Assembly (NCBI RefSeq): GCF_020866965.1
Contig: NZ_JAJATX010000003.1
Location: 1-64,000, forward strand
Direction: 5' to 3'
Source of the DNA: Microvirga roseola
GTDB taxonomy: Bacteria > Pseudomonadota > Alphaproteobacteria > Rhizobiales > Beijerinckiaceae
DNA: 64,000 bases
Every line of letters starts with the position of its first letter. Within the stretch, counting starts at the first letter, position 1. The translations under genes and the position numbers were made by a program. Positions 1 through 64,000 of the stretch are shown here, piece after piece. The notes under the pieces were generated by a model. The model was not told the origin of the DNA. It was given only the letters and a program-made list of their open reading frames with translations, and did no database searches.

Positions 1-4
1 GGCT

Positions 5-35
5 CTTCGAGACGCTTCGCTCCTCAGGATGAGGG
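5..35. repeat. Short intergenic repeat, copy 1 (CTTCGAGACGC family)
   Basis: A segment reading CTTCGAGACGC, then TTCGCTCCTCAGGATGAGG, recurs almost unchanged near the other end of the window (about 63530-63559), differing at one base over about 29. Both copies are intergenic. The two ends of the element (CTTCGAG and CTCAGGATGAGG) are not a strong hairpin by themselves. It looks like a dispersed chromosomal repeat; its function is unknown. Confidence 0.6.
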
Positions 36-56
36 CTGTGGGGGCCGCTCAGGAGG

Positions 57-153
57 GTCATTCCCGGAAGGGCGCGCAGCGGAGGGGAAGGGAATCCATC
101 CCGCGCCTGTAAGTGGATCCCCTTCCCGGCCCTTCCGGGCCGCCGGGGATGAC
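57..153. repeat. Palindromic intergenic repeat, copy A
   Basis: Outer inverted ends GTCATTCCCGG and CCGGGGATGAC enclose a second inverted pair, GGGGAAGGGAATCCA and TGGATCCCCTTCCC, so the RNA could fold into one long imperfect hairpin. Two further copies occur at 2109-2192 and 2547-2644. This is a REP-like family. No transposase is attached to this copy. Confidence 0.75.
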
Positions 154-287
154 AGGCGCGTACTCCCCCTTGCAGGAAGAAGATGGCCTCGGGCCGGGAG
201 AGGGGAAAGCCGCGCCCTCATGTTCATTGACGGCCCGGCCTGTCCGAAGTACCCGTTGTTCGGAAAACCGAACGTTTCCGCCACGCC

Positions 288-1457
288 ATGACATCATCCT
301 CTCTCAACGCTGAGCCGCGCGGCCAGGCCGACGATCCGTCGAGCCTCGTGGCGCGCTTCGGCGCGGACGAGCCGTTGATGATGGATGCGGGCGTGGCGCT
401 CTCGCCCTGGCAGATCGCCTACCAGACCTACGGCACGCTCAATGCCGAGAAGTCCAACGCGGTGCTCATCTGCCACGCGCTCACCGGCGACCAGCACGTG
501 GCCAATGCGAACCCGGTGACGGGCAAGCCCGGCTGGTGGACGACCATGGTCGGACCCGGCAGGCCGGTGGATACGAACCGCTTCTTCGTGATCTGCGCCA
601 ATGTGATCGGCGGCTGCATGGGCACCACCGGCCCCGCCTCGACGGACCCCGCCACAGGCCAGCCCTACGCGCTGGACTTTCCCGTGGTCACCATCCGCGA
701 CATGGTGCGGGCGCAAGCCGCCCTCCTCGACCGGCTTGGGATCGAGAGCCTGTTCTGCGTCGTCGGCGGCTCCATGGGCGGGATGCAGGTGCTGCAATGG
801 GCGGCGAGCTATCCGCAGCGGGTGTTTTCGGCCCTTCCCATCGCCACCGCCGCCCGGCACTCGGCCCAGAACATCGCCTTCCACGAGGTCGGCCGCCAGG
901 CGGTCATGGCCGATCCGGAATGGCGGCGCGGGCGCTATCTCGTGGAAGGCACGCGCCCCACGAAGGGCCTCGCGGTGGCCCGCATGGGCGCGCATATCAC
1001 CTACCTGTCGGAGAGGACGCTGCACCGGAAATTCGGGCGCAACTTCCAGGACCGCAGCGCGCCGACATTCTCGTTCGACGCCGATTTCCAGATCGAGAGC
1101 TACCTGCGCCACCAGGGCTTCTCCTTCGTCGAGCGGTTCGACGCCAATTCGTATCTCTATGTCACGCGGGCGATGGACTACTTCGACCTCGCGGCCGAGC
1201 ATGGCGGCTCCCTCGCCAAAGCCTTCAAGGGGACGGCCACGCGCTTCTGCGTAATCTCGTTCACCTCCGACTGGCTCTTCCCCACCTCCGACTCGCGGGC
1301 CATCGTCCACGCGCTCAACGCGGCGGCGGCGTCGGTGGGCTTCGTCGAGGTGGAAAGCGACAAGGGACACGACGCCTTCCTGCTCGAGGAGCCCGAGATG
1401 TTCGCGGCCGCGCGCGGCTTCATCGACGCGGCGGCGCGGGTCCGGGGGATCGCATGA
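288..1457 (+). CDS. metXA: Homoserine O-acyltransferase MetXA
   Basis: This cytosolic enzyme acylates homoserine, the committed step of methionine synthesis. The 389-residue length is normal for the MetX alpha/beta-hydrolase family. The nucleophile elbow GGSMGG puts Ser at about residue 162. The Asp and His of the triad lie in TSDWLFP and DKGHD (His about 361), and [12 protein letters not shown] is the family block near residue 105. Whether acetyl- or succinyl-CoA is used cannot be decided by eye. The stop overlaps the metW start (ATGA), so the two genes are translationally coupled, the usual alphaproteobacterial arrangement. I searched the 5' region for a SAM-II-type riboswitch and did not find one. 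Confidence 0.95.
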
Positions 1458-2098
1458 CCTCCAGCCTCGCCCTTGCCCCCGCCGATGCGGATGCCGGCCA
1501 CCGCCTCGACTTTCTCCTCGTCACCGACATGGTCGAGCCCGGCTCGCGGGTGCTCGACATCGGCTGCGGCGACGGGGCCCTGCTTTCGCTCCTGCGCGAC
1601 CGCAAGGGCGTCGACGGGCGCGGCATCGAACTGTCGCGCGAGGGCGTGAGCGCCTGCCTCGCCAAGGGCCTGCCCGTGATCCAGGGCGATGCGGACACGG
1701 ACCTCGCCGATTACCCGGACGACGCCTTCGACTACGTGATCCTCTCGCAGACGATCCAGGCGACGCGCCAGCCCAGGATCGTGCTGGAGCAGCTTCTGCG
1801 CATCGGACGGCGCGCCATCGTCTCCTTCCCCAATTTCGGCCATTGGCGCGTGCGCTTCGACCTCGCCCTCCGGGGCCGGATGCCGGTGACGGAGAACCTG
1901 CCCTATTCCTGGTACGACACGCCCAACATCCATTTCTGCACCATCCGCGACTTCGTGGAGCTGTGCCGCGAGGTCGGCGCGCAGATGGAGAAGGCCGTGG
2001 CGCTGAACGCGGGCGGAAAGCCCATGCAGGTCACCCTGCCCTGGTGGGTCTGGAACCTGCTCGGCGAACAGGGCGTGTTTCTGCTGAAGCGGCGGTAG
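1454..2098 (+). CDS. metW: Methionine biosynthesis protein MetW
   Basis: This is a 214-residue class I SAM-dependent methyltransferase-like protein. The SAM-binding motif [12 protein letters not shown] lies near residues 32-43, followed by the acidic end of strand 2 (GIELS). The C-terminal part, with NFGHWRVR and [15 protein letters not shown], is typical of MetW. MetW is known as the partner of MetX in methionine synthesis. The start is set by the 4-bp overlap with metXA; the reading frame stays open far upstream, but that part is shadow sequence. Confidence 0.93.
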
Positions 2099-2108
2099 TC
2101 CATTCGGT

Positions 2109-2192
2109 GTCGTTCCGGGGATGGCGAAGCCATCGGCCGGGAAGGGAGCGCCATGGATCCCCTTCCCTCGCCTTCGGCTCGCCGGGGATGAC
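2109..2192. repeat. Palindromic intergenic repeat, copy B
   Basis: Same family as the repeat at 57-153: an outer GTCGTTCCGGGG end, inner GGGAAGGG and GGATCCCCTTCCC arms, and a closing CCGGGGATGAC. It lies between the convergent metW and GIY-YIG genes and ends 9 bp past the GIY-YIG stop, so it may also act as a terminator for both. Confidence 0.75.
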
Positions 2193-2201
2193 ACGGTTGT
2201 T

Positions 2202-2492
2202 TCAGCAGGCGGTCGGGTCGAGGTCCACCCAGTCAGGGTTCGACCGCTCGATGAGCTTGATCTTCCAGGCCCTGTTCCATCCCTTCAGCTGCTTTTCCCG
2301 CGCGATGGCTTCGTTCACATCAAAATAGCGCTCGACATAGACGAGCTTCGTAACCCCGTAGCGACGCGTAAATCCCGGCACTGCAAGCGCTTTGTGCTGC
2401 TCGACCCGCTGCAGAAGGTTGCTGGTGATCCCGATGTAAAGCCTGCCGTTCTTCCGGCTTGCTAGGATATAGACGGCATAGCGCTCATGCAT
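2202..2492 (-). CDS. GIY-YIG nuclease superfamily small protein
   Basis: A 96-residue single-domain protein of the YhbQ/UPF0213 type. The motif YAVYILAS begins near the N-terminus and is followed by GRLYIGIT, the counterpart of the GIY-YIG core, then NLLQRVEQHK with the conserved Arg. The C-terminal FDVNEAIAREKQLKGWNR helix is typical of the family. The start is placed at the Met of MHERYAVYIL; an in-frame Met 11 codons upstream is less likely. The gene sits alone between two copies of the same palindromic repeat. These small nucleases are often solitary and of unknown role. Confidence 0.85.
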   Translation of the reverse strand: MHERYAVYILASRKNGRLYIGITSNLLQRVEQHKALAVPGFTRRYGVTKLVYVERYFDVNEAIAREKQLKGWNRAWKIKLIERSNPDWVDLDPTAC

Positions 2493-2546
2493 CGCGGTCC
2501 GGCCCACCCGAAACAAGAACAACATAACACAAGCCTATACCTCGTT

Positions 2547-2644
2547 GTCATCCCCGGCGGTCCGCAGGACCGGGAAGGGGATCCATGGCTTTGCGCGTGC
2601 GATTGGATCCCCTTCCCCTCCGCTGCGCTCCGGCCGGGGATGAC
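2547..2644. repeat. Palindromic intergenic repeat, copy C
   Basis: The best-preserved copy. It starts GTCATCCCCGGC and ends GCCGGGGATGAC, with inner arms GGGAAGGGGATCCA and TGGATCCCCTTCCC that are exact complements. It lies 10 bp downstream of the xerD stop and 54 bp upstream of the GIY-YIG start, so with copy B it brackets the GIY-YIG gene. Confidence 0.8.
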
Positions 2645-2654
2645 ACGGACGTCC

Positions 2655-3587
2655 CTACCCCTCCTGCTGCGCCAGCGGGTGCAGGTCGCGCACCATGCTT
2701 TTCAGGCGCTCGTCCAGAACATGCGTGTAGATCTGCGTCGTCGAGATGTCGGAATGGCCCAGCAGCTCCTGCACGACGCGCAGATCCGCGCCGTTCTGGA
2801 GCAGGTGGCTGGCGAAGGCGTGGCGCAGGACGTGGGGGCTGATGCGGTCGGCGCGGATGCGCGCGGCGGAGGCGAGCCCCTTGAGATCGCGGGCGAAGGC
2901 CTGGCGGGTGAGATGGCCGCTCTCGCTGTCGGCCGGAAACAGCCAGGGGCCCGCGGCCTTCTCCTGCTCCTCGAGGAGCGCAAGATAGGTGCGGGCCGCC
3001 TCCCGGGCCGCATCGGTCAGGGGAACGAGGCGTTCCTTCGCCCCCTTGCCGCGCACCACGAGGAAGCGGTCCCGGGTCCTGGCGGCGCTGCGGGGGAGCG
3101 AGACCAGCTCCGAGACGCGAAGGCCCGTGGCGTAGAGAAGCTCCAAGAGGCACGCCATCCGGGCCGCCCGCAGACGCTCCGAAGGCGAGGCCTTGGGGCG
3201 GGCGACGCCCTCGTGGGCGATGCCGAGCAGCCGGTCGACCTCGTCGACCGAGAGGACCTTGGGGAGCGCCCTGCCCCGCTTTGGGGCCGAGACGGCCGCG
3301 GTGGGGTCGGCGGGGGCATAGCCCTCGACATAGAGAAACTTGTGGAATTGCCGGACGGCCGAGAGGCGGCGGGCGGCCGAGGAGGCCTTCAGACCCCGCT
3401 CTTCGAGGCTCGCCATGAAGCCGCGGATCGTGGCGGCGGAGGCCTGGTCGGGCTGGCTGGCCGCCTCCTTGAGGTAGGCCAGGTAGTCGTCGAGATCGCG
3501 CCGGTAGGCGTCGAGAGTGTTCTTCGAGGCGCCGCGCTCGGCGGCCAGCATGTCGAGGAACAGGCTGGCGTGGCGCGCGCCGCTCAT
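2655..3587 (-). CDS. xerD: Site-specific tyrosine recombinase XerD
   Basis: XerD works with XerC at the dif site to resolve chromosome dimers at cell division. The protein has 310 residues with a SAM-like DNA-binding N-terminus (residues about 1-95) and a catalytic domain holding the full set of active residues: Arg157 (GLRVSEL), Lys184 (GKGAKER), His252 and Arg255 (HVLRHAF), His278 (LLGHSD) and Tyr287 (TTQIYTHV). Its ATG overlaps the TGA of a 49-residue upstream gene. The length and location beside aroK favour the housekeeping enzyme rather than a phage integrase; no attachment-site repeats or cargo were seen. Confidence 0.93.
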   Translation of the reverse strand: MSGARHASLFLDMLAAERGASKNTLDAYRRDLDDYLAYLKEAASQPDQASAATIRGFMASLEERGLKASSAARRLSAVRQFHKFLYVEGYAPADPTAAVSAPKRGRALPKVLSVDEVDRLLGIAHEGVARPKASPSERLRAARMACLLELLYATGLRVSELVSLPRSAARTRDRFLVVRGKGAKERLVPLTDAAREAARTYLALLEEQEKAAGPWLFPADSESGHLTRQAFARDLKGLASAARIRADRISPHVLRHAFASHLLQNGADLRVVQELLGHSDISTTQIYTHVLDERLKSMVRDLHPLAQQEG

Positions 3588-3733
3588 GAGGACGAAGGCA
3601 GGCGGGTCGAGGGGATCGGGACCGTCATCTCGCGGGGATCGGGCTCGACCAGATAGGCCAGCGCGAACATGGCGGCATAGCCGAGGCCGGCGAGGACAAG
3701 GATAACGAGGAGAAACCGAAATAGCGTGGGCAC
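3584..3733 (-). CDS. Small single-pass membrane protein, 49 aa, GTG start
   Basis: A GTG codon preceded by AGAGG at good spacing opens a 49-residue frame, and its TGA overlaps the xerD ATG (ATGA). The product begins MPTLFRFLLVILVLAGLGY, continues as one hydrophobic helix to about residue 28, and ends in a polar tail containing VEPDPREM. From memory, similar small proteins sit at this place between aroK and xerD in other rhizobia, sometimes mislabelled histidine kinase. Function is unknown. It is easily missed because of its size and start codon. Confidence 0.75.
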   Translation of the reverse strand: MPTLFRFLLVILVLAGLGYAAMFALAYLVEPDPREMTVPIPSTRLPSSS

Positions 3734-3965
3734 GGGAGCCTCTTTATAAAGCCGCTTCCATTGGCATGGAGGCGGCCCCTTCTTTGATCTGTCGCATTTT
3801 TTGACGGCGAACCGGAGCCACTTCGCCGAAAAATGCTAGAGCGTTCCTCCGGTAGAACCATGAAAACGGCCGTCAAGGCAACCCCTCATGCCCAAGGTAG
3901 GCTTATCCGGCGCGTCGGACTAACGTCCTTGTGACAGAGCCCGGCCCCCATGCTAGGACAGGGGC

Positions 3966-4598
3966 ATGAACACACTCAGCCGCTTCAATTCCCTCGATGA
4001 AGTCGGCGGGCAAGACAAGACGAGCCGGCGCGGCCATCCCATCGCCCGTCAGCTCGGCAGGCGGTCCGTCGTGCTCGTCGGCCTCATGGGAGCCGGGAAG
4101 AGCACCGTGGGCCGCAGGCTCGCGCAGACCCTCCAATTGCCGTTCCGCGATGCCGACAACGAGATCGAGGCCGCGGCCGGAATGTCGATTCCCGACATCT
4201 TCTCTATCCATGGCGAATCCTATTTCCGCGACGGCGAACGGCGCGTGATCGCCCGCCTGCTCCAGGACGGCCCCATGGTGCTCGCCACCGGCGGCGGGGC
4301 CTTCATGAACGAGGAGACCCGCCGGAACATCGCCGAGCACGGCGTATCCGTCTGGCTCAAGGCCAATCTCGACGTGCTCATGCGCCGGGTGCGCAAGCGG
4401 GCGACCCGCCCCCTGCTCCAGAATCCGGACCCGGAAGGCACCATGCGCCGCCTGATGGAGCTGCGCCACCCGGTCTATGCCACGGCGGACCTGACGGTGG
4501 ATTCCCACGAGGCCCCGCACGACAAGGTCGTGGCGGACATCGTCAAGATCCTGGGCGAATGGCTCGCCAGGGACAAGCAGGGGAGCGCCGAAGGGTGA
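3966..4598 (+). CDS. aroK: Shikimate kinase AroK
   Basis: The enzyme phosphorylates shikimate at the 3-hydroxyl in the pathway to chorismate. In 210 residues it shows the P-loop GLMGAGKST (about 39-47), the shikimate-binding DADNEIE, the FRDGE element, the GGGAF glycine turn and the lid Arg in TRPLL. An N-terminal extension of about 30 residues precedes the usual kinase start, as in other rhizobial AroK proteins. The stop overlaps the GTG of aroB (GTGA), so the two shikimate-pathway genes form one operon with the downstream CNNM gene. Confidence 0.95.
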   Translation: MNTLSRFNSLDEVGGQDKTSRRGHPIARQLGRRSVVLVGLMGAGKSTVGRRLAQTLQLPFRDADNEIEAAAGMSIPDIFSIHGESYFRDGERRVIARLLQDGPMVLATGGGAFMNEETRRNIAEHGVSVWLKANLDVLMRRVRKRATRPLLQNPDPEGTMRRLMELRHPVYATADLTVDSHEAPHDKVVADIVKILGEWLARDKQGSAEG

Positions 4599-5740
4599 CC
4601 GGCGCAGCAACACAGGCAGGCGGGCCCGGCATCACGGTCCCGGTCCCGCTCGGCGAGCGCGCCTACGACATCATGGTCGGCCGCGGGCTCCTCGCGGAGG
4701 CAGCGCCGCGCATCGCCTCCTTGGGCGCCCGCGCCGCCGCCATCGTCACCGATGCCCATGTGGGGCCGCTCTATGCGGAACAGTTGAGTGGGGCGCTGCA
4801 GGCTCACGGCCTGCGCAGCTCCGTCGTCACGCTGCCGCCGGGCGAGGCGACCAAGTCCTATGCCAGCCTGGAACAGGTCTGCGATGCGGTGCTCAGCGCC
4901 AGGATCGAGCGCAGCGATCTCGTCGTGGCCCTCGGCGGCGGGGTGATCGGGGATCTCGCAGGCTTTGCGGCAGCGGTGGTGCGCCGGGGCGTGCGCTTCG
5001 TCCAGGTGCCGACCACCCTGCTCTCGCAGGTCGATTCCTCCGTCGGCGGCAAGACCGGCATCAATTCGCGCCACGGCAAGAACCTCGTCGGCGCGTTCCA
5101 CCAGCCGAGCCTCGTCATCGCCGATACGGCCGTGCTCGACACGCTGCCGGTCCGCGAGATGCGCGCGGGCTATGCGGAGGTGGTGAAATACGGCCTCATC
5201 GACGATGCGCGCTTCTTTTCCTGGTGCGAGGAGAACTGGCGGGGCGTCTTCGCGGGCGGGCCGGAGCGGGACGAAGCGGTGGCGCAGAGCTGCCGCGCCA
5301 AGGCCACCGTGGTGGTGCGCGACGAGCACGAGAACGGCGACCGCGCGCTCCTCAATCTCGGCCATACCTTCGGCCATGCGCTGGAGCGGATCACGGCCTA
5401 CGATTCCGCGCGCCTCGTCCATGGCGAAGGCGTCGCCATCGGTCTGTGTCTCGCCTTCCGCTTCTCGGTCGCGCTCGGGCTCTGCCCGGCCGACGATGCC
5501 GAGCGCGTCGAGGCGCATCTCTCCGCTGCTGGACTTCCCACGCGCCTTTCCCATGTTCCGGGAGGATCGGGGACGGTGGACGACCTGCTCGACGCCATGG
5601 CCCAGGACAAAAAGGTGAAGGCCGGAGCCCTCACCTTCATCCTGGCAAGGGGCATCGGGCAGAGCTTCATCGCCCCCGGAATCGAGACCGACAAGGTCCG
5701 AGCCTTCCTGATGGATGAAAGCGGCGCGTCACGATCATGA
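4595..5740 (+). CDS. aroB: 3-Dehydroquinate synthase AroB
   Basis: AroB is the NAD- and metal-dependent enzyme that makes 3-dehydroquinate from DAHP. Family signatures include the nucleotide-binding GGGVIGDLAGF, PTTLLSQVDSSVGGKTGIN, and the metal ligands in the ALLNLGHTFGHALE and VHGEGVAIG segments. The GTG start at 4595 overlaps the aroK stop and gives 381 residues. A longer in-frame start 12 codons earlier lies inside aroK and is less likely. The stop overlaps the next ATG by 4 bp. Confidence 0.95.
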   Translation: MTGAATQAGGPGITVPVPLGERAYDIMVGRGLLAEAAPRIASLGARAAAIVTDAHVGPLYAEQLSGALQAHGLRSSVVTLPPGEATKSYASLEQVCDAVLSARIERSDLVVALGGGVIGDLAGFAAAVVRRGVRFVQVPTTLLSQVDSSVGGKTGINSRHGKNLVGAFHQPSLVIADTAVLDTLPVREMRAGYAEVVKYGLIDDARFFSWCEENWRGVFAGGPERDEAVAQSCRAKATVVVRDEHENGDRALLNLGHTFGHALERITAYDSARLVHGEGVAIGLCLAFRFSVALGLCPADDAERVEAHLSAAGLPTRLSHVPGGSGTVDDLLDAMAQDKKVKAGALTFILARGIGQSFIAPGIETDKVRAFLMDESGASRS

Positions 5741-7035
5741 TCGAAGAATCCTCCGGCGACCTCTGGCTTGCGGCCCTGGTCGTCGTCCTCTGCCTGCTTC
5801 TCTCGGCCTTGTTCTCGGCGAGCGAAACGGCCTTCACGGGCGCCTCGCGCTCCCGCATGCTCGTCCTGGAGAAAAGCGGCGATGTGCGCGCCAAGCTGGT
5901 GAACCGCCTGCTCGAAATGCGCGAGCGCTTCATCGGCACGGTGCTGATCGGCAACAACATCGTCAATATCGGCGTCTCGGCCTTCGCGACCAGCGTTCTC
6001 GTGGCGGTCTTCGGCGACGAAGGCGCGATCTATGCCACGATCATCATGTCGGCCCTGGTGATCGTGTTCGCGGAGGTGCTGCCGAAGACCATCGCCATCT
6101 CCAGTCCCGACACCGTCTCCCTCTTCATGTCGCGGCCGATGTCGTGGGTCGTGTCGCTGCTGGGACCGCTCGCCATCGCCATCGAGCGCATGGTGCGCCT
6201 GATGCTGCGCCCCTTCGGCATCCGCATCGGCGAGAACATGCCGATCCTCTCCGCGAGCGAGGAGATCCGCGGGCAGGTCGCCCTGCTGCACAAGGAAGGC
6301 GGCGTCGCGAAGGTGGAGCGCGACATGCTGGGCGGGCTCCTCGACCTCGAGGACCTCACCGTCTCGGAGGTCATGGTCCACCGCACCAAGATGCGCACGA
6401 TCAACGCGGACCTCACCTCGGAGGAGATCGTGCGGGAGGTCCTTTCCTCCCCCTATACCCGCATGCCGCTCTGGCGCGGCAGCCAGGAGAACATCGTCGG
6501 TCTCCTCCACGCCAAGGACCTGCTGCGGGCGCTCGATGCCGTCGAGGGCGATGCGAGCCGGCTTAAGGTGGAGGAGATCGCGCTGGAGACCTGGTTCGTG
6601 CCGGACACAACCTCCCTGCGCGACCAGCTCAAGGCGTTTCTCGCCCGCAAGACCCACTTCGCCCTCGTCGTGGACGAATACGGCGAGGTGATGGGATTGG
6701 TCACGCTCGAAGACATCCTCGAGGAGATCGTCGGCGACATCAAGGACGAGCACGACCTCTCGGTGCAGGGCGTGCGGCCCCAGCCCAACGGCTCGGTGAA
6801 CGTGGACGGCTCCGTGCCGATCCGCGACCTCAACCGCGCCATGGACTGGAACCTGCCGGACGAGGAGGCCACCACCATCGCGGGCCTCGTCATTCACGAG
6901 GCGCAGACGATTCCCGATGCGGGCCAGATGTTCACCTTCCACGGCTTCCGCTTTCAGGTTCTGCGCAAGTCGCGCAACCGCATCACGGCGCTCAGGATCA
7001 CGCCGCTGGCGCTCGCGCGGGCAACGGAGCGCTGA
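5737..7035 (+). CDS. CNNM/CorC-type membrane protein with CBS pair
   Basis: This 432-residue inner-membrane protein is of the HlyC/CorC (CNNM) family, linked to Mg2+ or other divalent-ion transport. It has an N-terminal DUF21 membrane domain with about four hydrophobic segments up to residue 150 (including the SASETAFTGASRSR motif), then a CBS pair (about 200-330; VVDEYGEVMGLVTLEDILEE), and a C-terminal CorC_HlyC domain (ATTIAGLVIHE). The gene is coupled to aroB by ATGA, an arrangement often seen in rhizobia. Its name as a hemolysin relative is historical; no toxin role is implied. Confidence 0.9.
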   Translation: MIEESSGDLWLAALVVVLCLLLSALFSASETAFTGASRSRMLVLEKSGDVRAKLVNRLLEMRERFIGTVLIGNNIVNIGVSAFATSVLVAVFGDEGAIYATIIMSALVIVFAEVLPKTIAISSPDTVSLFMSRPMSWVVSLLGPLAIAIERMVRLMLRPFGIRIGENMPILSASEEIRGQVALLHKEGGVAKVERDMLGGLLDLEDLTVSEVMVHRTKMRTINADLTSEEIVREVLSSPYTRMPLWRGSQENIVGLLHAKDLLRALDAVEGDASRLKVEEIALETWFVPDTTSLRDQLKAFLARKTHFALVVDEYGEVMGLVTLEDILEEIVGDIKDEHDLSVQGVRPQPNGSVNVDGSVPIRDLNRAMDWNLPDEEATTIAGLVIHEAQTIPDAGQMFTFHGFRFQVLRKSRNRITALRITPLALARATER

Positions 7036-7041
7036 CGCGGC

Positions 7042-7911
7042 TCAGCTCCTGAAGAACCCGATCAGCTCCGCATTGACGGCATCCGCCTCTTCCAGATGCA
7101 CCCAGTGGGTCGCATCCTGAAAGCGGCGGATCTCGCCCCTCTCGCAGAGGGCAAGGCTCGCCTCGGCGAGACCCTCTTCCAGGAAGCGGTCGCGCATGCC
7201 CCAGAGCACGCGAACGGGCATGGCGAGTCGCGGGTCTGACAGGCGGGGCGCGAGGGGAAGGGCGCGATACCAGTTGATCATCGCGGTGAGCGCACCGGGT
7301 TTCGACCACGCCTTTCTGTATGGCTCCAGATCCTCTTCGGGGAACGTGCCGGGGCGGCTCGACTGCACCAAGGCCCGGATCATGGCGCTGTGACCGTTCG
7401 CTGCGAGCATGGCCTCCGGCAGGCGCGGGATCTGGAAGAAGCCGACATAGAGGCTCCTGAACATCTGTGTCGGGTGGGAGCGCATATAGGACCCGGCGAC
7501 GCTCGGATGCGGCGCGTTGATCGCTGCAAGCTTCGCGATGCGCTCCGGATGGCGCGTCGCCGTCCACCAGGCGACGAGTCCGCCCCAGTCGTGACCGACG
7601 AGGCAGCAGGTCTCCCGCCCCAGCGCCCCGATGAGGCCGACGACATCCGCGGCGAAGGTGTCCAGCCCATAGGCCGCTCTGCCCTCGGGCTTGTCGCTGA
7701 GATGGTAGCCGCGCTGGTCGGGTACGAGAACGCGGAAGCCCGCTTCCGCGAGCGGCGCGATCTGCCGCCGCCATCCCCACCAGAATTCGGGAAAGCCGTG
7801 CAGCAGGATGACGAGCGGCCCGTCCCCAGGCCCGGCCTCGACGCAGTGGAGCGTGACGCCGTTGACCCTGTAGCGGGCGCCGGGGGTGCTGGGATCGAAC
7901 CTGTCGCTCAT
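7042..7911 (-). CDS. Alpha/beta hydrolase, epoxide hydrolase/dehalogenase type
   Basis: A 289-residue soluble hydrolase. The oxyanion loop HGFPEFWWGWR, the nucleophile motif GHDWGG (Asp nucleophile) and the catalytic His in the DATHWVHLEE segment are those of epoxide hydrolases and haloacetate dehalogenases, which use Asp rather than Ser. A Trp follows the nucleophile, as in the family. It lies 20 bp downstream of the NdvA-like exporter on the same strand and converges with the CNNM gene, 6 bp away. The substrate is not predictable from sequence. Confidence 0.85.
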   Translation of the reverse strand: MSDRFDPSTPGARYRVNGVTLHCVEAGPGDGPLVILLHGFPEFWWGWRRQIAPLAEAGFRVLVPDQRGYHLSDKPEGRAAYGLDTFAADVVGLIGALGRETCCLVGHDWGGLVAWWTATRHPERIAKLAAINAPHPSVAGSYMRSHPTQMFRSLYVGFFQIPRLPEAMLAANGHSAMIRALVQSSRPGTFPEEDLEPYRKAWSKPGALTAMINWYRALPLAPRLSDPRLAMPVRVLWGMRDRFLEEGLAEASLALCERGEIRRFQDATHWVHLEEADAVNAELIGFFRS

Positions 7912-7931
7912 GAGGCCTCGCAGGAAGCGCT

Positions 7932-9740
7932 TCAGGCTTCGACAGGCGTCGGCGCGGGGCTGACCTTCACCCGCGCCGGTTCGGCCTCGCCCGTCATGAA
8001 CTGGGCCTTCGCCAGTTCAGCGAACCGGCCGCCTTTCGCCACCAGCTCCTCGAAGGTGCCGGACTCGACGATGCTGCCCTTGTCGAAGACGAGAATGCGG
8101 TCGGCGTTGCGGATCGTGGCGAGGCGGTGGGCGATGATGAAGGTCGTGCGCCCTTTCATCACCTCGTCCAGGGCCTTCTGGAGCTTGCGCTCGGTGGCCG
8201 CGTCCAGCGCGCTCGTCGCCTCGTCGAGGATGAGGATCGGCGGATTCTTCAGAAGGGCGCGGGCGATGGAGAGGCGCTGGCGCTCGCCGCCGGAGAGAGA
8301 CCGGCCCCGCTCGCCGATGATCGAATCGAGTCCCTCCGACTGGCGGGCGATGAACTCGGTGGCCTGGGCGCGCTCCAGGGCCTCGATCATCTCCTCGTCG
8401 GTGGCGTCGGGCCGGCCGACCTGGAGGTTCTCGCGGATCGAGCGGGCAAAAAGCATCGGCTCCTGGAAGACGACGCCGATATTGCGCCGGAGCGATGCGA
8501 GGGTGATGTCGCGGATATCGTCGCCGTCGATGCGGATGGCGCCCGATTGGGGATCGAAGGCCCGGTGCAGCAGACCCAGCGTGGTCGATTTGCCCGAGCC
8601 GGTGGATCCCACCAGCGCGACGTTCTCGCCCTGCCGCACGGAGAATGTCACGTCCTGGACCGCCGAGCGCTTGCCGTCATAGGAGAAGCTGACGTCCTCG
8701 AAGCTCACATCGCCCTCGAAACGCTCCAGATCCTTGGCGTTGGGACGGTCGTGGACGGCGGGGGCCGTATCGAGAATCTCGAAGAACTCCCGCATCTTCG
8801 GCGCCTGCATGAAGAGCTGATTGACGAAGCTCACTGCCTGTTCGAGCCGCCCGATGAGCATGGTCGCAATGCTCATGAACATGACGATGTCGCCGATGGT
8901 GGCGAGGCCCACGAGGTGAAGCCAGGTGCCGACGAGGAAGATCGCCGTGACCGTGATGGTCGCGGAAGCGCGCGAGGCGACAGACGCCAGCGCCCACCAG
9001 GACAGAACCGGGTTCTGGGCCTGGAGCAGCTGCTGGATGATCGTCCGCAGCGAACGGGTCTCCGCCTCGACACGGGTGAAGGACTGGATCACCGGAATGT
9101 TGCCGAGCGCATCGGAGGCATGCTCCGCAAGACTCGAATGGTAGCGCTCGACGGAGCCCTGCAGGCTCTCTGTCTTGCGCACCACCACGGCCGTGAGCAC
9201 GGCGAAGACGACGACGAGCACGAGCAGCAGCAGGCCCAGACGCCAGTTGAGGAACACCGTCAGCGGCAGCAATACGACGAGCGCCACGAGGGCCGACAGG
9301 TGCTCGCGGAAGAAGCCGAGCCAGAGCCAAGCCATGCCGTTGGAGCCTTCCAGCATCACCTTGAGCACGCGTCCCGAATGGGTCGAGGTGTGAAAGGCCA
9401 GCGGCAGTTCGAGAACATGTTCGAAGTAGTTCGCCACCACGGCCAGGCGGCGGCGATGGGAGAGCCGGTCCGCATTGAGCGCAACGAGGACGCCGGCGCC
9501 GATGCTGAAGAAGCCGAAGGCGATCCAGGCGATGATGAGCGGCGTCAGGACGGAGAAGCTGACGGGGCGCGCGCCGGCTCCCTGAGCGCGCGTGAGCACG
9601 TCGATGATGCGGCCGAACAGGATCGGCTCGGCGAAGGCGGAAATCGCCAGCGCCACATTGGCGAGGGACAGGAGAGCCCCCAAGCGCAGATCGGAACCGA
9701 GCTGGCCCAGTACGCGGGAATAAAGGCGGATCAGCCACAT
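7932..9740 (-). CDS. ndvA: NdvA/ChvA-like glucan ABC exporter (fused permease-ATPase)
   Basis: A 602-residue half-transporter with the membrane domain at the N-terminus (six hydrophobic segments, residues about 20-310) and an ATPase at the C-terminus: Walker [10 protein letters not shown] (about 380-390), signature [16 protein letters not shown], Walker [13 protein letters not shown], and H-loop AHRLAT. The N-terminal [11 protein letters not shown] and the GLWLGFF-like segment resemble NdvA/ChvA, which export cyclic beta-1,2-glucan to the periplasm. No NdvB-type glucan synthase is in the window, so the substrate is inferred from family resemblance only. Confidence 0.8.
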
Positions 9741-9839
9741 CGGATCGACCTGCGACCTTGACAGAAGACCTGGGGAGAACTTCGCTCAACGGCGAGGGTT
9801 GCATCCCCGCCGCCATTGAACAGGCACTCGGACCTCGCC

Positions 9840-10334
9840 TCAACCCTTCGCCGCGACGACCAGGGCCCAGTAAACCTTATATTTCGAGTTCGGTGCATAA
9901 GCCGTGGCGATGCCGATCCGGGCGGCCTGAGGATCGAGCAGGACCCGGTTGTGCGGGGCGCTTTCCCGCCAGCCGGAGAAGGCCTCGGCCAGGGTGTGAT
10001 AGCCGGCCGAGAGATTGGCGGCGGGAGCCGTGAAGCCCGCGGCCGCGAGCCTGGCCTTGAACGCCTCGGCCGAGCTCGGCCTGTCCGCCGCCGCCATGGC
10101 TTCGGCCTCCGCCCTTGCAGCCGCCTGCAGCCCGGGGTCGACGGCCAGGGGGCCGAGGCCGTTATTGCGGCGATAGGCGCCGATCATGTCCCGCGCCATT
10201 GCGGCATCCACCTCCGCACCGGCCTGAGCCAGCGAAGCGTAGAAGCTCGGTTTCCGGTTCTGCTGGACGCGCGGCTGGCTCTGGCAGGCCGCCAGAGCGA
10301 GCGTGGAAAGGCCGATCAGGATGAGACGCTTCAT
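9840..10334 (-). CDS. CAP-domain lipoprotein
   Basis: A 164-residue protein. The N-terminus is a short signal ending in a lipobox (LAACQ), so it should be a lipoprotein. The rest is a CAP/SCP-like domain with NNGLGPLAVDPGLQAAARAEA, a GYHTLAEAFSGWRES stretch and HNRVLL, the bacterial version of the CAP signature. The role is unknown; bacterial CAP proteins are often cell-envelope proteins. Its ATG overlaps the TGA of the upstream mechanosensitive channel gene, so the two are co-translated. Confidence 0.85.
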   Translation of the reverse strand: MKRLILIGLSTLALAACQSQPRVQQNRKPSFYASLAQAGAEVDAAMARDMIGAYRRNNGLGPLAVDPGLQAAARAEAEAMAAADRPSSAEAFKARLAAAGFTAPAANLSAGYHTLAEAFSGWRESAPHNRVLLDPQAARIGIATAYAPNSKYKVYWALVVAAKG

Positions 10335-12889
10335 GCGGGCGTCTTATCCTTGAGAAGGGTTGAGGTTTCGCTCTCCTTCTCCTCGCCTCTCGGCTCGGCC
10401 CTCACCTCTTCCGCCGGAGCGGCGACCGGGGACGGCACGCCGATCCCGGCCTTTCGCAGCCCGCGGAAGATCTCGAAGTAGAGATCGCTCGAGACGCGCG
10501 CGGCGGAGTCGATGTCGTCCACGAAACAGACGAGATCGAAATCGATGGTGTTCTCCGTGACCTTCTTGAACAGCACCCGGGGCGCGGGCTCGCTCATGAC
10601 CTCGCGATGCGCCAGAGCGGCCATGCGCATGATCTCCGCCACCTGGTCGGGATCCGACGAGACCCGCGGTACCGGAACCGAGACGAGCACCCGTCCGACG
10701 CGGTCGCTGCGCACCCGGTTGCGAACGACGCCGGAGATCAGGTTCGAGTTGGGCACGATCAGGGTTGCGCGGTCGAAGGTCTGGATCTCGGTCGAGCGCA
10801 CGTTGATCCGCCGCACATAGCCCTCCGCATCGCCCACCACGACGAGATCGCCGACGCGGATCGGGCGCTCCCAGAGGAGGATGAGGCCGGAGATGAAGTT
10901 GTTGACGATGGATTGCAGGCCGAAACCGATACCGACGGAGAGCGCGCCGGCCACGATGGTCAGCCGCTCCAGGCTGAGGCCCAGATAGGTGAAGGCCACG
11001 ACGCCCGTCGTGATGATGCCCACATAGCCGGCCGCCGTGCGGATCGAGTTGCGCAGGCCCGCATCGAGATCGGTCGCGGGCAGGAAGGTGTTGTCGAGCC
11101 AGCGCTGGATCAGACGGGTGATGGTGAAGCCCGCAGCGAAGAGACAGGCCGCGATCAGGATCGACGACAGGGAGATGGTGATGTCGCCGACGCTGAACCC
11201 GAAGAAGAGCGTCCTGACCGAGGTCATCAGGTCCGCGGATTCGATGCCAAGCGGAGCCAGGATCAGGAGAAGCGCCAGGACGATGAGGCCGAGCCGCGCA
11301 AGGCCGCTGCCGATCACCCCGATCTGTTCCAGGGAGCGGCGGCGCAGGCCCGTATTGGCCTGGAGCGTGGTGACGATCCGGCTCTGTCCGCTCAAGGAGC
11401 CGCCGATGAACTCATCCGCCAGGGCGACCGCCAGGATCAGAATGGCGACGATGGTGGAGACCCAGACCGCCTGATCGACCAGGAAGGAGGCCAAAGCCAC
11501 ATAGCCGCCGACCACGCTGCCGAGGATGACGGCGACGACGATCCAGCCGAGACCGCGCAGAGGGCCGCCGATGCTCGGCTCCGGAGAGAGGTAGGGCCCG
11601 AGGCAGGCCTCTTCCTGCGCCTCCTTGGCTGCGAAGCGGCGCAGCATCTCGGCGAAGGCGAGCGCCAGGACGACGGCGAAGACAGCCCGCGTGACAACCG
11701 TGATCGGCAGGGCCGCGGCAATGGCCTTGTTGAAGGCTTCGATGACCTTGCCCGCCACCATGATCGTGGCGATGGCGAGGGAGAAATTCATGATCCGCGC
11801 GGCGGAGACATCCGTGACGGAAACGAGCCGCCACGACGGGCGGTCCGGCGCCAGGATCGCATCGATGAGCGCCCGGACGAAGGCGACGAAGGCGAGCCCT
11901 CGCAGCAGAGCCGCAACGACCTGTTCGAGGCGGGGCGGCAGGATGTCGGCGGAATCGAAGGCGGTCCAGACGACCCAGCTTCCGGCAATGGCGGGAGCCG
12001 CCCCCAGGAAGAGGACGCCGATGGCGGCCGTGAGGCGGCTGCGGCGGGACGGATCCTCGATCAGGGGGTCCCGCTTGACGAGGCGCGGAGCGATGGAGCG
12101 CCGCCCGACATAGAGCGCAATGGCCGTGCCGGTGGCGAGGCCCAGGAACAGCAGGATGCCCAGGGTCGAGCGCCGCTGGAGCTGATCGATCGCATCGGAG
12201 AAGATGATGCGCTGGGCGCGAAGCTCCCGCGGGACGGCCTGCAGCACGTTCATCCAGAGATCGGGGCTAAAGAGCCCGTCGCTCTGCTCGAAGACGGCCC
12301 GCGTGAAACCGGCCCGGCGCAGGTCGCCGATCTGGGCGCTCAGCTGCTCGGCCTGGACGAGGAGCGCGCGGCCGAGCCGCTGGGTTTCGTCGAGCTCCGC
12401 CACGGCGGCCTCGCGCTCCGCCCGGTCCTTGGCCACGTCGGCGCTTTCCTCGAGCTGGCCGCTCGCGGGCTTCGGTCCGAGCTGGGCCAGGCGGGCCTTG
12501 CTGGCCTCGAGCCTCGGCGCCTGCACGTCGACGATGGTGCGGATATCCGCGATGACCGGCTCGATCTCCTGGCGGAAGCGCTGCAGCTCCGCATCGGGCA
12601 GGGTCCGTCCGTCGAGGGCGAGCTCCTTTTGCTCGAGATCCGCCTTGTACGCATCGAGCTTGGCGCGCGCGGCCCTGGTTTCGAGGGAAACCGGGGCCGG
12701 CGGCGCTTCGGGCGCGGGCGCGACAGGAGCAGGTTGCGGCGGCTGCTGCGGCTGAGCATCGGGCTTTGCCTGCTGCTCAGCCTTGGGGGCTGGCTGAGCC
12801 TGCTGGGCCTGAGCCCAGGCTCCCGGCGCCGCAAGGCTCAAAGCCATCATGGCGGCCAAGAACAGCCGCTTCGGTCCAACACGCGTCAT
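10331..12889 (-). CDS. DUF3772 mechanosensitive (MscS-type) channel
   Basis: A large 852-residue envelope channel. It has a signal peptide (residues 1-26, ending AWAQA), a Pro/Gln/Ala-rich linker, a periplasmic coiled region with the DUF3772 domain (about 70-240), then about ten membrane segments. The MscS core follows (about 620-740): GIGFGLQSIVNNFISGLILLWERPIRVGD and the beta-domain block with EIQTFDRATLIVPNSNLI. It is probably an osmotic safety valve related to MscK-like giant channels. It is the first gene of a leftward run with the CAP lipoprotein. Confidence 0.9.
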   Translation of the reverse strand: MTRVGPKRLFLAAMMALSLAAPGAWAQAQQAQPAPKAEQQAKPDAQPQQPPQPAPVAPAPEAPPAPVSLETRAARAKLDAYKADLEQKELALDGRTLPDAELQRFRQEIEPVIADIRTIVDVQAPRLEASKARLAQLGPKPASGQLEESADVAKDRAEREAAVAELDETQRLGRALLVQAEQLSAQIGDLRRAGFTRAVFEQSDGLFSPDLWMNVLQAVPRELRAQRIIFSDAIDQLQRRSTLGILLFLGLATGTAIALYVGRRSIAPRLVKRDPLIEDPSRRSRLTAAIGVLFLGAAPAIAGSWVVWTAFDSADILPPRLEQVVAALLRGLAFVAFVRALIDAILAPDRPSWRLVSVTDVSAARIMNFSLAIATIMVAGKVIEAFNKAIAAALPITVVTRAVFAVVLALAFAEMLRRFAAKEAQEEACLGPYLSPEPSIGGPLRGLGWIVVAVILGSVVGGYVALASFLVDQAVWVSTIVAILILAVALADEFIGGSLSGQSRIVTTLQANTGLRRRSLEQIGVIGSGLARLGLIVLALLLILAPLGIESADLMTSVRTLFFGFSVGDITISLSSILIAACLFAAGFTITRLIQRWLDNTFLPATDLDAGLRNSIRTAAGYVGIITTGVVAFTYLGLSLERLTIVAGALSVGIGFGLQSIVNNFISGLILLWERPIRVGDLVVVGDAEGYVRRINVRSTEIQTFDRATLIVPNSNLISGVVRNRVRSDRVGRVLVSVPVPRVSSDPDQVAEIMRMAALAHREVMSEPAPRVLFKKVTENTIDFDLVCFVDDIDSAARVSSDLYFEIFRGLRKAGIGVPSPVAAPAEEVRAEPRGEEKESETSTLLKDKTPA

Positions 12890-13301
12890 TCAGTGCGCCT
12901 TATCGCATTCCCTTGCGGGCCCGTTTTGCGAATCATTACGGCGAAAAGTCGCCGGCGGGCGGGCGCAGCGCAAGAAAAAGCAAGAAAAGGCGGCAGGCTG
13001 TAAACAATTACGTCTTCGGCTTTTCTTCCCCGAACGGAACCGACCGGCTCCCCAGTACTGGCTGGCTGGGCCGGCGCGGCGGCGAGCGCGGCATCGGAAC
13101 GGACAAGAGCGGGATCCAATGATCCCTTTCGCCGTTGTTTGGGACGGGCCGAATAACCAGTGTCAGGGACGAGGGGCCAATGTTCGGGCGATCTTCCGGG
13201 CGCAGTGTCGCATATGAGGCGCCGCTTCATTCTGCCCGTTCCCCAGCCATGTTTTCGCCTTTTTGGATGCCCTTGGGTGATCCCTGATTCAAGGAGACGT
13301 C
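12890..13301. other. Intergenic region between divergent channel and GH2 genes
   Basis: The 412-bp gap between two divergently read genes should hold promoters for both. I saw no convincing gene, RNA or strong hairpin. The only clear signal is AAGGAG just before the GH2 start codon at 13302. Short open frames here have atypical, Arg/Pro/Gly-rich translations and look like chance frames of GC-rich DNA. Confidence 0.5.
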
Positions 13302-16052
13302 ATGCACGACAACCGCATCAGTCTGGATGGGACCTGGGAATTTTTGCATGTGGCCGACGACCGTCTGGCCGGCCCGGCGGAAGTGCGCCAGATCGTGGTG
13401 CCGAGTCCGTGGCAGGCCCAGTTCTCGGACCTGCGCATGCGGGCGGGCATCGGCATCTACCGCAAAACGATCCATATCGACGAGGACTGGCTCCACGACA
13501 GCGTCTGGATCCGCTTCGGCGCCGTGTTCCACAACACGAAGGTCTTCATCAACGGCGAGGCCATCGGCCATAACGAGGGCGGCTTCCTGCCCTTCTCCTT
13601 CGACGTGACCGGCTATCTCAAGCCCGGCGCGAACGAGATCAAGGTCCGCGTCGACTCGCCCACCGACAACCCGGCCGAGTTCCCGGATTCGCCGTTCGCG
13701 GAAATCCCCTTCGGTAAGCAGAGCTGGTACGGCCCGCTCTCAGGCATCTGGCAGTCCGTGTATCTCGACCGCCGCATCTCCGACCACATGACTCGCGTGC
13801 GCCTCGTGCCGAACCTCGCCAACGGCCGGGTGACGGCGGGCGTGTTCTTCGCGCGTCCCCTCACGGACGCGACGCAGATCCGCATCGAGGTGACGGGCCC
13901 CTCAGGCGAGATCGTGCTCGACGAGATGCACGAGACGCAGGTCGGCGTCACCAGCATGCCCTTCGAGTTCACGGTGGAGGACGTCCAGGCCTGGTCGCCG
14001 GATCATCCCAACCTCTATCGCACCCGCCTCGAGTTCATCCGCAACGGCGAGGTGAAGGACGAGATCGCCGACAGCTTCGGCTTCCGCACCATCGAGACCC
14101 GCAACGGGAAGTTCTACCTCAACGGAGAGCCGATCTATCTGCGCTCCGCTCTCGACCAGGACTATTACCCGGACACGATCTGCACCGTGCCTTCGGTGGA
14201 GTTTCTCGAGGATCAGTTCCGCAAGGCGAAGGAGCTCGGCCTCAACTGCCTGCGCTGCCACATCAAGGCGGCCGACCCGCGCTATTACGAGGTAGCGGAC
14301 CGGATGGGCATGCTCATCTGGACGGAGCTGCCGAACGGCGGCATGGCGACGGACCGCTCCCGCGGGCGCAAGGAAAGGCTCCTGAAGGGCATCGTCGACC
14401 GGGACGTGAACCACCCGTCGATCATCATCTGGACGATCATCAACGAGAACTGGGGCGTCGACCTCGTCAACGACGCCGACCACCGCGACTGGCTCAAGCG
14501 CACCTTCGCGTGGCTCAAGGCCTACGATCCCTTGCGGCTCGTGGTCGACAACTCGCCCCTGGCGCCGAGCTTCCACGTGGAATCCGACATCGCGGATTAT
14601 CACTTCTACGCCGCCTATCCCGACCACCGGGAGCAGTGGGACCACTTCGTGGACGAGCTCGCCAACCGGGCGACCTGGCTCTACTCGCCCCATGGGGACG
14701 CCGTCATCACCGGCCGCGAGCCTTTGATGTGCTCGGAATTCGGCAATTGGGGCCTGCCCTATCCGAAGGACCTGCGCGACGAGAGGGGCGAGGAGCCGTG
14801 GTGGTTCGAGACCGGACACGACTGGGGCGAGGGCGTGATGTACGCCCACGGCGTCGAGAACCGCTTCTCCGACTGGAGCCTCGACCGCGTCTTCGGCGAC
14901 CTGCGCCGTTTCGTGATCGCCGCGCAATGGCAGCAGTTCCGCGCGCTCAAGTATGAGATCGAGGCCATGCGGCGCAAGCCCAGCCTCGCCGGCTACGTCA
15001 TCACCGAGCTGCACGATTGCCACTGGGAGTCGAACGGGCTTCTGGACATGCGCCGCAACACGCGCGTGTTCCATGAGCTCTTCCACATCGTCAATTCGGA
15101 CACGGTGATCGTGCCGAAATGGGAGCGGGCCTCCTACTGGTCCGGGGAGAAGGCCGTTCTGCACCTCGCCATCGCCCATGGCGCGGGTCCCGTTCTCGAC
15201 GGCTGCCAGCTCGAGATCGGCGTCAGCGGCGAGACCCAGCGCCTGTCCCTGCCCCGCATCGAGGCGCCGGACGTGCTCAATCTCGGCCGGATCGAAGTGC
15301 CTCTGCCGGAAGTGGGCGAGCCCTCCTTGAGGCGCATCAGCTTCGACCTGCGCTCCTCCGACGGCCGCGTGGTCGCCCACAATCATCACGACATCGCCAT
15401 CCATCCGCAGCGCAGCCGCCCGGTCCACGCGCGCGAGCTGGTCTGGTCGCCGGACGAGGACATCCGGGAGCGCTTCCAGGCGCTCGGCTACAATCAGGCC
15501 AGGGCTTTCGAGGAATCGACCCTCGTCGTCTCCCGCACCCATGACAAGGCCATTGCCGACCATGTGCGCAACGGGGCCAAGCTCCTGCTTCTCCCGGAAG
15601 GCGACATGACGCTCTACCCGTTCTTCCCGCACTGGCAGGCGGTGAAGGTGCAGTCCCGCTCCGGCACGCTCTGGTCGGGCGACTGGGCCTCCTCCTTCGG
15701 CTGGCTGCGGCGCTCGGGCCATTTCGCCCGCTTCCCGTCGGGACCGCTGCTCGACGAGACCATGGACCGGGTGCTGCCGGATTACGTGATCTCCGGCTGC
15801 AACCTGCTCGACTTCCAGGCCCGCGTCTTCGCCGGTCTCGTGGTGGGCTGGATCCACAAGCCTGTGGCGCTCGGCGTCGAGCGCTCCTACGGCCGCGGAC
15901 GCCTGGTCGCCTCGACGCTGCGCCTGCTCCGGGACGAGCCCATGGCCGACCCGACGGCGACGATGCTCACGGACGCCCTGATGGAACTCGCGGTGGAGTC
16001 ACGCGCGCCTCGTCTCGAGGAGGCCGTGAGGGCCGCCGAAGCGGCAGCCTGA
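13302..16052 (+). CDS. Glycoside hydrolase family 2 enzyme
   Basis: A 916-residue retaining beta-glycosidase of GH2 (beta-galactosidase, glucuronidase, mannosidase clan). The N-terminal jelly-roll sugar-binding domain spans about 5-190 (GIGIYRKTI, FHNTKVFINGEAIGHNEGGF). It is followed by an immunoglobulin-like domain and a TIM barrel with acid/base Glu382 (TIINENWG) and nucleophile Glu479 (CSEFGNWG). An extra C-terminal region of about 300 residues has no obvious motif. No signal peptide is visible, so it is probably cytosolic. AAGGAG precedes the ATG and a strong terminator follows. The exact sugar is unknown. Confidence 0.88.
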   Translation: MHDNRISLDGTWEFLHVADDRLAGPAEVRQIVVPSPWQAQFSDLRMRAGIGIYRKTIHIDEDWLHDSVWIRFGAVFHNTKVFINGEAIGHNEGGFLPFSFDVTGYLKPGANEIKVRVDSPTDNPAEFPDSPFAEIPFGKQSWYGPLSGIWQSVYLDRRISDHMTRVRLVPNLANGRVTAGVFFARPLTDATQIRIEVTGPSGEIVLDEMHETQVGVTSMPFEFTVEDVQAWSPDHPNLYRTRLEFIRNGEVKDEIADSFGFRTIETRNGKFYLNGEPIYLRSALDQDYYPDTICTVPSVEFLEDQFRKAKELGLNCLRCHIKAADPRYYEVADRMGMLIWTELPNGGMATDRSRGRKERLLKGIVDRDVNHPSIIIWTIINENWGVDLVNDADHRDWLKRTFAWLKAYDPLRLVVDNSPLAPSFHVESDIADYHFYAAYPDHREQWDHFVDELANRATWLYSPHGDAVITGREPLMCSEFGNWGLPYPKDLRDERGEEPWWFETGHDWGEGVMYAHGVENRFSDWSLDRVFGDLRRFVIAAQWQQFRALKYEIEAMRRKPSLAGYVITELHDCHWESNGLLDMRRNTRVFHELFHIVNSDTVIVPKWERASYWSGEKAVLHLAIAHGAGPVLDGCQLEIGVSGETQRLSLPRIEAPDVLNLGRIEVPLPEVGEPSLRRISFDLRSSDGRVVAHNHHDIAIHPQRSRPVHARELVWSPDEDIRERFQALGYNQARAFEESTLVVSRTHDKAIADHVRNGAKLLLLPEGDMTLYPFFPHWQAVKVQSRSGTLWSGDWASSFGWLRRSGHFARFPSGPLLDETMDRVLPDYVISGCNLLDFQARVFAGLVVGWIHKPVALGVERSYGRGRLVASTLRLLRDEPMADPTATMLTDALMELAVESRAPRLEEAVRAAEAAA

Positions 16053-16070
16053 TCCGGCCCTTCCGACACA

Positions 16071-16104
16071 AAAAGAGCGGCGCGGGAAACCGCGCCGCTC
16101 TTTT
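16071..16104. terminator. Bidirectional Rho-independent terminator
   Basis: An 11-bp perfect GC-rich stem (GAGCGGCGCGG paired with CCGCGCCGCTC) closed by a GAAA tetraloop, with AAAA on the left and TTTT on the right, so it can work in both directions. It sits between the convergent GH2 and GH1-RmlD genes. Confidence 0.95.
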
Positions 16105-16135
16105 CACATCGAGATCCCGATACCCGCCAGGCCCC

Positions 16136-18307
16136 CTATTCGGCTGCGAGCTTCATCGCGTCCTCCGACCACTCCGTCTCGCTCTCGGCGAAGAAGCGGT
16201 CGAGCGCGCTCTCCAGGCTCGGCATGAGCGTGCCGCGCTCCGTCGACAGGGCCGTGATGAGCGGCTCCCCCTCGGCAGCCTCTTCAACGAGATCCGGATC
16301 GAAACCGGCCCGCTCGGCGGCGGCCGCTGCGAGGTCGCGCCAGGAGGTCTGTCCGGTATTGGCCATGTGCCAGATGCCCGTGCCGCCATCGATCAGAAGA
16401 TCGAGCGAGGTGTTCACGAGGTCGGGCACATAGGTGGGCGACACGATGTCGGGGCTGGCCTTCACGGCGTCGCCCCGGCTTAAGGTGTTCAGGATGGACC
16501 AGACGAAATTGTAGCGATCCCAGGGGCCGAAGAAGGCGCTGGTGCGGATGACGAGGGCCTTGTCGTGCGCGGCCAGGATCCGGCGCTCGGCTTCGGCCTT
16601 GCTGGCCCCATAGACCGTCGTGGGATTGGTCGCGTCGCTCTCCAGGTAGGGCCGCCCGAGGGTGCCGTCGAAGACGAGATCGCTGGAGAAGGTGACAAGC
16701 GGAATTCCAAGCTCGGCGCAGGCCTTAGCCAGGATCTCGGCGCCGGCCGCATTCTCGCGAAAGCAGGTCTCGGGATCGTTCTCGGCCTCCGCCACGCGCA
16801 CATAGCCGGCCGTGTTGATGACCGCCCAGGGCCTGTGGCGTGCGAGGGCGACGGACACGCTTTCCCTGTCCGCAATGTTCATGTCGCCGCGGGAAAGCAG
16901 CATGTGATCGAGCCCGCGAAAATCGCTCAGGCGCGAGAAGGCTCGGCCCAGGGTGCCGGTGGCTCCCGTGATCATGAGCTGGCGCGGCGAGCCGACCAGG
17001 CGGCAGGCGTTCGATTTCCTTGACGGCGGCTTGTAGAAGCGGATGTCGCGCTTCCACCAGCCCGCGCGGTCGAGAACCGGATGGTCGTAATCCCCGGTCC
17101 TGGCAAGCGCTTCGGCGGCGTGCGCCAGAGCTGTGCGACGGGGCTCGGGCGCCCGGACGTCGAAGGGACCGGGCTCGTAGAAACCGTTGCGCGACGTGAG
17201 AAGGCTGTTCCAGTCCACGGCGCCGAAGAGGGACCAGATGGTCACGGCGCGGATGTCGGCGCCTTCCTCGCGGAGCACCTCCACATCCCGCCAGACCTGC
17301 ATGAGCCAGCGGAGCTGGTCGTCCCGCGTGCAGCCATGGTGCGCTTCCGTGACGGCCATGGGCCGCCTGTAGCGCTCCCACACCTCACGCAGGCGGGCGG
17401 CCGGACCGATATCTTCGGGCGGGAGCGGCATGCGCACGGCTTCCGCATCCGCGTAATCATGCCTGCCGTTTCCGCCCCAATGGTGTTCGGGATAGCGCGT
17501 CAGGCGCTCGTCGAGATAGCGCTCGCTCGTCAGGTAGTGATTGATGCCGATGATGTCCGGCGCGGCGTCGGCTTCCAGGAGCAGCTCGAGATCGGCCTGC
17601 GGAACGCCGTGATCGAGAAGGATCCGCCACCAGGGATGGTGGCGGTCGACCATGCCGCACAGGAGATCGAAACTGAGGAAACGCCGCTGGTTCTCGTGCG
17701 CGGCCTGATAGGCGAGAAGCGGCGTCGAGAAGGTCTTGCCCATGTCGTCCGTCTGGACGAGCTGCGCATCGGGCCTGATCTTGCGGATGGCGCGCATGGC
17801 GAGCACGGTCGCCTTGCATTCATTGACGAGAATCCTGAGGAAAGCCTCGTAGCTCGTGCCGTGCGGGTACCAATGGCCGTAGAGCCCCGAGAAGCGCGCC
17901 GTCGTGAGCGGCTCGTTGACGGGGGTATAGAGGTCGAGGTGGGGATAGCGCCTGGCCACATGAGAAGCGTGGCGGGCGAGCAGCTCCGGCCAGGCGGGAT
18001 CCAGCATGTTCGTGTATCGCGGGCCGCTGCCGTGATGGCACAGGCCCGCAATGGCACGGATCTCAAGCTGCCGAAGGCGCTGCAGGCGCTCGTCGTGCCA
18101 GGAAAAGTCCCTGCGGTCCGGATGTTCAGGCGAGACGCTCTCCCAGAGCACCGGATACCGAAGGGTGCGGATTCCGAGCACGGCGATCCGGTCGAGATCC
18201 TCGATCCGGTCGCCGTGGCCCGTTTCGGAGCTCTGGTCGCGGAAATCGTCGCCGATCCTGGCGATCGTGCATTCCAGACCGCCCCAAAGCTCCAGCTTGG
18301 ACTTCAT
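16136..18307 (-). CDS. Fusion of GH1-like glycosidase and RmlD-like reductase
   Basis: A 723-residue two-domain protein. Residues about 1-430 form a GH1-like TIM barrel with the acid/base in TPVNEPLT (Glu132) and a candidate nucleophile in AVTEAHHG (Glu321). Residues about 444-715 form an extended-SDR domain resembling dTDP-4-dehydrorhamnose reductase: GATGTLGRAF, INTAGYVRVAEAE, and the YGASK catalytic Tyr/Lys (Lys570). The start is set at MKSKLELWGG; the open frame upstream overlaps glf in another frame. There is no rmlA, rmlB or rmlC nearby. Substrates of both halves are unknown; it may remodel a cell-surface glycan with the neighbouring Glf and glycosyltransferase. Confidence 0.85.
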   Translation of the reverse strand: MKSKLELWGGLECTIARIGDDFRDQSSETGHGDRIEDLDRIAVLGIRTLRYPVLWESVSPEHPDRRDFSWHDERLQRLRQLEIRAIAGLCHHGSGPRYTNMLDPAWPELLARHASHVARRYPHLDLYTPVNEPLTTARFSGLYGHWYPHGTSYEAFLRILVNECKATVLAMRAIRKIRPDAQLVQTDDMGKTFSTPLLAYQAAHENQRRFLSFDLLCGMVDRHHPWWRILLDHGVPQADLELLLEADAAPDIIGINHYLTSERYLDERLTRYPEHHWGGNGRHDYADAEAVRMPLPPEDIGPAARLREVWERYRRPMAVTEAHHGCTRDDQLRWLMQVWRDVEVLREEGADIRAVTIWSLFGAVDWNSLLTSRNGFYEPGPFDVRAPEPRRTALAHAAEALARTGDYDHPVLDRAGWWKRDIRFYKPPSRKSNACRLVGSPRQLMITGATGTLGRAFSRLSDFRGLDHMLLSRGDMNIADRESVSVALARHRPWAVINTAGYVRVAEAENDPETCFRENAAGAEILAKACAELGIPLVTFSSDLVFDGTLGRPYLESDATNPTTVYGASKAEAERRILAAHDKALVIRTSAFFGPWDRYNFVWSILNTLSRGDAVKASPDIVSPTYVPDLVNTSLDLLIDGGTGIWHMANTGQTSWRDLAAAAAERAGFDPDLVEEAAEGEPLITALSTERGTLMPSLESALDRFFAESETEWSEDAMKLAAE

Positions 18308-18375
18308 TCTACAACCCCGGCTGTTTCGCGCATCAACAACGGAGCCGGATGCGGAATGTTCGATGACAATACTCA

Positions 18376-19530
18376 TCACGACGCCATGGCGGCCTTCGAC
18401 CGGACAACCTCGACCGCGAGCTTGTCCGCTCCGGTCGGCACGGCCTCGTTGATGCGGCGGAACGTGGCGAGCGCCTGTCCGACGATCTGGTCCATGTTGT
18501 AATAGCGGTAGGTCGCGAGGCGACCGACGAACCACACGTCCGGAGTGGCGAGCGCCAGCCGCTCGTACTTCTTGAACAGCTCCTGGTTCTCCGGCTTCGG
18601 GATCGGATAATAGGGGTCGCCTTCGGCGGACGGGTACTCGTAGGTCAGGGCCGTTTTCGCATGGTCCTGACCGGTAAGGTGCTTGTATTCCGTGACGCGC
18701 GTGTAGTCGTTCGTCTGCGGATAGTTCACCACGCCCACGGGCTGATGCCACGGCCGATCCAGGGTCACATGCTCGAAACGAAGGGAGCGGTAGGGCAGCC
18801 TGCTGAACCGGAAGCCGAAATACTCGTCGATGGGTCCGGTATAGATGACGCGACGATGGGGGACGACATGCTTCACGTCCTCATAATCGGTCTGCGTCAT
18901 GACGTGGATGTTCGGATGGCTCACCATCTTCTCGAACATGCGCGTGTAGCCGTGCTTCGGCATGTACTGGAACTCGTCGGTGAAATAGCGATCGTCCCGG
19001 TTCGTACGGGTCGGAACCCGCGAGGTCACCGACTTGTCGAGTTCGGAAGGATCGAGCCCCCATTGCTTGCGGGTATAGCCGCGGAAGAACTTTTCGTAGA
19101 GCTCGCGCCCGACGGCGGACACCACCACGTCCTCGGCCGTGCGGATCTCGCGAACCTTCTCGGCGCGCTCCGCGAACCAGTCCTGCAGCTGCTCGGAGGT
19201 GAGATTGAGATCGTAGAGCTTGTTGACCGTGTCGAGATTGATCGGGATCGGCACGAGCATCCCGTCAACTTCCGCCAGGACCCGGTGCTCGTAGAAGCGC
19301 CATTCGGTGAAGCGGGAGAGATAGTCGAAGATCTGCTTCGAGTTGGTGTGGAAGATATGGGGCCCGTACTGATGGATCAGCAGGCCTTCATCGTCGTACC
19401 GGTCATAGGCGTTTCCGCCGATATGGTTGCGACGGTCGATGAGGAGAACGCGTTCGTTACGCTCCGTTGCAAGGCGCTCTGCAAGAACGCTTCCCGCAAA
19501 GCCGGCGCCGACAATCAGCCAGTCGTACAT
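18376..19530 (-). CDS. glf: UDP-galactopyranose mutase Glf
   Basis: This flavoenzyme interconverts UDP-galactopyranose and UDP-galactofuranose. It has 384 residues, with the FAD-binding GAGFAGSVLAERLA near the N-terminus, RNHIGGNAYD, the GPHIFHTN block and GYTRKQWG in the middle, and the C-terminal FVGRLATYRYYNMDQ with a conserved Arg. It starts 6 bp downstream of the glycosyltransferase stop and 68 bp before the GH1-RmlD fusion gene, so the three are probably one transcript that supplies and handles a galactofuranose-containing glycan. Confidence 0.95.
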   Translation of the reverse strand: MYDWLIVGAGFAGSVLAERLATERNERVLLIDRRNHIGGNAYDRYDDEGLLIHQYGPHIFHTNSKQIFDYLSRFTEWRFYEHRVLAEVDGMLVPIPINLDTVNKLYDLNLTSEQLQDWFAERAEKVREIRTAEDVVVSAVGRELYEKFFRGYTRKQWGLDPSELDKSVTSRVPTRTNRDDRYFTDEFQYMPKHGYTRMFEKMVSHPNIHVMTQTDYEDVKHVVPHRRVIYTGPIDEYFGFRFSRLPYRSLRFEHVTLDRPWHQPVGVVNYPQTNDYTRVTEYKHLTGQDHAKTALTYEYPSAEGDPYYPIPKPENQELFKKYERLALATPDVWFVGRLATYRYYNMDQIVGQALATFRRINEAVPTGADKLAVEVVRSKAAMAS

Positions 19531-19536
19531 TCTCGA

Positions 19537-20754
19537 TTACTCCGCAGGCGTGGTGACGTAGAGGGGACGGCTCGATGCCGCGCGGTCGAGGCTGTTGCCT
19601 TCCATGGCGCTGCGCATGAGGGCATGCATCGAGGTCCAGGTCTTGTCCCAGGAACCCGCAGCAAGATGCCGGTCGACCTTCGCGAGCCAGGCCTCCTTCG
19701 GCCGCGCCAGAACGGCCTCGGCCTTCTCCACGACATCCCTGGCATTCCTGGCGATCTCCACGAGCCCCTTCTCGCCGTATGGGCGAACCACGTCGGTGAT
19801 CGGAGTCGAGATGACCGGGACGCCGGCGGCGAGGAATTCCGGCGTCTTCGTCGGGCTGATGAACTTCGTCGCCTCATTGAGGGCGAAGGGCATGAAGCCG
19901 ATGTTCCAGCCGGAGAGGTAATGCGGCAATTCCTTGTAGGAGCGCCCACCGAGCCAGTGAATGTTCGGACGCTGCGGCAGGGATTCGGGCTCGATCTTCA
20001 CCACCGGGCCGATCATGACGAAGTGCCAGTCCGGGCGCAGGGCCGCGGTCTCGGCGACGAGATCCACATCCATGCGCTCGTCGATGACGCCGAAGAAGCC
20101 GAGGCGCGGATGCGGGATATGCGCCTGATCGCGCGGATCGCCCGCAAGCGAACGCGCCTGCGAGAAATGGTCGAATTCGATGGATGACGGGAAAGCGTGA
20201 ACGCTGCGGTGGCGGTGGCGCTTGGCCTCATAGAGGCTCATGCCGCCGGTGAAGACGAGATCGCAACGCGAGAAGAGAGCGTCCTCGAGGGTCAGTAGTT
20301 CCTGCGAGGCTCCGCGGAACAGGGACAGCTCGTCCATGTTGTCGTAAATGCAGAGATCGCATTCGAGATCGCTCGTGAAGGCCATCGCCATCGGCGTGTA
20401 GTACCAGAAGACTCGGGGCCTCTTGGCCTCGCGGCCGATCAGGTCTTCGATCAGGTCGTGCTGCTCGGCAATGGCATCCTCATGGGACAGGCCTTCGGGG
20501 AGGATCGGCGCCGCGACCGCGAGGCCCTGTGGCCGCTCGCTGACCTCCATATGCGCGGCAGCGCCGGCCTTGAAGATCGGCTCCTCGACGATGAGCACGT
20601 CGTAATGCCGGGCGGCGCGGCTCAGGAGATGCTGGGGACGCTGCCAGACGAAATCCCACCGGAGGTGGGAGAAGCAGACGAGGAGAGGCTTCTGCAAGCT
20701 GGCTTTGAAAGACGGGCGAAGGGCATGCGGCTGCGTTGTCGAACGCTCATGCAT
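19537..20754 (-). CDS. Glycosyltransferase, GT-B type
   Basis: A 405-residue protein with a GT-B arrangement. The N-terminal segment has CFSHLRWDFVWQRPQHLLSR, a sequence typical of a group of family 1/4 transferases. The C-terminal domain has GFFGVIDERMD, IHWLGGRSYKELPHYL and SPTKTPEFLAAGVPVIST, the sugar-nucleotide-binding part. It is the first gene of the leftward set with glf and the GH1-RmlD fusion. Acceptor and donor are unknown; the neighbouring Glf makes UDP-galactofuranose a candidate donor. Confidence 0.87.
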   Translation of the reverse strand: MHERSTTQPHALRPSFKASLQKPLLVCFSHLRWDFVWQRPQHLLSRAARHYDVLIVEEPIFKAGAAAHMEVSERPQGLAVAAPILPEGLSHEDAIAEQHDLIEDLIGREAKRPRVFWYYTPMAMAFTSDLECDLCIYDNMDELSLFRGASQELLTLEDALFSRCDLVFTGGMSLYEAKRHRHRSVHAFPSSIEFDHFSQARSLAGDPRDQAHIPHPRLGFFGVIDERMDVDLVAETAALRPDWHFVMIGPVVKIEPESLPQRPNIHWLGGRSYKELPHYLSGWNIGFMPFALNEATKFISPTKTPEFLAAGVPVISTPITDVVRPYGEKGLVEIARNARDVVEKAEAVLARPKEAWLAKVDRHLAAGSWDKTWTSMHALMRSAMEGNSLDRAASSRPLYVTTPAE

Positions 20755-20947
20755 GGCGCGATCCTCTAATACAGAGATGTGTTGTCACGATCGGACAGAA
20801 AACACGGTCCGGATTGATGAAACTATGTCTTCAGTGAAGCGCACCGGCGTTGCACCGCGGTCGCAGTCGAATCTCAAACTCGATGGGTGCAATTAGGTTC
20901 CACAGCGAACCCTATTCTTGTGCAATCATTCGCGATGATGGGAACAA

Positions 20948-21265
20948 TTACTTCTTCTCCAGCATTAATGTTCCTTGTTTCTGGATGAAGGTCTTCGCCT
21001 TCTCGGCCACCATAGCGAGAATCCAGGGCAACTGCACCTCGACGTGCACCTGATCCTCCATGACGTCGAGATGGCCGTTGATCGTCTGGCCCATGGCGCC
21101 GACGCGGAAGTCCATGCGGTCGCCGCTCCAGGTCTCGTCGACCGTGGCGACCTTGTCGCCGAACTGCGATTTCAGGCGCGTGAGCCCGCCCTGAAGGCGG
21201 CGCGTCGCTTCAGCCTTGCCGAGCTGATGGGGGATGGAGACGATAAGAGGTTTCGACATGGGCAT
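20948..21265 (-). CDS. Polyhydroxyalkanoic acid system family protein
   Basis: A 105-residue soluble protein. The N-terminal IVSIPHQLGKAEATRRL and the following WSGDRMDFRVGAMGQTINGHLDV match my recollection of the PHA_gran_rgn family, which is named for a link to polyhydroxyalkanoate granules. No phaC or phasin gene is present in the window, so the link to storage granules is from the family name only. It may instead be a small lipid-binding protein of the SRPBCC type. The gene stands alone, with 193 bp of non-coding DNA before the next gene downstream. Confidence 0.72.
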   Translation of the reverse strand: MPMSKPLIVSIPHQLGKAEATRRLQGGLTRLKSQFGDKVATVDETWSGDRMDFRVGAMGQTINGHLDVMEDQVHVEVQLPWILAMVAEKAKTFIQKQGTLMLEKK

Positions 21266-21340
21266 GCTCCGCTCGTTTCATGGACGACAAGCGAAGCGGC
21301 GCGATTCGGGTTCCGCGCGGATATGCGCTCCACGAAACGG

Positions 21341-21646
21341 CTACAGCATTTCCACCCGAATCGCGCGGATGACGATGGTCTCCTGCTGGAAGCGGCGCTC
21401 CAGCTCGGCGCGATACTCCACCCACCAGGGGTTGTCGATCTCGCGGGCCATGACCTCGAAGACGACGATGTCGTCATGGGCCGTGCGGCCGCCCTCCTTC
21501 CACGTGCCCTCGGCAGGAGCGCGGGTGAAGCTCGTGATGCCGCCGAAACGCTCCGACAGCTCAGAGCGGACACGCCCGTAGGCGGCACTGTCGAATCGGC
21601 GGCCTGCATTGTCTGCAAGCGGCAGGAGGATCTGGACCAGGTGCAT
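21341..21646 (-). CDS. Conserved hypothetical protein, 101 aa
   Basis: I do not recognise a named family. The product is about 101 residues, starting MHLVQILLPLADN, with a central GGITSFTRAPAEGTWKEGG and HDDIVVFEVM, and ending in IVIRAIRVEML. It is soluble and looks like a ferredoxin-like alpha/beta fold. The start is taken at the second Met because CAGGG lies 7 bp upstream; the first Met is 6 codons earlier. It lies between the PHA-system gene and another small unknown gene on the same strand. Confidence 0.65.
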   Translation of the reverse strand: MHLVQILLPLADNAGRRFDSAAYGRVRSELSERFGGITSFTRAPAEGTWKEGGRTAHDDIVVFEVMAREIDNPWWVEYRAELERRFQQETIVIRAIRVEML

Positions 21647-21745
21647 CGCCGAACCCTGAAGCATCGTTTCGCAGCCCGGCGCGCCGTTCTGCTCGATGCG
21701 CCAAGAGATAGTTCAGGCGATGCGAAAGGCGAGGCCCGGGAAATG

Positions 21746-22099
21746 TCAGGCGAGAAGGGCCGCGAAGAGGTCCTCGTCGGATTCCGGCAGGTCGCGCACG
21801 CTGTAGCGGCTTGAAGGCTTGGAGATGCGCCACGGATGGTCGGTGGCGGCATGGAACGCCTCCGAGGGGCGCAGGCGGCGGACCGTGCCGTCGGCCTGCA
21901 CCTCGTCGATGACCACGAAGCCGAAGATCGTCAGCCGCGTCGCCACGATTTTCGTTGCCCGGTCATCGGCGGCAATCGGCAGAGAGCCCGCGGCATAGAC
22001 CGCATCCATGAGGCTCTTCTGATCGCGGCGAGGATGAGCCGCCGAACGCGCGCCCGGAAAGCGGATGACGTTCGTCGGCTGAGACGATCTCGTTTCCAT
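21746..22099 (-). CDS. Hypothetical protein, 117 aa
   Basis: A 117-residue soluble protein without a family I can name. The N-terminus is polar (PTNVIRFPGARSAAHPRRDQ). A beta-rich middle follows (TKIVATRLTIFGFVVIDEVQADGTVRRLRPSEAF), and the C-terminus is acidic (LPESDEDLFAALLA). No signal or membrane segment is seen. It is followed on the same strand by the hypothetical gene at 21341, so a small operon is possible. Confidence 0.6.
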   Translation of the reverse strand: METRSSQPTNVIRFPGARSAAHPRRDQKSLMDAVYAAGSLPIAADDRATKIVATRLTIFGFVVIDEVQADGTVRRLRPSEAFHAATDHPWRISKPSSRYSVRDLPESDEDLFAALLA

Positions 22100-22157
22100 A
22101 TAAGCAACCCTTGGTCCCGAATCGAACCGAGGATCGCCGCAAGGGATTAAGAAGCGC

Positions 22158-22574
22158 CTAATCCAGCTTGTGGAGGGAAACGAAGGCGGTGCCGGAGGAG
22201 ATCAGGCCCAGGGTCTGAGCGGGCCCTTTCGCCAGATCGATGACGCGCCGGTGGACGAAGGGGCCGCGGTCATTGACGCGAACGATCACCGAGCGGCCGT
22301 TCTCCTCGTTCACGACCCGCAGGCGCGTGCCGAAGGGGAGCGAGGGATGGGCGGCCGTCATGGCCATGGAATTGAACCGCTCGCCGCTCGCGGTCTTCCG
22401 GCCATGGAAGCCGGGACCGTACCAGGAGGCCTTTCCTTTCTGGAATTCCTCACCCTTGTAGTCGGCTTGGGAAATGGATCCCGTGGTCGAGGGATCATTG
22501 GCGGCGGTGGTATTGCAGGCGGCGACAAACAGAAGTGGCACCATGAGCGATACACGGGTGAGGATGATCTTCAA
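22158..22574 (-). CDS. rlpA: RlpA-like septal-ring lipoprotein
   Basis: A DPBB-fold protein related to RlpA, a lytic transglycosylase of naked glycan strands at the septum. A TTG start preceded by GGGGAG gives 138 residues, beginning MKIILTRVSLMVPLLFVAAC with a lipobox; longer in-frame starts would put about 27 polar residues before the signal. The RlpA core is GKASWYGPGFHGRKTASGE, then PFGTRLRV, and VRVNDRGPF with the catalytic Asp. There is no C-terminal SPOR domain, so this is a short form. Confidence 0.88.
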   Translation of the reverse strand: MKIILTRVSLMVPLLFVAACNTTAANDPSTTGSISQADYKGEEFQKGKASWYGPGFHGRKTASGERFNSMAMTAAHPSLPFGTRLRVVNEENGRSVIVRVNDRGPFVHRRVIDLAKGPAQTLGLISSGTAFVSLHKLD

Positions 22575-22875
22575 GGATAGTCTCCCCTTCCTTTTCGTTA
22601 GGAAGTGAAGCTGCGCCATAAAAAGGCAAGAATAAGGCGCAATGATTTTTCTCAATTGTCGCCATACTTTCGAGATGTGGACGTCTTGTGGAGAATAGCC
22701 TGGAACGGCTCCGAATCGGAGCGTGTCTAGCCTGGATAACGTTCCATTCCCCAGCGTAAGAATCCTTGCAATCCTGGCTTTGCAAGGATGCTCCCCTAGC
22801 CAGAACCGGCGCCCGATCTAGTTGCCTTCTACCTTCGAGCCTTCCCGTCACTGGTCCTGCGAGGTCTGCCGGCTC
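22575..22875. promoter_or_regulatory. Divergent control region of rlpA and the carotenoid operon, with inverted and direct repeats
   Basis: This 301-bp gap separates rlpA (left) from the isoprenoid operon (right) and must hold both promoters. Three structures stand out. One is a 15-bp palindrome, GCTCCGA-A-TCGGAGC (22708-22722). It is flanked by a direct repeat TAGCCTGGA at 22696-22704 and 22728-22736, whose starts are 32 bp apart, about three helical turns. The third is a 10-bp inverted repeat, ATCCTTGCAA and TTGCAAGGAT, at 22762-22789. They could be operator sites or an attenuator. No convincing -35/-10 pair was assigned. Confidence 0.5.
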
Positions 22876-24426
22876 ATGTCGAATTCCTCTCCATCCCGCC
22901 GTGTGGCCATCGTCGGCGCAGGCCCGGGAGGCCTTGCCGCCGCCATGCTGCTTGCGCGGGAGGGCGTGCCCGTGACGGTCTTCGAGCGGGAACCCGCCGT
23001 CGGCGGCCGGACCCGGACGATCCAAGCCCCAGGGGGCTACAGGTTCGACATCGGCCCCACGTTCTTCCTTTATCCGCGGATTCTGAAGGACATCTTCGAG
23101 GCCTGCGGGGAGCGGCTCGAGGATCATGTCGAGCTCAGGCGTCTCGATCCGCAATATCACCTCGTCTTCGAGGGCGGCGGCGAGATCCGCGCGACGAACG
23201 ATCTGGCCCGCCTCGAGCAGGAGATCGCCCGGATTGCACCGGACGATGCCAGGAACGTCCGGCGCTTTCTCGCCGACAACCGGGAGAAGCTCGAGGCCTT
23301 CCGCCCCGTGCTCGAACAGGCCTTCTCGAGCCCTGCCGACCTCGTCTCGCCGGCTATGCTGGCGGCGCTGCCGAAGCTCCGGCCCTTCTCCAGCGTCGAT
23401 GGCGATCTCAGGCGCTATTTCGCCGATCCGCGCGTGCGCCTCGCCTTCTCGTTCCAGACGAAATATCTCGGGATGTCGCCGTTCCAGTGCCCGAGCCTGT
23501 TCACGATCCTCTCGTTTCTTGAATACGAGCACGGGGTCTATCACCCCATCGGCGGCTGCGGCGCAGTCTCGGAAGCGATGGCGAAGGTGGCGCGCAGGAT
23601 GGGCGTCGACATCCGCGTGAACACGCCGGTCGACCGCATCGTCTATGAGAAGGGCGAGGCCGTCGGACTGGAGGCGGCCGGCGAGCGCTTCGCCGCGGGC
23701 TCGGTCGTGGTGAACGGCGATTTCGGCCATGCCATGCGCCGCCTCGTGCCGGAAGCCATGCGTCCACGGTGGAAGAACAGGAAGCTCGACGGCGCGAAGC
23801 TCTCCTGCTCCACTTTCATGCTCTATCTCGGCATCGAAGGCGGCGTGGGCGATCTTGCACACCACACGATCCTCCTGGCGCGGGATTACGAACGCAACAT
23901 CCGGGAGATCACCGAAGGCGTCCTCTCCGAGGAGCCCTCGATCTATGTGCAACACGCGGGCGCAAGCGATCCTTCGCTGGCGCCGGAGGGGCACACGAGC
24001 CTCTATGTGCTCGTTCCGGTTCCCAACTTGCGCTGCAACATCGACTGGGCGCGCGAGGCGCCGCGCTACCGCAGGCTCGCCCTGGAGCGCCTGAAGGTCT
24101 TGGGGCTCGACGACATCGAGAGCCGCATCCGCTTCGAGCGCATGGTGACGCCGCGCGGCTGGCAGGACGAGTTCGCCGTGTTCGAGGGCGCAACCTTCAA
24201 CCTCGCGCACAATCTCACGCAGATGCTCTATTTCCGGCCGCACAACCGCTTCGGCCGCAACGTCTATCTGGTCGGCGGCGGCACGCATCCCGGCAGCGGC
24301 CTGCCGGTCATCTTCGAGGGTGCGCGCATTACGACGCGGCTCCTGCTGGAAGACCGGCAGCGCCGGCGCACCCGGCATGACGAGCCTGCGCGCACTCCCG
24401 AGCCCGTCACCGAAGCAGCCTTGTAG
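22876..24426 (+). CDS. CrtI/CrtN-family carotenoid desaturase or oxidase 1
   Basis: A 516-residue FAD-dependent phytoene-desaturase-family enzyme. The N-terminus carries the dinucleotide fold VAIVGAGPGGLAAAMLL, then VGGRTRTI and RFDIGPTFFLYP. The C-terminal YLVGGGTHPGSGLPVIFEGAR is the family's FAD signature. The ATG of MSNSSPSRR is chosen; an in-frame Met 18 codons earlier lacks a ribosome site. It heads the operon containing HpnC-HpnD and HpnE, which make squalene, so squalene or a dehydrosqualene is a more likely substrate than phytoene. Whether it acts as a CrtN-like desaturase or a CrtP-like methyl oxidase cannot be told. Confidence 0.88.
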   Translation: MSNSSPSRRVAIVGAGPGGLAAAMLLAREGVPVTVFEREPAVGGRTRTIQAPGGYRFDIGPTFFLYPRILKDIFEACGERLEDHVELRRLDPQYHLVFEGGGEIRATNDLARLEQEIARIAPDDARNVRRFLADNREKLEAFRPVLEQAFSSPADLVSPAMLAALPKLRPFSSVDGDLRRYFADPRVRLAFSFQTKYLGMSPFQCPSLFTILSFLEYEHGVYHPIGGCGAVSEAMAKVARRMGVDIRVNTPVDRIVYEKGEAVGLEAAGERFAAGSVVVNGDFGHAMRRLVPEAMRPRWKNRKLDGAKLSCSTFMLYLGIEGGVGDLAHHTILLARDYERNIREITEGVLSEEPSIYVQHAGASDPSLAPEGHTSLYVLVPVPNLRCNIDWAREAPRYRRLALERLKVLGLDDIESRIRFERMVTPRGWQDEFAVFEGATFNLAHNLTQMLYFRPHNRFGRNVYLVGGGTHPGSGLPVIFEGARITTRLLLEDRQRRRTRHDEPARTPEPVTEAAL

Positions 24427-24440
24427 GGGGAAGACCGATC

Positions 24441-24845
24441 ATGCGGCGCATCGGGTTGTTCGGGTGTCTTCTTCTCGCAACTCCACCGGCGCAGGCCGCA
24501 ACCCTCGTCATCAGGGCGGAGGGCGTCCAGTCGGCGCAGAACATGCTCTATGCCGGCATCTGCGATACGAGCTTCGAGGAAGCGACCTGCCCCTACAGGG
24601 GCCGCGAACCCGCACGGCCCGGCCGGGTCGAGTTCCGCGTCCGCAACGTGAAGCCGGGCGCCTACGCCATCGCCGTCTTCCATGACGTGAACTGCAATAG
24701 GCGGCTCGACCGCAACTTCATCGGCCTGCCCAGCGAGCCCTACGGGTTCTCGAACGATGTCGGGCGACGCGGACCGCCGAGTTTCGGTGCGGCGCGGATC
24801 GTCGTGAGGGAACCCACGACCACCGTCGTCATCCCCATTCGCTAG
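24441..24845 (+). CDS. DUF2141 secreted protein
   Basis: A 134-residue protein with a signal peptide (LFGCLLLATPPAQA) and a small beta-sandwich typical of DUF2141: NMLYAGICD, the GAYAIAVFHDVNCNRRLDRNFIGLPSEPYGFSND block and FGAARIVV. The function is unknown. It starts 14 bp after the first desaturase gene, preceded by GGGGGAAG. From memory, DUF2141 genes recur next to carotenoid and hopanoid genes in Methylobacteriaceae, suggesting a role in handling or placing the lipid in the periplasm, which is inference. Confidence 0.85.
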   Translation: MRRIGLFGCLLLATPPAQAATLVIRAEGVQSAQNMLYAGICDTSFEEATCPYRGREPARPGRVEFRVRNVKPGAYAIAVFHDVNCNRRLDRNFIGLPSEPYGFSNDVGRRGPPSFGAARIVVREPTTTVVIPIR

Positions 24846-25173
24846 GAGCCCATGCTGTGGCGTTCCAGACCCTTCTCTCCCACGGAGGAGACCGCAGAGG
24901 GCCCGGCGCCTGTTCGCGCCGGGGACAGGCCGCGGCGCAACCGCCGGCCCGCCCTGGTGACAGAATCGTGATCCATCGCCAACGGATCGAGCGCCTGGAG
25001 GCCGCCGGATCTGGCCCGATGATCCGTGCTCCCGAGCCAAAGGCTCCCCGGATGATCTGCGCCCGCTCCCCTTCGTGCGGGCTCGCCTTGAAGTGGGCCA
25101 TGCCCTTCCTAGAACCAACGGAACGACAGGACATGGCCCCGGAGAGCAGCCGATGCCCTCCAGGAGGAATTGC
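24846..25173. other. 328-bp gap inside the carotenoid operon
   Basis: This non-coding gap splits the DUF2141 gene from the second desaturase, while nearly every other junction of the operon is a 4-bp overlap. A short frame over 24857-25177 has no recognisable domain and no good ribosome site, and I rejected it. A textbook AGGAGG lies 6 bp before the GTG start at 25174. A second promoter for the downstream six-gene block may lie here, but no clear box was found. Confidence 0.4.
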
Positions 25174-26709
25174 GTGAGCGCTCAGGATCATTCGGTTGCC
25201 GTGATCGGCGGGGGATTGGGCGGCCTCGCAGCCGCCTGCGTGACCGCTGCACGCGGTCACAAGGTTACGCTCTACGACAAGAATGCGTGGCTGGGCGGCA
25301 AGGCGGCGGTGCTGCACGAGGAGAGCTTCCGCTTCGATATGGGGCCGACGATCCTCACCGTGCCACGGGTTCTGGAGCGCATCTTCGCGGAGGCCGGGCG
25401 TAACCTGTCCGACTACCTCGACCTCGTGCGCCTCGATCCGCAATGGCGGTGCTTCTTCGACGACGGAACGCGCATCGATCTCCAGGAGGACATCGAGACC
25501 ATGGCCGACGCCATGGACCGCTTCGCTCCCGGGAAGGGCGCCGGCGAGGGATACCGGCGCTTTCAGAAGATCTCGGCCCATCTCCATGACGTCTCGAACC
25601 GGTTCTTCTTCTGGAAGCCGGTGGAGGATCTGTTCGACACCATCAATGTGCGCGCCAACATGAACCCGTCCACACTGCGGGACGTGCTCTCATTGCGGAT
25701 GGGATCGTCGGTCGCCGGCACCATCCGCTCCAAGGTGAAGGACGAGCGTCTCGCGCAGATGCTCGACCACTTCACGCAATATGTCGGCTCCTCGCCCTAC
25801 GGCTCCCCGGCCGTGCTCTGCGCCATCGCGCATATGCAGGCGGCGGACGGCGTCTGGTATCCCACGGGCGGCACCCGCGCTGTGGCCGAAGCCCTGATGA
25901 AGCTCGCCACCGAACTCGGCGCGACCTTCAGGCCCACAACGGATGTGACATCTCTGCGGATCGAGAACGGCGCGATCACCGGCATCGTGACGGCGAACGG
26001 AGAGACGGCCGCTTATGACAGCGTCATCTCCAACATGGATTCGATCCGCACCTATCGCGAACTCGTCGGCGGCGATGTGGGCGAGCACTATGCCAGGAAG
26101 GATTTCGAGCCGGCCTGTTCCGGCGTGGTGCTCTATCTCGGTCTCAAGGAACGCTACGACCACCTCCTCCACCACGACTTCGTGTTCTCCCGGGATCCGG
26201 AGGAGGAGTTCGACTTCATCTACCGGAAGGGCGAGCCTGCGCCCGATCCGACCTGCTATATCGCGGCGCCTTCCATGACGGATCCGAGCGTTGCCCCGCA
26301 AGGGGGCGAAGCGCTCTATGTGCTGGTCCACACACCGTATCTCAGGCCGCATCACGACTGGTCGCAGATGTTCCCGGCCTACCGCCGGGTCATTCTCGAC
26401 AAGCTGAAGCGCACGGCGGGCATGGAGGACATCGAGGAGCGTATCGTCGTCGAGCGCCATCTCACGCCGCAGGACATTCACGACCGCTACAAGGTGCTCA
26501 ATGGCGCGATCTACGGGCTTGCAAGCCATGGCAAGTTCATGGGCGCGTTCAAACCCGGCAACCGCAGCCGGAAGGTGCGCGGCCTCTATCTCGCCGGTGG
26601 CGCGGCCCATCCCGGTCCCGGCATGCCGATGGTGATGATGTCGGGCTGGATCGCAGCCGACGCCCTCGATGCGGACGTGAAGGGCGAGAGCTTACGGAAC
26701 GTGTCTTGA
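25174..26709 (+). CDS. CrtI/CrtN-family carotenoid desaturase or oxidase 2
   Basis: A 511-residue member of the same family as the enzyme at 22876. It shows VAVIGGGLGGLAAACVTAARG, WLGGKAAVL, FRFDMGPTILTVP near the start, GVWYPTGGTRAVAEAL in the middle and GLYLAGGAAHPGPGMPMVMMSGW at the end. The GTG start is fixed by a perfect AGGAGG with 6-bp spacing; upstream Met codons lie in non-coding sequence. The stop overlaps the TTG of the acyltransferase gene. Two such enzymes in a squalene-making operon fit the CrtN plus CrtP pair that desaturates and then oxidises C30 chains. Confidence 0.9.
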   Translation: MSAQDHSVAVIGGGLGGLAAACVTAARGHKVTLYDKNAWLGGKAAVLHEESFRFDMGPTILTVPRVLERIFAEAGRNLSDYLDLVRLDPQWRCFFDDGTRIDLQEDIETMADAMDRFAPGKGAGEGYRRFQKISAHLHDVSNRFFFWKPVEDLFDTINVRANMNPSTLRDVLSLRMGSSVAGTIRSKVKDERLAQMLDHFTQYVGSSPYGSPAVLCAIAHMQAADGVWYPTGGTRAVAEALMKLATELGATFRPTTDVTSLRIENGAITGIVTANGETAAYDSVISNMDSIRTYRELVGGDVGEHYARKDFEPACSGVVLYLGLKERYDHLLHHDFVFSRDPEEEFDFIYRKGEPAPDPTCYIAAPSMTDPSVAPQGGEALYVLVHTPYLRPHHDWSQMFPAYRRVILDKLKRTAGMEDIEERIVVERHLTPQDIHDRYKVLNGAIYGLASHGKFMGAFKPGNRSRKVRGLYLAGGAAHPGPGMPMVMMSGWIAADALDADVKGESLRNVS

Positions 26710-27530
26710 GACAGGAAACGGACAGACCCCTCACCACGCATTGCGGGATCTCATCTCCCGTCGCGCGCCGCTCCCCGGCGATCCACCGCTTCATGGTCTC
26801 GACATTCCGGCGCTACTTCATGCGCCACATGAACGCGCTCCGCCTCGCTCAGTGGGGCGTGCCCTCCGTTCCGCAGACCGGGCCCGTCATCGTCTATTCC
26901 AACCACCCCGCCTGGTGGGATGCGGCCGTTTACATTCTCGCGGCCGACCGCTTCTTTCCAGGTTACGAAAGCTATGCGCCGATCGATGCCGCGATGCTGA
27001 AGCAATACGGCATTTTTGGGCGCATCGGCGCGTTCGGCGTCGACCTCGAGACGAAACGCGGCGCAGCGGCCTTCGTCAGAACGAGCGCGGAGATTCTCTC
27101 CTCTCCGGAACGCGCGCTCTGGATCACGGCGCAGGGTCGCTTCGGGGATGTGCGCGAGCGTCCGCTCGGCCTCAAGCCGGGCGTGGCGCGGCTCGTGGAG
27201 CTTGCGCCCGACTGCACGATCCTGCCGCTCGCCATCGAATACGGCTTCTGGCTGGAGCGGGGCGCGGAAGCCTTCATCGCATTCGGCACGCCCATGCGCG
27301 GCTACGACCTGATGGACCTCGACCGCCGGTCGCGGCTGCAGCGCCTCGAAGGCGAGCTCGTCCGCACCATGGACCGGCTGAGCGCCGACGTGCAGAGCCG
27401 TGAACCGTGCCGGTTCCGGCCCGTCCTCGAGGGCCATGCCGGAGTGGGCGGCGTCTACGACATCTGGCGCCGCCTGCGCGCGACCCTGCGGGGCCGCGCC
27501 TTCGATCCCTCGCACGAGAGCCGCGCATGA
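26706..27530 (+). CDS. PlsC-type acyltransferase of the carotenoid operon
   Basis: A membrane-associated acyltransferase of the lysophospholipid acyltransferase family, up to 274 residues. The catalytic HX4D motif is present in SNHPAWWDAA. The second family block is altered: AQGRFGD in place of the usual FPEGT. The TTG start overlaps the previous TGA (TTGA); an ATG at 26793 is an alternative. Its place before a glycosyltransferase and its lack of usual phospholipid neighbours suggest it acylates a glycosylated carotenoid, similar in role to staphyloxanthin CrtO though not homologous by motif. That role is inference. Confidence 0.82.
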   Translation: MRQETDRPLTTHCGISSPVARRSPAIHRFMVSTFRRYFMRHMNALRLAQWGVPSVPQTGPVIVYSNHPAWWDAAVYILAADRFFPGYESYAPIDAAMLKQYGIFGRIGAFGVDLETKRGAAAFVRTSAEILSSPERALWITAQGRFGDVRERPLGLKPGVARLVELAPDCTILPLAIEYGFWLERGAEAFIAFGTPMRGYDLMDLDRRSRLQRLEGELVRTMDRLSADVQSREPCRFRPVLEGHAGVGGVYDIWRRLRATLRGRAFDPSHESRA

Positions 27531-28639
27531 CGGAAGCGGCCGGCTATCTCCTGCTCGCACTCGCAGCCTTCCCGGCCGTGCTCGCTCTCATGAACCTGTC
27601 CATCCTGCGAGGGACGCCGCGGCATCATCCGCAACCCGATACGCTGGTATCGATTCTCATTCCTGCCCGCAACGAGGAGGGGAACATCGGCCCGGCGCTC
27701 GATGCGGCGCTCGGCACCGTCGGCGTTCCCGTCGAGATCCTCGTGATGGACGACGGGTCCACGGATGCGACGCCCGACATCGTGCGGCCCTATGCGGCGC
27801 GCGACCCGCGCGTGCGCCTTCTCACTGCCCCTCCCCTGGAGGAGGGCTGGACCGGCAAGGTCCATGCCTGTCATCACCTCTCGCAGGCCGCCCGCGGCAC
27901 GCACCTCCTCTTCGTCGATGCGGATGTCAGGCTCGCTCCCCACGCGACGGCGCGGCTTGCCGGACATGCGCAAGGGACCGATGCGAGCCTCGTCAGCGTC
28001 GTTCCCCGGCAGGTCATGGTCTCGCTGGGCGAATTGCTGACCGTGCCGACGATTAACCTGCTGCTCCTCGGCTACCTGCCGATGGGCTTCATGCGCCTGT
28101 CACGGGATCCGGGCCTCGGCGCGGCCTGCGGCCAGCTCATGCTCGCGGAGCGCGAGGCCTATCGCGCCAGCGGCGGGCACGCGGCGATCCATGCGCTCAT
28201 CCATGACGGCATCCAGCTCGCCCGCCTCTTCCGTCGCAAGGGATACATGACGGATCTCCTGCCGGGCGAGAGGCTCGCCTCATGCCGCATGTACACGGGG
28301 CTCGGAGAGGCCTGGAACGGCTTTGCCAAGAACGCGCATGAGGGCATGGCGACGCCTGTCGGCCTGCCCGTCTGGACCGTGCTGCTCCTGGGCGGTCATG
28401 TCCTGCCCTTCGCGCTCCTCGGCGTCATGCCGAGTCTTCCCGTTGCTCTCGCCGCGTTCCTGTCGCTCGGGACCCGCGCCGTCGTGACGGTGGCGACGCG
28501 CGAGAATCTCTGGTCCATTCCCCTGCACCCCTTTACCACCCTCGTCGGCCTCGCAATCCAATGGAGCGTGCTCCTGCGGATCGGCGGCGCTCGCCGGGCC
28601 GGATGGAAGGGCAGGCTCTATCCCGTGGGAACACGATGA
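27527..28639 (+). CDS. Family 2 glycosyltransferase, CrtQ-like
   Basis: A 370-residue membrane glycosyltransferase. It has an N-terminal helix (GYLLLALAAFPAVLALMNL), a GT-A domain with SILIPARNEEGNI, VMDDGST and the metal-binding DAD in LLFVDADVRL, and about three C-terminal membrane helices. The overall plan is that of CrtQ-type transferases that add sugar to C30 carotenoid acids, and of the hopanoid and ceramide glycosyltransferases. It is joined to its neighbours by ATGA at both ends (27527 and 28636). The acceptor is inferred from the operon. Confidence 0.85.
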   Translation: MTEAAGYLLLALAAFPAVLALMNLSILRGTPRHHPQPDTLVSILIPARNEEGNIGPALDAALGTVGVPVEILVMDDGSTDATPDIVRPYAARDPRVRLLTAPPLEEGWTGKVHACHHLSQAARGTHLLFVDADVRLAPHATARLAGHAQGTDASLVSVVPRQVMVSLGELLTVPTINLLLLGYLPMGFMRLSRDPGLGAACGQLMLAEREAYRASGGHAAIHALIHDGIQLARLFRRKGYMTDLLPGERLASCRMYTGLGEAWNGFAKNAHEGMATPVGLPVWTVLLLGGHVLPFALLGVMPSLPVALAAFLSLGTRAVVTVATRENLWSIPLHPFTTLVGLAIQWSVLLRIGGARRAGWKGRLYPVGTR

Positions 28640-30294
28640 GCAGGCCAGGCACACAGCCATCGAAGCAGCCACGGGACGAGAATTTTCCCGTCGCGTCCCT
28701 CGTGCTCTCGCCCGAGCACAGGGAGGCGGTCCTCGCCTTCTACCGCTTCGTGCGCAAGGCGGACGACGTTGCCGATTCCCCGGACCTCAAGGCCGCCGAC
28801 AAGCTCGCAGGGCTCGACGCCCTCGAGCAGGCGCTCGTTGCGGGCGATGACGTCGTTCCCGAAGCGGCGGCTCTGCATGCCGCCGACGCAAGGCACGGAA
28901 CAGGAATCACGGAGGCGCGCGCCATGCTGCGCGCCTTCCGTCAGGATGCGGTCAAGGCCCGCTATACGGACTGGGCGGAGCTTCTCGGATCCTGCCGCCT
29001 CTCGGCCAACCCGGCGGGCCGCTTTATCCTGGAGCTGCACGGTGAGCGCGCCTCGGCGCAGGCGCCGGCCGATGCGCTTTGCACCGCGCTGCAGATCCTC
29101 AACCACCTGCAGGATTGCCGCCGCGACCGGGACGAGCTCGGGCGCATCTACATTCCCATCGGCTGGATCATGACCGTAGGCGGCGAGAGCGCCTTCTTCG
29201 ATCCGACGTCCAGCGCAGCCCGGCGCGCGCTGCTCGACGCCATGCTCGACCAGGTCGATGTGCTGATCGATCAGGCGCAGGCCCTGCCACGACATCTTCT
29301 GAACAGGCGCCTGCGGGCGCAGAGCATCGCGACCATCGCCCTGGCGCAACGCCTGAGCGAGCGACTGCGCCGCCGCGATCCGGTTCTGGAGCGGGTCCAG
29401 GTGAGCAAGGGCGATGCCGCATGGGCCTTCCTGAAGGGGCTCAAGGGAATGTCCGGCAGGCCCGCCGACCGCGACCAGGCGATTGCCGCCGCCACCGTCA
29501 GGCGCTCCGGCTCCTCCTTCCGGCTCGGGATGCAGAGCCTGCCGCAGGACAGGCGGCGGGCCATTCACGCGGTCTATGCCTTCTGCCGGGCCGTGGACGA
29601 CATCGCCGACGGAGCAGCGCCCGCATCCGAGAAGCTGCGCTTCCTCAATGAATGGCGCCGCGAGATCGACCGTCTCCACCGGGCTCCGGAAACGCCGATC
29701 GGGCGCGAACTCGCCCGCGCATCGAGCCTCTTCAAGCTGCCGCTCGCCGAGTGCCACGCGCTTCTCGACGGCATGGCCATGGACAGCGCCGAGCGGGTGC
29801 GCATGTCGAACGACCACGAGCTCGGTCTCTACGGACGCCGTGTCGCCGGATCGGTTGGCGTTCTGTCGATCCATATCTTCGGCGCGCCGAAAGCCCGCGA
29901 CTTTGCCCTCGATCTCGGACGCACCCTGCAGCTGGTGAACATTCTGCGGGACGTGGACGAGGATGCGGCGCGGGAGCGCGTCTATCTTCCCCTGGCGCGG
30001 CTCGCGCAGCTTGGGCTGCAGGACGCGCCCGCCGCCGTTCTCGTCGCCGATCCGCGCTTCGCGCGCGTCTGCGAGGCCCTGGCCGAGGAGGCGCGCGCAG
30101 GCTTTGCCCGGGCGGACGAGGCTCTCCTGTCTCTCGACCGGATCGCCCTCAAGCCCGCGATCCTGATGATGGAGAATTACCGCCGCGTGCTGCAGCGCCT
30201 CGAAGCCCGCGGCTGGGGCGTGCGGCAGGGCCGGCTGCAGCTGACCGCCGCGGACCGCCTTCATCTCATCACCCGCGCCATGAGGCCCGCCTGA
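28636..30294 (+). CDS. hpnC-hpnD: Fused HpnC-HpnD squalene-route prenyl synthase
   Basis: A 552-residue protein made of two head-to-head prenyl synthase domains. Residues about 12-260 match HpnC, with aspartate-rich motifs DDVAD (43-47) and DCRRD (160-164) and ARYTDW. Residues about 290-545 match HpnD, with DDIAD (321-325), the LYGRRVAGSVG block and DVDED (439-443). By family knowledge, HpnD joins two farnesyl diphosphates to presqualene diphosphate and HpnC converts this to hydroxysqualene. All four metal-binding motifs are intact, so both halves look active. In most bacteria these are separate adjacent genes; here one frame runs through both. Starts and stops overlap both neighbours. Confidence 0.9.
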   Translation: MSRPGTQPSKQPRDENFPVASLVLSPEHREAVLAFYRFVRKADDVADSPDLKAADKLAGLDALEQALVAGDDVVPEAAALHAADARHGTGITEARAMLRAFRQDAVKARYTDWAELLGSCRLSANPAGRFILELHGERASAQAPADALCTALQILNHLQDCRRDRDELGRIYIPIGWIMTVGGESAFFDPTSSAARRALLDAMLDQVDVLIDQAQALPRHLLNRRLRAQSIATIALAQRLSERLRRRDPVLERVQVSKGDAAWAFLKGLKGMSGRPADRDQAIAAATVRRSGSSFRLGMQSLPQDRRRAIHAVYAFCRAVDDIADGAAPASEKLRFLNEWRREIDRLHRAPETPIGRELARASSLFKLPLAECHALLDGMAMDSAERVRMSNDHELGLYGRRVAGSVGVLSIHIFGAPKARDFALDLGRTLQLVNILRDVDEDAARERVYLPLARLAQLGLQDAPAAVLVADPRFARVCEALAEEARAGFARADEALLSLDRIALKPAILMMENYRRVLQRLEARGWGVRQGRLQLTAADRLHLITRAMRPA

Positions 30295-31577
30295 TGACGG
30301 GGCGCACGCATATCGTCGGAGCCGGGATTGCAGGCATCAGCGCCGCGCTCGCCGCGAGCGCGGAAGGCGGCGAGGCCATTCTCTATGAAGCCGCGCCTCA
30401 GGCCGGAGGGCGCTGCCGGACGATCCGGCCCGCCGACGGATTCGCCCATGACAATGGCACCCATGTCCTGTTCACGGCCAACCGCCGCGCGCTCGCCCTG
30501 CTGAAGACCGTGGGTGCGCGGGAGCGCTGGATCGAGCCCGAGCCGAAAGGCCTTCCCATCTACGACAGGCAGGCGGCGAGCCTGCGCCGGGTCGGCCTCT
30601 CGCCCTGGTCCTGGCTTCTGTCCTCGCGCCGCCCCAAGGGTCTCGGGCTGTCGGATCTCGCGCGCATGCTGCGCCTCGTCTTCTCGTCCCGCGACTGCCC
30701 CGTCGCCGCCCTCATCGGCCAGCGCCCGATCATGGAGAGCCTGATCGGGCCGCTGACGGTCGCGGTGCTCAACACGCCTGTCTCCCAGGCCTCCTCGAAA
30801 CGTCTGGCCTATGCCCTGAGGCGGCTGCTCCGCCCCGGCGCAGGCCGGCTTCTCGTGGCGCGCAACGGGCTGAGCGAGGATCTCGTCGAGCCTGCCCTCG
30901 CAACCCTTCGGCAGAGAGGCGTCTCCGTCCTCTCCGGCCAGCGCCTGCGCGCGGTGCTCACAAACGGGGAGCGCGCCATCGGGCTGACGCTCGCGGACCG
31001 CACCGTCGCCCTGGGCCCTGAGGACAAGGTCGTTCTGGCCCTGCCGCCCTGGGAGGTCGAGCGCCTGCTGCCGGCGCTCGTCGTGCCCCGGCTCTTCGAG
31101 CCTATTCTCAACGTGCATTATCGCGTCCCGGGCCTGGACCGTCTGCGCTTCATCGGCTTCACAGGCACCCTTGCGCAATGGGCACTGATCCGCGCAGGGC
31201 ATGTGAGCGTCACGATCTCGGCGGCGAAGGCCGTGATCGACCGCGATCCGGACGATCTTGCGGCAACGATCTGGCGCGAGATCGCGCCCGCCCTGCGGAT
31301 CGTGGACCTCGACGTGCATCCCGACCGGCAGCCCGAGGCGCGCATCGTGAAGGAGAAGCGCGCGACGATCCGGCAGGCGGCGGCGCCCCTGCCGCAGCCG
31401 CCTCTGCAGCCGCTCGCCGATCTCGTTCTCGCAGGGGACTGGATCGGCCCGCTGCCCGCGACCATCGAGAGCGCGGTCACGGCCGGAGAACAGGCCGTGT
31501 TCCTCCTGCGCCACGGGCGGAATGCCCACCGTCCCGTTTCGCCCACCGGCATCGCCAAGACGGAGGATGCGGCATGA
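30294..31577 (+). CDS. hpnE: Hydroxysqualene dehydroxylase HpnE
   Basis: A 427-residue FAD-dependent amine-oxidase-like enzyme. It has HIVGAGIAGISAALAAS, GGRCRTI and DNGTHVLF near the N-terminus, a middle with LTVAVLNTPVSQASSK, and a C-terminal VLAGDWIGPLPATIESAV. By family knowledge it reduces hydroxysqualene to squalene, completing the HpnCDE route. The ATG shares one base with the hpnCD stop (TGATG) and its stop overlaps ispH (ATGA). The closest alternative, another carotenoid desaturase, is less likely because of the shorter length and position. Confidence 0.9.
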   Translation: MTGRTHIVGAGIAGISAALAASAEGGEAILYEAAPQAGGRCRTIRPADGFAHDNGTHVLFTANRRALALLKTVGARERWIEPEPKGLPIYDRQAASLRRVGLSPWSWLLSSRRPKGLGLSDLARMLRLVFSSRDCPVAALIGQRPIMESLIGPLTVAVLNTPVSQASSKRLAYALRRLLRPGAGRLLVARNGLSEDLVEPALATLRQRGVSVLSGQRLRAVLTNGERAIGLTLADRTVALGPEDKVVLALPPWEVERLLPALVVPRLFEPILNVHYRVPGLDRLRFIGFTGTLAQWALIRAGHVSVTISAAKAVIDRDPDDLAATIWREIAPALRIVDLDVHPDRQPEARIVKEKRATIRQAAAPLPQPPLQPLADLVLAGDWIGPLPATIESAVTAGEQAVFLLRHGRNAHRPVSPTGIAKTEDAA

Positions 31578-32542
31578 CACAGGAGCGCCCTGCCCTCACC
31601 GTCCTCCTTGCGGCTCCCCGCGGCTTCTGCGCCGGCGTGGAGCGGGCGATCAGGGCGGTCGAGGACGCCCTCGAGCGCACCGACCGGCCGGTCTATGTGC
31701 GCCATGAGATCGTGCATAACGGCCGCGTCGTGAAAGACCTCGAACGGCGCGGCGCGGTTTTCGTCGACGAGATATCGGAGATCCCGGACGGGGCCGTCGC
31801 CATCTTCAGCGCCCATGGCGTATCGCGCGCCGTGGAGCGCGAAGCGGAGAAGCGCGGTCTGGCGGTGCTGGACGCGACCTGCCCGCTCGTTCGCCGCGTG
31901 CATCTCGAAGGTCAGCGCCACGCCAGAGCCGGACGGGAGGTCATCGTCATCGGGCATCGCGGGCATGTGGAGGTGGAGGGCACGACGGGCCAGATCGACG
32001 GAACGGTTCATGTGATCGAATCCGTCGCGGAAGCGCTGACCGTGCCGGTTCAGGATCCGGATCGCATCGCCTACATCACCCAGACGACCCTGTCGGTCGA
32101 CGATACGCGCGAGATCATCGCAGCGCTCAGGAAGCGCTTTCCCGCCATCCAGGGGCCCGACACGAAGACGATCTGCTATGCGACGCAGAACCGGCAGATG
32201 GCGGTGCGCGTCATTGCCGAGCGGGCGGAGCGCGTCATCGTCTGTGGCGCACGCAACTCGTCCAATACCAACCGCCTCTGCGAGGTGGCGCAAGGCGAAG
32301 GCCGCCCTGCCCTTCTCATGCAGGATCCGAGCGACCTGACCCTCTCCTTCGTCGACGGCGTGGCGGTGATCGGCCTGACGGCAGGCGCGTCTGCGCCGGA
32401 GGAGCTCGTGCAGGAGGCGCTCGCCCGCCTCGCGCAGTGGCGGCGGCTCACGGTCGAGGAAGTGCGCGTGACCCACGAGGGCACGCAGTTCGCCCCCGTC
32501 GATCTCTCGCGCCTCGTGTCTCAGCTCGCAAAGGCTTCCTGA
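31574..32542 (+). CDS. ispH: 4-Hydroxy-3-methylbut-2-enyl diphosphate reductase IspH
   Basis: This [4Fe-4S] enzyme performs the last step of the MEP pathway, making IPP and DMAPP. In 322 residues the three cluster cysteines are Cys19 (RGFCAGV), Cys103 (DATCPLV) and Cys201 (ICYATQNRQ). HEIVHN, SAHGVS and the substrate-binding NSSNTNRL are present. It is the last gene of the isoprenoid operon, so precursor supply is tied to squalene and carotenoid formation. Its 3' end overlaps the convergent MATE gene by 22 bp. Confidence 0.96.
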   Translation: MTQERPALTVLLAAPRGFCAGVERAIRAVEDALERTDRPVYVRHEIVHNGRVVKDLERRGAVFVDEISEIPDGAVAIFSAHGVSRAVEREAEKRGLAVLDATCPLVRRVHLEGQRHARAGREVIVIGHRGHVEVEGTTGQIDGTVHVIESVAEALTVPVQDPDRIAYITQTTLSVDDTREIIAALRKRFPAIQGPDTKTICYATQNRQMAVRVIAERAERVIVCGARNSSNTNRLCEVAQGEGRPALLMQDPSDLTLSFVDGVAVIGLTAGASAPEELVQEALARLAQWRRLTVEEVRVTHEGTQFAPVDLSRLVSQLAKAS

Positions 32543-33954
32543 GCGTCTTCCCTCACGTCCTTGGGAACCGCGGTCACGAGGCCGAGGCTGTCGCGGCGAA
32601 GCCAGCGCCACAGCATGAGGGAGGCGACGACGGTCAGGCCCGTGGCCAGACCGATCCAGATCCCGATGCCGCGCAGCTCCGTGCCGAAGGCCAGGGTCGC
32701 GCCGAGCGGCAGGCCGACGCCCCAGTAACCGAGAGCCGCATAGATCATCGGCACGCGCGTGTCCTGGAGGCCGCGCAGCATGCCGGAGCCCACCGCCTGC
32801 GCGCCGTCCGCCAGCTGGAAAATGGCGGCCATCACGAGGAAGGAGACGGCAAAGCCGATCACCGGGGCATTCTTCGGGTCGGTCATGTCAAGGAAGGCAC
32901 TGAGCAGGAGCCGGGGCGCAAACAGCATGAGCGATGCGGTGAACACCATGAAGCCGACGCCCAGCGCGAAGGCGGTCCAGCCCGCCCGTGTGACGCCGCC
33001 CGCATCCTTCGCGCCATAGGCGCGGCCGACCCGCACCGTGACCGCCTGGCCAATGCCGAAGGGGACCATGAAGCAGAAGGAGGCGATCTGGAGGGCGATG
33101 GCATGGGCCGCCAGCTCATTGGCGCCGATGCGCCCCATGAGCAGGGCGGCCGCATTGAAGATCGTGACCTCGAAGGCCAGGGTCAGGCCGATCGGCACGC
33201 CGATGCGCCAGAGCGTCCGGTAGCGCGGCCAGTCGGTGCGCCAGAACCGCCCGAAGAGGTGGTAGCGGCGCAGCTTCGGGTCGAGCACGATCACCACGAC
33301 GAGACCGATGAACATGAAGGTGCTGGACACCACCGTGCCGAGACCGGCCCCGATGAGACCGAAGGCCGGCAGGCCGAATTCCCCGAACATCAGGCAATAG
33401 GCGGCCCCGAGGTTCACCGGCACGGCAATGAGACCGATGACCAGAGGCCAGCCGGGCCGCTCCAGCGCGGCCAGGAAGGAGCGCAGCACGAGGTAGAGCA
33501 GGAAGGGCAGAAGGCTCCATTGCAAGGCCCGCATGTAGTCGCCCGCGTCCCGGGCGAGATCGGGCTCCTGCCCCATGGCGAGCAGGAGCGCCTCGCCGTT
33601 CCACGAGACGAGCCAGATCGGCGCCGCGACCGTCAACGCCGCCCAGAAGCCTTGGCGGACCGTGCGGCGCACCTCGCGGACGGAATGGCGCTTGCGGCCG
33701 AGCTCCTCGGCCACCAGCGGCGAGGTCGCGCTCACGAGGCCGATGCCGAAGATCAGGAAGGCGAAATAGAGATTGGTGCCGAGCGCACCAGCCGCTAGCG
33801 CCCCCGAACCGAGCCAGCCCATGAGGATGACGTCGCTCGTCATCAGGGCGTTCTGCGCCACGTTGGTCAGTATCAGGGGCCAGCCGAGGGCCAGCATGGC
33901 ACGCAGTTCCGCCGCCCAGGCGGAGCGCTTTGTCGAGGAGGTGCTCGGGATCAT
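32521..33954 (-). CDS. MATE-family multidrug/toxin efflux transporter
   Basis: An integral membrane protein of about 477 residues with about 12 hydrophobic helices in two pseudo-repeated halves. Typical segments are LGWPLILTNVAQNALMTSDVILMGWLG near the start, GLIGAGLGTVVSS in the middle, and QLADGAQAVGSGMLRGLQDT in the C-terminal half. It should use a Na+ or H+ gradient to expel organic cations; the substrate is unknown. The ATG at 33954 is preferred; an in-frame start 14 codons earlier is possible. It converges with ispH and diverges from the amidoligase gene. Confidence 0.9.
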   Translation of the reverse strand: MIPSTSSTKRSAWAAELRAMLALGWPLILTNVAQNALMTSDVILMGWLGSGALAAGALGTNLYFAFLIFGIGLVSATSPLVAEELGRKRHSVREVRRTVRQGFWAALTVAAPIWLVSWNGEALLLAMGQEPDLARDAGDYMRALQWSLLPFLLYLVLRSFLAALERPGWPLVIGLIAVPVNLGAAYCLMFGEFGLPAFGLIGAGLGTVVSSTFMFIGLVVVIVLDPKLRRYHLFGRFWRTDWPRYRTLWRIGVPIGLTLAFEVTIFNAAALLMGRIGANELAAHAIALQIASFCFMVPFGIGQAVTVRVGRAYGAKDAGGVTRAGWTAFALGVGFMVFTASLMLFAPRLLLSAFLDMTDPKNAPVIGFAVSFLVMAAIFQLADGAQAVGSGMLRGLQDTRVPMIYAALGYWGVGLPLGATLAFGTELRGIGIWIGLATGLTVVASLMLWRWLRRDSLGLVTAVPKDVREDAQEAFAS

Positions 33955-34100
33955 GATGGGAGGCTTGTAACCCGAACCGCATCCTGAAGGCCACACCCGC
34001 GCGGCAAAACAGTGCCTCTTTCATGAGGACGGAACTTGGCCATGCCGGGTTCCGTTCATCTGCACGGCCTCAGCTGCCGATGCCCTGCCTGGAGTTCCCG

Positions 34101-35087
34101 ATGGCGCAGCCCGCGCTTCCCATTTTTGTCGATTTCGAGCTTCCCCCGATTCTGTACAACGAGCACGGACGCATGCGCACGGTCGGGGTCGAGGTCGAAT
34201 TCGCGGGACCCTCGGCGGAACAGACCGTTCGCGCGCTCCAGCAAGAGCTCGGCGGCCGGATCACCGAGGACGATCCCCATGCCTTCGAGCTCAGGGGCTC
34301 CTCGGCCGGCGACATGACGATCGAGCTCGATACGCGCATCGTGCATCCGGCCAAGCATGCGGCGGGCAAGAAGAGCCCGGGCCGCATCCTGCCGCGGGTC
34401 GCCGCCTGGTTCGGCTTTGCCGCGAGCTACCTGATCCCCTGCGAACTTGTGTCGGCTCCGACGCCCATCGACCGCCTTCGGGACCTGGAGAAGCTGCTCA
34501 CGGTCCTGAGGGATCTCGGCGCGAAGGGAACCCAGGACGCCCCCTTCTATGCCTTCGGCCTTCACTTCAACCCGGAGATCCCGCGCCAGGATGCGGCGAC
34601 GGTCACAGCCTTCATGAAGAGCTTCGCCCTTCTCAATGCATGGCTCCGCCGCGAGGTCGCGCCCGATACGACCCGCGGTCTCCTAGGGTTCGCCGATCCA
34701 TTCCCGGTCGAGTACATCGAGATGATCGCAGCGCCCGATTACTGGCCCGACCTCGCGACCTTCATCGACGACTATCTCGCGGCCAACCCGACCCGCAACC
34801 GCGACCTCGACCTCCTGCCGCTGCTTCTCCATTTCGACGAGGAGCGGGTGCGGAAAGCGCTGCCGAGCGAGAAGATCAACGGCCGGCCGACCTTCCATTA
34901 CCGGCTCCCCGATGCACGCGTGAGCGATCCGGGCTGGAGCATGGCGCCGGACTGGAACCGGTGGGTTGCCGTGGAGCGGCTGGCTGCAGACTGCGAGAAG
35001 CTCGATGCGGTCGGTTCCGCCTATCTCGCCTTCAAGGGCGAGGACAAGAGCTGGGCGGATGTCGTTGCGCAGGTCGTCAAGTCATGA
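34101..35087 (+). CDS. Putative amidoligase enzyme
   Basis: A 328-residue protein of the Amidoligase_2 family, a glutamine-synthetase/COOH-NH2 ligase fold predicted to join amines to carboxylates. RTVGVEVEFAGPS near the N-terminus gives the first metal-binding acidic strand; FELRGSS and MTIELDTR follow, and YAFGLHFNPEIP carries another conserved block. The start is chosen because GGAG lies 6 bp before this ATG; two upstream in-frame ATGs lack such a site. The stop overlaps the following GATase-like gene, a pairing described by others as a predicted small-molecule or peptide-modification system. The product is unknown. Confidence 0.85.
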   Translation: MAQPALPIFVDFELPPILYNEHGRMRTVGVEVEFAGPSAEQTVRALQQELGGRITEDDPHAFELRGSSAGDMTIELDTRIVHPAKHAAGKKSPGRILPRVAAWFGFAASYLIPCELVSAPTPIDRLRDLEKLLTVLRDLGAKGTQDAPFYAFGLHFNPEIPRQDAATVTAFMKSFALLNAWLRREVAPDTTRGLLGFADPFPVEYIEMIAAPDYWPDLATFIDDYLAANPTRNRDLDLLPLLLHFDEERVRKALPSEKINGRPTFHYRLPDARVSDPGWSMAPDWNRWVAVERLAADCEKLDAVGSAYLAFKGEDKSWADVVAQVVKS

Positions 35088-35785
35088 CGAAGCCCCTCAT
35101 CGGCGTCACCACATCCCGGCGCGGCGGCTGGCGGAGCTATCTCATGCACCGCCTTGCGCTGGCCCGTGCGGGCGCGCGCTCGATCCGTCTCATGCCGGGC
35201 GAACCCTTGCCGGAGGAGCCGCTCCAGGGCCTCGTGATCGGCGGCGGCGACGATATCGGCGCAGAAATTTATGGCGGACAGGTTCTGCCGGACGTGCGCA
35301 TCGATCCCGAGCGCGACAGCCTGGAGCTTGGGCTGTTGAAGGCCGCACTCCCGTCGCAGCTTCCGGTCCTCGGGATCTGCCGCGGTTCGCAGATGATCAA
35401 TGTCGCCCTCGGCGGCTCGCTTCATACGGATATCTACGAGGTCTATGTCCAGGCGCCCAAGATGCGCACCGTGCTGCCGCGCAAGCAGGTGACGATCGAG
35501 AAGGATTCCCGGCTCGACCGCATCCTGCGCTGCAACCCTTGTCAGGTGAACGCCCTCCATCATCAGTCGGTGGACCGGCTCGGAGAGGGCTTGAGGATTG
35601 CCGCCCATGACGAAAGCGGGATCGTCCAGGCCGTCGAGAGCGCAAGCGCGCCGTTCCTGCTCGGGGTGCAGTGGCATCCGGAACTGCTGGTCTGGAAGAA
35701 GCCGCAGCAGCGGCTCTTCGCGGCCCTTGCCCTCGAGGCCCAGGAGGCGAAGGCGCCCCTGTCCGCGGCGGCCGTGATGGCTTGA
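35084..35785 (+). CDS. Class I glutamine amidotransferase-like (peptidase C26) protein
   Basis: A 233-residue protein related to gamma-glutamyl-gamma-aminobutyrate hydrolase PuuD. The triad is readable: nucleophile Cys in LGICRGSQM, His and Glu in GVQWHPEL. GLVIGGGDDIG is the glycine-rich loop. It is translated from an ATG that overlaps the amidoligase stop, so the two proteins are made together. It may cleave the gamma-amide made by its partner or supply ammonia; neither can be decided from sequence. Confidence 0.87.
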   Translation: MTKPLIGVTTSRRGGWRSYLMHRLALARAGARSIRLMPGEPLPEEPLQGLVIGGGDDIGAEIYGGQVLPDVRIDPERDSLELGLLKAALPSQLPVLGICRGSQMINVALGGSLHTDIYEVYVQAPKMRTVLPRKQVTIEKDSRLDRILRCNPCQVNALHHQSVDRLGEGLRIAAHDESGIVQAVESASAPFLLGVQWHPELLVWKKPQQRLFAALALEAQEAKAPLSAAAVMA

Positions 35786-35803
35786 GAACGTGATGGCTTG
35801 AGG

Positions 35804-37288
35804 TCAGGAGGCGCGCGGAAAGAGCGGCACGACCTTGTTGTCGTCGGACGGCGTCAGGTGGCGCTGGATCGCGGCATGAAGATCGCGGCTGAGGATCGGC
35901 TTCTGGAGCAGCGGAAACTCGCTGTCCTCGCCCGCAATGACGGGACTGCCGGTAATCAGCAGGACGGGAAGATCGGGGAAGATCTGCCGGACTTCCCGCG
36001 CCAGCATCGCGCCGTTCATGGTGCCCGGCATGGCGACGTCCGTCAGCACGAGGCCGGGCTTGCGCGTGCGGAGGCTCTGGATCGCCTGTCCGGCATCGGT
36101 GGCGACGTTCGCCACGTATCCGAATTCCTCCAGCATCGATTGCAGCGCGAGGGCGACCTCGACCTCGTCGTCGACCACGAGGATTTCCGTGTGCCCCCTC
36201 TCGTCCGCGCCCAGGGCCTCGTCGTCGCCGAGGGAGCCGGAGGGGAGCATGGTCGCGGCCTTGGCGCGCGGCAGGTAGAGGATGATCGCCGTGTCGGATC
36301 CGTCGTGGCGGACCTCCGAAGCCCCGCCGAGGGACCGCAGGAAATGCAGGCTCTGGCTCACATTGAGCCAGGCGGACAGGTCGAGATCCCGGATGGCGAA
36401 AGCCTGCTCGCTCAGGGGATCGGCGCTGCGAACGGCCTCGCCCGCTCCCGTCCCGCGGATCACGAGGCGCACGAAGTCGCCTTCGAGCTTCAGGTTCGAC
36501 AGGGATCCCTTCTGGACCTGCATGTTCTGCGCCTCGAGCGAGATCGTCCCGCCTTGCGTCAGGGCATCCCGGATGTGGGCGCTGAGGGTGACGATCGCCG
36601 TTTCGATATCGTCGGGATCGGCCTCGACGGGCCAGAGGCTCTCCTCGAGCGACAGGCGCAGTTCGACCGTATCCCGCAGCAGCGAGCGGCCCATCAGGGT
36701 CGCAACCGAGTTCACCCGCTCGGTCAGATCCACATACTGGACCTGGAGTTCGTGCTGGCGCGCGAAGGCGGTGGACTTTGCAATCAGCTTGGCGGCTTGG
36801 TCAGAGGCGACGAGAGCCGAAAGAAGCTTGCGCTGCAGGGCCGGCTGGTCCTTCACCTGCCGGGCCACGGCATCGATATTGGCGCTGATCACCATGAGCC
36901 TGTTGTTGAGGTCATGGGTGATGCCGTCCCGCAGGCGATCCACGGCCTGCGCCTTCTGCGTCCGCCGCAGGGTCCTTCCGTTCTCGAAGGGGGACGGCTC
37001 GCTCGGAACGGGCAGCCTCGCGAGATCCGGCTCTGCCCTGGCGAGCGGAACCTCCTCGACGGCAGGCGTCGGGGCGGCCTCGGAAGGCTGCTCGGAGAGG
37101 GCGCGCCGGATCTGCCGCCCGATCAGCAGGGGCATCCCGGCCGTCGCGAGGAGGAAGATCCCTGCCGCGGCGGCAAACAGCTCGGCATCCCGTGAGAAGG
37201 CGGCGCCGGCTATCGCCAGCCCCGAAAAGACCAGGGCGAAGCAGGCGACCAGGAGGGATAGCCTCAATGAAATGGGCAGCCGGTGCAT
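35804..37288 (-). CDS. Hybrid histidine kinase-like protein with degenerate ATPase and C-terminal receiver
   Basis: A 494-residue membrane protein. Two N-terminal hydrophobic helices (about 7-30 and 38-57) are followed by a linker, a histidine-phosphotransfer-like segment GITHDLNNRL (His125), a region aligned with HATPase_c (about 190-340) and a receiver domain (about 367-485) with Asp373/Asp374, phospho-acceptor Asp417 (LTDVAMPG), Thr in LLITGS and Lys in LLQKPI. The ATPase part lacks the expected N-box Asn (SAHIRDAL where NARDAM is usual) and a clear DxGxG box (VIRGTGAG), so kinase activity is doubtful. It is divergent from the GH3 gene. Confidence 0.82.
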   Translation of the reverse strand: MHRLPISLRLSLLVACFALVFSGLAIAGAAFSRDAELFAAAAGIFLLATAGMPLLIGRQIRRALSEQPSEAAPTPAVEEVPLARAEPDLARLPVPSEPSPFENGRTLRRTQKAQAVDRLRDGITHDLNNRLMVISANIDAVARQVKDQPALQRKLLSALVASDQAAKLIAKSTAFARQHELQVQYVDLTERVNSVATLMGRSLLRDTVELRLSLEESLWPVEADPDDIETAIVTLSAHIRDALTQGGTISLEAQNMQVQKGSLSNLKLEGDFVRLVIRGTGAGEAVRSADPLSEQAFAIRDLDLSAWLNVSQSLHFLRSLGGASEVRHDGSDTAIILYLPRAKAATMLPSGSLGDDEALGADERGHTEILVVDDEVEVALALQSMLEEFGYVANVATDAGQAIQSLRTRKPGLVLTDVAMPGTMNGAMLAREVRQIFPDLPVLLITGSPVIAGEDSEFPLLQKPILSRDLHAAIQRHLTPSDDNKVVPLFPRAS

Positions 37289-37420
37289 CGTTCTTCCAAC
37301 AATTTGAATTGACCTCGCGCCACCGCGACGCCAATTCCGCCGTTACCTTGTGTAGCACGAACCGAAGGCAAGCGTTACCGCCTCGCAACGAAGTTTCAGT
37401 GCTCGAAAAAGGAGGTCGTT

Positions 37421-39655
37421 TTGCGGCAGTTTCGTTTCTCGGTTCTCGTACGCGTCTGTCTCTTCCTGCTTCTCGTCTTCCCCACAGCCGCCGCAACGGC
37501 GCAGGACGATATCGAGCGCCGCGTGAACGATCTCCTCGCGCGCATGACGCTCGAGGAGAAGATCGGGCAGATGAACCTCATCTCCCATGGATTGCCGCTC
37601 CGGTGGGAGGACATCGCCGAGGGGAAGGTCGGAGCCCTGCTTAACTTCAACAACGCCCAGGACGTCGCCCGCGCCCAGGCTCTGGCACGCCAGTCCCGCC
37701 TCAAGATCCCGCTGCTCTTCGGCCTCGACGTCCTCCACGGATTCCGCACCCAGTTCCCGCTTCCCTTAGGGGAGGCCGCAGCCTTCAATCCGCGCCTCTC
37801 GCGGTTGGCCTCGGAATGGGGCGCGCGGGAAGCCGCCCATGTGGGCGTGAACTGGACCTTCGCTCCCATGGCCGACCTGTCGAGGGACAGCCGCTGGGGA
37901 CGCATCGTCGAGGGCTTCGGCGAAGACCCGCATCTCGGTTCGGTGCTCACGGCCGCCCGCGTCGAGGGCTTTCAGGCCGGCGGCCTCGCGACGGCGGTGA
38001 AGCACTTCGCAGGCTACGGCGCGCCGCAGGGCGGGCGCGACTACGACACCACCTATATTCCGCGCGCGTCGATGTACGACATCTATCTCCCGCCCTTCCG
38101 GGCGGCGCTGGAGGCTGGAGCGGCCAGCTTCATGGCGGCCTTCAACGCCCTGAACGGGGAGCCCTCGACCGCCAATGCCTGGCTCCTGACGGATGTGCTG
38201 CGCCATCAATGGGGCTTCGACGGCTTCGTGACCTCCGATTGGGCCGGCATCCATGAGCTCATCGGGCACGGCGTCGCGGAAGACGGAGCCGATGCCGCCC
38301 GTATGGCCGTTATGGCCGGCGTCGACATGGACATGATGGGCCGCCTCTACATCCAGCACCTCCCCGAGGAGGTGCGTGCGGGCCGCGTGCCGGAAAGCGT
38401 CATCGACGAGGCGGTCAGGCGGATCCTGAGAACCAAGATGAAGCTCGGTCTGTTCGACAAGCCCGACATCGATCCTGCCCACACGGATGCCGAGTTCCCG
38501 ACGCCCGAGGCTCGTCGGTTGGCCCGCGAGGTCGCCCGCGAAACGCTCGTCCTGCTGCAGAACCGCGGCGACGTGCTGCCCGTGAAACCGGGCATCCGCT
38601 CCGTCGCGGTGGTCGGGCCCCTGGCGGATGCACCCCGCGACCAGTTCGGTCCGCACGGCGCAAGAGCCCATCCGGAGGACAGCGTCACGATCCTGGAGGG
38701 AATCCGCCGCCGGGCGTCGCAGACCGGCATCGACGTGCGGCACGCCCCGGCCTGCGATCTCTTCTGCCGCTCGACGGACCAGCTTCCCGCAGCCATTGCG
38801 GCGGCTCAAGCCTCCGATCTCGTGATCGCCGTCTTCGGCGAGCCGGGGGACCTTTCGGGCGAGGCGGCCTCCCGCGCGCACATGAACCTGAGCGGCCGAC
38901 AGGCGGAGGTGCTGGAGGCGCTGGCTGCCACCGGCAAGCCCATCGCCCTCGTCATCGTGGGCGGACGGCCTCTCGTCCTCGGGAACCTCGCGGAGAAGAT
39001 CCCCTCAATCCTCATGGCCTGGTATCCGGGAACGGAGGGCGGCCCTGCGGTGGCCGACGTGCTCTTCGGCGACGTGAGCCCGAGCGGCAAGCTCCCCGTG
39101 ACCTGGCCGCGTGCAACCGGGCAGATGCCTCTCTACTACAACCGCCTTCCCACCGGCCGACCCACCCTGGCGGAGAACCGCTTCACCCTCAAATACCAGG
39201 ACGAGGAGATCACGCCTCTCTATCCTTTCGGCTGGGGGCTCAGCTACACGCGCTTCGGCTATTCCGAGCCGGCCATCGCCAAGCCGCAGCTGGAAGCGGG
39301 CGAGGAGCTGGAGGTGTCGGTCACCGTCACCAACACGGGCGACCGGCCCGGACAGGAAGTGGTGCAGCTCTACACCCGCGATCCGGTTGCGAGCCGCAGC
39401 CGGCCCCTGCAGGAGCTGAAGGCCTTCGAGAAGGTCGCCCTCAACCCCGGCGAGGCGAAGCGCTTGACCCTGCGGATCCCGTTCGAGGACCTCGGCTTCC
39501 ATCTCGACGACGGGACCCATCTGGTGGAGGCCGGCGCGATCCAGGTCTTCGTGGGCGGCAATTCGCTCGCCGAGCCTGTCGGCGAGGCGCGGATTATGGA
39601 GACGATCCGGACCCCTCCGGGACAGCGGGCCTCTTCCTCGACCATCGCCCAATAA
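37421..39655 (+). CDS. bglX: Periplasmic beta-glucosidase, GH3 (BglX-like)
   Basis: A 744-residue secreted enzyme. The TTG start has GGAGG at 5-bp spacing and gives a signal peptide (about 1-28, ending ATAQ). The GH3 N-terminal barrel follows with the KHF motif (AVKHFAGYG) and the nucleophile Asp in FVTSDWAGI. The C-terminal GH3 domain (about 380-590) has a candidate acid/base Glu in FGEPGDLSGEAASR, and a fibronectin-like domain ends the protein (VTNTGDRPGQEVVQLY). It should hydrolyse beta-linked gluco-oligosaccharides in the periplasm, possibly linked to the beta-glucan exported by the NdvA-like transporter, which is inference. Confidence 0.93.
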   Translation: MRQFRFSVLVRVCLFLLLVFPTAAATAQDDIERRVNDLLARMTLEEKIGQMNLISHGLPLRWEDIAEGKVGALLNFNNAQDVARAQALARQSRLKIPLLFGLDVLHGFRTQFPLPLGEAAAFNPRLSRLASEWGAREAAHVGVNWTFAPMADLSRDSRWGRIVEGFGEDPHLGSVLTAARVEGFQAGGLATAVKHFAGYGAPQGGRDYDTTYIPRASMYDIYLPPFRAALEAGAASFMAAFNALNGEPSTANAWLLTDVLRHQWGFDGFVTSDWAGIHELIGHGVAEDGADAARMAVMAGVDMDMMGRLYIQHLPEEVRAGRVPESVIDEAVRRILRTKMKLGLFDKPDIDPAHTDAEFPTPEARRLAREVARETLVLLQNRGDVLPVKPGIRSVAVVGPLADAPRDQFGPHGARAHPEDSVTILEGIRRRASQTGIDVRHAPACDLFCRSTDQLPAAIAAAQASDLVIAVFGEPGDLSGEAASRAHMNLSGRQAEVLEALAATGKPIALVIVGGRPLVLGNLAEKIPSILMAWYPGTEGGPAVADVLFGDVSPSGKLPVTWPRATGQMPLYYNRLPTGRPTLAENRFTLKYQDEEITPLYPFGWGLSYTRFGYSEPAIAKPQLEAGEELEVSVTVTNTGDRPGQEVVQLYTRDPVASRSRPLQELKAFEKVALNPGEAKRLTLRIPFEDLGFHLDDGTHLVEAGAIQVFVGGNSLAEPVGEARIMETIRTPPGQRASSSTIAQ

Positions 39656-39741
39656 GACCGGCAAGGGCCGCTCCGAAGATTGCGCGAGCGGCCTTTTGCA
39701 CCAACAAATCCGTTAAGAAACGGGCTATATGATGGATCGTC

Positions 39742-40543
39742 ATGGGTCCGCATCAGACAGCCCGCAGGCACCGCGCCCTCGCCGACCGCTATGTCAGATC
39801 GGCGAGAACCATCGTGGCGTCGGAACGGACCGGAGCGGCAGATGCGCTGCTCGGCATGGCACTGACCTTCATTGCGGGCGCAATCAATGCGGGCGGGTTC
39901 CTGGCCGTGGGCCAGTACACCTCGCACATGTCCGGCATCCTCTCCGCCATGGCCGATCACCTCGCCCTTGGCGCGTTCGGCCTGACGCTGCTCGGGCTCG
40001 CAGCCTTTCCGCCCTTCGTGCTGGGGGCAGCCTGCTCGGCCATGCTGATCAACTGGGGACGCCGCCATGGAATCGGCAGCCGCTATGCCATGCCCCTGAT
40101 GCTGGAAGCGCTGTTGCTTCTCGGCTTCGGCATCCTGGGCTGGCTGGCCTATCCCTCCTCCGGCTTCGTCGCCGCCGCCGTGCCCCTGCTCTGCTTCATC
40201 ATGGGCCTGCAGAACGCAACGATCACCAAGATCTCCGGCGCGCGGATGCGCACGACCCACGTGACCGGAATCGTGACGGATATCGGCATCGAACTCGGCA
40301 AGCTCGCCTACTGGAACCGGAGCCGCGATCTGCCGGAGCCCGTCAGGGCGGACCGGGACAAGCTGCGCCTCCTTTTGCCTGCTCCTCGGCTCATTCTTCG
40401 TAGGCGGCGTGACCGGCGCCATAGGCTTCAGCCAAATCGGCTTCCTGTTCTCTCTACCCTTCGCCGTGCTGCTGCTCATGCTGGCCGGACCGCCCCTGGC
40501 GGAGGACGTGTTTCTGCGCCCCGGCCCGGTCGGCGAAGGCTGA
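39742..40543 (+). pseudogene. DUF1275 (YoaK-like) membrane protein, frameshifted
   Basis: The first about 210 codons encode a DUF1275 membrane protein (SERTGAADALLGMALTFIAGAINAGGFLAVG, GLQNATITKISGARMRTTHVTGIVTDIGIELG). At a TTTT run (40373-40376) the frame changes. In the next frame the sequence continues as LLLGSFFVGGVTGAIGFSQIG, the natural C-terminal helices, and stops at 40541-40543. Removing one T restores about 266 residues. Without it, the frame ends in an Arg-rich nonsense tail at 40551. Either a true one-base mutation, a sequencing error or, less likely, slippage. Confidence 0.85.
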
Positions 40544-40612
40544 GACGGTAGCTGCCTCAGGAACATCGGCCAAGGTTCGGCGGTTCATCCGTGACAGGAT
40601 GGAGCCGCCGGA

Positions 40613-41458
40613 ATGCCTCGTAACAACCACAATCCCGTCGAGCTTCTCGCCCGGTTCGGCTTCGGCGCCCGGGGCGTCGTCTATTGCCTCGTCGGCGGCC
40701 TCGCCCTCCTTGCCGCCATCGGCGCCGGCGGGCAGACAGGCGGCAGCCAGAGCGCCCTGCAGACGGTGCTCGCCCAGCCCCTCGGCTGGATCTGGCTGGC
40801 GCTGATCGCAATCGGCCTCTTCGGCTTCTGCGCCTGGCGCATCGTGGAGGCGGTGACGGACGCCGATCGTCGCGGCAACGACATGAAGGGCCTCGGCATC
40901 CGGGCCGCCCATCTGATCGGCGGCCTCATCTATGCAGGCCTTGCGGTTTCGGCGCTGAGCCTCGCTTTCGGCTGGGGAACGAGCGGGGGCAGCGGAGAGG
41001 ATGGCGCGGCCCAGGACTGGACGGCATGGCTTCTGGCGCAGCCTTTCGGCCGCTGGCTCACCGGTCTCGTCGGCGCGGGCATCGTCGGCGCGGGGCTCGC
41101 CTTCGCCTGGAAAGCCTGGCGCGGCGATGTCGCCGAATATCTCGCCCTGCCCGCCGACAAGCGGGACTGGTTCGTCACCCTCGGGCGCATGGGCTTCGCC
41201 GCGCGGGGCGTCGTGTTCATCATCATTGGCGGCTTTCTGATTCTCGCCGCTTGGCACAGCCAATCCTCGGATGTGCGCGGCCTCGGCGGCGCGCTCCGGG
41301 CGCTGCAGGAGCAGCCCTACGGCTGGGTCCTCCTGGCGCTCACCGCTATCGGCCTCTTCGCCTTCGGCATCTTCGGCCTGGTTCAGGCACGCTACCGCCA
41401 TATCGATGCGCCCGATCTCGATGACGCCAAGGCCGCCGCGGCGCAGGTCGGCCGGTGA
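40613..41458 (+). CDS. DUF1206 membrane protein
   Basis: A 281-residue protein with three similar units of two helices each. Each unit begins with an FGARGVVY-type element (FGFGARGVVYCLVGG at about 15, a degenerate middle unit, and MGFAARGVVFIIIGG at about 200) and contains QPLGWIWLALIAIGLFGF or similar. This internal repeat is the known DUF1206 pattern. Function is unknown; the family is common in actinobacteria and rhizobia. It lies between two other membrane protein genes on the same strand, but with gaps of about 70-80 bp. Confidence 0.88.
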   Translation: MPRNNHNPVELLARFGFGARGVVYCLVGGLALLAAIGAGGQTGGSQSALQTVLAQPLGWIWLALIAIGLFGFCAWRIVEAVTDADRRGNDMKGLGIRAAHLIGGLIYAGLAVSALSLAFGWGTSGGSGEDGAAQDWTAWLLAQPFGRWLTGLVGAGIVGAGLAFAWKAWRGDVAEYLALPADKRDWFVTLGRMGFAARGVVFIIIGGFLILAAWHSQSSDVRGLGGALRALQEQPYGWVLLALTAIGLFAFGIFGLVQARYRHIDAPDLDDAKAAAAQVGR

Positions 41459-41534
41459 CGGGCGCACCTCCAGGGAACAGCAGGTGCAGGCACTTTGTTG
41501 GGCTTCTCGAGTATTGTGTCCGTTGTGAGGTCTC

Positions 41535-42452
41535 ATGTCCCGCACCATCGAGATTACGATTCCACCGGAGAAGCGGCAGACGCTGATCGAGCGCATCCAG
41601 GGCCGCGAGGGTATTGTCGGAATTGCGGTGCAGACTGGAGTTTCTCTCAGTCCGCCCGGCGACATCGTGACGGTGCAGGCTACCAACAAGGCCGTCGAGG
41701 AAATCCTCAGGATCATCGAGGATCTCAACATTCTGGAGAGCGGCTCCTTCGTCCTCAGCGAACCGGCCGCGCTCGTCGCGCCCTCTCAGCGCAAGGCCAT
41801 CGAACACCAGACCAATGAAGCCGCCTGGGAGGAGATGCAGTCCCTCCTGCGCCGGGACACCAGTCTCACCGTCAACTTCCTTTCGCTGATGACGCTCTCC
41901 GGCGCCATCGCAGCGGTCGGCCTCCTGCAGGACACGCTGCATCTCGTCATCGGGGCGATGCTCGTCGCCCCCGGCTTCGAGCCGCTGGTGCGGATCGTGC
42001 TCGGCCCGCCGAGCGGAGCATGGCACGTGTCACGGGCAGGCCTCGCAGCAACATTGGTCGGTTACCTCATGCTCGCCTTCGGGGCTGCCGTGGGCCTGCT
42101 CATCGCGGTCCCGCTCGACCCGACGGTCCCGGCCGACCTCTCCAACCAGCAATGGATCCGTTATTGGACGAGCTTCAAGTGGTCGGGAGCCATCGTCGCC
42201 GTGTTCGGGGGGCTTGCGGGAACGGTCATCGTCAACTCCCGCCGGACGGTCTTCGCCGCCGGCGTGATGATCGCACTCGCGCTCGTGCCGAGCATGGCGA
42301 TTGCCGGCATGGCCCTCGTCATCGGCGATTTCCCGCTCATGCTGCAGGCCCTGGCGCGCTGGGGAATGGATGTCGCCTGCGTGCTGCTCGCAAGCTCCCT
42401 GGCGATGACGCTCAAGCGCCTGCTGATGCACCGCCGAAAGGCCCTTTTCTGA
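41535..42452 (+). CDS. DUF389 membrane protein
   Basis: A 305-residue protein with an N-terminal soluble alpha/beta domain (about 1-85, MSRTIEITIPPEKRQTLIERI and an IVTVQATNKAVEEIL ACT-like unit). About five membrane helices follow (SLTVNFLSLMTLSGAIAAVGLLQ, LVIGAMLVAPGFEPLVRI, and others), which is the DUF389 core. The function is unknown; a GAGG element precedes the ATG. The soluble half may be a ligand sensor for the membrane half, which is inference. Confidence 0.85.
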   Translation: MSRTIEITIPPEKRQTLIERIQGREGIVGIAVQTGVSLSPPGDIVTVQATNKAVEEILRIIEDLNILESGSFVLSEPAALVAPSQRKAIEHQTNEAAWEEMQSLLRRDTSLTVNFLSLMTLSGAIAAVGLLQDTLHLVIGAMLVAPGFEPLVRIVLGPPSGAWHVSRAGLAATLVGYLMLAFGAAVGLLIAVPLDPTVPADLSNQQWIRYWTSFKWSGAIVAVFGGLAGTVIVNSRRTVFAAGVMIALALVPSMAIAGMALVIGDFPLMLQALARWGMDVACVLLASSLAMTLKRLLMHRRKALF

Positions 42453-42584
42453 ACGGTTCGGGCCGGAGAGATCGGATCGGCGACCTGCGGAGAACTGTGA
42501 CAAAACCGATAGATGCATGGACAGGCCGGCAATGCTACGTAAGGATGCTACCCCGCCCAAGGAAAACCGTCCCAAACGTCGTCG

Positions 42585-43394
42585 ATGTCCTTCCCAGTTC
42601 CTGCCAATGAATCTGAGCGTCTTGAAGCGCTGCACCGGCTTGCCGTTCTCGATGCTCCCGCCTCTCCTTCCCTCGACCGCATCTGCCGTGTTGCTCAGCA
42701 GGTCTTCAACGTGCCGATTGTGCTGGTGACCCTGCTCGATGCAGACCGCCAGCATTTCAAGGCCGCCCTCGGCGTCGACGGCATCACGGGAACCGAACGC
42801 AGGCATGCCTTCTGCAATTACACGATTCTCCACGACGAGGTCTTCGTGGTGCCCGATGCGCTGAAGAACGGGAGTTTCGCGTCGAATCCCTATGTGACGG
42901 GGGAGCCGAGAATCCGGTTCTACGCGGGCGCGCCGCTGGCCACGGAGCATGGGATCCGCCTCGGCTCGCTTTGCATCATCGATATGGAGCCGCGGGACAT
43001 GGCTCAGCATGAGACCGCCATTCTCGCCGGCCTCAGCCGCCTCGTGATCGATGAATTGTGGCTGCACCATCTCGAGCAGACCGGGCGGGTGCATCCGAGC
43101 TTCGCTTCCGCTCCCGCCGCCCGCACGGAACTCGATTTTCACCTGCAGAAGCCGCCGAAAGGTTCGCAGATCCGCACGGCGAGGGCGCTCCTCAACTGGT
43201 CCGTTCGCGAGCTGGCGGAGGCCTCCGGCGTCTCCGCGATGACGATCAAGCGCATCGAGGCGCAAGGCGCAGACGCGGTTCGGAAGGAAAGCCTGGACGC
43301 GGTCCTGCAGGCGCTGGAAGACGCCGGCATCGAATTCATCTTCAAGCCTGACGCAAAGTTCGGACTGCAGTGGCAGGACACCGGGCGATCCTGA
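42585..43394 (+). CDS. GAF-domain and XRE-type HTH fusion regulator
   Basis: A 269-residue predicted one-component regulator. Residues about 5-165 form a GAF sensor of the type found in GAF histidine kinases (ESERLEALHRLAVLDAP, VPIVLVTLLDADRQHFKAALG, FYAGAPLATEHGIRLGSLCIID). Residues about 195-255 form a helix-turn-helix of the XRE class (RALLNWSVRELAEASGVSAMTIKRIEAQG), followed by a short tail. GAF sensors usually precede kinases or cyclases; a direct link to an XRE reader is less common. The ligand and targets are unknown. The ribosome site is weak. Confidence 0.85.
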   Translation: MSFPVPANESERLEALHRLAVLDAPASPSLDRICRVAQQVFNVPIVLVTLLDADRQHFKAALGVDGITGTERRHAFCNYTILHDEVFVVPDALKNGSFASNPYVTGEPRIRFYAGAPLATEHGIRLGSLCIIDMEPRDMAQHETAILAGLSRLVIDELWLHHLEQTGRVHPSFASAPAARTELDFHLQKPPKGSQIRTARALLNWSVRELAEASGVSAMTIKRIEAQGADAVRKESLDAVLQALEDAGIEFIFKPDAKFGLQWQDTGRS

Positions 43395-43582
43395 GCGTTG
43401 CTTCATGGCTACTTGGAAAGTATTCATTAGTTTAAATCTCAATTTAACGTCCGATTAGGATTCCCTGGTCCAAATTGGCTCAGCCGGCACGGATGGAGAT
43501 CCGGTGCCCGACAGCGCCTACGATCCTCCCAAGGCTCGAGAGGTGAGTGCGCGCGCCCGAGAGTCACTGGAAGGACCAGACG

Positions 43583-44698
43583 ATGTTCATGTTTCGATCA
43601 GCAAGCGAGATGGGCGCCAAGCTCGAGGCCCTGGACCGGTCGCAGGCCGTCATCGAATTCGAGCCCGACGGCACCATCCTTGCCGCCAACAAGAATTTCC
43701 TTTCCGCCCTCGGCTACAGCCTGGACGAAATCCGCGGCAGGCATCACAGCCTGTTCGTCGATCCCATCCAGCGCGAGAGCGCGGAATACAAGGCGTTCTG
43801 GGCTGCCCTCGCCCGTGGCGAGTATCAATCGGGGGAATTCAGGCGCATCGGCAAGAGCGGAAAGGAGGTCTGGATCCAGGCCTCCTACAACCCGATCCTC
43901 GATTCGAGCGGAAAGCCCTACAAGGTGGTCAAGTTCGCCACCGACGTCACGGCCCAGGTGCAGGAGCGCATGAGGCGGGCCGATCTCGTCCGGTCCATCG
44001 CCACGGATCTCGGAGAGATCACCAGCGCGGTCGCCGACGTGACGCGCCAGACCGCCGATGCGGCCAGCGCCTCCAACGAGACATCGTCGAACGTGCAGGC
44101 GGTTGCCGCCGGCGCGGAGGAGTTGGCCGCCTCCATCGGCGAGATCAGCCAGCAGGTGAGCCACGCCCTGACGATCTCGACCGAGGCGGTCAACCGGGGC
44201 AAGGAGGCCAAGGTCATGGTGTCGAGCCTTGCCGCCGCAGCTCAGAAGATCGGCGAGATCACGACGCTGATCGAATCCATCGCCTCGCAGACCAACCTCC
44301 TGGCGCTCAACGCCACCATCGAGGCGGCGCGCGCCGGAGAGGCGGGCCGCGGATTTGCGGTCGTCGCTTCCGAGGTCAAGGAACTCGCCTCCCAGACGGC
44401 GAAAGCGACGGAGGAAATCAGCGGCCAGATCGCGCAGACTCAGCCCGCGACCCAGCATGTGGTGACTGCCATCGACGGGATGACCTCGACGGTCTCGAAG
44501 GTCAACGAGATCTCCGTGGCGATTTCAGCCGCCATCGAGGAGCAGGCGGCGGTCACGCAGGAGATGTCCGCCACCATGCTGAGCGCCTCGAGAAGCGTGT
44601 CCTCCATCAGCACAAGCATCAATGAGATCGCCCGCTCGTCGGACCTGGTGAGATCCGCCACCGAAAAGGTCCGGGAAGCCTCCGCCGCGATTGCGTAA
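43583..44698 (+). CDS. Soluble PAS-domain methyl-accepting chemotaxis protein
   Basis: A 371-residue cytosolic chemoreceptor. A PAS domain spans about 12-125 ([24 protein letters not shown], the usual redox or ligand sensor), and the rest is a coiled-coil MCP signalling domain with the conserved hairpin tip ([37 protein letters not shown] split around the turn). There are no membrane helices, so it should act in the cytoplasm or bound to a membrane array. GGAAGGA lies upstream of the chosen ATG; a start 12 codons earlier is possible. Confidence 0.92.
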
Positions 44699-44769
44699 GA
44701 GAACCGAGGACCGGCCGCCGCTTCCGAACGGTAGGGGGCGCCGGTCGTCCATCCCAAGTTAGGAGGGAG

Positions 44770-44846
44770 TGGCGGTCCCGGGAGGACTCGAACCTCCGAC
44801 CTTCGGTTTAGGAAACCGCTGCTCTGTCCTGCTGAGCTACGAGACC
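44770..44846 (-). tRNA. tRNA-Arg (anticodon CCT)
   Basis: A 77-nt cloverleaf including an encoded CCA end. The acceptor stem pairs GGTCTCG with CGGGACC. The D arm is GCTC...GAGC, the anticodon loop is TTCCTAA with anticodon CCT, and the T arm GGAGG-TTCGAGT-CCTCC is perfect. Positions 27 and 43 do not pair. It reads AGG codons. No integrase or repeated tRNA end suggesting an element insertion was seen beside it. Confidence 0.93.
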
Positions 44847-45026
44847 GTTCAGGGTTAGGAAATAGCACGCCCGCCCGGGCGCGACCAGACCCCTCCATGG
44901 CGTTGCCCCAGGGCTCGGGACCCTCCAATCCGGTCCCCGGCCCTCCTTCACCTCGGAAGGGACGTCATTGCGGCCGGGGAACTCTCTCAGCTTCGCTTTG
45001 TTGGTGCGGAGAACAGGAGGGATCCC

Positions 45027-45239
45027 ATGGCGCAAACTCTTCGCGAATTCCTGAAGGCTGTCGAGAATCTTCCGCCCGAGACCCTGGTCTGCGTTGCCGA
45101 GGTGGACGAGGCCTTCGCCGCCAATGTGGCGGCCGTCGAGGTGGTCGAGAACGCCAAGGCGCAGAGCAAGAGCGCGGACGGGACCGAGGCGGTCGAGCTC
45201 GGAAACGGCGGTCAGAAGGCCGTGGTGATCCGCTGGTAG
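45027..45239 (+). CDS. Small hypothetical protein, 70 aa
   Basis: A 70-residue soluble protein. AGGAGGG precedes the ATG, a strong ribosome site. The N-terminal half, TLREFLKAVENLPPETLVCVAEVDEAFAANVA, looks helical; the C-terminal half is short, polar, and ends AVVIRW. No family is recognised. It follows the tRNA-Arg on the opposite strand and precedes two small disordered proteins. Confidence 0.65.
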   Translation: MAQTLREFLKAVENLPPETLVCVAEVDEAFAANVAAVEVVENAKAQSKSADGTEAVELGNGGQKAVVIRW

Positions 45240-45385
45240 GCGCTGCCGCCCCTCGGCGGCGCGGCCCTTTGCGCCTGCAACAAATCCCGGTCTCCGAGAT
45301 TGACCCTGAACGATCGGCCCCGATGGGCTGGATTGCCCGTCGGGCCGGCGTTCTCGTCAAGCAGCATAGCAAACGGGATTTTACG

Positions 45386-45532
45386 ATGACCAAGAACATT
45401 CCAGGCACCCGCCAGAACCCTGAGGGCATTCCCCAGGAGGGCCATGGCGGCTCGAACACCCGTGGAACCCAGCACCAGCAGGGCAAGAGAGGCAACGGCG
45501 CTCAGCGGCGCGAACAAGAGAAGAAGTCATGA
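45386..45532 (+). CDS. Small hydrophilic protein, 48 aa
   Basis: A 48-residue, Gly/Gln/Asn-rich, strongly polar product beginning MTKNIPGTRQNPEGIPQEG and ending in a basic EQEKKS tail. It has no predicted fold. The TGA overlaps the next ATG (ATGA), supporting a real coupled pair. The small hydrophilic make-up is like stress-induced disordered proteins (hydrophilin-like), which is only a resemblance. Confidence 0.55.
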   Translation: MTKNIPGTRQNPEGIPQEGHGGSNTRGTQHQQGKRGNGAQRREQEKKS

Positions 45533-45747
45533 GCGACAAGGGCAACCGCAGCAATCCGAACCAGACCCGCGTCGAGGGTCACCGGGACCCGCAGGACGGG
45601 GCCCATATCAACGCCAGCGGCGAGCCGAGAATCGGCAAGCAGGGCGGCGCGGTGCACCAGGAGACCCGCGACCATAGCAAGCACAACGATCAGGGCCAGA
45701 GCGGCCACAAGCCGCAAAAGCACAGCCCTGCCGAGGAGAAGCATTAG
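45529..45747 (+). CDS. Small hydrophilic protein, 72 aa
   Basis: A 72-residue, strongly polar, His/Gln/Lys/Gly-rich protein (SDKGNRSNPNQTRVEGHRD, then GKQGGAVHQETRDHSKHND) with no hydrophobic core. It is translationally coupled to the 48-residue gene before it. It resembles hydrophilin-type desiccation or osmotic stress proteins by composition only. No family assigned. Confidence 0.6.
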   Translation: MSDKGNRSNPNQTRVEGHRDPQDGAHINASGEPRIGKQGGAVHQETRDHSKHNDQGQSGHKPQKHSPAEEKH

Positions 45748-45793
45748 CGGCCGCTCCGCACCTGTAGGCGGCCGTATTGTCATCAGCGCCCGC

Positions 45794-46651
45794 ATGACGA
45801 TCCCGAGCGGAGCAGGTATGATCCTGCCGAGCTTTGGAACCAGCCATGCGGGTGTCGCGCATTATCAGCCTTTGCATCTTAAGCCTGGCGGCTGCATCTT
45901 AAGCTTGGCGGCGCTGCCCTCGGCAGGCCATGCACTGTCCTGCGCCGGCTCGCCGCTGCGGGATCGACTGCAGGGCCTCGATGCTCAGGGCGACCTGGTT
46001 CTCGCCTCCGGTGGCCTCGCCCGGCTGTCGGGCATCCGCCTTCCCGACAATCCGCCTCATCGCGAGAAGGCCCAAGCCTGGCTCAGGGCCAAGGCCGGGC
46101 AGGAAGTCATCGTCGAAGGATCCGGCGCCCGCGACCGCTGGGACAGGGTTTCCGTCCGGATCCGGCCCGTCGGTGATTCGCCCTCCCCCGATTTGGCGCG
46201 CGGCCTCGTCGAGGCGGGACTGGCCTTGGTCGATCCGGGCCACGAAGGCGCGCTTTGCCAGCCCGAATTGCTGGCGCTCGAAGAAACCTCCCGCGAGCGA
46301 AGCCTTGGTCTCTGGACCGATGCCCGCTATAAGCCTATCGATGTCGGAGAGCTGAGCCGTCTGCGCGACCGGGTCGGGACCTTCGTTCTGGTTGAAGGGC
46401 GCATCAGGAGCGTCGGCGAACGCCGGCAATTCACCTATTTGAACTTCGGGGGGCACTGGGCAGAGGACTTCACGATCGTCATCCCCCGAAAGACGTGGAC
46501 GCTGATGGCGGACCGCGGCCTGGATGCGAAGGCGCTCCAGGGACAGCGGATCAGGGCCCGAGGCATTTTGCAGTCTTGGCAAGGTACGTCTTTGACCATT
46601 GTCATACCGGAGATGATCGAGCGTCTTGAAGGCAGGCGCTTGGCCCGATGA
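45794..46651 (+). CDS. Thermonuclease (SNase)-like protein, N-terminus disrupted
   Basis: From about residue 50 the frame encodes a staphylococcal-nuclease-like domain (LARLSGIRLPD, REKAQAWLRAKAGQEVIVEG, RDRWDRVSV, LARGLVEAGLALVDPG, SRERSLGLW) and then an OB-like C-terminal part. A conserved acidic residue after the LPD element is not evident, so activity is uncertain. The natural start appears to be ATG 45846, which opens a signal peptide (MRVSRIISLCILSL) that reads into a stop because of a 20-bp tandem duplication at 45873-45912. Removing one repeat unit joins this signal to LAALPSAGHALSCAG. As written, the only long frame begins at 45794 and has no export signal. Confidence 0.75.
   Translation: MTIPSGAGMILPSFGTSHAGVAHYQPLHLKPGGCILSLAALPSAGHALSCAGSPLRDRLQGLDAQGDLVLASGGLARLSGIRLPDNPPHREKAQAWLRAKAGQEVIVEGSGARDRWDRVSVRIRPVGDSPSPDLARGLVEAGLALVDPGHEGALCQPELLALEETSRERSLGLWTDARYKPIDVGELSRLRDRVGTFVLVEGRIRSVGERRQFTYLNFGGHWAEDFTIVIPRKTWTLMADRGLDAKALQGQRIRARGILQSWQGTSLTIVIPEMIERLEGRRLAR
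45873..45912. repeat. 20-bp tandem duplication in the thermonuclease signal sequence
   Basis: Two adjoining copies of TGCATCTTAAGCYTGGCGGC (45873-45892 and 45893-45912) differ at one base. Since 20 is not a multiple of 3, the duplication shifts the frame between the start codon at 45846 and the mature protein. Confidence 0.9.
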
Positions 46652-46657
46652 ACGAGC

Positions 46658-48082
46658 ATGAGCGAAACGCGTCAGAGGAGCACAATCCGGATCGTCGGCA
46701 GCGCGATGCTGGCAGCCCTGCTTTCGGGCTGCGCCGGCTTCGGCGGTGACGTCTCTCTGCCTGCCAACGCCCCCCGGGTAGTCGGCCAGGAGCGTGACCG
46801 GGATCACGAGCGCCTCGTGGCGGCCTTCGGCGGCGAAGGCAGGGCTCCCCAGCTCCAGCGTCTTCTGAACGACGTCACCAACCGGCTGGTCATGGCCACC
46901 GACAGGCCCGACGAGGCCTATCAGGTCACGATCCTCAATTCGCCCGTCGTGAACGCCTTCGCCCTTCCGAACGGGCGTCTTTACGTGACGCGCGGGCTCC
47001 TGGCGCTGGCGAACGACAGCTCCGAGGTCGCGGCGGTCCTCTCCCACGAGATCGCCCACGTGACCCTTCGCCATGCCTCCCAGCGCAGCGAGCTGCAGGC
47101 CCGCTCGGCCCTCATCAAGCGCGTGGCGGAAAACGTGCTCAACGATGCCGAGGAGGCCGCCGTGGTGCAGAGCCAGGCCCGCTCCAGCCTGGCGAGCTTC
47201 TCCCGCGCGCAGGAGTTGGAGGCCGACCAGGTGGGGGTCAGGGTTCTGGCGCGGGCCGGCTTCGATCCTTACGGGGCACCGCGGTTCCTGACGGCGCTCG
47301 GACGGGTGAGCACCGGCTCCGACAGTCCGGGCGCGGACCGCATCGCGTCCCATCCCAGCACCCGGGAGCGCATTTCCCGCGCCCTCCAGGCGGCCAGGCA
47401 GGCCAGCGCGCCGGAATCGGATGCGCCCGGACGGCTCGAATATCTCACCGCGCTCAGCGGGCTCTCCTATGGCGACGACCCGGCGGACGGCGTGGTCAAG
47501 GGACGGCGCTTCATCCATGCGCGCCTGGGCGTCGCCTTCGAGGCGCCCGAGGGCTTCACGCTCGAGAACACATCGCAGGCGGTGCTCGGAGCCTCGGCGG
47601 ACGGGGAGCGGCGGCTCCTCTTCGATGCCGCCGACACGCCCAACGGACAGAGCCTGGAGGACGTGCTCCGCTCGACCTGGACGGATACGATCGAGCCGGG
47701 AAGCCTCGTGCCGACCACCATCAACGGGTTGCCGGTCGTCACCGCCCTCTCGAACGGCAAGGAGTGGACCTTCCGGCTTTCCGCCATCCGGATCGGCAAC
47801 ACCACCTATCGGCTCATCATGGCCGTGCGCAGCGGCGCGGGCGATCTGGAGAACATCTTCCAGCGCACCCTTCAGAGCGTGCGCCAGGTCCAGCCGGAAG
47901 AGGCCCGCCAGATCAGGCCGCTGAAGCTGCAGATCGTGACGGCGCGTCCTGGGGATACGGCCCAGAGCCTTGCCGAGCGAATGCCGGTCGACCGCGCTCT
48001 CGACCGTTTCCTGCTCCTCAACGGGCTGGAGCGGTCAGGCCCGCTGCGGGTGGGCGAGCGCTACAAGGTCGTGGTGGAATAG
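46658..48082 (+). CDS. M48-family metalloprotease, lipoprotein
   Basis: A 474-residue exported protease. The N-terminus is a lipoprotein signal (MLAALLSGCAG). The zinc motif HEIAH lies at about residues 130-134 in VLSHEIAHVTLRH, with the downstream ligand in RAQELEADQVG, as in BepA/YfgC and LoiP relatives. The C-terminal 190 residues have two parts: a beta-rich region, and an end (IVTARPGDTAQSLAERM...LLLNGL) resembling a short LysM-type unit. It probably serves envelope protein quality control. It starts 7 bp after the thermonuclease-like gene. Confidence 0.9.
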   Translation: MSETRQRSTIRIVGSAMLAALLSGCAGFGGDVSLPANAPRVVGQERDRDHERLVAAFGGEGRAPQLQRLLNDVTNRLVMATDRPDEAYQVTILNSPVVNAFALPNGRLYVTRGLLALANDSSEVAAVLSHEIAHVTLRHASQRSELQARSALIKRVAENVLNDAEEAAVVQSQARSSLASFSRAQELEADQVGVRVLARAGFDPYGAPRFLTALGRVSTGSDSPGADRIASHPSTRERISRALQAARQASAPESDAPGRLEYLTALSGLSYGDDPADGVVKGRRFIHARLGVAFEAPEGFTLENTSQAVLGASADGERRLLFDAADTPNGQSLEDVLRSTWTDTIEPGSLVPTTINGLPVVTALSNGKEWTFRLSAIRIGNTTYRLIMAVRSGAGDLENIFQRTLQSVRQVQPEEARQIRPLKLQIVTARPGDTAQSLAERMPVDRALDRFLLLNGLERSGPLRVGERYKVVVE

Positions 48083-48095
48083 TTCCCCAAAAGAC

Positions 48096-48126
48096 CTCAG
48101 GCAGAGCGGGATTCGCTCTGCCTGAG
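48096..48126. terminator. Rho-independent terminator between convergent genes
   Basis: A 13-bp perfect stem, CTCAGGCAGAGCG and CGCTCTGCCTGAG, with a GGATT loop. The leftward reading has GTCTTTT after the stem, so it serves the leftward rpoH gene best; the rightward side has no T run, yet the stem still ends the M48 gene. It lies in the 68-bp gap. Confidence 0.8.
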
Positions 48127-48150
48127 AAAGGATCCACTTTCAGTGAAAGC

Positions 48151-49023
48151 CTAGACGAAAGCTCCGGAGGCCTGCGGGTATTTCTCCATCAGGGCACGCT
48201 TGAGCTTTTCAAGCGCCCGGTTCTCGATCTGGCGAACACGCTCCTTCGAAATCCCGAGCCTGTCTCCCAGGAACTCGAGGGTAACCTGCTCGTCGTTGAG
48301 ACGGCGGGCGCGCAGGATGCGCAGCTCGCGCTCGTTGAGCACCTCCAGAGCCTGACGCAGCCAACGGACGCGGCGTTCGGTGTCGATGACGTCGCTGACG
48401 CTCTCGTCCGGCAGCGGGCTTGTGTCGACGAGGAATTCGACGCGCTCCGCGGAGTTGGACGGGTCGGCATCGAGAACGGGTGCGTTCAGGGATGTATCGG
48501 GCGCCGACAGGCGGGCATCCATGAGAGCCACATCGGCTTCCGAGACGCCGATCGCCTGGGCGATCTTCCCGTGCACGTCGGAGGCGATGCGATCCTCGCC
48601 GCCACGGGTCAGGCGGGCGCGCAGGCGGCGCAGGTTGAAGAAAAGAGCCTTCTGGGCGGAACTTGTTCCGCCACGGACAATTGACCAGTTACGAAGGATG
48701 TAGTCCTGCACCGAAGCGCGGATCCACCAGGTCGCGTAGGTGGAGAAACGAACCTCGCGTTCAGGCTCGAAGCGGGCAGCGGCCTCGAGCAGGCCCACAT
48801 GGCCTTCCTGGACGAGATCGGCCATCGGCAGGCCGTAGTGACGGAAACGGGCCGCCAGAGCGATCACGAGTCGCATATGGGCGGCTGTCAATTGATGAAG
48901 AGCTGTTTCGTCCCGATGCTCCTTCCAGCGGACCGCAAGCGCACGCTCTTCCTCGCGTTCGAGGAATGGCGCGTTCATGGCGGCGCGGACGAAGCGACGA
49001 CGAACCCCCGAGATTTCTCCCAT
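48151..49023 (-). CDS. rpoH: RNA polymerase sigma-32 factor RpoH
   Basis: The heat-shock sigma factor, 290 residues, directs RNA polymerase to stress promoters. Region 2 (LVIALAARFRHYGLPMADLVQEGHVGLLEAA, FSTYATWWIRASVQDYIL), the RpoH box QKALFFNLR and the region 4 helix-turn-helix (LEFLGDRLGISKERVRQIENRAL) are present. The ATG of MGEISGVR is chosen, as AGGGAGG lies 5 bp upstream; a longer form starting 8 codons earlier would place that site inside the coding region. Rhizobia often have two rpoH copies; which one this is cannot be told. Confidence 0.93.
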   Translation of the reverse strand: MGEISGVRRRFVRAAMNAPFLEREEERALAVRWKEHRDETALHQLTAAHMRLVIALAARFRHYGLPMADLVQEGHVGLLEAAARFEPEREVRFSTYATWWIRASVQDYILRNWSIVRGGTSSAQKALFFNLRRLRARLTRGGEDRIASDVHGKIAQAIGVSEADVALMDARLSAPDTSLNAPVLDADPSNSAERVEFLVDTSPLPDESVSDVIDTERRVRWLRQALEVLNERELRILRARRLNDEQVTLEFLGDRLGISKERVRQIENRALEKLKRALMEKYPQASGAFV

Positions 49024-49093
49024 TGTGTCCTCCCTTGGCAGAGACACAACGAGCGAAGCGGGAAAAAGTTCAGCTCAAACGGTCAAGTTTTGC

Positions 49094-49122
49094 GAAATAG
49101 ATTCCGCCCCTTGGAAGACAAG
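49094..49122 (-). promoter_or_regulatory. Candidate promoter of rpoH
   Basis: On the reverse strand a CTTGTC box (49117-49122) and a TATTTC box (49094-49099) are 17 bp apart, about 70-100 bp before the rpoH start. The -35 resembles sigma-70 and sigma-32 consensus; the -10 is weak. It lies just downstream of the carD terminator, so rpoH would be transcribed independently. Confidence 0.35.
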
Positions 49123-49138
49123 GCCCGGAAAAACAAAA

Positions 49139-49167
49139 GAGCCCGGCTTTGCTGCCGGGCTCTTTTT
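49139..49167. terminator. Bidirectional terminator after carD
   Basis: A 9-bp stem, GAGCCCGGC paired with GCCGGGCTC, around a 6-nt loop. It is followed on the right by TTTTT and, read leftward, by TTTTGTTTTT. It ends carD transcription 22 bp past the carD stop. Confidence 0.92.
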
Positions 49168-49188
49168 TGCTGGATGGGAGCCTTTCGA

Positions 49189-49773
49189 TCAGGCCGCCTC
49201 TTCCTGGAGATCGTCTCCCTCAGCCTCGCCTTCCGCCTCGGCGCCCTTGGCGCGGCGCGGGGACTTGGCGAGGCTCTGCTCGATGAGCTTGAGAGCTTCC
49301 GTATCGGTGATCTTGTTCACCGAGGCGATCTCGCGAACGACCCGGTCAAGAGCGGATTCGTAGAGCTGGCGCTCGCTATAGGACTGCTCGGGCTGAGCCT
49401 CGGAGCGGTAGAGGTCGCGCACGACCTCGGTAACGGCGATGAGGTCGCCGGAATTGATCTTGGCCTCGTATTCCTGAGCGCGGCGCGACCACATGGTGCG
49501 CTTCACGCGAGCCCGGCCGGTCAGCACGTCCAGAGCCTTTTGGACCAGGGCCGGCTCGGCAAGCTTGCGCATGCCAACGCTGGCAGCTTTCGCGGTCGGG
49601 ACTCGCAGGACCATCTTGTCCTTGTCGAAGGAGACCACGTACAGCTCCAGCTTGAAACCCGCGATTTCCTGCTCCTCGATGGCCGTGATGCGGCCGACGC
49701 CATGAGCGGGATACACGATCGCTTCGCCGGACTTGAACCCTAAGCGCTGGGCGGACTTCTTGGCGGTTGTCAT
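49189..49773 (-). CDS. carD: CarD/CdnL-family transcription regulator
   Basis: CarD-type proteins bind the RNA polymerase beta subunit and stabilise open complexes at rRNA and other housekeeping promoters. The product has 194 residues. The N-terminal RNAP-interacting Tudor-like domain reads FKSGEAIVYPAHGVGRITAIEEQ with YVVSFDKDKMVLRVP. The helical C-terminal domain includes RAQEYEAKINSGDLIAVTEVVRDLYRSE. An acidic tail, EAEGEAEGDDLQEEAA, ends the protein. The ATG after AAGGAGG (9-bp spacing) is taken as the start. Confidence 0.94.
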   Translation of the reverse strand: MTTAKKSAQRLGFKSGEAIVYPAHGVGRITAIEEQEIAGFKLELYVVSFDKDKMVLRVPTAKAASVGMRKLAEPALVQKALDVLTGRARVKRTMWSRRAQEYEAKINSGDLIAVTEVVRDLYRSEAQPEQSYSERQLYESALDRVVREIASVNKITDTEALKLIEQSLAKSPRRAKGAEAEGEAEGDDLQEEAA

Positions 49774-50126
49774 GCGAGAGAGGCCTCCTTGCATGGTCCT
49801 CGTCTAAGGCGAGGAGCTTTGGTTCCGTCGGGCAGGGCCCCGGGGAACAACAAAATGATTGAATGCGGAACTTGACTGTTCCGCCCGACTCCCTGATGTA
49901 AGCCTACTGCTAGAGAGCGCTCCTTTTCACTTATGGCAGAAAGACTGCCCTAAGTCGGTGGTCGTGCATCATTGCTTCATCTTGTGGACCGATGACCAGC
50001 AGGAACGGTGCACGGCTTGAGCGCAAGCGACGGCATTCACGAACCCTACCATAGTCCGGCCGAAAAAGCAAAAATATTTCAAAAGCTAGCGTAAAGAAAC
50101 TTCGTTTGTGGCGAAGCTTGCCGGGC
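49774..50126. other. Intergenic region between carD and fdxA
   Basis: This 353-bp gap is leftward-flanked on both sides. It holds a 7-bp inverted repeat (GCGGAAC and GTTCCGC, 49865-49884), a small GGCAG/CTGCC stem at 49935-49949, and a weak 5-bp stem (CTTCG/CGAAG, 50100-50116) followed on the reverse strand by TTTCTTT that could end fdxA transcription. Promoters for carD must be here, but no clear box was assigned. No gene is supported. Confidence 0.45.
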
Positions 50127-50465
50127 TCAATCGCCCTCGCCCGGTTCGGCAGAGAAGAACTTCTCGTACTTGCCCGCGACGCCGTCGAATTCCTTGGCGT
50201 CGGCGGGCGGATCCTTCTTCTGCGTGATGTTGGGCCAGCTCTTGGCCATGTCGGCATTGAGCTTCAGCCACATCTCGAGGCCCGGCTCCGCATCCGGCTT
50301 GATCGCCTCGGCCGGGCATTCCGGCTCGCAGACGCCGCAATCGATGCACTCGTCAGGGTGGATGACGAGCATGTTATCACCCTCGTAGAAGCAATCCACC
50401 GGACAGACTTCGACGCAGTCCATGTATTTGCACTTGATGCAATTTTCTGTGACGACGTAGGTCAT
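50127..50465 (-). CDS. fdxA: Seven-iron ferredoxin FdxA
   Basis: A 112-residue electron carrier with one [3Fe-4S] and one [4Fe-4S] cluster. The N-terminal 50 residues hold the ligands: [20 protein letters not shown] (split) and the [14 protein letters not shown] block with Cys40, Cys43, Cys46 and Cys50. The C-terminus, [19 protein letters not shown], is the tail typical of alphaproteobacterial FdxA. The ATG at 50465 with GAAGGA upstream is chosen over a longer frame. The fdxA-carD order is conserved in alphaproteobacteria. Confidence 0.94.
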
Positions 50466-50582
50466 GAACGGTCCTTCGAGGGTCTGTTCGGGAGGAACGA
50501 AAGGCTCGGCGCCACCCGCTAAGTCATTGCGGGAAAGCATGTTTCCTTCGAGCAAAGCGGTGCCGCTTTGCCGGAAGATGCT

Positions 50583-50885
50583 CTAGCCGCTGTCGCCGTC
50601 GCTGACAAGCGCCGGGTTGTCCCGGTTGAGGTCGGCGTAGAGCTGCCTTGCTTCCGGTGCAGGGCCGCGGCGTTGGCCTAAGCTCTCGATCCGGACCACC
50701 AGAGTTGCCCGGGGAAGGGCCAGCGTGACCACGTCGCCGACGGCGACGGCCTTGGCGGCATTGTCCGTGCGCTGGCCGTTGACCCGGACGAAGCCGCCGG
50801 TGACCAGCTTGGCGGCAAGCGTCCGGGTTTTCGCGAAGCGTGCAAACCAGAGCCACTTGTCAAGCCGCTGCCGGTCCTCACGCAT
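50583..50885 (-). CDS. S4-domain RNA-binding protein, Hsp15-like
   Basis: A 100-residue protein. The S4 fold opens it: QRLDKWLWFARFAKTRTLAAKLVTGGFVRVNGQRT, then VGDVVTLALPR. This is the Hsp15/HslR layout; Hsp15 in E. coli binds stalled 50S subunits after heat shock. The C-terminal 30 residues are polar. It lies 13 bp downstream of the helicase gene on the same strand, the usual pairing in alphaproteobacteria. Confidence 0.9.
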   Translation of the reverse strand: MREDRQRLDKWLWFARFAKTRTLAAKLVTGGFVRVNGQRTDNAAKAVAVGDVVTLALPRATLVVRIESLGQRRGPAPEARQLYADLNRDNPALVSDGDSG

Positions 50886-50898
50886 GGCCGCTACAGCC

Positions 50899-53800
50899 TC
50901 ACTTCTTACTGTCCTCGAGCTGCGCCTTGAGGGCCATCAGCTTGGCGAAGGGCGAGTTCGGATCCGGCTGCTTCTCGCGGCGCTCTTCGCGCCGGTTGTC
51001 GGCGCGCTTGTCAGGCCGGGGACCGCGACGGTCCTCACCACGGCCCGGGCCGCGCGGCGGACGGTTCTGCGGACGTCCACCCTCGCCCTGGGCCTCGCAA
51101 CGCTCGGGACGCGGCGGGCGCTCGCCCGAAGGCCGCTCGCCCCGGGCTTCCCCGTGGCGCGGACGACGGTCGCCCCGGTCCTGACGCGGACGGGCATCAC
51201 GGCCATGGCGCGCCTGACCGCCCTCATGGTGACGGCGGCCCTGGCGCCACACCTCGACCGTTTCCGGCTCGGCGGGCGCCTCAGCGGCAGCTTCCGCAGC
51301 CGCATCTGCCGGGAGCTCGACGGCGCCGGACGCGGAGACCACATCCCCCTGCCCTTCTTCCAGTGCGGGGGCCTCGGTCGGAGCTGTCTCCGGCACCGTG
51401 GATTCGGCTACGGCAGGGGCAGCCTCTTCCGCAGGTGCGGGAGCCGCTGCGGCAGCCTCAGACGGAGCCTCGGCGGCGGCAGTGTTCTCCCCGCCCTCGG
51501 CAGCAGCCTGAGACGCTGACTCCTGCGGGGCAGGTGACGCAAGCGGCACGGTGATGGCGGGGCCGGGACGGCGCTCCACCACATAGCCGAGGGACTTGAG
51601 AATGGTCGCGAAATCCTCGCCGGCGCAGCCGACGAGCGACGTCATGGCGACGGTGGCGACGAACGCCTCCCCGTCCGCGGCGCCCGCAGGCGGCTCTCCG
51701 GGCGTGATGCCCGGACGGTAGGCGATGGCGGGCCGGATGAGATCGGCCAAGCGCTCGAGAATGTCCACGCGAACGGCCCGGCCGCCGCAAACCCGGAAAC
51801 CGGCAGCCCGGTAGAGCCCCGCCGCGATCTCGGGATCGACCGGGATCGAGGTGCGGCCGGATTGGGCGAGATGGGCAATCTCGTCGATGCCCTTCTGATC
51901 GAGCCCGCCGTTCTGGAGGGCCCAGAGCTGGGCCGCCAGGATGCGCGGAGCGGGCTTCAGGAGAGCGGGGACATAAAGGTGGTAGGCGCCGAAGCGGATA
52001 CCGGCCTTGCGCAGGGCCGCGCGGGCGTCCTGGTCGAGGCTGCGCACCTCGTTGAGCACCTTGGAACGCTCCAGAACGCCGAGAGCCTCGCCGACCTGGA
52101 AGGCGATGCCGCGGGCGAGCCCCGTGAGCTCCGTGCTCTCCTCCAACTGGATCAGCGGTCCGAGGAGGCGCACCACATAGGCCTTGAGCCAGGCGCGCAG
52201 GCGGTTGTCCACCTTGTCGCGGGCCGGGCCCGTCAGGTGCTCGTCCGAGAGGATGCGCAGGCGCGGCTCGAAGAGCTTGTCGCCGGGCTCCAGCTTCGCG
52301 ACCGGATCGCCCATCCAGCGGGCCGTGCCGTCGTTCGACAGCACGAGCATGGTGTCGGGAGTTTCGGCGAACCTGTCCGCCCGCGCCTCGATCTCGCCGG
52401 CCAGCGCCTTGCTGGCGGCGTTGCGCAGGGTCTTGGCCTCCGACGTATCGGCCTGGGGGTCAGGCACGAAGTGAAAGCCGTGCAGGTGGCCGATGTGCTG
52501 ACCCTCGACCGTGACATCGCCGGAGGTCGTGATTTCCGCTTCGAGCATCGTGTTCTCTCTCAAGCGCCGCATGAGAACGCTGGTTCGCCGGTCGATAAAG
52601 CGCTGGGCGAGACGTTCATGGAGCGCATCCGATAGCTTGTCCTCTACCTGACGCGCAACGCCCTGCCAATGCTCAGGATCCTTCAACCAGTCGGGACGGT
52701 TAGCAATGAAGGACCAGGTCCGGACCTGAGCTATCCGGTTGGAGAGGGTATCGATGTCGCCATCCGTGCGGTCCATGGCCGAGAGGTGGCGGGCGAACCA
52801 ATCGGCCGGAATCGCACCATCTTTCATAAGGAAACGATAGATCTGGCCGACCAGATCCGCATGGGTCTGGGGCGAGACCTTCCGGTAATCCGGCACCTGG
52901 CAGATCTGCCAGAGCCTGTCCACCGCGTAGGGCGTACGGGCATAGGCTGAAATCTCGTCGTCCCGCGCCAGCACCTCGAGCGCCGCCACGTCCTCACCCG
53001 TAGGAGCCCGCACCAGGCCGTGCTCCCGCGGCTGCACACCCAGCGAATCGCGCAAGGCGGCCAGGGACGAGAAATTCAGGTCCGGGTTGCGCCACTGCAG
53101 GATGCGCACCGGATCGAAGACGTGATTCTCCAGCGCCTCGACGGTATCCGCGTCGAAAGGCGGGCAGCGGCCGGTGGTGCCGAAGGTGCCGTCCCGCATG
53201 TAGCGGCCGGCGCGGCCGGCGATCTGGGCCAGCTCCGGGTTGTTGAGCTTGCGGAATTGGAAGCCGTCGAACTTCTTGTCGGAGGCGAAGGCCACGTGGT
53301 CCACGTCGAGATTGAGGCCCATGCCGATGGCGTCCGTGGCGATGAGGTAATCCACGTCCCCGTTCTGGTAGAGCTCGACCTGGGCGTTTCGGGTCCGGGG
53401 CGAGAGGGCCCCCAGCACCACCGCAGCGCCGCCGCTCTGGCGGCGGATCAGCTCGGCGATGCCATAGACCTCCTCCGCCGAGAAGGCGACGATGGCCGAA
53501 CGGCGGGGCAGGCGCGACACCTTCTTCTCGCCGGCGAACGAGAGCTTGGACAGGCGCGGCCGCGTGATCACGTGAACGCCTGGGATCAGGGCCTCGATCA
53601 GCGGACGCATGGTGCTGGAGCCGATGAGCAGGGTCTCCTCGCGCCCGCGCTGGTTCAGCACGCGGTCGGTGAAGACGTGACCCCGGTCGAGGTCGCTGGC
53701 GAGCTGGATCTCGTCCACGGCGACGAAGGCCGGATCGAGATCGCGCGGCATCGCCTCGACGGTGGAGATCCAGTAGCGCGGCCGGTCCGGCTTGATCTTC

Positions 53801-54018
53801 TCCTCGCCCGTGATCAGGGCGACGTTGTGGTGCCCGGCCTTCTCCACCACCCGGTTATAGACCTCACGGGCGAGCAGGCGCAGAGGCAGGCCGATCATGC
53901 CGCTCTCGTGACCGAGCATCCGCTCGATGGCGAGGTGGGTCTTGCCCGTATTGGTGGGGCCGAGCACGGCCGTGACGCCGCGCGCGCGCGCTTGCGGTGG
54001 AAGGGAACGGCGAGCCAT
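50899..54018 (-). CDS. Suv3-like DEAD-type helicase with disordered basic tail
   Basis: An ATP-dependent RNA helicase-related protein of about 1039 residues. The P-loop GPTNTGKTH lies about 20 residues from the N-terminus. Motifs DEIQLASD and IGSSTM, and the second RecA-like domain (ATDAIGMGLNLDVDHV, IAGRAGRYMRDG) follow. A Suv3-C-like region spans to about residue 760. The last about 200 residues are low complexity: an Ala/Glu/Pro-rich stretch, then an Arg/Gly/Glu/Pro-rich basic segment. The ATG of MARRSLPPQ is chosen; a GTG at 54081 is a possible earlier start. The disordered tail could bind RNA. Confidence 0.85.
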   Translation of the reverse strand: MARRSLPPQARARGVTAVLGPTNTGKTHLAIERMLGHESGMIGLPLRLLAREVYNRVVEKAGHHNVALITGEEKIKPDRPRYWISTVEAMPRDLDPAFVAVDEIQLASDLDRGHVFTDRVLNQRGREETLLIGSSTMRPLIEALIPGVHVITRPRLSKLSFAGEKKVSRLPRRSAIVAFSAEEVYGIAELIRRQSGGAAVVLGALSPRTRNAQVELYQNGDVDYLIATDAIGMGLNLDVDHVAFASDKKFDGFQFRKLNNPELAQIAGRAGRYMRDGTFGTTGRCPPFDADTVEALENHVFDPVRILQWRNPDLNFSSLAALRDSLGVQPREHGLVRAPTGEDVAALEVLARDDEISAYARTPYAVDRLWQICQVPDYRKVSPQTHADLVGQIYRFLMKDGAIPADWFARHLSAMDRTDGDIDTLSNRIAQVRTWSFIANRPDWLKDPEHWQGVARQVEDKLSDALHERLAQRFIDRRTSVLMRRLRENTMLEAEITTSGDVTVEGQHIGHLHGFHFVPDPQADTSEAKTLRNAASKALAGEIEARADRFAETPDTMLVLSNDGTARWMGDPVAKLEPGDKLFEPRLRILSDEHLTGPARDKVDNRLRAWLKAYVVRLLGPLIQLEESTELTGLARGIAFQVGEALGVLERSKVLNEVRSLDQDARAALRKAGIRFGAYHLYVPALLKPAPRILAAQLWALQNGGLDQKGIDEIAHLAQSGRTSIPVDPEIAAGLYRAAGFRVCGGRAVRVDILERLADLIRPAIAYRPGITPGEPPAGAADGEAFVATVAMTSLVGCAGEDFATILKSLGYVVERRPGPAITVPLASPAPQESASQAAAEGGENTAAAEAPSEAAAAAPAPAEEAAPAVAESTVPETAPTEAPALEEGQGDVVSASGAVELPADAAAEAAAEAPAEPETVEVWRQGRRHHEGGQARHGRDARPRQDRGDRRPRHGEARGERPSGERPPRPERCEAQGEGGRPQNRPPRGPGRGEDRRGPRPDKRADNRREERREKQPDPNSPFAKLMALKAQLEDSKK

Positions 54019-54215
54019 GCCTTGATGTCGGGTAATGCGAATGTGATCCCGGATGAGAGACTTGAAGAAAGGCTCCGGCACCTCGGGCGGCGCACGGTCC
54101 TTCCTCGGGAAGCAGGCCGGAGCGCTGGCGTCCGGCTGCAGGCTTGCTCTCTATATGGTGTTTCAGGCGGATTTCGCTACCCGCCAGCTGCCATTCAAGA
54201 CGTCTTTGCAGGGCT

Positions 54216-55079
54216 TTATTGCGAAGCCCCGGCCCTGACGGCATCCTTCGCCCGGACCGGCCTGCGGCCATTCGCCCGGATGACCTGGGCACCGTCCTCC
54301 ACGGACCAGCTGGACGCCTCGGCCACGCTGGTGCCGATCATGGTGCGCACCGAGACCCGCAGCGGAAAGAGCACGCGCTGCCCCTCGACGGGCGCTAGCC
54401 ACACGGACATGTCCTTGTTTTCCATCATGAACTTGGTGCCGGGGCGCTGAGCGCGATGGCCGGAAATCGGGACGTAGCGGGCATTGCAGACCAGGACCGG
54501 CCCCGAATAGCCGGGGACCTCAGCAGCCCGCGTCTCCGCATAGCTGAGGACCACGTCGAAGCGGGAAGCGCCGTCGAAAACAGGGATCGAGCGGTTGCAG
54601 TTGTCGGGATGGGTGGGATCGCCCGAAACGGTGACAGGCATGAGAAGGGCGCTGACCGGATCGACCACGCGTTTCTTGTCCACCGCCTTGACCGGCACCC
54701 GATCGGGCTTGGGCTCGAGGGGAGGATCGATCTCGACCTCCGCCACATTGCCGGAACGCAGGCCCATTTTGACCCGGCGCTGATCGCTGGAGGAGATGGA
54801 GATGACGGCGAAGGAGGCAGGCTTCGGCCGCTCTTCCGACAGAACGCCCCTGGCCATCGCCTCGCCCCTGACCCCGGTCAGGAGCCGCACCAGGCCCGAA
54901 AGCCTGACGCTGCCCTCCACCTGGTACTTCTTTTTCGCAAAGGTCGACGACAGGGCCGCCGTGCCGAGGGGCAGGCCGGCCAGGGAGAGGTCGTAATCCA
55001 CCTTGAGGGTCTGGGCATGGGCCTGAGAGCCGATGCCTGCCAGGATCGAGGCAACGAGAGCAGAAGCGAAGAGACGCAT
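54216..55079 (-). CDS. DUF3108 exported protein
   Basis: A 287-residue protein with a signal peptide (MRLFASALVASILAGIGSQAHA, cleaved before QTLKVDYD). It contains the DUF3108 pattern LKVDYDLSLAGLPLGTAAL, PVSALLMPV, CNRSIPVFDGASRFDVVLSY and YVPISGHRAQ. The family is periplasmic and of unknown function, with a beta-rich fold. It lies divergently from rpmB, a neighbourhood seen in other rhizobia. Confidence 0.88.
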   Translation of the reverse strand: MRLFASALVASILAGIGSQAHAQTLKVDYDLSLAGLPLGTAALSSTFAKKKYQVEGSVRLSGLVRLLTGVRGEAMARGVLSEERPKPASFAVISISSSDQRRVKMGLRSGNVAEVEIDPPLEPKPDRVPVKAVDKKRVVDPVSALLMPVTVSGDPTHPDNCNRSIPVFDGASRFDVVLSYAETRAAEVPGYSGPVLVCNARYVPISGHRAQRPGTKFMMENKDMSVWLAPVEGQRVLFPLRVSVRTMIGTSVAEASSWSVEDGAQVIRANGRRPVRAKDAVRAGASQ

Positions 55080-55188
55080 AGGGGTTCCAGGGGTTTTCCC
55101 GATAGTCTATTCCGTTGCATCTCACGCAAATCGGAATAAATCGTGACCGCGCCGTCACAAAAAAGCGAGCTGCGGCACCTTGCTATTC

Positions 55189-55218
55189 TTGACGAGGGGC
55201 CTGGTTTCAGCCTATAGG
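55189..55218 (+). promoter_or_regulatory. Candidate housekeeping promoter of rpmB
   Basis: TTGACG (55189-55194) and TATAGG (55213-55218) are separated by 18 bp, a good match to sigma-70-type promoters of alphaproteobacteria, and lie about 105 bp before the rpmB start. Confidence 0.6.
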
Positions 55219-55321
55219 CTCGCACCTTCCAAGGACTTCTGGTGTCCGGCCGCGCGGGATCTGCGTTGAAGCAAACCCGCGAAATCGAAGCCGCGACCCT
55301 TATGACGATAGGATTGAACCC

Positions 55322-55612
55322 ATGTCGCGCCGTTGCGAACTGACCGGCAAGGCCGTGCTGAGTGGCCACCTGGTGAGCCACTCGAACCGCAAGACGAAGC
55401 GGAAGTTCCTGCCGAACCTCTGCAACGTCACGCTCCAATCCGACGCTCTGCAGCGCTCCGTGCGCCTGCGCGTCTCTGCCAATGCGCTCCGCTCGGTCGA
55501 GCATCGCGGCGGCCTCGACGCTTTCCTGGCCAAGGCCAAGGCGGACGAGCTGTCCACGAATGCCCTGGCGATCAAGCGCGAGATCGAGAAGAAGCTCGCC
55601 GCTGCGAGCTAA
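55322..55612 (+). CDS. rpmB: 50S ribosomal protein L28
   Basis: A 96-residue basic ribosomal protein. The start [32 protein letters not shown] is the L28 signature, followed by [21 protein letters not shown]28 is part of the large subunit. A good promoter lies upstream and a terminator downstream, so it is a single-gene transcript. The gene is complete and has the normal alphaproteobacterial length. Confidence 0.97.
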
Positions 55613-55636
55613 GCCTCGATCCAAAGAGATTGTGTG

Positions 55637-55667
55637 ACGGGCGGCTTCACGGCCGCCCGTTTGCGTT
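55637..55667 (+). terminator. Rho-independent terminator after rpmB
   Basis: A 9-bp GC-rich stem, ACGGGCGGC and GCCGCCCGT, with a TTCACG loop, followed by TTGCGTTT. It lies 24 bp past the rpmB stop. Confidence 0.85.
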
Positions 55668-55709
55668 TGCCTTAAGGCCAAGCTTCTTTCGAACTCCGGA
55701 TGGGCCTCC

Positions 55710-56333
55710 ATGACCGCTCTCGACCGCCGCGACTTCCTCATTGCGCTCACCGCGATGACGCTTGTCGTCCTCTCGTCGAACATCCTGGTCCAGTACCCCT
55801 TCCAGCATCTGGGGCTCGGCGATTACCTGACCTGGGGCGCCTTCAGCTATCCCTTTGCGTTCCTGGTGACGGACCTGTCGAACCGGCGGTTCGGGACCCA
55901 GGGCGCGCGCCGGGTGGTCTATGTTGGCTTCCTGCTGGCCGTGGGTCTGTCCTTCATCCTCGCGACGCCGCGCATCGCCATCGCCTCGGGCGCTGCCTTC
56001 CTGGCGGCCCAGCTCCTCGATATCGGCATTTTCTCCAGCCTTCGGGGCAAGGCCTGGTGGGTGCCGCCCTTCATGTCCTCCGTCATCTCCTCGGCCCTCG
56101 ATACGGCGATCTTCTTCTCCGTCGCCTTCTATTGCGGCGCGGTGCCGGGCCTCGGCCTGACCATCGACCAGATCCTGGCGGCGGTCGGCATCGCCGATCA
56201 GTGCATCGCCCTCCCCTGGGTGAACCTCGCCGTCGCCGATTATCTGGTGAAGCTGGCGCTGGCTGCGCTCGCCATCGCGCCTTACGGGGCCATCCTGACG
56301 ATCATGCGCCCCCGCCTCCAGCGGACGGCCTGA
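55710..56333 (+). CDS. Queuosine-precursor transporter (VUT/YhhQ family)
   Basis: A 207-residue membrane protein with about six helices. Family blocks are NILVQYPFQHLG, GAFSYPFAFLVTDLSNRRFG, AAQLLDIGIFSSLRG and SSVISSALDTAIFFSVAF. In E. coli the relative YhhQ imports preQ0/preQ1 for the tRNA modification queuosine. No preQ1 riboswitch was recognised in the 98 bp before the start. It is convergent with the Anbu operon, 28 bp away. Confidence 0.88.
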   Translation: MTALDRRDFLIALTAMTLVVLSSNILVQYPFQHLGLGDYLTWGAFSYPFAFLVTDLSNRRFGTQGARRVVYVGFLLAVGLSFILATPRIAIASGAAFLAAQLLDIGIFSSLRGKAWWVPPFMSSVISSALDTAIFFSVAFYCGAVPGLGLTIDQILAAVGIADQCIALPWVNLAVADYLVKLALAALAIAPYGAILTIMRPRLQRTA

Positions 56334-56361
56334 AGAGACACCTCCCCGCCCGAGCGGGCGA

Positions 56362-57111
56362 TCAGAGGGCCTTCTCCGCATAAGGCGGGTGGGGAATGGC
56401 CTGATGCGCCGCCCGCAGAGCCGCGGACCAGCGCTCCCGCAGATCGCGAAAATAAGGCTCGTCCTCCTGGATCCGGTGATTGATCCCGGCCTTCAGCTCG
56501 TCGCGCTTGGCGACCACGATGTCGATGGGAAGGCCCACGCCGAGATTGGACTTGAGCGCCGAATCCATGGAGATGAGACCGAGCTTCAGGGCCTCCACGA
56601 GTTCGATGTCGTGGGAGATCGCCCGGTCCAGGATGGGCTTTCCGTATTTCGGCTCCCCGATCTGCAGGAACGGCGTGTCGAGGGTCGCCTCGATGGCGTT
56701 CCCAGCCGAATAGACCTGGTAGAGCCGCATCTCGCCGTGCCCGATCTGCCCCCCGACCAGCATGGTGGCATCGAAGGTCATGCTGCGCTTTTCCATCTCA
56801 GCACCATCGATGGCATAGACCTGACGGATGGCGCGCCCGACGAGCCGGGCCGCCCTGAACATGCTGGACACCGTGAACAGCGTCTCGAGCTCTCCGGTCT
56901 CGGGGTTCTCGACGCCGTCGGAGAGGAGCGACAGGACGGATTGGCTGACAGAGAGGTTGCCCGCAGTCGCCAGCATGACGACCCGCTCGCCGGGCTTCTC
57001 GAACAGGTGAAGCTTGCGGAAGGTTGCGATGTTGTCGACGCCCGCATTGGTGCGCGTATCCGCGATCATCACGAGGCCTTCCCGGACGAGAATGCCGACA
57101 CAATAGGTCAT
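56362..57111 (-). CDS. Anbu, proteasome-type protease
   Basis: A 249-residue self-compartmentalising Ntn-hydrolase of the Anbu family, an ancestral bacterial relative of proteasome beta subunits. The start MTYCVGILVREGLVMIADTRTNAG leaves Thr2 as the expected N-terminal nucleophile after Met removal. SMTFDATMLVGGQI and YQVYSAGNAIEAT are family blocks. The ATG is fixed by GGAGG 7 bp upstream. Anbu genes are known to occur with transglutaminase-like, alpha-E and circularly permuted ATP-grasp genes, exactly as here, suggesting a joint peptide-ligation and degradation process. Confidence 0.92.
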   Translation of the reverse strand: MTYCVGILVREGLVMIADTRTNAGVDNIATFRKLHLFEKPGERVVMLATAGNLSVSQSVLSLLSDGVENPETGELETLFTVSSMFRAARLVGRAIRQVYAIDGAEMEKRSMTFDATMLVGGQIGHGEMRLYQVYSAGNAIEATLDTPFLQIGEPKYGKPILDRAISHDIELVEALKLGLISMDSALKSNLGVGLPIDIVVAKRDELKAGINHRIQEDEPYFRDLRERWSAALRAAHQAIPHPPYAEKAL

Positions 57112-57160
57112 AGGGGTTCCTCCAGGGGCCTTCTGGTCGAACTGCCGGGTCGGGGCCATA

Positions 57161-57979
57161 TTACGCCTGCGCTTGGCGGGCGCTTTCAATCCTCAGACGA
57201 ACATCGAGCGCTTCGCGGGAGACCCCGTAATAGCTACCTCGGACAGGGGCTGCATCAAGATAGTCGAGCCCGGTGGCGAGCCGGACATAGTTTTCCGTTG
57301 TGGAAACATTGTTCGCCGCGTCGAAACTGACCCAGCCGAGCCCCGGAATAGCGGCCTCCGCCCATGCGTGGCCCGCATCCTGAACAGCCTCGCCCGGCTT
57401 GTGCAGATAGCCGGACACATAGCGCGCCGGGATCCGCAGGTGCCGCGCCGCGGTCAGAAAGACATGCGTGAAATCCTGGCACACCCCGTGGCCCGCCGTG
57501 AAGGAATTGGAGGCGGTGGTAGCCGCGTGCGTGGCCTCCATGTCGAAACGCAGGCGCCCATGAATCGCTTCCATAAGGGTATGGGCCTGATCGAGCGGAC
57601 TGACGAGCGAGCCTGCCGCCGCCATGGCGAAGTCGCGAATGGGGGCGTCGGCTGTCGTGAGCGGCGTTTCCCTGAGATAGAAGATCTCCGGAAACCGCTC
57701 GACCCCGCCCCGGATGACACCCGATGTATCCGTGACTTCGATCTCTCCTTCGACCCTGAGGCTGATCTGCTCCACGGGACCTGCCACGAAAAGGCTGTGC
57801 GCGATGTTCCCGTCCCAGTCCTCCCGCCGGATGAGACGGGCGTTGCAATCCGTGTCGATGGCCCAGGCCAACACCGCCTGCCCGGCATGGCCACGCGGCG
57901 TCAGCCGCAGAAGCTGGATCGCGGATTTCACCGGCTCACTGTAGCGGTAGATGGTTTCGTGGGTGATGCGGATGCGCAT
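57161..57979 (-). CDS. Transglutaminase-like peptidase of the Anbu operon
   Basis: A 272-residue cytosolic protein with an N-terminal bacterial transglutaminase-associated domain (MRIRITHETIYRYSEPVKSA, then LRLTPR) and a transglutaminase-like catalytic domain. The triad is readable as Cys in GHGVCQDFTHVF, His in AGHAWAEA and Asp in SFDAANN. It should cleave or form gamma-glutamyl or other amide bonds. It lies 2 bp after the alpha-E gene and 49 bp before Anbu and is intact. Confidence 0.92.
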   Translation of the reverse strand: MRIRITHETIYRYSEPVKSAIQLLRLTPRGHAGQAVLAWAIDTDCNARLIRREDWDGNIAHSLFVAGPVEQISLRVEGEIEVTDTSGVIRGGVERFPEIFYLRETPLTTADAPIRDFAMAAAGSLVSPLDQAHTLMEAIHGRLRFDMEATHAATTASNSFTAGHGVCQDFTHVFLTAARHLRIPARYVSGYLHKPGEAVQDAGHAWAEAAIPGLGWVSFDAANNVSTTENYVRLATGLDYLDAAPVRGSYYGVSREALDVRLRIESARQAQA

Positions 57980-57981
57980 GG

Positions 57982-58922
57982 TCAGGCCAGGTACTGGTTC
58001 GTGATGGCAAGGCCGAGCCGGCTATTGTCGGCGATGAAGTCCTGCAGGAACTCGTGCAGGCCATGCCGGAAAATCTCCTCGACGGTCCGGTTCGTGAGGC
58101 GCGCATGGGCGGACCGCGCCTGCCGCTGGGCTGCGCCCGACACGCCGTAGCGATGGGCGATGTCGTCGAGGTGGCGAGAGAGCGCCGCATAGCAGGCCGC
58201 GAGAGAGCGCGGCATTTCCTCCCTCAGGATGAGGAGATCCGCCACCAGCCAGGGCCGCAGGTTCTGGTGATAGACCCACTGGTAGCTGACGAGCGCTGAC
58301 ACCGAGCGGAGAATGGCGGCCCATTGATAATAGTCGATGCCGCCGCCCACCTCCGCATCCTTCGGCAGGAGCACGTGGTATTTCACGTCGAGCACACGCG
58401 CCGTATTGTCCGCCCGCTCGAGATAAACACCGAGCCGCGAAAACCAGAAGGCATCGTTGCGCAGCATGGTGCGCATGGCGGAACCGTCGTAAAGGAGGGA
58501 AGCCTGCTTCACGAGGTTGAGAAACCGAGGCAGATCCTCGACGCGAATCTTCTGCGACCTGAAGCGGCGCAGATCGTGCCAGGCGGAGTTGATGGCCTCC
58601 CACATCTCGGAGGTGAGCGCGGAGCGTACGGAGCGGGCGTTCTGCCGGGCCGTCTCGAAGCAGCACTGAATGCTCGACGGATTGGCCTCCGAGAAGGCCA
58701 GGAACTCGATCACCCGTTCGGGCGTGATCTCATCGTAGACGGCGCGGAACTGATCCACGCCGCCGGCGCTGATAAGAGCCGACTCCCATTCGTTGCTGTT
58801 CGCGCCGTTATACGCAATCGGCATCGACGCCATGCGATAGGCTACATCGAGAATACGCGCCGTATTCTCGGCCCGCTCCACATAGCGCGAGAGCCAGTAG
58901 AGTCTGCATCACGGATTGGCAC
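57982..58922 (-). pseudogene. Alpha-E domain protein, frameshifted near the N-terminus
   Basis: Most of the all-helical alpha-E (DUF403) domain is intact (LYWLSRYVERAENTARILDV..., then WFSRLGVYLERADNTARVLDVKYH). Its expected beginning is in another frame. A GTG at 58922 with GGAG upstream would read MPIRDADS and should run into LYWLSRY, but at about 58898-58904 a number of bases equal to 3n+1 is missing, most simply CTCT from a CTCTCT run. In the present frame a stop lies just upstream of LYW. The first usable start left is the GTG of YVERAEN, which removes about 16 residues. Real mutation or sequencing error. Confidence 0.82.
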
Positions 58923-58938
58923 GACAAAGACTCCATGC

Positions 58939-60345
58939 TCATTCGCTCAGGACCCAGGTATCCTTCGTGCCTCCGCCCTGGCTCGAGTTGACCACCAGAG
59001 AGCCCTCCGTCAGCGCTACGCAGGTCAGCCCGCCTGGCCAGCCTGACGCCGTTGCGCCCCGTCAGCACGAAGGGGCGGAGATCCACGTGGCGCGGCGCAA
59101 GACCGCTCTTGGTGCAGACGGGACTCGTGGACAGGGCCAGCGTCGGCTGCGCGATGTAGTTGTCGGGGCGCGCCAGGATCCGGCTGCGGAAATGCCCCCT
59201 CGTTTCTCTGCTCGCATGGGGGCCGACCAGCATGCCGTAGCCGCCCGAGCCATTCACTTCCTTCACGACGAGCTCATGCAGGTGATCGAGCACATAGGAC
59301 AGGGCTTCCGGCTTGCGGCAGCGCCAAGTCGGCACGTTCTTCAGGATCGGCTCCTCGCCCATGTAGTAGCGCACGATGTCGGGCACGTAGCTGTACATGG
59401 CCTTGTCGTCGGCCACGCCCGTTCCCGGCGCATTGCAGATGGCGACATTGCCAGCGCGATAGGCTGCAAGCAGCCCCGGCACCCCGAGCGCGGAATCGGG
59501 GCGGAAGACGAGAGGAACGATGAAATCGTCGTCCATGCGGCTGTAGATCACATCGACCCGCTTCGGCACCTCGGTGGTGCGCATATGGACGATCTCGTCG
59601 CGCACGAAGAGGTCACGGCCTTCCACCAGCTCGACGCCCATGCGGTCGGCAAGGAAACTGTGCTCGTAATAGGCGGAGTTCAAGGATCCCGGCGTGAGAA
59701 GAACGACGGTGGGATCGTAAGGACTGCTCGCGGGCGCAACGGATTTCAAGTTTCCCAGAAGTTCGTCGACATAGTTCTCGATGGGGCGGATACGCTGCAT
59801 CGCCATGAGATCGGGAAAGAGCCTTGTCATGACCTCCCGGTTCTCAAGCATGTAGGAGACACCTGAGGGCGTGCGCAGATTGTCCTCGAGCACATAGAAA
59901 TCGTGATCGTCGACCCGCACCACGTCGACGCCGGCGACCTGTACATAGACGCCCCCGTTCAGGGGCAGGCCATTCATCTGCGGGCGGTAATAGGGATTGA
60001 GATAGACGAGCTCGGGCGGAACGATTCCCGCGCGCCGTAGATGTCCTTCAGGAACAGGTTGAGCGCCCTGACCCGCTGCTCGAGCCCGCGGGCGAGATGT
60101 GCCCATTCCCGTGCCGACAGGATGCGCAGGATGATGTCGAAGGGAATGAGCCGCTCTTCCGCCTCCGCATTGCCGTAGACTGCGAAGGTGATGCCGACCT
60201 TTCGGAAGAAAAGCTCGGCCTCTTCACTGCGATGCTCCAGAAGCTGGGGCGGGACGGAGTTCAGCCATTCCTGCAGCACCTGATAGGCGTCCCGGCTATG
60301 GCCGCCATGGCCGTCCATCTCGTCGAAGATCGCTCTTGCCGTCAC
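58939..60345 (-). pseudogene. Circularly permuted ATP-grasp (DUF404/DUF407), two frameshifts
   Basis: This predicted peptide ligase is split over two frames. The first part (60345 to about 60037) reads up to LNLFLKDIYG. The second (about 60036-59037) starts at RAGIVPPELVYLNPYYRPQMNG and holds GVDVVRVDDHDFYVLEDN, TPSGVSYMLENREV and VVKEVNGSGGYGML. Bases equal to 3n+1 are missing between them; about five residues usual here (IYG-xxxIL-RAG) are absent, consistent with a deletion of about 16 bp. A one-base insertion near 59031-59040 shifts the frame again, and the true end reads [30 protein letters not shown] in two pieces before TGA at 58939. The ATP-grasp core between lesions is otherwise well kept. 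Confidence 0.85.
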
Positions 60346-60529
60346 CGGTCCAACAGCCTCCCGAACGGGTCCTCGATGCGCCGAATGGCATCGGGCTCCT
60401 CTTTGGAAAGCTTACGGGAGCGAAGCTGCAGGCTTCAATGGATCTCAGGAAGCGGCGGCAGGCAGCGTGAGATGAGAAAAGGCGCAAATGCACAAGGAGG
60501 AAGAGGCACCGGCCCTCTCCGGCAGCGAC

Positions 60530-61531
60530 TCACCCTTCCGAAAGGACGAATTCCAGCAGCAGGGTTTTCTGAAGAGGACTGAAATTGTCGTCCGAGATGA
60601 GGGTCAGGATGGTCTCGCCGCCCTCACGGTGCACGCAAAGCCCTTCCATGTTGTCGATCTGGTGCGAGGGCTCGCTCTCGTAGAGGGTCTCGCCGTCGAC
60701 CCGCGCACCCGGCCGGATGGCGGCCCTCTCGATCCGGCGCAGGCGGCATCCGAAACCGAAAAGCGAGAAGCGGCGCTCCAGGACGAGAAGGTCGCCACTA
60801 TCCAGGAAGGCGAGATCCGTCACGTTGTAGCCGCCTGAGCGAACCACGTCGAACCGGCCCTTGCGCGGACCCGTCAGGATGAAGCCCTGCGCATGCTCCC
60901 CGACGGACACGACAGCCCCTGCCAGCGGCGACGTCTTGGGCGCGACGCCAATGGCTTCGAGTCCCGCATTGCCCGCCAGTTCCTTCAGTTCCTCGGGCGC
61001 GGTGATGGGAGCGCCCCGTACGAGCCCGCCTGTGCTGCTGCGCTCGAAGCGGATGACGGCATGGTTGCGCTCCACGCCCACGAAAGCCGTGCGCCCCACA
61101 ATCGTGAGGCTTTCCGTATCGTAGAAGCGCGAGCGCCTCACGGGCTTCCCGCCGCTCAGCAGCAGAGGCGCCATCACCGTATCGGCGAGACCCGAGAGCT
61201 GCCCGTCCGATATCTCGGTGCGGGCCCTCAGAATCTGCGCATTGTCGGCCAGCGTGACGATGTCGCGCCCGTTCTCCGAGCGCCACAGGCCGGAAAAGCC
61301 GCCGAAAGCCGAGACGGGGGATTTCAGGTTAAGCCCGGAGCGGAACAGCAGAGCACCGAAGCGGCTGCGGTCCGGATCGGAGACGGAGAAGCGGCTGATG
61401 GGCTCGGCCGTGACCTTGATCGCGGTAGCGCCGTCGAAGGCCTGCGGCCGTTGCGCCATGGCGGCGCCCGTAGCCCCCACGGCGACGGCCGCGCCACCAC
61501 CAATCAGGAAGCCTCGCCGGGTCAGCCTCAA
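60530..61531 (-). CDS. Tat-exported esterase-like/phytase-like beta-propeller protein
   Basis: A 333-residue protein with a twin-arginine signal ([18 protein letters not shown]). The body matches the phytase-type esterase-like family: [50 protein letters not shown]-like [10 protein letters not shown], and the end [38 protein letters not shown]. The fold should be a beta-propeller. The activity is not established for this family. Its ATG overlaps the cobT stop (ATGA), so it is co-translated with the cobaltochelatase. Confidence 0.88.
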
Positions 61532-63429
61532 GCGTAAGCCCTGCGGCGGGGCGCTCCCGCGCGAGAAGCCTGAGGCCCGTTCTCTTCGAAGAGTTCCGCC
61601 AGCTTCTCAGTCATCACGCCGCCGAGTTCCTCCGCATCGACGATGGTCACGGCGCGGCGATAATAGCGCGTCACGTCGTGGCCGATGCCGATGGCGATGA
61701 GCTCGACCGGCGAGCGGGTCTCGATCTCCTCGATGATGTAGCGCAGGTGCCGCTCGAGATAGTTGCCGGGATTGACCGACAGGGTCGAGTCGTCCACCGG
61801 CGCGCCATCCGAGATCACCATGAGGATGCGCCGCTGCTCGGGCCGGCCGAGCAGGCGCTTGTGCGCCCAGTCGAGAGCCTCGCCGTCAATATTCTCCTTG
61901 AGCAGGCCCTCGCGCATCATCAGGCCCAGGTTCTTGCGCGCGCGCCGCCAAGGCGCGTCCGCCGACTTGTAGATGATGTGGCGCAGATCGTTGAGGCGGC
62001 CTGGATTGGCAGGCTTGCCGCTCTGCAGCCACATCTCGCGCGACTGCCCGCCCTTCCAAGCGCGGGTCGTGAAGCCGAGGATCTCGACCTTGACGCCGCA
62101 GCGCTCGAGCGTGCGGGCGAGAATATCGGCGCAGGTCGCCGCCACGGTGATGGGACGTCCGCGCATGGAGCCGGAATTGTCGATGAGGAGGGTCACCACC
62201 GTATCGCGGAAGTTCGTATCCTGCTCCTGCTTGAACGAGAGGGGCTGGAACGGATCCATGATGATGCGGGGCAGGCGCACGGGATCGAGCGTTCCCTCCT
62301 CCAGGTCGAACTCCCAGGCCCGGTTCTGCTGCGCCAGGAGGCGGCGCTGCAGGCGGTTCGCCAGGCGGCCGACCACGCCCTGGAGATGGGCGAGCTGCTT
62401 GTCGAGATAGGCGCGAAGGCGCGTCAGCTCGTCCGCATCGCAGAGGTCCTCCGCATGGGTGACCTCGTCGAACTTGTGCGTGAAGGCCTTGTAGTCCGGC
62501 CCGCGCGTCTCGTTGGTCCGGGACGGCGGACGCCAGGACTCGCCGGCATCCTCCGAATCCGCCTCATCGGCCTCCTCGGGCATTTCGCCGGAGGGTCCAT
62601 CGGCGTCTTCCGTCGCACCCTCCTCGATATCCTCGCTCGCATCCTCGCTGACTTCGACCTCGGCGCGGTCGCCTTGCGAATCCTGCTCGGATTCGCCCTC
62701 GCCCTGCTGCTGCTGGTCCTGCTCGGATTCGTTCTCCTCCTCGTTCTCCTCGTCCTCCGCATCGAGGGAGGATTCATCGGCCATGTCGAGGGAGGTGAGC
62801 ATCTCGCGGATGCCGCGGGCGAAGTCGCGCTGGCTCTCGATGTTCTTGAGAAGTCCGTCGAGATCGCGTCCCGCCCGGTCCTCGATGAAATCGCGCCAGA
62901 GGTCCACGATCTTGGCGGCGGCCGGCGGAGGCCTCTCGCCGGTCAGGCGTTCGCGCACCATGAGCGCCAGCGCATCCTCGATGGGCGCATCGGCGCGGTC
63001 CGTGATTTCCTCGTATTTGCCGCCGCGATGATAGCGGTCTTCCAGCATGGCCGAAATGTTGGAGGAAACGCCCGCCATGCGCCGCGAGCCGATGGACTCG
63101 ACGCGGGCCTGCTCGACTGCATCGAACACGGCGCGGGCCGCCTGGCCCTCCGGAGCGAGCTTGCGGTGGAGCGAAGTGTCGTGGCAGGCGAGGCGAAGCG
63201 CCATGGAATCCGCATTGCCGCGCAGGATCGCCACGTCCTGCGAGGTCAGCCGCCGGGGCGGCTCCGGCAGGCGGGCCTTGTCCTGGCCCATCAGGGCCGG
63301 GCGGTCGGAGGCGAAGGCGACCTCGAGATCGGGCTTGCGCGCGATTGCCTTCATGGTGCCGGCAATGGAGCGCTTCAGCGGCTCCGCCGGCGCTTCCTTC
63401 TTCTCACCTGGCTTGCGGTTCGAGATGGA
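61528..63429 (-). CDS. cobT: Cobaltochelatase subunit CobT
   Basis: The CobT subunit works with CobS in the ATP-dependent, CobN-containing chelatase that inserts cobalt in the aerobic cobalamin pathway. It has 633 residues. The N-terminal part (to about 200) is helical, followed by a long Glu/Asp/Gln-rich linker (about 215-310) and a C-terminal von Willebrand A domain with the MIDAS motif DNSGSM and metal-binding ISDGAPVDD. The start at [10 protein letters not shown] is preferred; the frame upstream is repeat DNA. An overlap of 4 bp follows at its end. Confidence 0.95.
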
Positions 63430-63512
63430 CATTCTTGCCTGTTGCTTCCGATAAGCCCTCTTTCCGAGGAGGCCACAGGCCGTCTCGAAGGAGGGCGCTT
63501 CCAGAAAACTCT

Positions 63513-63569
63513 GGTCAGGCATCCTGATCCTTCGAGACGCTACGCTCCTCAGGATGAGGATGCCTGACC
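63513..63569. repeat. Short intergenic repeat, copy 2, inside a 13-bp inverted repeat
   Basis: Perfect inverted repeats GGTCAGGCATCCT (63513-63525) and AGGATGCCTGACC (63557-63569) flank a CCTTCGAGACGC element that is nearly identical to the one at 5-35. A third, inverted fragment (GTCTCGAAGGA) is at about 63482-63492. The whole lies between cobS and cobT and could form a hairpin in the cobST mRNA. Confidence 0.7.
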
Positions 63570-63574
63570 GTTGC

Positions 63575-64000
63575 TTAGCTCAGCACCATGTTCACGGCGC
63601 TTTCCGGCAGTTCCTTGCCGAAGGAGCGCTGGTAGAACTCGGCCACGAGGGTGCGTTCCAGTTCGTCGCACTTGTTGAGGAAGGTGACGCGGAAGGCAAA
63701 GCCCGTATCGCCGAAGATCTCGGCGTTCTCGGCCCAGGTGATCACCGTGCGCGGGCTCATGACGGTGGAGAGGTCCCCGTTCATGAAGGCGCTGCGGGTC
63801 ATGTCGGCGACGCGCACCATCTTGTTGACGGTGTCCCGGCCCTCCGGGCTTTCCTGGTAGTGCTTCGCCTTGGAGAGGACGATGTCCACCTCCTTGTCGT
63901 GCGGCAGGTAGTTGAGGGTCGTGACGATGGACCACCGGTCCATCTGGCCCTGGTTGATCTGCTGCGTGCCGTGATAGAGGCCCGAGGTGTCGCCGAGGCC
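63575..64000 (-). CDS. cobS: Cobaltochelatase subunit CobS, C-terminal part
   Basis: The gene runs off the right edge of the window; 141 C-terminal residues are seen. [81 protein letters not shown] and the end ESAVNMVLS match the AAA+ subunit CobS. The Walker A and B region lies outside. It is upstream of cobT on the same strand, with 145 bp between holding a repeat element. Confidence 0.94.

Follow-up and report, generated by a model that had tools for sequence, protein, structure and literature searches.

A recurrent amidoligase–GATase gene pair in Microvirga roseola and the apparent exchange of its ligase

We analyzed a 64,000-nucleotide stretch of the Microvirga roseola genome (contig NZ_JAJATX010000003.1, positions 1 to 64,000 of the forward strand; hereafter, the window) and found that a PF12224 amidoligase gene and the GATase gene overlapping its stop codon form an old and widespread pair. 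As a predicted kind, PF12224–GATase pairs have been known for years; Iyer et al. (2009) are said to have predicted amidoligases of this fold and their linkage to GATases. The most interesting part is the exchange of the ligase. The GATase of the window belongs to a subfamily of its own, new in this analysis and nearly always adjoining a ligase, and we read the identity of its neighbors as one carboxylate–amine ligase having been exchanged for another at least twice, in either direction. At a rough probability of 45%, our preferred reading is that the two enzymes act as a self-contained unit, one making and the other hydrolyzing a gamma-glutamyl-type amide. The pair and its immediate surroundings in the window are as follows:

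32521..33996, minus strand: MATE efflux transporter, divergent neighbor (Pfam match; longest frame)
33997..34100, no strand: divergent intergenic stretch separating the MATE gene from the pair, a presumed promoter region
34101..35087, plus strand: amidoligase PF12224, 328 aa (Amidoligase_2 profile match)
35084..35087, plus strand: ATGA overlap of the amidoligase stop and the GATase start (4-base overlap in 35/36 type A Microvirga loci)
35084..35785, plus strand: C26-family class I GATase, 233 aa, with the triad C99-H198-E200 (profile match)
35804..37288, minus strand: histidine-kinase-like protein with a receiver domain, convergent neighbor (receiver domain by Pfam)

The amidoligase matched the Amidoligase_2 profile of Pfam with 180.2 bits against a cut-off of 22, profile positions 2–244 of 245 being aligned, and gave no match in NCBIfam. 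Its ATG at 34101 is the start common to close relatives, and the open frame extends back to 34023. The acidic strand with the motif VGVEVEF, described as conserved in the first-pass annotation, proved to be so: E31 and E33 are invariant in all 72 aligned amidoligases, as are D77, E115, N157, D237, R262, H266, R268, W288 and E292, among others, and the invariant residues may represent contacts to the metal, ATP and substrate. Given a 72-row alignment of the window and locus proteins, AlphaFold2 produced a model with a pLDDT of 92.2 and a pTM of 0.90. All 50 matches listed by VIA-align for this model were glutamine synthetases (Z 12.5–13.7, rmsd 3.1–5.4 over 197–224 residues), and Foldseek gave weak matches, the best of them (E 2.5e-3) to 1tt4, a predicted glutathione synthase, followed by YbdK, plant GCS and glutamine synthetases. 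Structure prediction, earlier suggested as a check of the ligase fold, thus returned the glutamine synthetase (GS) fold, and by the model the protein would be a carboxylate–amine ligase of the GS/GCS type. A sequence search of the PDB found no credible match, and profile–profile comparisons with GS and with GCS were both nonsignificant, so the case for glutamate as substrate is drawn solely from the fold. The COOH-NH2_lig profile gave zero matches in 96 genomes of the class, where the controls were equally without a match, so that this absence carries no information. The M. roseola genome contains three glutamine synthetase family proteins and, on another contig (C184:38779–39561; L032), a second amidoligase without an adjoining GATase; Microvirga sp. 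VF16 carries a solo amidoligase of this second type on a plasmid (L099). In line with the earlier statement that the family is without a proven substrate, a literature search that scarcely covered subscription papers found none for PF12224.

The downstream gene had been called a PuuD-like GATase with a complete Cys–His–Glu triad, and both parts of the description hold. The protein matched the Peptidase_C26 profile of Pfam with 157.8 bits against a cut-off of 20.5, and C99, H198 and E200 are intact in all 52 coupled homologues. Its AlphaFold2 model (pLDDT 95.1) had Lin1909, SpuA and PuuD, all of the C26 type, as the nearest structures in Foldseek (E 1.3e-22 to 1.4e-17); the subunits of glutaminases were more distant at 8.5e-14 and weaker. 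For a synthetase-coupled glutaminase that feeds ammonia, those subunits should have ranked ahead of the C26 hydrolases, and the search gave the opposite order. NCBIfam returned 18 weak matches, none at its cut-off, the best being PuuD (NF008471) with 83.8 against 266 bits. The residue following the nucleophile is Arg in 52/52 coupled homologues, as it is in Lin1909 and SpuA, and Tyr in the GMP synthase of the same genome. A second strong C26 protein of the genome has Asn at this position, and therefore Arg there does not mark all C26 proteins.

The physical coupling of the two genes is conserved well beyond the window. In the window, the stop–start overlap was confirmed as ATGA, and among the 36 window-like named Microvirga loci, which we call type A, the GATase is downstream in every case, with an overlap of 4 bases in 35 and of 1 base in the remaining one. 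The search for type A loci yielded 44 other named loci, a set rich in a solo Microvirga type, of which 17 were coupled and 27 uncoupled; two of the 27 (L095 and L112) were counted as solo but may not be so, as their contigs end 328 and 643 bases past the amidoligase. Counting M. roseola itself each time, PF12224 turned up in 35 genomes of a set of 61 close to the window, in 26 of 385 from the class and in 24 of 398 from the phylum. Outside the M. roseola genome, the evenly drawn samples of class and phylum contained 47 amidoligase places, 40 in the first survey and 7 added later (G179, G560, G587 and four in G647). Among the first 40, 36 were coupled, and the genes overlapped in 32 of these 36, by exactly 4 bases in 14; the survey of coupled and solo loci chose the GATase start nearest to a 4-base overlap, which favors that value. 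With G560 also coupled, the GATase accompanied the amidoligase at 37 of 41 strong places, and the tight coupling asserted from the single locus is upheld both there and within Microvirga. The amidoligases of the other three later genomes were weak and divergent: in G587 the contig ends just past the amidoligase, and the stretches fetched for G179 and G647 contained no C26 gene. The single Planctomycetes locus that we looked at (L122) was coupled. In type A Microvirga, the pairing is far more regular than chance would allow.

Pairwise distances between amidoligases and between GATases correlated with r 0.70 for 52 pairs and 0.68 for the 44 pairs outside Microvirga, and the maxima in 2000 permutations were 0.28 and 0.38, respectively. 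On the amidoligase tree, the solo proteins, including the second copy of M. roseola, group together, with three changes of label of which at least two are forced by well supported branches. Both this tree and the GATase tree below are quick trees without bootstrap, and the outgroup of the latter is a very long branch. Genes in unannotated loci were called with a simple caller, which in the later ones went by length alone where GC was below 56%, and some neighbors may be wrong.

To describe the GATase by itself, we built a profile from 32 coupled GATases and ran it on the 385 class genomes with at most seven candidates per genome. Among the matches listed, the top 24 places scored 330–239.6 bits and the next 184.3, and 23 of the 24 places above this gap adjoin an amidoligase; the profile itself accounts in part for the gap, 17 of the 23 coupled places having been among its rows. 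The other six, which were held out, still scored 254–320 bits. In the phylum sample, 20 of the 22 places found with a cut at E 1e-56 adjoin an amidoligase. Three places in the two samples thus came without an amidoligase neighbor. In G307 (L221), a gap of three bases separates the GATase gene from that of an ATP-grasp protein (PF02655, PF02786). In G755 (L223, 6008–7442, minus strand), it overlaps a VTT-domain membrane protein, and no ligase was seen adjacent. In G675 (L222), it is at a contig edge and nearly identical to the GATase of a Phenylobacterium zucineum plasmid (L228). When the ATP-grasp protein of L221 served as query against 17 genomes from the same order as G307 and against a plasmid collection, three further ATP-grasp/GATase pairs came to light, and six weaker plasmid matches besides. 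The four loci in which an ATP-grasp gene takes the place of the amidoligase, directly upstream of a GATase of the subfamily, are:

L221, 6896–8938: genome G307
L226, 6055–8150: genome G891, with a 4-base overlap according to the simple caller
L227, 4929–7113: Xanthobacter autotrophicus Py2 plasmid CP000782, the ligase frame being unannotated
L228, 4983–7083: Phenylobacterium zucineum plasmid NC_011143

The GATases of these four pairs scored 240–294 bits on the GATase profile, against 132 for the second C26 protein of M. roseola. On the GATase tree, L226 falls beside L153 (support 92), and L221, L227 and L228 fall beside L138 (support 98); as ATP-grasp pairs are found in two parts of the tree, the ligase would have been exchanged at least twice. 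The ATP-grasp protein of L221 has no sequence similarity to the amidoligase of the window; the ATP-grasp partner bears a weak resemblance to carbamoyl-phosphate synthetase.

The surroundings of the pair are variable. The first-pass annotation had denied it any adjoining transport or regulator gene, which is incorrect: the MATE gene starts about 105 bases upstream of the amidoligase, and the kinase-like gene with its receiver domain, which matches histidine kinase families below their cut-offs only, ends 18 bases past the GATase. In type A Microvirga, the MATE gene is present in 35 of 36 loci, the remaining one being at a contig end, and the kinase-like gene in 34, one of its two absences likewise being at a contig end. 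Such synteny within a genus is no proof of a function shared with the pair, and as synteny cannot by itself show linkage, neither the kinase-like gene nor the isoprenoid genes, which are syntenic too, were accepted as partners. The neighbors across the sampled and named loci included no universal third gene, and the search for conserved partners proposed earlier was borne out in one respect only, an enrichment of multi-pass membrane proteins directly upstream. With seven sample loci removed as near-duplicates and several of the named loci set aside, we compared 41 loci and their 81 neighbors shorter than 1000 aa; by a plain hydropathy count of transmembrane segments, a multi-pass protein was encoded by the immediate upstream gene at 16 of 41 loci, compared with 37 of 290 distant genes (Fisher p 1e-4), and by the immediate downstream gene at 8 of 41, which is not significant. 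In Pfam terms, the neighbors include VTT (L091, L147, L150, L122), EamA (L044, L142, L168), CitMHS (L145, L163), TauE (L136, L138), LrgB (L151), LysE (L158) and glycine transporter (L139) proteins; many others are soluble and unrelated to one another. MatE occurred once among the 81 neighbors, in a set whose sole Microvirga is the window. VTT accounted for 4 of the 81 immediate neighbors and for at most 1 of 112 distant genes (25 of 153 families listed), the latter being 112 of 262, with 120 drawn at random and eight short ones removed by hand; the chance expectation is ∼0.07 at one gene per kilobase (60 VTT places in 16 genomes). As the family was picked post hoc, we regard its association with the pair as a lead. 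An aldehyde dehydrogenase, directly upstream in L108 and L123 and farther off in L104, was considered as a general partner and rejected, being confined to one Paracoccaceae cluster (L104, L108, L123). In seven named loci of Azospirillum and its kin (L106, L110, L113, L115, L116, L119 and L124), the pair sits between two same-strand clusters of long membrane-anchored proteins, and the upstream one of L106 has a histidine kinase ATPase domain and, below the cut-off, a Cache domain.

Elsewhere in the window, positions 22945–31577 (plus strand) encode two amine-oxidase-type desaturases, an acyltransferase, a family 2 glycosyltransferase, a double-length squalene/phytoene synthase and a third oxidase, which may form a squalene or C30 carotenoid cluster. 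A second amide-bond system lies at 56362–59977 (minus strand) and consists of a circularly permuted ATP-grasp, an Alpha-E, a transglutaminase-like and a proteasome-like protein, in a gene order matching that which PMC6376114 describes for the Anbu operon.

If the pair is a maker and a hydrolase, the amidoligase would use ATP to activate a carboxylate, by analogy of fold most likely the side chain of glutamate, and would join it to the amine of a small molecule or peptide. The C26 GATase would cut that kind of bond through a thioester at Cys99 and free the amine. Glutamate would then be the acyl part, the hydrolase would act on the product of its own ligase, and the pair might be used for protection, salvage or trimming. 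This proposal is supported by the GS-fold ligase, by Lin1909 and the gamma-glutamyl hydrolases SpuA and PuuD being structurally nearest to the GATase, by the Arg after the nucleophile, by the score gap above which 23 of 24 GATase places adjoin an amidoligase, and by the ATP-grasp ligases beside this GATase in two parts of its tree. Against it, the GATase falls far below the PuuD cut-off, the Arg is not universal in C26 proteins and the score gap of the subfamily is partly built-in; the gene overlap and the matched distances would fit a physical complex, too. Furthermore, no conserved middle enzyme was found, and making and cutting the same bond could amount to a futile cycle if neither a transporter nor an unlinked gene acts in between. 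The suggestion that the pair makes a new small-molecule or peptide modification, with which the first-pass annotation concluded, is possible.

The principal competitor, to which we give clearly less credence, is a glutamine-dependent amidation complex in which the GATase releases ammonia from glutamine and the amidoligase amidates the carboxylate of an acceptor, much as in MurT–GatD. MurT–GatD amidates peptidoglycan and, like our pair, consists of two genes, a ligase and a class I GATase; GatD feeds ammonia, and MurT, a ligase of the Mur type, is unrelated to the amidoligase here. Carbamoyl-phosphate synthetase, which the ATP-grasp partner weakly resembles, is a classic ammonia user. A complex of this sort would account for the recurrent pairing, the overlap and the matched protein distances without calling for a third gene; it stays in contention through the overlap, which hints at equal amounts of both proteins, and through the absence of a middle enzyme. 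It sits less well with a GATase of the C26 type nearest to hydrolases, with close relatives of the amidoligase occurring without an adjoining GATase and with the ligase differing between two parts of the GATase tree, each change of which would call for a new tunnel. Replacing a ligase should be easy where two separate enzymes have nothing but a product in common, and difficult where it means rebuilding an ammonia tunnel; the C26-type GATase and the exchange of unrelated ligases favor maker and hydrolase over a tunneled complex.

Two further explanations have lower standing. In one, which we consider unlikely, the pair writes and erases amino-acid tails, for example polyglutamyl tails, on a cofactor or protein, with the amidoligase extending and the GATase trimming them. 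The chemistry would be the same as for maker and hydrolase, a third enzyme would again be unnecessary and the methylofuran of Methylorubrum is reported to carry glutamate chains built by ligases (PMC8141765). No linked cofactor gene was seen, however, and the pair occurs in many families with unrelated neighbors. The other, which we hold to be highly improbable, has the pair working with the divergent MATE transporter by making or disarming a compound that the transporter exports. The near-constant presence of the MATE gene in type A Microvirga, the other transporters adjoining other pairs and the upstream excess of multi-pass genes speak for it, but the type of transporter differs outside Microvirga, with MatE found that single time among the neighbors, and the kinase-like gene is about as syntenic (34/36), so the link to MATE may be plain conservation of gene order.

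A close known parallel to the maker and hydrolase that we prefer is the polyamine pathway of PuuA, a gamma-glutamylputrescine synthetase, and PuuD, a gamma-glutamyl-GABA hydrolase, which likewise combines a GS-fold ligase with a C26 hydrolase. Here, the ligase is instead a PF12224 protein and the GATase scores below the cut-off for PuuD; in the window, the pair has neither a PuuB nor a PuuC gene beside it, the nearest genes being the MATE, the kinase-like and a glycosidase gene. Membership in the Puu pathway was thus rejected on both the equivalog score and the gene context. Compared with the PF12224 family with linked GATases reportedly predicted in 2009, the window shows the same family, by a strong profile match, and the same kind of linkage; the partner here is a C26 class I GATase, and the present analysis compares coupled, solo and ATP-grasp-paired forms. 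An amidoligase of this family also stands beside a GATase gene in LUZ24-like and OM43 phage cassettes, whose GATase is PF13522 or class II (Ntn) (PMC3890496, PMC10580990), in contrast to the C26 class I enzyme of the window; on this ground, we rejected a phage-type cassette. The phage records gave no match to the amidoligase of the window at E 0.01, and no relative was confirmed on viral contigs. In one phage-like locus (L220), a neighboring protein resembles a PF13522 GATase by its N-terminus. A role of the phage amidoligase in nitrogen metabolism has been suggested (PMC10945688).

A broader interpretation, rather doubtful at present, is that of a hydrolase-centered tagging module. The C26 "eraser" would be its constant part, and either a GS-fold amidoligase or an ATP-grasp enzyme would serve as the "writer" of the same bond, so that tagging may gate a metabolite. 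Joined in several lineages to VTT, EamA, TauE and CitMHS proteins, the module may use its tag to control passage across the membrane, and the shared metabolite is perhaps a precursor of the wall or of lipids, or a toxic amine. 

As the ligase beside this GATase can come from an unrelated family, both ligases would be expected to give one and the same product, open to cleavage by the GATase; for an annotation that has been open, a shared-product screen follows, with the amidoligase set against the ATP-grasp enzyme around one GATase subfamily.
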